Shown: piece after piece, positions 1-23,109 of the stretch | Layout: each line of letters opens with the position of its first letter | How positions within the stretch are numbered: the first letter of the stretch is position 1 | Origin: a virus | Direction: 5' to 3' (one strand) | Length of the DNA stretch: 23,109 nucleotides | Virus record (IMG/VR): IMGVR_UViG_3300042453_003252 | Location: 1-23,109 of that record | Position numbers and translations under genes: made by a program | The notes under the pieces: generated by a model | Database searches by the model: none | What the model saw: only the letters and a program-made list of their open reading frames with translations | Told to the model about the DNA's origin: nothing

Positions 1-2085
1 AGTGCCGCTAATAGTTGAGTCCGTTACTAGGGCTCCCGACGGATTTACTTTAACATTGACATAGCCGCCCCCTCCGCCAGTCGTGACTCCTGTAATAACC
101 GACCGATTTAGTGCGGCAAGGGACTGATCGGTCAGGGTTGCCGTAATGGGACTATAGGATGAACTCGTTCCCCCGGCCCAGCAAGCAGTGGCTATTGTTA
201 AGATTTCCGAACTGGCTCCAATCTTAGCGCAGTCAATTGTCATCGGAAGGTTTGGCACCGTCAAAGATGGATTGAAGTCAATGTTTGGCTGCTTGATGGT
301 ATGGTAATTTACCCAGATTCCGTCTGGACTATAAATATCAAAAAGGATGCAAGCTGAACCTAGCCATGCAAATCTGATGCGAAATAGGTTCGATAAAGTA
401 AGATTGATCGCTTCAGGGATATTGTTTCGAGTGAATTTCGAGGATGGATTACCGTCAAGGAGGTCGCCGTTCCATGCGGTTCTGTTTACAAAAGTGTCAC
501 CCCCAGCGGTTCTTTTAGTAACCCCGAAGTTGACACCGTTATACCCAACGAAAAATCCATTGTTGGTATCGTAAATCCCGATGCGCTGATAACTATTTAC
601 CTGTCTCGCTCCACCGCTGATTGTGAACGCAGCGGAGAAGTAGCCATACATCTCATTGGCGGCTCTGTATTGTACAACGCCTACCGAAACACCTTTGGCT
701 GAGGAGGTCGTAACTGCCGATGTCGAATATAAAGTATGACCATTGGTCGCAGTAATAGTACCGCCACCCGCAGTCGTGTTGGTAATCAGCGATGCACTTG
801 GAACGGTGTTAAAATCAATTTCAATTTGATTGTATCGGCTGCCGCTTACAGCAGATCCTAAAACATCGATGTTTGGAGCTACCGTGCTAGTAGATCCAGA
901 GGAAATGGTGACATTGTTCGCAAGTGGTGCGACCTGAGAAAAGCGACAAACAGCCTGAACGGTTCCACCCGTAGGAGCGTTTATGATTCTAATGCGAACA
1001 TATCGCCCAGTCATGGTGCCAACATAAATGAACGAAGACACGGTGGCGGTGATGGCTGAGGTGATAATCACGCCAGTAGTAAGAGATTGGTTAGAAACCG
1101 CCAAGGGTTGCCAGTTGGTGTCGTCGTTCGAGGTTTCAAAAATGAAACTTCCAGCAGTGGCGGCGCATACAATTTGAATGGAAAAATAGCGATAACCATT
1201 AAGATCGACGGATGAAGTGTTGCCCGTGATCATGTTTTGCCCGGCAGACGGTGAGCCAGTGGGCCCGGTGATAACATAATCACCAAGGGAAATGCGCTGC
1301 GATCCGATTGAGCTAATTTGGCCGTTTCCGTAATCAAGCAAGTTACCGACCGAGCTGTATTGATTCGCCGCTACCCTTATGGTTCCACTGTCAGAAATCC
1401 CTTGGCTCGTGCTAATTGCAATTCCAGCTACTTGAGTAACATTGACATCTTGAGTCCCAACGCTACCCGATGTCTTCACCAAAAGTTCGTTGGTAACGGG
1501 GTCCATGGCGGGACTGACCAAAACGGAATTGTTTAAAAAACCTACCGATAAGGCATTGTTATTATTGGGGATTGGGATTGGATTTCCAACTTGTCCACCA
1601 TACGAGGAGCTTTGTAAGTGAAAGTTCAGCCCATCGCCGCCAGTCATCGGATCGACGGTTGAAAGAATCGGAGTGCCATCCGCCGCGTAGGTATTAGATG
1701 CAGTAAGGAGTTTGTAATTACCTGAAACTGGATCTTGAACGCTCCCAATAATATTTCCATTACCATCGAAAGTGTACGAAGAGACATTTCCTGATACAAT
1801 TTGAGGTTGCGTTTCGCTATCATACAAGCACTCAATGATGTCAGTTGGGGATTGGCCAGCGTTTGAGGATGCGTAGGTAAGCCTGTCATTTGGGAAAGTG
1901 CCTGTTGAAAATGTCCCTCCGAATCCAGCAGGTTGGGATGCTACCGCATATATCAGCTTTCCAGTCGTGACATTGGTTACTGCTAACAACCTTTCTGGTT
2001 TAAAAGCTCCACTCATGTTTGCGAATGAAATTCTATTCAGTGAGGGAGTGAAAACGAACTGTGTTGGGTCTAATGTAATTTTCAT
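1..2085 (-). CDS. Large virion appendage / tail-fibre-like protein, 3' end cut by window edge
   Basis: An ATG at 2085-2083 opens a frame that runs 695 codons to base 1 without a stop, so the C-terminus lies outside the window. The composition is typical of phage surface proteins: rich in Gly, Ser, Thr, Asn and Val, almost no Cys, no signal peptide or membrane segment. Around residues 290-375 is a beta-sandwich-like stretch with SNDDTNWQPL and GRYVRIRI, resembling carbohydrate-binding-like modules of tail appendages. Around residues 499-580 is a block starting RIGIYDTNNGFFVGY and containing WNGDLLDG, which I recognise as recurrent in tail or baseplate appendage proteins. Translation starts 4 bases after the upstream gene's stop, with a weak GGATGA ribosome site. 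It is the last of four appendage-type genes. Receptor binding is an inference; a baseplate-attached structural role is equally possible. Confidence 0.8.
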   Translation of the reverse strand, partial: MKITLDPTQFVFTPSLNRISFANMSGAFKPERLLAVTNVTTGKLIYAVASQPAGFGGTFSTGTFPNDRLTYASSNAGQSPTDIIECLYDSETQPQIVSGNVSSYTFDGNGNIIGSVQDPVSGNYKLLTASNTYAADGTPILSTVDPMTGGDGLNFHLQSSSYGGQVGNPIPIPNNNNALSVGFLNNSVLVSPAMDPVTNELLVKTSGSVGTQDVNVTQVAGIAISTSQGISDSGTIRVAANQYSSVGNLLDYGNGQISSIGSQRISLGDYVITGPTGSPSAGQNMITGNTSSVDLNGYRYFSIQIVCAATAGSFIFETSNDDTNWQPLAVSNQSLTTGVIITSAITATVSSFIYVGTMTGRYVRIRIINAPTGGTVQAVCRFSQVAPLANNVTISSGSTSTVAPNIDVLGSAVSGSRYNQIEIDFNTVPSASLITNTTAGGGTITATNGHTLYSTSAVTTSSAKGVSVGVVQYRAANEMYGYFSAAFTISGGARQVNSYQRIGIYDTNNGFFVGYNGVNFGVTKRTAGGDTFVNRTAWNGDLLDGNPSSKFTRNNIPEAINLTLSNLFRIRFAWLGSACILFDIYSPDGIWVNYHTIKQPNIDFNPSLTVPNLPMTIDCAKIGASSEILTIATACWAGGTSSSYSPITATLTDQSLAALNRSVITGVTTGGGGGYVNVKVNPSGALVTDSTISGT

Positions 2086-2089
2086 AAAG

Positions 2090-2821
2090 TCATCCAAATA
2101 TCAGGGCGTTGACTATTGTTAGATAGTAATTTTCCTGCGCCGATGTTACCCGACCTTTCGAGTCAATTGTTGCCCCCGTCACAAGGTATGTTCCAGCCGT
2201 CACCCCCGAGTTTGCTAAAGTCGCAGTGTTCGAGCCCACAGGAATTCCGACATCCCCAGTGATTGCTGATCGAGAAGCCACAACCGCTCCCGTTGTAGGG
2301 CTTATGGTAAGAGTACCATCACTGTTGGAGACACTCGTTACGGCTCCTGCGGACGGAGAAATCCAAGACATTACCCCACCAGTGGTGGAAGAAAGAATAT
2401 ACCCTGATGCAGCGGGAGGGGGAGGCAACTCGTAGGTAATGTTGACCCCCAATGTCGGAGAAGACTTTAGGCTTACAGAGAAGGTATCGGCTGGGTTGAA
2501 AAAGTCAACCGCTGAACCCGAGGCCATGTTTGCCCCAAGATTGAAGTGGGTATCACTCGTGAAAGTCTTTACTCCCGCGATTGATTGGATCCCCGTGGTA
2601 ATGAGACCCCTTGCTGTGCTTGATGCGCTTGGGATGTTGAAAGTGTGAGTTCCAGCAGATGAGCTGATATTGAAATCAACCCCAGTGCTTCCCACCGCAA
2701 AAAGCTGAGTTGGGTTTGAAAGGCCATTCAGCGTTGTAATCCCAGCTCCAAAAGGAACTGCGACCATGTCCAGATCGCCTGTGAAGGGGTTTACAATTGC
2801 GAGTAGTTTGAAGTTTGCCAT
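2090..2821 (-). CDS. Tail-fibre-like protein (243 aa) with VNPFTGDLDMV N-terminus
   Basis: This 243-aa protein begins with a short N-terminal motif, IVNPFTGDLDMVAVP, that is nearly identical in the next gene upstream (2843-3415). The rest is Gly/Ser/Thr-rich low-complexity beta sequence with phrases typical of trimeric tail fibres: ARGLITTGIQSIAGVKTF (residues about 70-87) and a TGATIDSKGRVTSA element near the C-terminus. A proline run (PPPP) sits mid-protein. ATG start preceded by AAGG; TGA stop. The shared N-terminus probably docks the fibre to a common virion partner, with the C-terminus carrying the variable shaft or tip. Fibre-family assignment is from sequence style; the exact role is not known. 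Confidence 0.8.
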   Translation of the reverse strand: MANFKLLAIVNPFTGDLDMVAVPFGAGITTLNGLSNPTQLFAVGSTGVDFNISSSAGTHTFNIPSASSTARGLITTGIQSIAGVKTFTSDTHFNLGANMASGSAVDFFNPADTFSVSLKSSPTLGVNITYELPPPPAASGYILSSTTGGVMSWISPSAGAVTSVSNSDGTLTISPTTGAVVASRSAITGDVGIPVGSNTATLANSGVTAGTYLVTGATIDSKGRVTSAQENYYLTIVNALIFG

Positions 2822-2842
2822 TCATTGACCTTCATTGTGACA

Positions 2843-3415
2843 TCATGTGCCAATGTAATAAGCCTTCATCCACTCTCGAACGGTTTGGTTGCTTGCTGTG
2901 GTTCCGCCTGATTGTGCGCTGACAATAATCGACCAAACCGATGACAAGGTGGTTGATGCGGTAGAGTATGCGAGAACGCTTGTTGCCGTGAAGCCGGGGC
3001 AAAAAAGCTCCGCTGCGACCTTTAGGCTCCCATTCCCAACCCCATTTGTGTTGTTGTAAACACGAATCTTCAAAGACCAAGTCGAGTTCGCGGAGACATT
3101 TATCGCCCCAGTATCGAGAATCAATGGGCCACGCGTACTGGCAGCACCACCAACATACACACGGAATCGTCGGGTGTTGGTCGTGAGAGCTTGGAGGACG
3201 GATCCACCAGCATCTACTTCGATCACCTGTCCAATGCCAGATGCGTTGAATTGCTGAAAGTTCGCAGGCACATTGACCGTTACGATGTCAGTTTCCGTAG
3301 CACCCGTATTCCCCAAACTTGCCAAGGCATAGTTTACTGGAACGAGGGTGGGCAGGGCAACCATGTCTAGGTCACCCGTAAAAGGGTTGACCACAGTGGA
3401 GTATCTAGTTGCCAT
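2843..3415 (-). CDS. Virion appendage protein (190 aa) sharing the VNPFTGDLDMV N-terminus
   Basis: This is a 190-aa beta-rich protein whose first 21 residues contain VVNPFTGDLDMVALP, matching the start of the 243-aa fibre-like protein just downstream. The body (about residues 40-180) has alternating hydrophobic and polar strands (for example RRFRVYVGGAAS and TWSLKIRVYNNTNG), suggesting a single jelly-roll or beta-sandwich domain as seen in tail-tip or decoration proteins. It ends with VREWMKAYYIGT. The start follows the 205-aa gene's stop by 2 bases and is preceded by GAGG. No enzymatic motif is visible. The likely role is a fibre tip or accessory appendage, inferred from the shared N-terminus and location. 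Confidence 0.75.
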   Translation of the reverse strand: MATRYSTVVNPFTGDLDMVALPTLVPVNYALASLGNTGATETDIVTVNVPANFQQFNASGIGQVIEVDAGGSVLQALTTNTRRFRVYVGGAASTRGPLILDTGAINVSANSTWSLKIRVYNNTNGVGNGSLKVAAELFCPGFTATSVLAYSTASTTLSSVWSIIVSAQSGGTTASNQTVREWMKAYYIGT

Positions 3416-3417
3416 GA

Positions 3418-4035
3418 TTAAGTCCTCACATAGTCAGTAACATTAAAGTTGATGTCGTAAGTCAGAGTAATGGTTCCAACCAAAGTAAGCCCCTGAAAGA
3501 ACTCGTAGGAGGTTGGGTTGCCAAGGCCATCGTAGTTTACATGGACTTTGTCGTAAGCGATCGGGACAAGTTTGCCCACAGATCCTGTGATCGGGAATGG
3601 GTTTGTCTGGTCATACCCACGACCAAAGCCATCGACAAGATAGTTACGGAGAGCAACGGCGGGCTCTTCCATGTAAGTTGCTCGAATAACTTCTTCTTCA
3701 AGGATTGGCTGACGGATTTGCTCGTCTGCACCGATAGTGGCTGAAAGAGCAGTAGTGTATGCGGAGATGTCCGAATACACTTTCATGCTGTTGCGGTTCG
3801 GGCCAGCGATGGTGTCTTGTGGAGTCGGGCCGACAAGCATCTGAGTTGGAGACAGGATCCTTTTGACTTGCAGAGTCAAGGAGGTCAAACCAGCTGCATT
3901 CAGGGCGACGATTTGTTTTACAAAAAACGGAGAAGTGTCCGCAATGGTTACGATTCCGCCCGCTGTTCCGTTAGAAGTGAGCGCAACGGGGGCGACAGCA
4001 AGTCTTTTCTTCTCTACAAATGGAGATTGTGGCAT
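3418..4035 (-). CDS. Virion structural protein of unknown function (205 aa)
   Basis: This 205-aa protein is the first gene after the terminator that follows the tail-tube gene. Residues 10-75 form a beta-strand-rich segment with the phrase SPTQMLVGP. The middle has an acidic stretch followed by ATYMEEPAVALRNYLVDGFG (about residues 119-138). The C-terminus ends in a strand-rich TLVGTITLTYD...YVRT motif. I recognise this combination (EEPAVA.R..LVD plus the C-terminal ITLTYD element) as a recurrent phage virion protein without a firm function. A GGTAGGG ribosome site precedes the ATG. It likely heads a transcription unit with the three appendage genes. Confidence 0.75.
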   Translation of the reverse strand: MPQSPFVEKKRLAVAPVALTSNGTAGGIVTIADTSPFFVKQIVALNAAGLTSLTLQVKRILSPTQMLVGPTPQDTIAGPNRNSMKVYSDISAYTTALSATIGADEQIRQPILEEEVIRATYMEEPAVALRNYLVDGFGRGYDQTNPFPITGSVGKLVPIAYDKVHVNYDGLGNPTSYEFFQGLTLVGTITLTYDINFNVTDYVRT

Positions 4036-4057
4036 ATTTCCCTACCTTACCTTACGA

Positions 4058-4075
4058 CCTGAGACCATTCTCAGG
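4058..4075 (-). promoter_or_regulatory. Leader hairpin upstream of the 205-aa virion gene
   Basis: A perfect 7-bp inverted repeat (CCTGAGA, 4-base loop, TCTCAGG) lies 22 bases upstream of the start at 4035. No U-tract follows it on either strand, so it is not a terminator. It sits just 5' of the GGTAAGGTAGGG ribosome-binding region and could stabilise or set the 5' end of the message. The rest of the 175-base interval 4036-4210 holds the terminator and no convincing promoter; an isolated TTGTCA is present but has no good -10 partner. Confidence 0.4.
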
Positions 4076-4150
4076 AAGTTGTTTACTATTCAAAGATTGT
4101 TGCTCATCGATATCTTGACAAAAAGCCAAACAATTACAACAAGTTGAAAT

Positions 4151-4182
4151 AGAAAAGGCCACCCTTTTTTAAGGGGTAGCCC
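4151..4182 (-). terminator. Rho-independent terminator after the tail-tube gene
   Basis: Read on the minus strand, GGCTACCC, a loop of about nine A/T-rich bases, and GGGTGGCC form an 8-bp stem with one G-T wobble, followed directly by TTTTCTATTT. It lies about 30 bases past the tail-tube stop at 4211, so it would end the long transcript carrying the head, neck, sheath and tube genes. Confidence 0.75.
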
Positions 4183-4210
4183 TTCCTTGAGATCCCTAAA
4201 CGGCGTAGCG

Positions 4211-4744
4211 TTACGGGAAATTGACCGTATTGGTTTCGGCCTGAGCAACGCCAGCGTCAGATTCGTCGCTGATTCTTACGCCGATGTAGTTTACGGAGAT
4301 ACGAGAAGTACCCCGTGCGTTGACACCCGTATTGTACGAGGTCGGAACGCATCCATCGACTTGCATAATCGTTGCGCCTGTTTGACGGTCAGTAATTGTG
4401 ATCTGAACAGACCCAAGATTCAAAAGGTCTTGGAGCTTCGGGAACTTGGGAAGGGTGTGAACCCCTGCGCCAATTACCCTGAACCCAGAGCATTGAACAT
4501 TGATCGCTTCGTAGCTCACAGGAGTCACTTCAACCGTACCAAACCTGCCCAGTACATGGATCTGTTCGGTAGAGATGTTTGCCCCGTAAGAGCAAGCCTC
4601 AAAAAGACCAACCACATTGCCATCCACAGACACGATTGCTCGTGCGCCTGTCATGACCTTGCTCAGAGGAGTGTTGCTCCCTGCTGGTACTCCTGTTGAG
4701 GAGACTCCCGTTGGAACTTGATTAGGAAATACAGTATTTGCCAT
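4211..4744 (-). CDS. Tail tube protein (177 aa)
   Basis: Likely the inner tail tube subunit that stacks as hexamers inside the sheath. The size (177 aa) is close to T4 gp19 (163 aa). After a disordered start, a beta-rich body begins near residue 33 with ARAIVSVDGNVVGLFEAC, followed by IHVLGRFGTVEVTPVSYEAI (about 62-81). This 'small protein with an internal self-related beta core, name-tagged by VNGxxVG and VLGxxEVxxxxPVxYxV' pattern is typical of myovirus tube proteins. It lies directly downstream of the sheath gene (14-base gap) with a strong AAAGGGG ribosome site, matching the usual sheath-tube pair and the need for high expression. A terminator follows. Confidence 0.85.
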   Translation of the reverse strand: MANTVFPNQVPTGVSSTGVPAGSNTPLSKVMTGARAIVSVDGNVVGLFEACSYGANISTEQIHVLGRFGTVEVTPVSYEAINVQCSGFRVIGAGVHTLPKFPKLQDLLNLGSVQITITDRQTGATIMQVDGCVPTSYNTGVNARGTSRISVNYIGVRISDESDAGVAQAETNTVNFP

Positions 4745-4758
4745 AAATTACCCCTTTA

Positions 4759-6912
4759 TTAGCCTGCCGATTGTTGAACTTCGGAGACCACAAACTGGAT
4801 CGCAACGAAGTACAAGGTGGTAGCAAGTTTAATCTCTACACTCACGGACATGGTCGGGCCGCTGATGCTGACCTTCGCATTCTTGTAACCCGCAGGAGCA
4901 TCACTGCTACCAGTGATGAGCTTGAGCTTGTAGTATTGATCCATCTTGCTGGAGAGGAAAGCGAGACCCGAGGATGCGCTGACATCTGCCAGAGATTGAC
5001 CAACGAAAGTGTTTTGGAAGCTCTGGGCAAGATCAAGGGAGACAACATCGGCTGCATAAACAGCTTGGAGGCTGTTGTACACGAAGTTCGTGTCGTATCC
5101 GTAGGTAGTCTGGTCAGACACCCACTTGTTCCCTGCGATCGAAGCCTGAAGGATCAGGAGACCAGAGAGGAGAGCTTGCTCAACATCGCTTGGGGATCCA
5201 CTGTCAAAGTCGGAAGGATCAACATAGCTGATCACATTCGCGAACTTGTTGGTGATTCCCTTGTAGAACCCAGCCGCTTGCATACCCGCTGCCACACATG
5301 CGCTGTACCAAGGCTGGTACTGAACCACATTGCCCTGACTGTTGATCTGATTGACATCTTGGAATGCCATCGAGCAACGGTAGTTGGCGATGCCCTGAGA
5401 GGCCGCAGCCGCATTTGCGAAGGTTCCCTTGAACGAGAGAACACCCTGACGGTTACGCTTCAGGATCGGAGTGGACATCGAGATACAGTGATTCTTGGTC
5501 GCCGTATTGATGGCCGCGATGGTGTAGGTCGAGCTTGGAGCTGTCACGCCAGCAGTGATGTCCGCAGTGGCATCTTGACTGAACAGAGGAACCACGAAGT
5601 TGGTCGCAACACCTTCGAGAGTAGCGATCGCACTCACAAAATTTGCTCCAGAGGTTCCGCCCCTAGCACCGCCCGTAAAGAAGGTGTAGTTTGCAGTAAC
5701 GATCGGCAATCCGCCAGTAGCGGTCGCGGTGAAGTCCACCGTGGTGCTTTGGAGGAGAGCGTTTTTGAAGTTGATCAAACCACGCTTTACTCGACCAGCG
5801 CAAAGTCCAGTCCCACTAGATGCGATTGGCAGGGCAGTAACCTTGTCAAGTGCGGATGGAGACAACTGACTTCCAGCGGGAGGGATAACGCAAGTAAAGC
5901 CAGTCTTCACATTGATCCAGCTTGCCAAATCGGTCAAGGTAGTGAATTGGGACAGGGGAGCTGTAAAGGATGCTCCCGATCCACCCACGACTGTGACAGC
6001 AATGTCGCTGTTGTCGATAGTCAGCAACGCCGAAGTTCCAACATACCCAAGGGTGAAAACAACATCAGCCGAAGCGGTGAGGGTCTCATTCGCGCCAGTG
6101 GTTGCGTTTGATACCAAAAGGTTTACGGAAGGTTCAGCCGAGGAGATGTACAAACCAGCAACGAGGCCGAGTTTTGCAAGATCACCAGAGGTAGAGTCGA
6201 ACAATTCGAGTGATTTACCCCATGCCTTGCCGTTAGCAGCCGCATCGGAGTTGTAAGTAAGGACGAGTCTGTTGGTTACACCCGCGCTTGCGGTTACAGG
6301 CACAGTGGCAGCCGTCAAAAGACCGTTCACTTCGGCCACGAGAGTAGCGATATCTGAGTGGTTAGCAGGGGTTCCCGAGAGGGTGATGACAACGGCTGCA
6401 CTTCCGCTATAGCGGATCGTAAAACTAACACCGTTAAGAGCTGCGCCGAAACTTGCGATCGTTGCTCCAGTGATCACGGGGGCAACTTCGGCTTGTGCCG
6501 CAGTTACCTTGTACTGGGTGTTGTTTCCAATAACTCCTGCGACCTTTTGGGAGATAGATCCGTAGGTGGTAGCAAGAGTTGCCGAAGCCTTGGTTCCAGT
6601 GTTGGTCTTGACCACATAGATCAGGCTTGGAGCCCCAGTGATCCCAGTGTCATTGCTGGGAGCGGTAAGGGCGCGGAAAGCATCAACAATTTGGCCAGAA
6701 GTGTACTTCGATACGATTGCATCGAGCTGGTCTGGGCCATAGGCGTTATTCTTGGGAAGATCGGTGGTGTAGGATTCGCCACCATCGGCTTCACCGACGA
6801 TTGCGACAATCCCGTTCGCAGCGATCCCAAGCGATGTGTTTTGAACAGTGTATTGACTGTACGCACCGGGGACGGATGTTACAACAAATGAGGTTGCTAG
6901 TTGCTGGGCCAT
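4759..6912 (-). CDS. Contractile tail sheath protein (717 aa)
   Basis: This is the subunit of the contractile sheath that drives the tube through the host envelope. Length 717 aa, slightly above T4 gp18 (659 aa). The N-terminus has FVVTSVPGAYSQY followed by GIAANGIVAIVGEADGGES, the usual start of sheath subunits. A long Gly/Ala/Thr-rich beta region (about 130-440) would be the protruding domains. The C-terminal third (from residue 514, SMAFQDVNQINSQG) holds the conserved sheath core: a PWYSACVAAGMQAAGFYKGI segment, LLSGLLILQ, and a final strand pair ending FVAIQFVVSEVQ that normally swaps between neighbouring subunits. It has the best ribosome site in the window (AAGGAG). It is followed by the tube gene, confirming the contractile-tail assignment. 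Confidence 0.93.
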   Translation of the reverse strand: MAQQLATSFVVTSVPGAYSQYTVQNTSLGIAANGIVAIVGEADGGESYTTDLPKNNAYGPDQLDAIVSKYTSGQIVDAFRALTAPSNDTGITGAPSLIYVVKTNTGTKASATLATTYGSISQKVAGVIGNNTQYKVTAAQAEVAPVITGATIASFGAALNGVSFTIRYSGSAAVVITLSGTPANHSDIATLVAEVNGLLTAATVPVTASAGVTNRLVLTYNSDAAANGKAWGKSLELFDSTSGDLAKLGLVAGLYISSAEPSVNLLVSNATTGANETLTASADVVFTLGYVGTSALLTIDNSDIAVTVVGGSGASFTAPLSQFTTLTDLASWINVKTGFTCVIPPAGSQLSPSALDKVTALPIASSGTGLCAGRVKRGLINFKNALLQSTTVDFTATATGGLPIVTANYTFFTGGARGGTSGANFVSAIATLEGVATNFVVPLFSQDATADITAGVTAPSSTYTIAAINTATKNHCISMSTPILKRNRQGVLSFKGTFANAAAASQGIANYRCSMAFQDVNQINSQGNVVQYQPWYSACVAAGMQAAGFYKGITNKFANVISYVDPSDFDSGSPSDVEQALLSGLLILQASIAGNKWVSDQTTYGYDTNFVYNSLQAVYAADVVSLDLAQSFQNTFVGQSLADVSASSGLAFLSSKMDQYYKLKLITGSSDAPAGYKNAKVSISGPTMSVSVEIKLATTLYFVAIQFVVSEVQQSAG

Positions 6913-6915
6913 ATT

Positions 6916-7212
6916 TTACTCCTTAAAAATTCCAAAATGTTTTAATCCAGCTTCAAAAAGCTCTGGCTTATCATGCTTGATTGCCTGTAGATGAGCCCAC
7001 AGGATCTCCTCCAAGTCCTTCCCCTTCTTAAACTTAGATTGGTGTTTTGCCCAAAAATCTGCAAAGGCAATACGGACTGGAATCTCTTCTTCTTTCTTGG
7101 GAGCTTGGAAGAAGCCTTCTTCTTGGAGCTTCTTGATGTACTCCTCTTGATCGATCTTCATGCTTTCCCTGATTTGTTCTTCTGTGTTCAGTTTTTCTTT
7201 TACTCTGGCCAT
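6916..7212 (-). CDS. Small conserved phage protein upstream of sheath (98 aa)
   Basis: This is a 98-aa, highly charged, mostly helical protein. The first 35 residues are a predicted coiled-coil-like stretch (Lys/Glu-rich, EEQIRESMKIDQEEYIKKLQ). The second half reads as a compact helical domain: RIAFADFWAKHQSKFKKGK, ILWAHLQAIKHDKPELFEAG and a terminal LKHFGIF. I recall similar small proteins in large-phage genomes, but no function is assigned. It starts 1 base after the 309-aa gene's stop and ends 3 bases before the sheath start. Co-expression with the sheath suggests a role in tail assembly, but this is inference only. Confidence 0.75.
   Translation of the reverse strand: MARVKEKLNTEEQIRESMKIDQEEYIKKLQEEGFFQAPKKEEEIPVRIAFADFWAKHQSKFKKGKDLEEILWAHLQAIKHDKPELFEAGLKHFGIFKE
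6919..6924 (-). promoter_or_regulatory. Strong Shine-Dalgarno site for the sheath gene
   Basis: AAGGAG on the minus strand, 6 bases before the ATG at 6912, is the closest match to the anti-SD consensus among the starts I checked. It fits high-level synthesis of the sheath subunit and fixes the start at 6912. It lies partly 5' of the preceding gene's TAA, inside that gene's last codons. Confidence 0.7.
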
Positions 7213-7213
7213 A

Positions 7214-8143
7214 TTATTTTACCTTCATTTTCGGCATCTTCATGCCTGCGCCCCCACCCATTTTGGGCTTAGGCATTTGAGGGCGATTTTGAATAGGCTT
7301 TTGGGTCATCTTGGGAGCTTTGGGTTGAGGTACTTTGATCCCTTGAAGCTGGGCAGAAGTCATGTTTTCTGGGGAAGCCTTTGCCATCTTTTTGCGAAGC
7401 TCTTTCTTAGAAAGAAGATCGCGGAGCATTTGAAGCGCGACTGAGTCTTTTTCAGCCTTTCCCATTTCAGACTTGGGGAGCTTAGGCTTGGGCATTGACT
7501 TTAGCTCGGCGAGCTTCTTCTTATGGGTAGACTTGGCTCCCTCGAGGTACTCACCACGGTGGTGAACGCCTCGTTCTGTGTCAGAGATACTGAGCCCAAT
7601 ATCTTTGTTTTTTGGGCTATCATTGGGTTCCCATTTAGGCATACCATCGTGGCGTTGTTTCTGGGCACGGAGGATGCCTTCCTTGTTGGTATATTTTTCT
7701 TGAGGAATTTCAGCAGGGATCTTGGCCTTGGGGTCGGCAGATACCCAGTGAGGGGTGCGCCAGTGGCGAGCTTCACGAGCTTCTTGCTTTCCTTTGATGG
7801 AAAGACTGTCATCGACCTTAGCCTTGGCCATAAACTGGCCGAGCTTGGTTCTCGATTTTGAACCTTCGCTTTGTTTAAGTTCTTCAATCTTTACAGGCTT
7901 ATAGTGCGAACCTTCGCCATCGCCAAACTTTACGGAAGCGTACTTACCACCGTGAAGCATGGCTTTTACTTCGCCATGTCCATGCTCAGGGTGATGAACC
8001 TTGGAGCCCTTTTGAGCTTGGAACTTCTGCACTTCTACTTCTTTTGACGGCGAAGAAATGTGGATACGGGTGTACGAGGGCTCTTTGCCTTCGAGTCTTT
8101 CCCGAACCTTACCGAATAATTTTTTGAGTTTTTCATTCTTCAT
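7214..8143 (-). CDS. Basic multi-module protein with Tudor-like barrel and KSE/KAE linkers (309 aa)
   Basis: Residues 44-88 read KGSKVHHPEHGHGEV...YASVKFGDG, matching the HPxxGxGxV...A.V.F pattern of UvrD-type Tudor-like small barrels. Residues 197-226 (ending LKSMPKPKLPKSE) repeat a module found near the C-terminus of the 837-aa protein. Two K[SA]E motifs follow at 224-226 and 229-231. The helical stretch 232-262 is followed by a Pro/Lys/Met-rich basic tail (265-309), likely disordered and able to bind DNA or acidic protein. No clear ribosome site precedes the ATG at 8143; the 50-base gap upstream holds a TATAAGTA sequence. It sits between neck genes and the sheath. Function is unknown; a head- or DNA-associated internal protein is one reading. 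Confidence 0.8.
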   Translation of the reverse strand: MKNEKLKKLFGKVRERLEGKEPSYTRIHISSPSKEVEVQKFQAQKGSKVHHPEHGHGEVKAMLHGGKYASVKFGDGEGSHYKPVKIEELKQSEGSKSRTKLGQFMAKAKVDDSLSIKGKQEAREARHWRTPHWVSADPKAKIPAEIPQEKYTNKEGILRAQKQRHDGMPKWEPNDSPKNKDIGLSISDTERGVHHRGEYLEGAKSTHKKKLAELKSMPKPKLPKSEMGKAEKDSVALQMLRDLLSKKELRKKMAKASPENMTSAQLQGIKVPQPKAPKMTQKPIQNRPQMPKPKMGGGAGMKMPKMKVK

Positions 8144-8190
8144 GGCTGTTTGTAAGATTGTTGCCTGCTAAAAAAAGAAGCAAAAACAAC

Positions 8191-8198
8191 TACTTATA
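8191..8198 (-). promoter_or_regulatory. Possible late-promoter-like TATAAGTA box
   Basis: On the minus strand TATAAGTA differs by one base from the T4-type late promoter TATAAATA. It lies about 50 bases upstream of the 309-aa gene, in one of the few gaps of this operon, and overlaps the stop of the 70-aa gene. It is a single occurrence with no matching element at other gaps, so it may be chance. Confidence 0.25.
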
Positions 8199-8406
8199 CC
8201 TTTCTCTGTTTTAGGGCAGGATTTTTTGGCTGACTTGGCATTCCCATGGGCTTTGGGGCTTTTGGGAGATTCTGTTTGGGAGCCATTCCCAGCTTTGCCT
8301 GAGCTTGCTGTTGCTTCATGTCGTGAGCGGTAGCCAAAGGGTTAGTTTTGGATACACGAGATTTGGACAATAGCTTACTGAGCTTGTCAAGATTGGGGTG
8401 CTTCAT
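8194..8406 (-). CDS. Small basic Pro/Lys-rich protein (70 aa)
   Basis: A 70-aa protein rich in Lys, Pro, Gln and Met, probably disordered. It begins with a short amphipathic helix (HPNLDKLSKLLSKSR) and its C-terminal half (NLPKAPKPMGMPSQPKNP) resembles the basic tail of the adjacent 309-aa protein. The ATG overlaps the stop of the 332-aa gene (ATGA) and is preceded by GAGGAT, which supports real translation. Function is not recognised; it could be a small internal or DNA-binding virion protein, or a spun-off piece of the 309-aa protein family. Confidence 0.65.
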   Translation of the reverse strand: MKHPNLDKLSKLLSKSRVSKTNPLATAHDMKQQQAQAKLGMAPKQNLPKAPKPMGMPSQPKNPALKQRKV

Positions 8407-9401
8407 AGATCCTCGATGGTGAGCCAGCTTTGGTTTGTGTTGATCAGGTAATCAGGGCTGGTCAAATTGCTCGAAATGAAAATACCACTTAGGCCAGTTG
8501 GGGCGACACCCCCAGAAGGAGTAATCTTACTGGTAAGGTTCACCGACTCGATCACTCGGTACGGAGTCTTGAGCCAAGAGTTTTCGACCATCCCCGTCAG
8601 GCTGATGAAACGAGAGTATACCGTCTCAGGCAATCCGTAATTTGGGTTGGGGGAGAGGTCGCCACGGCTAAACGAGCTAAGGTTGAACCCCCGAGCCTCG
8701 AGAAGGGATTCGCGATATCTGAGGAGGATGTAGGTTATGATCGCATCGAGCCAGAGGAGGGGTGCTGGATCCCCGTGGATATGGCAACCAATCTGGTATG
8801 ACTCTTGGAAGAACGATCTCTCCCTTCGTGCCTTGTAAAACTGAAACTGGGGGATAATCCCATAGCTTGATCCAGAGAATACCCCTGACACATCAAGCGT
8901 AAGGGTTCCTGCCCCAACATTTGTAATCACATAGCCCACGCCCGTTGAGGGGTTTACGAGGATCATTCCTGCGGTAACCGAGCCCAAGTTTATTTCAGAC
9001 GGAATAGTCAAAACAGATGTGCTTGCGTCAAAGGCAAGGGGTGAGAATGGGCGAACAATATATGGAATGGGCTTACCGATGTCGAGGGGCATCAGGATGT
9101 TCACCTCGGGGGATAGATCCCCAAGGCTTTTCATGTCGTTGACTTCACTCGAGGAGCCAAGCCCAATGGTAATCAGAGGGAATTGATCGTCCTTACGATA
9201 GCGAAGCACGGTTGCAATATTGTTATTGATGAACCAATCCTTGGCGTTCTCGATTTCTTTCTGGCCATACTCTGTGTTGAGGATGGGGATGCTCACAAGG
9301 TTCGAGAAGACATCGTTGAGGATCCAAACATTGTTCCTCATGTCCTCGATCCCTTGTTGGATCGCCTTTTTAATTAGTACATCACCTGCCCAGATTGCCA
9401 T
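8403..9401 (-). CDS. Neck / tail-terminator-type virion protein (332 aa)
   Basis: The N-terminal half (residues 10-100) reads IQQGIEDMRNNVWILNDVFS, then YGQKEIENAKDWFINNNIAT and FPLITIGLGSSSE, a pattern I associate with phage proteins encoded between head-completion and sheath genes. A beta-rich insert (about 120-190) is followed by HIHGDPAPLLWLDAIITYIL and LLRYRESLLEARGFN (about 208-240), also typical. The placement between the gp10-like protein (9402-10169) and the sheath suggests a role in ending the tail or joining it to the head. The ATG directly follows the upstream TGA, giving TGAATG, with ACGGAG as ribosome site. Assignment to neck or terminator is by context and remembered family resemblance. 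Confidence 0.75.
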   Translation of the reverse strand: MAIWAGDVLIKKAIQQGIEDMRNNVWILNDVFSNLVSIPILNTEYGQKEIENAKDWFINNNIATVLRYRKDDQFPLITIGLGSSSEVNDMKSLGDLSPEVNILMPLDIGKPIPYIVRPFSPLAFDASTSVLTIPSEINLGSVTAGMILVNPSTGVGYVITNVGAGTLTLDVSGVFSGSSYGIIPQFQFYKARRERSFFQESYQIGCHIHGDPAPLLWLDAIITYILLRYRESLLEARGFNLSSFSRGDLSPNPNYGLPETVYSRFISLTGMVENSWLKTPYRVIESVNLTSKITPSGGVAPTGLSGIFISSNLTSPDYLINTNQSWLTIEDL

Positions 9402-10169
9402 TCAAACTCCGTATTTCTCAAAAATTTGAGGAAGGATCTCGGTATCGAAGGTAGCCATGGCCCATTCAAAACACTCATCCATGATGTGGGCTCCCTCGAG
9501 GCCGGGGTAATGCCACTTCTCTGGAGGAGAGTTATCTGAGATCGTTCTAAAAGTCATGACATCGCGCCTAACCTTACCGCCCTCTCCTTCTCTTTGATAG
9601 ATTGTCACGCCATGAAGAGCTGGATGGCTTGCGACCACCTGTCCTGATTTACGGGCAGGGCGTTCGGAGGGGATATTAAAAGAGTGGAGGCGACCCAGAC
9701 GAGGAGACCCATTGGGGTTGAGTTCGATCTTTTTGTAGGGGATGTTCCGCTTCTTCAGCTCTTTCCTGATCAGATCAGTATAGAACTTAGCTTGGCTACT
9801 CTGCTCACTCGGATTTTTTGAATGTTCAAAAGGGATGGCCTTGTATCTTGCACCATCCTTTGAGGTCTTATACCCGCTCTTGAGAAGTGTATTCCTCATG
9901 TCGTAGGCATCAAGCCCCTCATCTCGCCAGACCATGGGCTTCAAAAGACTTACGACCCAAGTTCCTTCAGCAATCTCCTCATACTTGAGATTGTTAATGA
10001 ACTTCATCTTGGTCGTATTGAGCTTCTGATCGGCAAGCTCGATTGCCTTGGCGTGAGTAGCTAGGGCCGTGTTCTGAGCGGCTCTGTTGACTTCATATTC
10101 AATTTCTTCTTTGAAGCTCTCAAGCTCTCTGGTCAGCGCATCGAGATCAATGAAAAACCTGTGACCCAT
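9402..10169 (-). CDS. Tail completion / neck protein, HK97 gp10-like type (255 aa)
   Basis: The N-terminal helix (residues 8-50, ALTRELESFKEEIEYEVNRA...) is followed by a segment with WVVSLLKPMVWRDEGLDAYD and a C-terminal region ending HYPGLEGAHIMDECFEWA (about 219-236) then FDTEILPQIFEKYGV. A leading helix that pulls in a beta core, plus the W.hPG.eg...m..a..Wa terminus, is the style of gp10-like tail-completion proteins. Its start codon overlaps the previous stop by one base (TAATG). It lies immediately before the 332-aa neck/terminator-type gene, as expected for connector proteins. Length is longer than classic HK97 gp10, so an added domain is likely. Confidence 0.7.
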   Translation of the reverse strand: MGHRFFIDLDALTRELESFKEEIEYEVNRAAQNTALATHAKAIELADQKLNTTKMKFINNLKYEEIAEGTWVVSLLKPMVWRDEGLDAYDMRNTLLKSGYKTSKDGARYKAIPFEHSKNPSEQSSQAKFYTDLIRKELKKRNIPYKKIELNPNGSPRLGRLHSFNIPSERPARKSGQVVASHPALHGVTIYQREGEGGKVRRDVMTFRTISDNSPPEKWHYPGLEGAHIMDECFEWAMATFDTEILPQIFEKYGV

Positions 10170-10372
10170 TAGAACCTCTTGTGGGTAAGGTTGCCCACTG
10201 AATCGAGAGCCATACCAATTCGAGCCTCAACATACTTGAGTCTTCCAGTGTTCTTATCTCTAAACTTCATATAGCCTCTTGGATTTACCCCACCCTCTGG
10301 GAGGGGCTTTGGAGCTACATGCTTTGTCGTCTGCTTTGCGGGAAGTTGGCTTGGGGATTTTACGCCCTTCAA
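10169..10372 (-). CDS. Small basic hypothetical protein, TTG start (67 aa)
   Basis: A short reading frame between the 837-aa gene and the gp10-like gene. The only start near the 5' end is TTG at 10372-10370, overlapping the 837-aa gene's stop (TTGA); the next ATG would give only about 33 residues (GYMKFRDKNTGRLKY...). The N-terminal part is Pro/Lys-rich and the C-terminal part contains a two-strand-like MKFRDKNTGRLKYVEARIG segment. The one-base stop/start overlap with the next gene supports it being translated, but the start is uncertain. Function unknown. Confidence 0.55.
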   Translation of the reverse strand: MKGVKSPSQLPAKQTTKHVAPKPLPEGGVNPRGYMKFRDKNTGRLKYVEARIGMALDSVGNLTHKRF

Positions 10373-12882
10373 GCCTTCATTGAATCCTTCGACTTTTTTT
10401 TTAAGCCGTACTTCGCTTTGATGGATCCAGCGATCTTAGCAGCCCGCTCCTTGGAGTAACCCTGACGCACCAGCTTCTCGTGCATTTTGGTAAAGCTCGC
10501 CTTTTTCTTCATCCCTTCTTCGGACTTAGGGAGGTCTGGCTTGGGCATAGATTTGAGGTCAGCAAGGGCTTGTTTGTGGCTTTCCTTGTAGTTTCCACCC
10601 ATGCCGATATTTCGATTCCTGTTTTTGGTATCTTGAGTCAGCATGGTTTTAGGGAAAGATGGATTTACGCCCTTCATTGAATTTTTTGGCAATCCAACTC
10701 CCAAAATTCGATCCGAGGCTTGGGCAAGTTTGGTTGTTGGTTTAGAGTGCATAGTTTCTTTTGATTGGCGAATGTTTCTCTGATCTCGATTAGAAATCTT
10801 CATCTTATCGCTCATGCCCTCTTCAAACTTAGCCTTACGCATCTCCGACTTACCCATGGGCTTGTACTTCCCACCGCTCATCAGGTGGTGGAAGTGTTCT
10901 ACGGCTTCGGGATGGGAGCCGGGGCTCACATGAAAACTCGCATGGCTATGCTCGCCAGAGTGCATATCAATGTGTGGATCGACCGTGGTGTACCAGTCCC
11001 TGCCACCTTGAGGGGGGTAGGAAGAGGCTTCTACGGGGCCATAATGACGCATGATGTGTTCGTGGATCTCTTCTGGGCTTCCTTCGATCTCGTCGTGTGG
11101 TTCGGGGTCATATTCCGAGCCTTCAGGATCGTCAGGATGCGTGGTTTGAACATAGGCGTGAACCTTCATTTGGTGAGGATGAACACCATCTTCTTCAGAC
11201 ATCATCATGTCTTCATGTTCGCCATGGCCAAGCTCGTGTTGCAAAAAGTGGCTGGTGTCAGCAATGTCATTTGCAGCTCGGGTGATCTTTGATTTAACCC
11301 AGTCTGGAAGGTCGTCGTGTTCAAAGTCAACCACTCCAAGAAGTTCCTTGATGTGGTGCGTAATTTGATCGAGTTGTGATCCTGCCATACGGCTATCGTG
11401 ATCTTCGTCGAGACCGCTCTCAGCTTTGTTCATCATCCCCATGATCTTGTTGCGACGATGAAAGTCTTCTTTCACCTTCGGATCAACCTTGGAGTGGTGC
11501 ATTACCTTGTAAGCGGAAGCGGGTTCACGCTGATCTTTGGAAGCATCGACGGCATCAGACTTAAACTCGTTACCGCCGTGGATTTCTCCAGTCGCCTTGT
11601 GAACGATGTAGTAGTTGTACTTGTCGGACTTGTCAGCTTTGTTGAGAGGCTTCTTCACCTTCTCAGACTTCTGGGCGGGCTTGCTTTGGAGTCCTTTTGC
11701 AGCCTCAATCAGGTTCTGGAGAAGTCCAATCATGGACTGGTAAAGCTCTGGGTTTGAGCCCTTGATTTGATCAATCAAGTCCTTGTTCTGCTTAAACATT
11801 TCAAGGTTCTGGGCGATACGCTGTTTCAACTCTTCTTTTTTCTCGGGGCCAACATCTTGAGCCATCTCTGCGTAATCGGGGGCTTCGCCTTCTGGCTGTT
11901 CTCCTTCGCCGTCAACGGATTCGCCAGAAGGATCAGTTTCTTCAGGCATCTCGTCATCCATGTCTTCCATGCGGTCGTCGTGGCTTTCATCGAGACGGCC
12001 CAAAGCAATTTCTTTGGCATCGGCTTCACGGTTGTCTTGAGCGTTTGTAGTGGGGTCTTCGCCAGCGACTGGGGCAGACTCATCGATGTCGGCTTTTCCG
12101 ACATCGTCTTCTTCTTCCTCATGTTCGTCGGACTCGGGAAGCTCGATCTCTTCCTCATCGCCGTAATCGCCCATATCTTCATCGCCCATGTCTTCCATGT
12201 CACCATAGTCGGCCATGTCGTAGTCTTCGTCGGAGTAGTCTTCATCGCCCATGTCTTCGTCGGAGTAGTCTTCATCAGACATCTCTTCTTGGGGCATATC
12301 TTCATCTGCGTGATGAATCATGAAATCATCGCCCAGATCGGAACTTTCATCGCCCATGTCTTCGTCGGAGTAGTCTTCGTTCTCGGGGTTCATCTCCCCT
12401 TCGCCAGACTCATCCATGTGGGAGAGGTAGTGGTCGTATTCTTTTTGTTCGTTAGGGTTGCCTCCACCCATCTCACCTTGCTCTTTGGCATTAGAGATGA
12501 TGTGTTCGATCTCTTCAGAGGCTTCAGGGTAGCTCATCACCTTGTTCTTGCCAGAGAACTTCCCTGCGATCAGGGCTTTCTCAGCTTGGGACAAGGTATT
12601 GCCACAACCGATAGTCACGGTGAAGCCCGAAGCGAGTTCGATCTCATGCTTCAGTTCTTCAAGGTTTTCACAGAGTTCGGGGCTACCGAAGGCACGGAGT
12701 TCATCCCCACCTGCGTCAATTACAGTACCGCCCTTGCTTTCCACCCAATGACGGGCATTCTGAATCCCAGCTTCGATATGAAGGGATGCGTCATGGAGAG
12801 CGGAGAGGTCATCCATCAGGGTTGCTTGGCCGATCTTCTGACCAGCATTATCAAGGTCGAGTGCGATAAATGAGCGTTGCAT
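10369..12882 (-). CDS. Mosaic protein: GGDEF/mCpol-like cyclase domain, acidic scaffold-like stretch and small modules (837 aa)
   Basis: Residues 1-120 look like a palm-type nucleotidyl cyclase: ALDLDNAGQKIG (7-18) supplies the D.D metal site, DAGGDE (56-61) matches the GG-D-[ED] loop, then FTVTIGCG (87-94) and AEKALIAGKFSGKNKV. This is closer in style to mCpol/Cas10 than to classic diguanylate cyclases. Residues 150-345 are extremely acidic with repeats of YSDEDMGDE; 345-400 are helical. Then come an alpha/beta module (421-467), a helical LPDWVKSKITRAA module (499-556) also in the 390-aa gene, a His/Pro-rich domain (560-675), an LKSMPKPDLPKSE module (762-788) shared with the 309-aa protein, and a basic tail with YSKERAAKIAGSIKAKYG. 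K[SA]E motifs at 405, 486, 678 and 786 separate the modules. Role inferred: head-internal, scaffold-like carrier of an enzymatic domain. Confidence 0.85.
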   Translation of the reverse strand: MQRSFIALDLDNAGQKIGQATLMDDLSALHDASLHIEAGIQNARHWVESKGGTVIDAGGDELRAFGSPELCENLEELKHEIELASGFTVTIGCGNTLSQAEKALIAGKFSGKNKVMSYPEASEEIEHIISNAKEQGEMGGGNPNEQKEYDHYLSHMDESGEGEMNPENEDYSDEDMGDESSDLGDDFMIHHADEDMPQEEMSDEDYSDEDMGDEDYSDEDYDMADYGDMEDMGDEDMGDYGDEEEIELPESDEHEEEEDDVGKADIDESAPVAGEDPTTNAQDNREADAKEIALGRLDESHDDRMEDMDDEMPEETDPSGESVDGEGEQPEGEAPDYAEMAQDVGPEKKEELKQRIAQNLEMFKQNKDLIDQIKGSNPELYQSMIGLLQNLIEAAKGLQSKPAQKSEKVKKPLNKADKSDKYNYYIVHKATGEIHGGNEFKSDAVDASKDQREPASAYKVMHHSKVDPKVKEDFHRRNKIMGMMNKAESGLDEDHDSRMAGSQLDQITHHIKELLGVVDFEHDDLPDWVKSKITRAANDIADTSHFLQHELGHGEHEDMMMSEEDGVHPHQMKVHAYVQTTHPDDPEGSEYDPEPHDEIEGSPEEIHEHIMRHYGPVEASSYPPQGGRDWYTTVDPHIDMHSGEHSHASFHVSPGSHPEAVEHFHHLMSGGKYKPMGKSEMRKAKFEEGMSDKMKISNRDQRNIRQSKETMHSKPTTKLAQASDRILGVGLPKNSMKGVNPSFPKTMLTQDTKNRNRNIGMGGNYKESHKQALADLKSMPKPDLPKSEEGMKKKASFTKMHEKLVRQGYSKERAAKIAGSIKAKYGLKKKSKDSMKA
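12241..12273 (-). repeat. 33-bp direct repeat in the acidic region, copy 1
   Basis: Identical 33-base copies at 12241-12273 and 12346-12378 encode the acidic phrase around DYSDEDMGDE in the 837-aa protein. They lie inside a larger set of imperfect GAT/GAA/GAC-rich repeats. This is a coding low-complexity repeat able to expand or contract in frame, not an independent element. Confidence 0.8.
12346..12378 (-). repeat. 33-bp direct repeat in the acidic region, copy 2
   Basis: Second exact copy of the 33-base unit at 12241-12273, 105 bases away (35 codons, so in frame). It encodes the same acidic phrase. Confidence 0.8.
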
Positions 12883-12885
12883 ATA

Positions 12886-13686
12886 TTACCTTTTTTTCTC
12901 GCGCAGGGCTTCAAGAACAAGCGCGATGTTCTCTGGTTGCCATCCACGGCTGAAGGAAACCTTCAGGTTACCATCTTCGGACTTCTTGAGGTAAACCTTC
13001 TTATTGCGATCTTGGCCAAGACACACACAGCTAGACCATACGCCGTTGCCAATCAGTTGTTGGCCACAGTCAGGGCAATCGACGGTGCTAGACTTGGAGA
13101 GGTTGATTACCTGATAAGATTTCTTTACTTTGTCTTTCTTATCGAGGAAATCCTTGAGGGGGATTGCATGGACATTTTCGCCATGGAGGGGAACTTTGTC
13201 ATTCTTTTCCTGATCGGGCTTCTTACGGATAGCGTCTTCGATCTCTTTTTGGATCTTCTTTTCTTTTTCGGGGTCGAGTCCAGATGGCTTGGAGAGGTCG
13301 GAGACATCGTACAGCTCGAAGGTGGACATGATGACGAGCCCGAGACCCGGTATCGTGCGATACTTAAATGTGGCGATGATCCGTCCGTCTTCGGTGATCT
13401 CACCGCTGTAAACATCTGCTGCAAACTTGGTGACCGACAGGACAGCAATCGGATCGACTGGGAGCTTGATCTTCTTGGATTCCCCATCTTTCATGGGGTG
13501 AAGCTCCTTTCTCAGCATCGACATGATCGTGTTGGGGACGATCTTCATGCCGTAGAAGATTTCGTCCAATCCCGCAACGGTATCAGTCTTGATCTTGTAA
13601 AGGTCGGCTTTCACTAGGCGTTCGAGAGTCTCTTCACCCAGAGCTTTTGCGAGAAATTTGATTTGTTTCGATTCAGTCTTTTTCAT
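12886..13686 (-). CDS. Conserved phage protein with C-terminal zinc ribbon (266 aa)
   Basis: Residues 1-125 form an alpha/beta domain (helical start, then DGRIIATFKYRTIPGLG strands). A charged Lys/Glu-rich linker (130-185) follows. Residues 204-222 hold a four-cysteine zinc site, CPDC ... CVC, followed by KKVYLKKSEDGNLKVSFS and a terminal helix. I recall phage proteins with the same C-terminal CPDCG...C.C.G plus two-strand-helix arrangement, of unknown function. The KKSE at 235-237 sits in a beta hairpin rather than a linker. The gene begins after a 61-base gap that holds an inverted repeat, and ends 3 bases before the 837-aa gene. It may assist head assembly or nucleic-acid handling; this is not established. 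Confidence 0.8.
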   Translation of the reverse strand: MKKTESKQIKFLAKALGEETLERLVKADLYKIKTDTVAGLDEIFYGMKIVPNTIMSMLRKELHPMKDGESKKIKLPVDPIAVLSVTKFAADVYSGEITEDGRIIATFKYRTIPGLGLVIMSTFELYDVSDLSKPSGLDPEKEKKIQKEIEDAIRKKPDQEKNDKVPLHGENVHAIPLKDFLDKKDKVKKSYQVINLSKSSTVDCPDCGQQLIGNGVWSSCVCLGQDRNKKVYLKKSEDGNLKVSFSRGWQPENIALVLEALREKKR

Positions 13687-13696
13687 ATTGCTTACC

Positions 13697-13737
13697 CTTA
13701 GATTGTTTTGTTACAAAAATGTCAATGAAAACAATCT
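13697..13737 (-). promoter_or_regulatory. Inverted repeat and possible promoter upstream of the 266-aa gene
   Basis: A perfect 10-bp inverted repeat (AGATTGTTTT at one end, AAAACAATCT at the other, 18-base loop; 13700-13737) fills most of the 61-base gap between the 304- and 266-aa genes. On the same strand TTGACA (13720-13725), a 17-base spacer and TCTAAG (13697-13702) resemble a sigma-70 promoter. Transcription from it would begin near 13690 and leave the AAGGG ribosome site out of the message, so hairpin leader and promoter are competing readings. Confidence 0.4.
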
Positions 13738-13747
13738 GTTAATAGGA

Positions 13748-14662
13748 TTACTCCTCATCGATGCTTGCCATGTTGACTTGAACAGACCCATCATTTGTAA
13801 TAGATTGCGATGGGGCTTCATTAACCCTATTGCTTCGAGGCTGGGTCTGGGTGATTGGCTTTGAGCTGTTGTTTTGGTTGAAGTAAACATATTCCCTTTG
13901 AACCACAAGGTGGTAGGGTAGGCGTTCAGGGGTACGAACCCCATCCTTGGTGACATTGGTGATCCTGACTTCGTTGGGGATCTGGGCAATATACCAGTGA
14001 GCCTTGTATAGGTATCGGATGGCGTAGATGCGTCCTTTGCCAGTTTCTGGGTCGATGCCCGGGTTCTTACCCCCAGCGATCCACTCAATCAAGCCGTCCT
14101 TATTTACTTTGAAGTCCACATTCTGGACATAGTTTATCCCCCTCGAGTCAGTCAAAAACTCAACCTTGCATATTGGATACTGAGCTTGGTCTGGCTGATC
14201 CACATTGTATTCCATCTTGTGGTAGTCAGGGACATACACATCGGCATCTTTGTCCGCGATGTAAAGGCGATCGCCAACGGCTGGGTAGATTCTTTCGCCA
14301 TTGGCCACTCCTGTCGAGGTGTCATAGAAGCGAGGCAGGATCAGGCGGGCGGTTGAGTCGTCAAGGATACCCGCATCGCCCCATCGAGGAGAGGTGGAGT
14401 TGCTCACAAAGGTAGCCGTAAAGCAACCCGAGGCTTTATAGATCATCCCGTTTGATGCAATCGTATCGATTGTGTCTGGGCGACGAAAATCTCCCCTATC
14501 CTTGAGGCCAAGGGGGGAAGGGATGGCCTTAAAGTGCGTAAGCTGGACTCCAAGCCCCGTGGGGAATTGATCCATTTTCGTCAAATCGAATGACGCTTGG
14601 AATAGATCCCCTGCGGTCGGTAGGGTTGGGACTTGTTGTCCGACTGGCTTGCGCTTTGGCAT
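13748..14662 (-). CDS. Virion structural protein, probable head/neck (304 aa)
   Basis: A 304-aa beta-rich protein. The first 20 residues are basic and Pro-rich. The central portion contains WGDAGILDDSTARLILPRFYD, VGDRLYIADKDADVYVPDYH and KVEFLTDSRGINYVQNVDF, and the later portion IEWIAGGKNPGIDPETGKGR and YLYKAHWYIAQIPNEVRI, ending with ERLPYHLVVQREYVYF (about 250-265) and a polar tail. I recognise this order of motifs from virion proteins of other large phages encoded near the portal and neck genes, but no specific function is assigned. GGAG ribosome site; the ATG abuts the TAA of the 67-aa gene. No enzymatic motif is seen. Confidence 0.75.
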   Translation of the reverse strand: MPKRKPVGQQVPTLPTAGDLFQASFDLTKMDQFPTGLGVQLTHFKAIPSPLGLKDRGDFRRPDTIDTIASNGMIYKASGCFTATFVSNSTSPRWGDAGILDDSTARLILPRFYDTSTGVANGERIYPAVGDRLYIADKDADVYVPDYHKMEYNVDQPDQAQYPICKVEFLTDSRGINYVQNVDFKVNKDGLIEWIAGGKNPGIDPETGKGRIYAIRYLYKAHWYIAQIPNEVRITNVTKDGVRTPERLPYHLVVQREYVYFNQNNSSKPITQTQPRSNRVNEAPSQSITNDGSVQVNMASIDEE

Positions 14663-14866
14663 TTATTTCTCCAAACACTTTTCTATCTGCTCGAATTTGT
14701 TGGACATTACCCTCTCAGCCCAGAGAATCCTTTGAAATGTCCAGTGAAGTAAGAGTTCCTTCTGCACTTCCTTACAGACCTTTTTAAGTCCGCTCGTGTT
14801 CGATGCTTTCAAGTAGAGGGGATAGATCACATCGTTAAAGTTTTCATGGGCTTCAAGGGCACTCAT
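14663..14866 (-). CDS. Small helical hypothetical protein (67 aa)
   Basis: This 67-aa protein is almost entirely helical by composition, with aromatic and Leu-rich faces (LLLHWTFQRILWAERVM). It starts 2 bases after the 167-aa gene's stop with an AGAGG ribosome site and ends flush against the 304-aa gene. It is probably translated as part of the operon. No family is recognised; it could be a small assembly factor or adaptor. Confidence 0.65.
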   Translation of the reverse strand: MSALEAHENFNDVIYPLYLKASNTSGLKKVCKEVQKELLLHWTFQRILWAERVMSNKFEQIEKCLEK

Positions 14867-14868
14867 AT

Positions 14869-15372
14869 TTACCTCTGGATGATTACATCCTTACCTTCGG
14901 TTGTCGCCATTTGAATGATGATGGAGGCGATCGCCCTTTCAGCCCCAGTCAGGGCTTTCTTGGTCGTGGGCTCAATGATGAATGCGCCTTCCGATGGGGT
15001 TACTTCGTATTTTGTCAGTTCCACTTCGTTTTTTGAAACGATAAAAGCTGACTTGCCTTCGTCCACCAGCTTTACAAGAGAGTAGCTTTGGTCTCGAAGG
15101 TCTTGGGGGAGGGACTTGGTCAGGTCGATTACATCTGCGTCCTTGAAATGCTCAGACTTCATCATGGAAGCCTTAAACGAGGGGAAAGTCTTCTTGATAT
15201 TGTAACGCACAATGGCAGGGTGGGATCCAGAGGCCAGAACCTCCTCCTTGCCTTTATTCTTGCCCACGCCCATCCAGAGACCACCCGTGGTACGGGCGAG
15301 CCTGACGGGGTAATCGTCGAGGGTTCCAATTTCTTCTACGGTATCAATTTCAGAGGGTAAAATTCCAATCAT
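14869..15372 (-). CDS. Hypothetical virion-region protein (167 aa)
   Basis: The N-terminal half carries YPVRLARTTGGLWMGVGKNKG and HPAIVRYNIKK, looking like a beta barrel or small alpha/beta fold. Then comes a helix with an MMKSEHF phrase (about 70-76) and a C-terminal region with LTGAERAIASIIIQMATTEG. An AAGGAAA ribosome site lies just upstream of the ATG at 15372. No family is recognised. Its place between the repeat protein and the 304-aa structural protein suggests a head- or neck-associated role. Confidence 0.65.
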   Translation of the reverse strand: MIGILPSEIDTVEEIGTLDDYPVRLARTTGGLWMGVGKNKGKEEVLASGSHPAIVRYNIKKTFPSFKASMMKSEHFKDADVIDLTKSLPQDLRDQSYSLVKLVDEGKSAFIVSKNEVELTKYEVTPSEGAFIIEPTTKKALTGAERAIASIIIQMATTEGKDVIIQR

Positions 15373-15383
15373 AGTCGGTTTCC

Positions 15384-17678
15384 TTAAAAGTCGTATTGAG
15401 GGTTTCGTGCGGAGCGGTGCATCACATCGAGTATACCATTGAGTTGGCTTTCTGTGATCGGGGTAGGTAATCCGCCCATTCTACTCGCGATCTCTTTTTT
15501 GTGGTCTTGGTGGATCTTCTCTCGATCCTCGGGACTGGTTTTGGGGTTATAGGAAGCATAAAGCCTGACGCTATGCCAAGGGTCGTTCATCATTTTTTGA
15601 TGAATTTCATCGGTAATCCTTGGATTACCAGCGAGTTTTTCCCTCAAGGAGGTATTTGAATGGTTAGCAAACTTTTCCTGCATCTCAGGATGAAGATTGC
15701 CGTTCAAAGCCATTGTTCCAGCTTGGGCTGGGCTTATCTTGTTGAAGAGCTTCCGCTGGGTAGATAGCGACAGAGATTGGTTTGCAACAAAAGAGGTTGG
15801 TATGGTATGAAAATCTGAGATTTCTTTCTGGATGGATGGGTCAAGAGACTTGTTGCCCGCAAGGTGCGCGATTTTTAGCCAGTCACCCGCCCTCCCCGAG
15901 TAAGCCGATGGATCACTGATCTCTTTTTCAGGGTTGTGGCGATCGAAAATCTCTCTCTGCAAGTCAGGGTGAAGGCTTGGGTTCGACAAGAGGTTGTTCA
16001 TAGCTCGGCTGCCACTGTCAGTATGTTGCAACTTATCAAGTTGATTATACAGTCGTCTTTGTAAAGAGAGCAATGCTGGTGTGTTCTCCGCATATCGCTC
16101 TAGGGTGTCCGCAACGGCTTCCAGATGATGGGCTCTAAGTCTTCCTTTTTTCTCTTCAGTCTTGTAGAGGGGCTCAGACTTTTTCAATGCTCTTCGTTTC
16201 AGGTTGATACGCATGCTCTCCTGAACTTCGGGGTCTTTGTCGTTCAATAGTTTTTCATGGACGCTTGGGTGAAGGTTGGGATGAAGAGCCATGTTAGCAC
16301 GAACCTCCCAATTTTTGTCGTCCGCTAGTTTCTCGTGAAGACTCGGATGAAGGTTGGGATTTCCAGCGAGTTCGTGCCGAACCCATAAATTTTTGTCGTT
16401 TGCCAGTTTTTCCTGAATGCTTAGGTGAAGGTTAGGATTTTGGGCAATTGAATAGCGGATGTAGATATTTTTGTCGTTTACGAGCTTCTCGTGAATGCTC
16501 GGGTCGAGATTCGGATTCTTTGCCGTAGTCATGCGGACTTCATCATCCCCATCGTTTGCCAGTTTTTCATGTAGGCTAGGGTGAAGGTTAGGGCTTTTGG
16601 CAACCAAATTGCGAAGATAGGGTTTTGTGCTATATGCAAAATCCTCTTGGAGACTCAAAGGGGGGTTCCCCTCTTCAACAATCATGTGTAGGTGTTCGTC
16701 CCTCAACCTGCGTTTGGGGGGTTCGGCTTTGTAGAGGGGCTCGAACTTACTCATGGGCTTATAGGAAGGGTTTCTTTTCATCGAATCCCTGACCTTGCTT
16801 GGGGGTTCTGCTTCGGACTTTTTCATTGCCATAAAGTCCCTGAGCTTTCTGTGATGCTCTCTTGTAATCTGAGGGCTATAATTGTCTCTTAGGTTTTGCC
16901 ATACCGCCCAATGATGATGGGGTATCAGTCGCTCAAAAACACTAGGGTAAAGATTTTCGTTATCAGATAGGCTTATGGCGACATCTCCATCTGGAGAGTC
17001 ACGGTCAAGCAATTTGTGTTGCTCTTCTTCTGTGAGATCAGGATTGCCCGCAATTTTTTGCTGAACCCAGCGGGCTTTATGATTTACGAGTTTTTGACGA
17101 ACGCTAGGGTCTAACCCTTTTTTTCTGGCAAGTCCGCCAGCAATGGAGGTATATATATTGTCCGCAAAGGCGTGTTGTAGGTGTAGTGGTAAATTATTTT
17201 CTTTTAATTTGTTTTCCGCCCAATTGCTGTAATTGGGGTAGCTCGCCCACTTCGCCTCAAGCTCAGGGGTTGGGTTGTTGATTCGTTCTTTTTGAGCGGA
17301 GCTGATATTTGGTATTTGCAGAAATATTTGATGAACATCGGGATGAGGATGATCCTTCATGATATCTGCAATTTGCGGGTTCGTGCTAGCTCTACGAGCA
17401 AGTAATAGGGGCACATCAGAATCAGGATGGTTTACCAGATTTTTGATTGCGTCCCAGTGTAGGTTTTTTTGACTATGTATAAGGCGATATGCCACCTTTG
17501 CCGAGGGATTAGAGGCCAACTTTTTTTGAATGGATGGATGAAGATTGGGTTTTTGGGCAATAGTATCGAAATGTTCCTCCCTCAACCTGCTTTTTGGGGG
17601 CTCGGCTTTGGCAAAATGTTCCCCGTGGAACATTTCTTCCCCTTTAAGCAGTAGTGTTAAGAGACCTTCATATTTCAT
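15384..17678 (-). CDS. LRV/HEAT-like repeat protein in three blocks (764 aa)
   Basis: This protein is built of about 26-residue helical repeats of the type NPNLHPSLHEKLANDKxxxVR, matching the leucine-rich-repeat-variant (LRV) pattern. The clearest copies are five tandem ones at residues 362-491, with a degenerate copy before them and scattered ones in 41-280 and 560-720. Three blocks each open with K[AST]E followed by K.RLR..H: residues 24-36, 317-329 and 506-518. Extra KKSE motifs at 287-289 and 500-502 mark block ends. The expected shape is three superhelical binding arms. The start codon overlaps the 390-aa gene's stop (ATGA), so the two are likely translationally coupled. No catalytic motif is visible; a protein- or nucleic-acid-binding role is inferred. 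The K[SA]E linkers suggest processing. Confidence 0.85.
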   Translation of the reverse strand: MKYEGLLTLLLKGEEMFHGEHFAKAEPPKSRLREEHFDTIAQKPNLHPSIQKKLASNPSAKVAYRLIHSQKNLHWDAIKNLVNHPDSDVPLLLARRASTNPQIADIMKDHPHPDVHQIFLQIPNISSAQKERINNPTPELEAKWASYPNYSNWAENKLKENNLPLHLQHAFADNIYTSIAGGLARKKGLDPSVRQKLVNHKARWVQQKIAGNPDLTEEEQHKLLDRDSPDGDVAISLSDNENLYPSVFERLIPHHHWAVWQNLRDNYSPQITREHHRKLRDFMAMKKSEAEPPSKVRDSMKRNPSYKPMSKFEPLYKAEPPKRRLRDEHLHMIVEEGNPPLSLQEDFAYSTKPYLRNLVAKSPNLHPSLHEKLANDGDDEVRMTTAKNPNLDPSIHEKLVNDKNIYIRYSIAQNPNLHLSIQEKLANDKNLWVRHELAGNPNLHPSLHEKLADDKNWEVRANMALHPNLHPSVHEKLLNDKDPEVQESMRINLKRRALKKSEPLYKTEEKKGRLRAHHLEAVADTLERYAENTPALLSLQRRLYNQLDKLQHTDSGSRAMNNLLSNPSLHPDLQREIFDRHNPEKEISDPSAYSGRAGDWLKIAHLAGNKSLDPSIQKEISDFHTIPTSFVANQSLSLSTQRKLFNKISPAQAGTMALNGNLHPEMQEKFANHSNTSLREKLAGNPRITDEIHQKMMNDPWHSVRLYASYNPKTSPEDREKIHQDHKKEIASRMGGLPTPITESQLNGILDVMHRSARNPQYDF
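16206..16595 (-). repeat. Five tandem 78-bp in-frame repeats (LRV units)
   Basis: Five consecutive 78-base units (26 codons) encode the tandem LRV copies at residues 362-491 of the 764-aa protein. Phrases such as HPSLHEKLANDK recur with changes concentrated at the positions before and after VR. A sixth, degenerate unit precedes them. These are protein-coding repeats, not a CRISPR array. Confidence 0.8.
16693..16731 (-). repeat. Module-head duplicate (39 bp), copy 1
   Basis: Encodes the K-A-E ... K.RLR..H head of the second repeat block. It matches 17572-17610 at about 35 of 39 positions, so the two block heads share recent common origin at the DNA level. Confidence 0.65.
17572..17610 (-). 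repeat. Module-head duplicate (39 bp), copy 2
   Basis: Partner of 16693-16731; encodes the head of the first repeat block (AKAEPPKSRLREEH). Confidence 0.65.
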
Positions 17679-18847
17679 AGGAGCTTTTCAAGTGCTTGGG
17701 CGGACAGCTCTGGGTCAGAAGACATCGCAAACGCTTCTGGGTTGTTTTTTAGGACATGGGCTCTGTGTTCAGGGCTCAGGTCATCGATATGGAAGTTGTT
17801 CTCGTGAGCATAGCCTCCACCCATTGGGACATACCCTTGAGCGAGAAGGTGGGAGATTGCTTCGTGGTAGCGAGGGTTTGGCTTTTCGTTTGCTCGACCC
17901 TTCATTTCACCTAAAACATTGTTTTCCTTATCGTTAATAAAAGTTAAATGAGGCTCGTGGTAAGTCTTACCACCCATCTTGTGGGCGGATCTCAACGAAA
18001 GAACTTCATGGTATGGGGCTTCGCTTGGGACATTCCCGCAATGGCCCATAGCCTTTCCTTCCGCAGAGCAAGACCCCTTGCCAAGAGAATACCAAGCCAT
18101 ACCGTTACCAACATCAAGGATTTTTTTAGTATCAGAGGTAGGCACAACGAGGTTGGTTTTCTGGCCAATTCGATCATTGTACGCTTTTTCAGCGGATTTG
18201 AGGTGGTCTAGTCCAGATTCAAAACTGTGGCCTTTATCAAAGCGGACTTGGGAAACTTCGGGAATGTGCTGAGAGCCAGCAAAATGCTCAAGCTCGTGTT
18301 TGATCTCATGGAACTTCTCAGGATTTGCCCTGTAGTTCCTGATAACCCAAGTACCCCAATTGGAGTTGGGCATCTTTTTGGCCGTATCGTAAGCCTCGCG
18401 GTGGGGCTCGATGTTGCCTCCGAGCATCTGCTTATACTGGGCAGACTTCTCGAGTGACTCAAAATCTTGTTCTTCTGATCTCAAAAGGTATTCGCTCATG
18501 TGCATATCCTGTGCTTCTCCAACTTCTCCATGGAGATAGTTTGCCACCTCGCTGATAAGGGAGGCCGCTTTCGATACTCTTTTCTTTACCCATTCGGGCG
18601 ACTTGCCAGAGTAGTTGACGAGTCCAGTCAATTCTTGAATATGGTGTTCGATCGCCTCAAGCTCGGTTTCCGCTTCGGGAGCCATTTGATCATGATAGGT
18701 TCCGTAGCGTGATTTGGCGTTCGGGATCTTGTCGGTGTAAAGGGTATAGTTGTCCCCTTCGTCACCAAACGATTGGTACATTTCGTAATAGGGCAAATCG
18801 GGGTAAATCGAGTACATATTTGGCTTATCGTTATCCATAGTCCTCAT
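17675..18847 (-). CDS. PcfJ-like protein with N-terminal WVK helical module (390 aa)
   Basis: Residues 60-111 form a helical module (IEHHIQELTGLVN ... PEWVKKRVSKAASLI) paralogous to one in the 837-aa protein; I recognise it from other phage virion proteins. Residues about 160-350 resemble the PcfJ-like domain of phage and conjugative-element polyvalent proteins: AMGHCGN (266-272), EVLSLR (281-286), EPHLTFIND (298-306), LGEMKGRANEKPNPRYH (312-328) and GGGYAHENNF. PcfJ-like proteins have no settled activity. There is an alternative, better-placed ATG at 18838 (residue 4), preceded by AGGATGAGG; it is probably the true start. The stop overlaps the next gene's ATG. A 55-base gap separates it from the upstream large gene. 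Confidence 0.8.
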   Translation of the reverse strand: MRTMDNDKPNMYSIYPDLPYYEMYQSFGDEGDNYTLYTDKIPNAKSRYGTYHDQMAPEAETELEAIEHHIQELTGLVNYSGKSPEWVKKRVSKAASLISEVANYLHGEVGEAQDMHMSEYLLRSEEQDFESLEKSAQYKQMLGGNIEPHREAYDTAKKMPNSNWGTWVIRNYRANPEKFHEIKHELEHFAGSQHIPEVSQVRFDKGHSFESGLDHLKSAEKAYNDRIGQKTNLVVPTSDTKKILDVGNGMAWYSLGKGSCSAEGKAMGHCGNVPSEAPYHEVLSLRSAHKMGGKTYHEPHLTFINDKENNVLGEMKGRANEKPNPRYHEAISHLLAQGYVPMGGGYAHENNFHIDDLSPEHRAHVLKNNPEAFAMSSDPELSAQALEKLL

Positions 18848-18850
18848 CCT
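18842..18850 (-). promoter_or_regulatory. Shine-Dalgarno site favouring the second ATG of the PcfJ-like gene
   Basis: AGGATGAGG on the minus strand overlaps the first ATG (18847) and lies 3 bases before the second (18838). The first ATG has no site at normal distance, so initiation at 18838, giving a 387-aa product, is more likely. Confidence 0.5.
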
Positions 18851-18902
18851 AAGATTACCATTTTCCCTTTTCCTGAATAATTACAAGCTGTTCAGCTATT
18901 GA

Positions 18903-21900
18903 TTACAGACCGCTTAGGTCTTCTGGCTTCAGGCTTTGGGAGCGGTTGTAGGCTTCCCGCCATTGCTTTTTGAGCTTGGCGATTGTTGTGTGATAGACCT
19001 TATCCCCTTGAAGAGGATTGTCTTTGAATTTTCTCGCGATCGATTCACGGAAATGCTTTCTCTTTTGAGGGTTTACCAAAAGGTCTCTAGCATGGGTCAA
19101 AAGCTCCTCGTTGAAATGTGAAGACTTGGCCTTGTATCCAACTCCCTGAATGAAGTCTGAAATATGCCCAAGGACATCTTGATCAAAGGCTCCGAGTACA
19201 TGGTTTCGAGCCTTGAGTGCCACCGCTGGGCCATACTTTTGACCGATCTTGTCGAAGATACCGTGAAGAGCCTCATGCTCAATCGTTGATTCGACAGTCT
19301 GTCCACGGAGTTTCTGTTGCGGAGCGGTTAGTTTTTCAGTCTTGATGCGAGCCTTGGAAGGGGCTCTTGGGGCTTTGAATTTTGGAGCATTCTTTTGGTG
19401 TTCCTCAAGCTCTCTATTTGCCTGATCGCGCTCTTGTGACCCCCAAGGAAAACTTCTTACTTTGTCCCGAATTTCACGCCACTTTTTATTGTGGGTATCA
19501 ACTTTGGCGTTATATGCAATCAGAGCTTCATTCCTTTTCTTGTTGTGTTCCACCATTTTATTGGCGTAGCTCTCATCGAAATCCTCAAACTTGGAACGAA
19601 GGGCTCCCCCTAAAGCTGACTGATAGGATCGTTGAGGCATATATGCTGGGTGGCCAACTTCGTAATTGACCCCGAGACGAGTGCGGTCAAAGGCTCCAGA
19701 GGCTGCGCTTTGAACTTTTTTTCTTTGTTGCGTAAGGTGTTCTTGGATGGCTTTCTCGCTCGCTCGAGGATTGTTGTGACGAACATACGCCTCGTATTGA
19801 GGGGAGACCTCTGCGGCTGAAACTTTCCTGCCAAAAATATCCTTTTGACGACCCGTGGTTAGGAGCTGGACATTCTGCTCGGCTCTAGGATCGGTCTTAA
19901 AATGAGGAAACCTCATCTTTGGGCGAGTCTTTTTGAGAGGCTCGGCCTTCATGAAGTAGTCGGAATCCTTGGCGGTCAGTTTCCTGCTGACCTTGGCGTT
20001 GTTGGTGAAGGGGTTGGCGTGGCTTGCAACCTTATCCCATGCTCTAGTTGCATCAGGAGAGCGTTGGTAGCCTTCGCTCATGAGTCCCTTACCGCCCTTT
20101 GACTTGGCGTGGGTGTTGGCAAGGTTCAGCATGTGCTGATAGATACCCTTGCCACGATGCTCGGGGGCGATCTCGGAGTTGTGTACGCCGAAGTACCCTG
20201 TCCTCTGCCAGCGTGGATCGGATGGGTCGGTCTCGGAATGTGGGCTTCCAAAGGATCGATTTGAGAAGGCAAGGTGACCGATCTTCTTACCCTTGTGATA
20301 AGCAATGACCCCTGCGCCAGTGTCGCCAAACCGTCTGCCACCCTCAAAGAGCTTGAAGCGATAGCCCTGATTGTGAATCTCGTCAGGGGAGAGCCCCTTC
20401 TTCATCTCTTTCAATTCACCCGACTGCTCTTTGATCTCTGCTTGGAGCTTGCGCTTAGTAGGGTGGCGCAGGACATCGAGGAGTTTTTTATGCTCCTTCA
20501 GGAACTGCTCTTTGGGCATGCGGATCTCTTCGGACTTGCCTACTGGCATCTTCCAGCGGGTAGAGTGGACTAGCCTTCCAGTGATCACATTGTGGGGATA
20601 TTGGTACGAGCCGATGTCTTTTCCTTGAAAGAATTTTTGGGCAAGCCTTTGATCGTCTGGGTGCATTTCGTGGAAGGGCTTGTAATTGTAGCGGAAGTCT
20701 TTACCGATATTTGTACTTAGCCGTGTAACATCAGATGCTTTGCGGAGGGTCTGCTCCCAAGTTGCCTTACCTTTAAGATTAGGGTTGTGCTGGGTCTTCA
20801 GTTGTCCATAGGTAGAAGGCTTGTACCCGAGCTTTGGAGGTTGTTGCCCATAGGTCGATCTCATGTGGGATGGGATAACAGAAGGATCCGAATACTTGAC
20901 CGCAATGTTGCTGTACGGACTGTTCTTCTTTTTGTGTTCTACTAGATCATCGCCTGCTTGGATATTATTCTGAGCTAGAAAGTTTTCGACATGTTTTCCC
21001 GCAACGCCCCAGTGATCCATATTTCGACCAACAAGTTTATTGTGCCTGTAATTGTCAACGGAATCATAGGTAACAACACCCTCGGGCTTGTTTTGAAGCG
21101 AGATGTTCCCTTTAGGAACTTCATTCCAGATATGAACATTTTTACCAGCATGGCCCGTATCCCTCAAATTTTGAAGGAAGGCTTCGTGGATCACTTGGTT
21201 GGGATTTTTATCTCCAAAAAGAATGCTCTGGATCTTCTCAAGATGGTGCTGTGGATACTTTTCACCCGCTCTGTTCAGAGCGATGTTGGCTTGATCTTGG
21301 GTGATTTGGCCATTAGCTACAGCGTCTTGGGCTTGCTTTTTTGCTTGCTTCACAAGATTCTGGCCAAAGTCGGATTGCACCTCATCGATGTGAATACCAT
21401 CGTCGCCTTTGGTGTAGCGCACCCAGCCAAGGGTATGTTCGTCTGTGGGGTGACCTGAGTACCTTGAGGCTTCCATCACATTGTCAAAAGTTCTATGAAC
21501 ACCAGCGTCCTCCATTGCCTTGCGATGCTCTGGGGTGGCCTTCAATTGGAATACTTGAGATTGCTCTGGGGTATGTTGCTGGTCGTCCAAAGCATCCTTA
21601 TATGCTTTGGGGTTAATTTGGTCAGGGTGGGGGTTGTCTTGTTCCCACTCATTCATCTTGTCGTCTACATAGCCTTGAGTAGCTTCACTAAGAGCATCAT
21701 CAAGAGCTTCTTGGTATCTTGGGAAATACTTATCATTGTCGAGATGTAAATCATGCTCCATTGCATGGTCGTACAGCTCATCTGTATCTACTTCGTGATC
21801 TTCGGGGAGTTCTGGGTGTGTTTTATTGTAATGTTCAAGGACTGCGTCTTCATCCATGAAATCGGAGGGAGAAATGTTTTCGTCGTATCCCCACCTGTGA

Positions 21901-23109
21901 GCATCTTCGTGTGCCTCATCCCTGTATTCATTTTCGGCTTCATCTCTTCTTCTGTGCCATTCGTCTTCGTCTGGCTGAAAGCCATGCTCATCGAAATCGC
22001 CGTACTCGGTATGGCCGACATTGTATTGGAGCTTGGGCTGGGACTGAATGTGCTGATGGACACGATCGGCTGAAAGCTGACCTTTGCTATCAAGTAAGTG
22101 GTTGATATTCAGGGCTTGTGGGTCGTAGCCTTGTTGCTTCAGGGCGTTCTTGTTGGCAACACCCCCATGGACATTGTTGATGTGGTCTCGAAGTTCACGG
22201 AGCTTGTTTGTGCCAAGGGCGACATGGACTTGGTTCTTGGGGTCGTAGCTTGGAGCTTCGTCCTTGCGGAGGAGTTCAAAGGACTCGGATTTTCCAATCC
22301 CATGGCGGATACGCAAGATGTCTTTTGCTCTTTGCTGAATATCGCGGGCAATCGGGGCTTTGGCAATTCGCTGGAGGGTCTCTGAGGAGGCATTGGGATG
22401 GTTCGCAACCCGATGCTGGTACTTGTCGTCGAAAGGGTACTTGTCCGAAATCCAGTCAAGGTCACCCGATGGAGTGGTATGATCATTTAGCATTTCGTCA
22501 AAAACTGGGAATGGATTCCATTTATTTTTCCATATCCTTTGATAGTTTTCAGGGCTCAGTTTTTTTCGATTTTCCAGATGTTTTTGAGCAACCCTGCTGA
22601 TGTCGGGATTTTTATGGTTTGCGTACTCCTCCACAATATGTTGCGGAGCGTTACGGTGTTCGGCAATGTCTTGTGCTGTACTATGATAGTCGGGGTGAAG
22701 TTCGGGGTGATATTTTCCAGTTGGGGTATTTATCTTTTCGTGAATTTTTTGAAGGACTTCTGGGCCAGCATTTAGGTTATAGGGAATATGGAATAAATAT
22801 TTTGGATCGTCCGCAAGGCGATTGAGTACGGATTGGCTTGTAGTTCCTCTAACCAACTGATCAACCAGATGGGGGCGAAGTCTGCCTTTTGGCGCACCTT
22901 GATTCTTGTCGGACTTCTGTAAGTCCGCTTCGGAGGCAATCCCTTTCTTCAGGCAATGCTCCCGCAAGGAACCGATGTTTTTTTTAACGGATTCAATGTG
23001 GGCTTCAAGGCTCTTCTTGGAAGGCTTGGTCTCGGCGATCTTCTTATTCGTCTTGGCATCGTAGATCACGACATGGGACTCACCATCGTGATCGCACTTC
23101 TCGAGCGCG
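18903..23109 (-). CDS. Giant polyvalent protein: repeats, EVQSD domain, GNAT, HEXXH metallopeptidase; 5' end cut by window edge
   Basis: The frame stays open from the first codon with start potential (GTG at 23069) through 13 more codons to the window edge, so the true start lies outside; residues are numbered here from that GTG. Residues 60-250 are degenerate LRV-like repeats beginning with KGRLRPH. Residues 500-840 form a domain with LGWVRYT and HIDEVQSD (560-567), which I recognise from other large-phage multi-domain proteins, function unknown. Residues 900-1015 look like a GNAT acetyltransferase, with EIAPEHRGKGIYQHM as the acetyl-CoA loop. Residues 1060-1388 contain HEALH (1265-1269) and a plausible third zinc ligand in EELLTHA (1321-1327), indicating a metallopeptidase. 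An acidic, charged stretch covers 350-500. GKSE (259-262), GKSE (844-847) and MKAE (1040-1043) fall between these domains. Confidence 0.85.
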   Translation of the reverse strand, partial: ALEKCDHDGESHVVIYDAKTNKKIAETKPSKKSLEAHIESVKKNIGSLREHCLKKGIASEADLQKSDKNQGAPKGRLRPHLVDQLVRGTTSQSVLNRLADDPKYLFHIPYNLNAGPEVLQKIHEKINTPTGKYHPELHPDYHSTAQDIAEHRNAPQHIVEEYANHKNPDISRVAQKHLENRKKLSPENYQRIWKNKWNPFPVFDEMLNDHTTPSGDLDWISDKYPFDDKYQHRVANHPNASSETLQRIAKAPIARDIQQRAKDILRIRHGIGKSESFELLRKDEAPSYDPKNQVHVALGTNKLRELRDHINNVHGGVANKNALKQQGYDPQALNINHLLDSKGQLSADRVHQHIQSQPKLQYNVGHTEYGDFDEHGFQPDEDEWHRRRDEAENEYRDEAHEDAHRWGYDENISPSDFMDEDAVLEHYNKTHPELPEDHEVDTDELYDHAMEHDLHLDNDKYFPRYQEALDDALSEATQGYVDDKMNEWEQDNPHPDQINPKAYKDALDDQQHTPEQSQVFQLKATPEHRKAMEDAGVHRTFDNVMEASRYSGHPTDEHTLGWVRYTKGDDGIHIDEVQSDFGQNLVKQAKKQAQDAVANGQITQDQANIALNRAGEKYPQHHLEKIQSILFGDKNPNQVIHEAFLQNLRDTGHAGKNVHIWNEVPKGNISLQNKPEGVVTYDSVDNYRHNKLVGRNMDHWGVAGKHVENFLAQNNIQAGDDLVEHKKKNSPYSNIAVKYSDPSVIPSHMRSTYGQQPPKLGYKPSTYGQLKTQHNPNLKGKATWEQTLRKASDVTRLSTNIGKDFRYNYKPFHEMHPDDQRLAQKFFQGKDIGSYQYPHNVITGRLVHSTRWKMPVGKSEEIRMPKEQFLKEHKKLLDVLRHPTKRKLQAEIKEQSGELKEMKKGLSPDEIHNQGYRFKLFEGGRRFGDTGAGVIAYHKGKKIGHLAFSNRSFGSPHSETDPSDPRWQRTGYFGVHNSEIAPEHRGKGIYQHMLNLANTHAKSKGGKGLMSEGYQRSPDATRAWDKVASHANPFTNNAKVSRKLTAKDSDYFMKAEPLKKTRPKMRFPHFKTDPRAEQNVQLLTTGRQKDIFGRKVSAAEVSPQYEAYVRHNNPRASEKAIQEHLTQQRKKVQSAASGAFDRTRLGVNYEVGHPAYMPQRSYQSALGGALRSKFEDFDESYANKMVEHNKKRNEALIAYNAKVDTHNKKWREIRDKVRSFPWGSQERDQANRELEEHQKNAPKFKAPRAPSKARIKTEKLTAPQQKLRGQTVESTIEHEALHGIFDKIGQKYGPAVALKARNHVLGAFDQDVLGHISDFIQGVGYKAKSSHFNEELLTHARDLLVNPQKRKHFRESIARKFKDNPLQGDKVYHTTIAKLKKQWREAYNRSQSLKPEDLSGL

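Follow-up and report, generated by a model that had tools for sequence, protein, structure and literature searches.

A minimal CRISPR polymerase-type domain encoded among the late virion genes of an SPO1/Mx1-like myovirus lineage

The minimal CRISPR polymerase (mCpol), a rare component of bacterial defence, produces the cyclic-dinucleotide signals of the anti-phage system Panoptes. The Panoptes synthase OptS is an mCpol without added Cas10 domains. According to two reports on it, residues D6 and D57 of OptS hold the metals, loss of D57 abolishes the product, and adenine is contacted by S30 and N34 (PDB 9nwn, 9mnr and 9pd0; PMC12657218, PMC12657230). GGDEF domains, which are also cyclic-nucleotide synthases, occur in late multidomain phage proteins of the polyvalent type, and it has been proposed that such domains disturb the nucleotide-based responses of the host or set these off to the detriment of rivals (Iyer et al. 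2017, PMC5512222). No published phage-encoded mCpol was found in the open-access papers searched.

The window, which is the whole stretch of DNA analysed, is a 23,109-nucleotide virus fragment (IMG/VR record IMGVR_UViG_3300042453_003252, positions 1–23,109) of an SPO1/Mx1-like myovirus. Genes and protein segments located by window coordinates are on the minus strand unless stated otherwise. An open reading frame at 10369..12882 encodes an 837-residue protein. Its start codon, the ATG at 12882, directly follows the stop of the preceding gene, and a Shine-Dalgarno-like AAAAGG (12889..12894) is positioned six bases before it. The protein begins with the mCpol palm domain, residues 1–120 (12523..12882). 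The subsequent low-complexity linker, residues 126–335 (11878..12507), is 42% aspartate and glutamate, has a net charge of −81, and is encoded by a segment with 15- and 30-bp tandem repeats. It is followed by a helical-hairpin segment, residues 336–412 (11647..11877), which has a counterpart in Myxococcus phage Mx1 and is conserved in the family (phmmer, 1e-9 to 1e-17 for residues 335–412 against relatives). The succession of mCpol, acidic linker and helical hairpin forms the core architecture of the family. The C-terminal half, residues 413–837 (10372..11646), is a lineage-specific mosaic: residues 680–837 are similar to the window's own 309-residue open reading frame, and residues 495–560, characterized by LPxWV, to its 390-residue open reading frame and to a cyanophage protein. 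Cyanophage DSL-LC02 was rejected as an mCpol relative, because the match covers the LPxWV segment only and the DSL-LC02 protein lacks mCpol. The tandem repeats of the linker, at 12166–12195 and 12220–12288, code for an acidic repeat of the DEDYSDEDMG type, and relatives have comparable low-complexity repeats (QDQYDQY, EEAPEEAP, TDQDM) at the equivalent place. A 368-residue open frame on the plus strand (11767–12873), antisense to the linker, is most likely not a gene but a side effect of the repetitive acidic coding sequence.

The preliminary description of the locus had placed a GGDEF- or mCpol-like palm fold at residues 1–120. The palm fold is confirmed and can be specified as mCpol, whereas no match to the GGDEF profile (PF00990) was found within the window. 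The Pfam mCpol profile PF18182 matches residues 5–118 with an E-value of 1.6e-11 and a score of 45 bits (cut-off 26.4) over its whole length (positions 1–114 of 114). The top phmmer matches among solved structures are two Panoptes synthase sequences, 9nwn and 9mnr, which align without gaps and are weak when taken alone (E-values of 0.018 and 0.044). The AlphaFold2 model of residues 1–130, built from an alignment of 20 phage sequences, has a mean pLDDT of 95.1 and a pTM of 0.88. The first six Foldseek matches of the model are OptS/mCpol chains, the best with an E-value of 2e-9 and a TM-score of 0.87 (by target length). The VIA aligner superimposes the model on OptS 9pd0 with a Z-score of 18.1 and 1.6 Å over 118 residues, and on the OptS structures 9mnr and 9nwn with Z-scores of 17.3 and 17.1. 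By contrast, the Z-scores for Y-family polymerases, GGDEF domains, class III cyclases and Cas10 do not exceed 12.8. Therefore, the domain is more than a generic palm, and its identity as mCpol is close to certain. GGDEF diguanylate cyclases share the superfamily fold, and a cyclase of this type is encoded in the late block of some of these phages; however, the window domain fits the mCpol profile and reaches a Z-score of only up to 12.7 with them. The Cas10/Cmr2 palm of type III CRISPR systems has the same palm core, and relatives of the window protein give weak Cas10-Cmr2_palm2 matches. However, Pfam detects a single mCpol palm in the window protein, with neither an HD nor a zinc domain nor a second palm, and the Z-score is about 12.4. 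None of the annotated genes of the window encodes a CRISPR-related protein, and PADLOC returned no match for the 837-residue protein.

The motifs LDLDN (residues 8–12), GGDE (58–61), VTIGCG (89–94) and AEKALIAGKFSGKNKV (100–115) follow one another in the order that had been described, and each of the features on which the preliminary description had staked its assignment is present: the palm fold, a match to the profile and the metal site. The domain resembles OptS along its whole length, in its fold, and in the positions of D6, D57 and S30. In the ungapped alignment to 9nwn and 9mnr, D9 (12856..12858) is the equivalent of the metal ligand D6 (PMC12657218), and D60 of the GGDE turn (12703..12705) is the equivalent of the catalytic D57. 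The serine S33 (12784..12786) corresponds to the base-contacting S30. By contrast, the adenine-contacting N34 is replaced by a glutamate, E37 (12772..12774), and the turn that reads GGDE in the window domain reads AADG in OptS. The metal-binding acidic residues are thus intact, as had been proposed, but by homology to D6 and D57 of OptS the pair does not consist of both aspartates of LDLDN. Ranked by conservation among 116 positions of the phage family, D11 is 4th, G59 5th, D60 11th, K108 13th and S33 19th. D11 is conserved even more than D9, but the consulted passages on OptS do not list it among the metal ligands. Position 37 ranks 102nd and is among the most variable; since it also carries glutamate in place of asparagine in the window domain, the nucleotides that are joined cannot be predicted from the sequence. 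The retained residues indicate that the mCpol domain is probably catalytically active.

The gene order of the window is that of an SPO1-type late block: a virion structural protein (phrog_1004; 13748..14662) homologous to a 272-residue protein of Mx1, a 266-residue protein (12886..13686), the mCpol protein, a 67-residue basic protein (10169..10372), a gp7.1-type protein (9402..10169), a gp7.2-type protein matching the Pfam family SP10_terminator (8403..9401), and the tail sheath (4759..6912). The 266-residue protein has the place and type of the 312-residue family of Mx1, and is the immediate upstream neighbour in most relatives. The 67-residue protein has a net charge of +10 and no membrane segment, and has homologues at the equivalent place in many relatives. 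The gp7.1-type protein, the constant downstream neighbour, is 33% identical to that of Mx1 and about 24–27% to those of Herelleviridae, and the tail sheath is 42.5% identical to the Mx1 sheath over 475 residues. In Herelleviridae, the place of the mCpol gene is vacant, with no gene between the head proteins and gp7.1. The late block of Mx1 (OR576727.2) is syntenic with that of the window, and its counterpart, annotated as a hypothetical protein, has the palm, linker and hairpin and is encoded just before gp7.1. It differs in that D9 and D60 of the palm are replaced by serine and alanine, and in that Mx1 has a separate GGDEF gene adjoining the prohead protease. Both the location of the mCpol copy among late virion genes and its fusion to an acidic segment had been recognized previously, whereas the description of the protein as scaffold-like did not hold. 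The gene in the scaffold position is a separate one, located in the interval between the prohead protease and the major capsid protein in Mx1, G010, G016 and G018, while the mCpol gene precedes gp7.1; therefore, the 837-residue protein is not the scaffold. The AT skew of the window is negative (about −0.1 to −0.3) from about 7000 to 23000; it is absent from the tail genes and sets in near 7 kb, at the transition from these to the block of neck and head genes.

Relatives were collected by scanning viral contigs with gp7.1 and with subsets of mCpol sequences, and a contig from a Planctomycetaceae metagenome-assembled genome (MAG), the window and Mx1 were added to them. A scan for close viral relatives with the single domain as the query gave no matches, and tblastn of the domain against named phages gave either no match at all or just Mx1 together with a single unconvincing fragment. 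The mCpol domain was found at 35 loci, 34 of them distinct, and in all 35 its gene is directly upstream of gp7.1, at a distance of no more than 290 bases or overlapping it. The adjacency also holds for the loci recovered by the mCpol query alone. Both D9 and D60 are retained at 28 of the 35 loci. D9 is replaced by asparagine in three relatives of one clade, and one or both catalytic aspartates are lost in Mx1, L028, L034 and L037, with most of the losses belonging to the Mx1 clade. A few relatives (L030/L031 and L038/L039) lack the domain. The dN/dS ratios of close pairs are 0.04–0.07, and the domain is under purifying selection in these pairs. The Mx1 clade is well supported in the gp7.1 tree (100/99), in which degenerate mCpol copies are paired with intact sisters, whereas in the tree of the short domain the degenerate copies group together on long branches. 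Because the two trees disagree, the catalytic losses in the Mx1 clade may correspond to between one and four events.

Separate genes of the diguanylate-cyclase GGDEF type, with the GGDE core retained, are present in Mx1, G018 (locus L034), G019 (L037) and G020 (L038). They follow a prohead-protease-type gene in all four phages (L002:1781-2512, G018:C1:76136-76492, G019:C1:53384-53686 and G020:C1:83178-83462), and that of Mx1 is annotated as a nucleotide cyclase. All four carriers are members of the Mx1 clade with a readable head module, and their mCpol is degenerate or gone. By contrast, none of the 11 distinct records in which a capsid gene accompanies an intact mCpol (G002, G003, G010, G016, G022, G026, G422, G423, G424, G425 and G428/G429), some of which are fragments, has a separate GGDEF gene. 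It is possible that the second cyclase relaxed the selection on mCpol, as this one clade suggests, and cyclase activity would then be the selected trait. No GGDEF gene was detected in the three relatives with the D9-to-asparagine change, one of which, G006, has a record that includes the capsid gene, and neither G014, a 166-kb relative, nor G015 has mCpol or the GGDEF enzyme. The function is therefore dispensable in some lineages.

For delivery of the enzyme with the particle, the indications are circumstantial. Domain types of injected polyvalent proteins (GNAT, ParB-like, ART-PolyVal, NUDIX and DUF5661) recur in the late block of these phages, and a protein of at least 1401 residues in the window (18903..23108) has weak matches to GNAT and to the polyvalent-associated LPD22. 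In L037:8149-9984, a degenerate mCpol palm is fused to DUF5661 and to an acetyltransferase-type GNAT domain, which is a polyvalent-protein architecture. The window protein likewise combines mCpol, linker, hairpin and C-terminal modules in one late-block protein. It resembles the polyvalent GGDEF proteins (PMC5512222) as a cyclic-nucleotide synthase within a late multidomain phage protein; however, its lineage uses mCpol at one fixed genome position, and its packaging is hypothetical. The chance that the 837-residue protein is packaged in the virion appears to be even.

The proposed explanation is that mCpol became integrated into a late virion-module protein of the SPO1/Mx1-like myovirus lineage and was retained as an active enzyme. 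Two copies would pair as in OptS, with D9 and D60 holding Mg2+ and the triphosphates, and the product would be a cyclic dinucleotide, which, because S33 is kept, probably contains adenosine, although its identity is speculative. The acidic linker and helical hairpin may anchor the enzyme at the head or neck; it would thereby be packaged and delivered together with the DNA in the manner proposed for polyvalent proteins. The product could then occupy or mislead cyclic-dinucleotide sensors of the host, such that, for example, a Panoptes-type effector stays restrained; this target is likewise speculative. Since almost all relatives keep an intact-looking mCpol in one place, the virus may make or imitate a host immune signal. 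That the domain is a catalytically active cyclase and that the phage employs it against or upon the host through a virion-associated protein is judged slightly better than an even bet. Action of the protein specifically on host immune signalling is a tentative proposal, somewhat short of an even chance.

The palm fold might instead have been reused as a structural element that helps to build or tether the head-neck region, with the catalytic residues a fading inheritance. The location of the gene among virion genes accords with such a role, as does the persistence of a detectable fold in Mx1, L034, L037 and L028 despite the loss of catalytic residues, with D11, G52, G92 and G94 kept in nearly all of these degenerate copies. 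However, D60, G59, K108 and S33 belong to the best-conserved columns of the whole family, the catalytic pair persists in 28 of the 35 copies, and the degenerate copies are those with longer branches. Moreover, Herelleviridae assemble the equivalent region without mCpol, and L030 and L038 also do without it. The near-universal retention, the purifying selection and the presence of GGDEF where mCpol is degenerate or gone, all read from sequence comparisons, speak for a genuine cyclase rather than for a role in assembly, and structural reuse is considered unlikely. A similarly low probability is given to an active cyclase that would remain in the cytoplasm of the cell in which it is made, affecting lysis timing, host physiology or the exclusion of rival phages. 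The late operon position is equally compatible with late synthesis, and action against rivals has also been raised for GGDEF domains (PMC5512222). However, an association with the particle is suggested by the fusion to a conserved acidic linker and hairpin, by the DUF5661 and GNAT domains in L037, and by the constant position beside gp7.1.

Because the domain belongs to the OptS family, the phage could also defend itself against competitors with a Panoptes system whose effector is encoded elsewhere in its genome. However, the window copy, unlike OptS, is encoded by a phage within a virion operon, is followed in its protein by an acidic linker and a hairpin, and has neither OptE nor CBASS beside it. 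The next gene, where a two-gene Panoptes operon would have the 2TM-beta effector OptE, encodes the soluble 67-residue basic protein. A hydropathy scan of the late block of the window revealed no protein of membrane type, and no Cap15-type effector was found in 15 phage records, a search in which the control genomes were equally silent. CBASS genes often adjoin Panoptes systems. The neighbours of the window gene are virion genes, whereas the nearest plasmid mCpol, from a Sulfitobacter plasmid, adjoins CBASS genes. A phage-borne Panoptes system is therefore highly improbable. The broadest form of the packaged-cyclase reading is that the whole myovirus lineage packages an active mCpol, that a cyclic dinucleotide made at entry holds off Panoptes-type guards or jams cyclic-dinucleotide immunity, and that a diguanylate-type cyclase replaces mCpol where it has decayed; in this full extent it is rather doubtful. 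If the packaged-cyclase reading is true, it would represent counter-defence through an added rather than a removed signal. The near fixation of a mostly catalytically intact mCpol at one virion-gene locus means that the phage side holds the same enzyme as bacterial defence. It raises the testable question of whether cyclic dinucleotides delivered by phages serve as counter-signals, a possibility proposed generally for polyvalent GGDEF domains. Mx1, a named isolate with a Myxococcus host, offers a practical entry point through its GGDEF gene.

The tripeptide K[SA]E is six-fold enriched in the scaffold proteins of relatives (46 observed against 7.8 expected; for example, L010:716-1501, L049:11046-11960 and L050:6631-7719) and may be the cleavage motif of the prohead protease in this phage group. 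A hydrophobic residue is often found two positions before the lysine of the scaffold tripeptides. The window mCpol protein contains four K[SA]E sites, at residues 405 (KSE, 11662..11670), 486, 678 and 786, which are candidate cleavage sites only. Because the enrichment is weak in the mCpol protein family (25 observed against 15.1 expected), these sites serve as a lead only. Four K[SA]E motifs also occur in a 764-residue LRV/HEAT-repeat protein of the late block (15384..17678).

The binning of one relative, L058, in a Planctomycetaceae MAG may be a hint at the host; mCpol was found in none of 391 other Planctomycetota genomes. A neighbouring 1216-residue protein of this contig (L058:1475-5125) combines DUF5661 and GNAT domains with a weak ParB-like match, an architecture that, by its predicted domains, fits an injected polyvalent protein.
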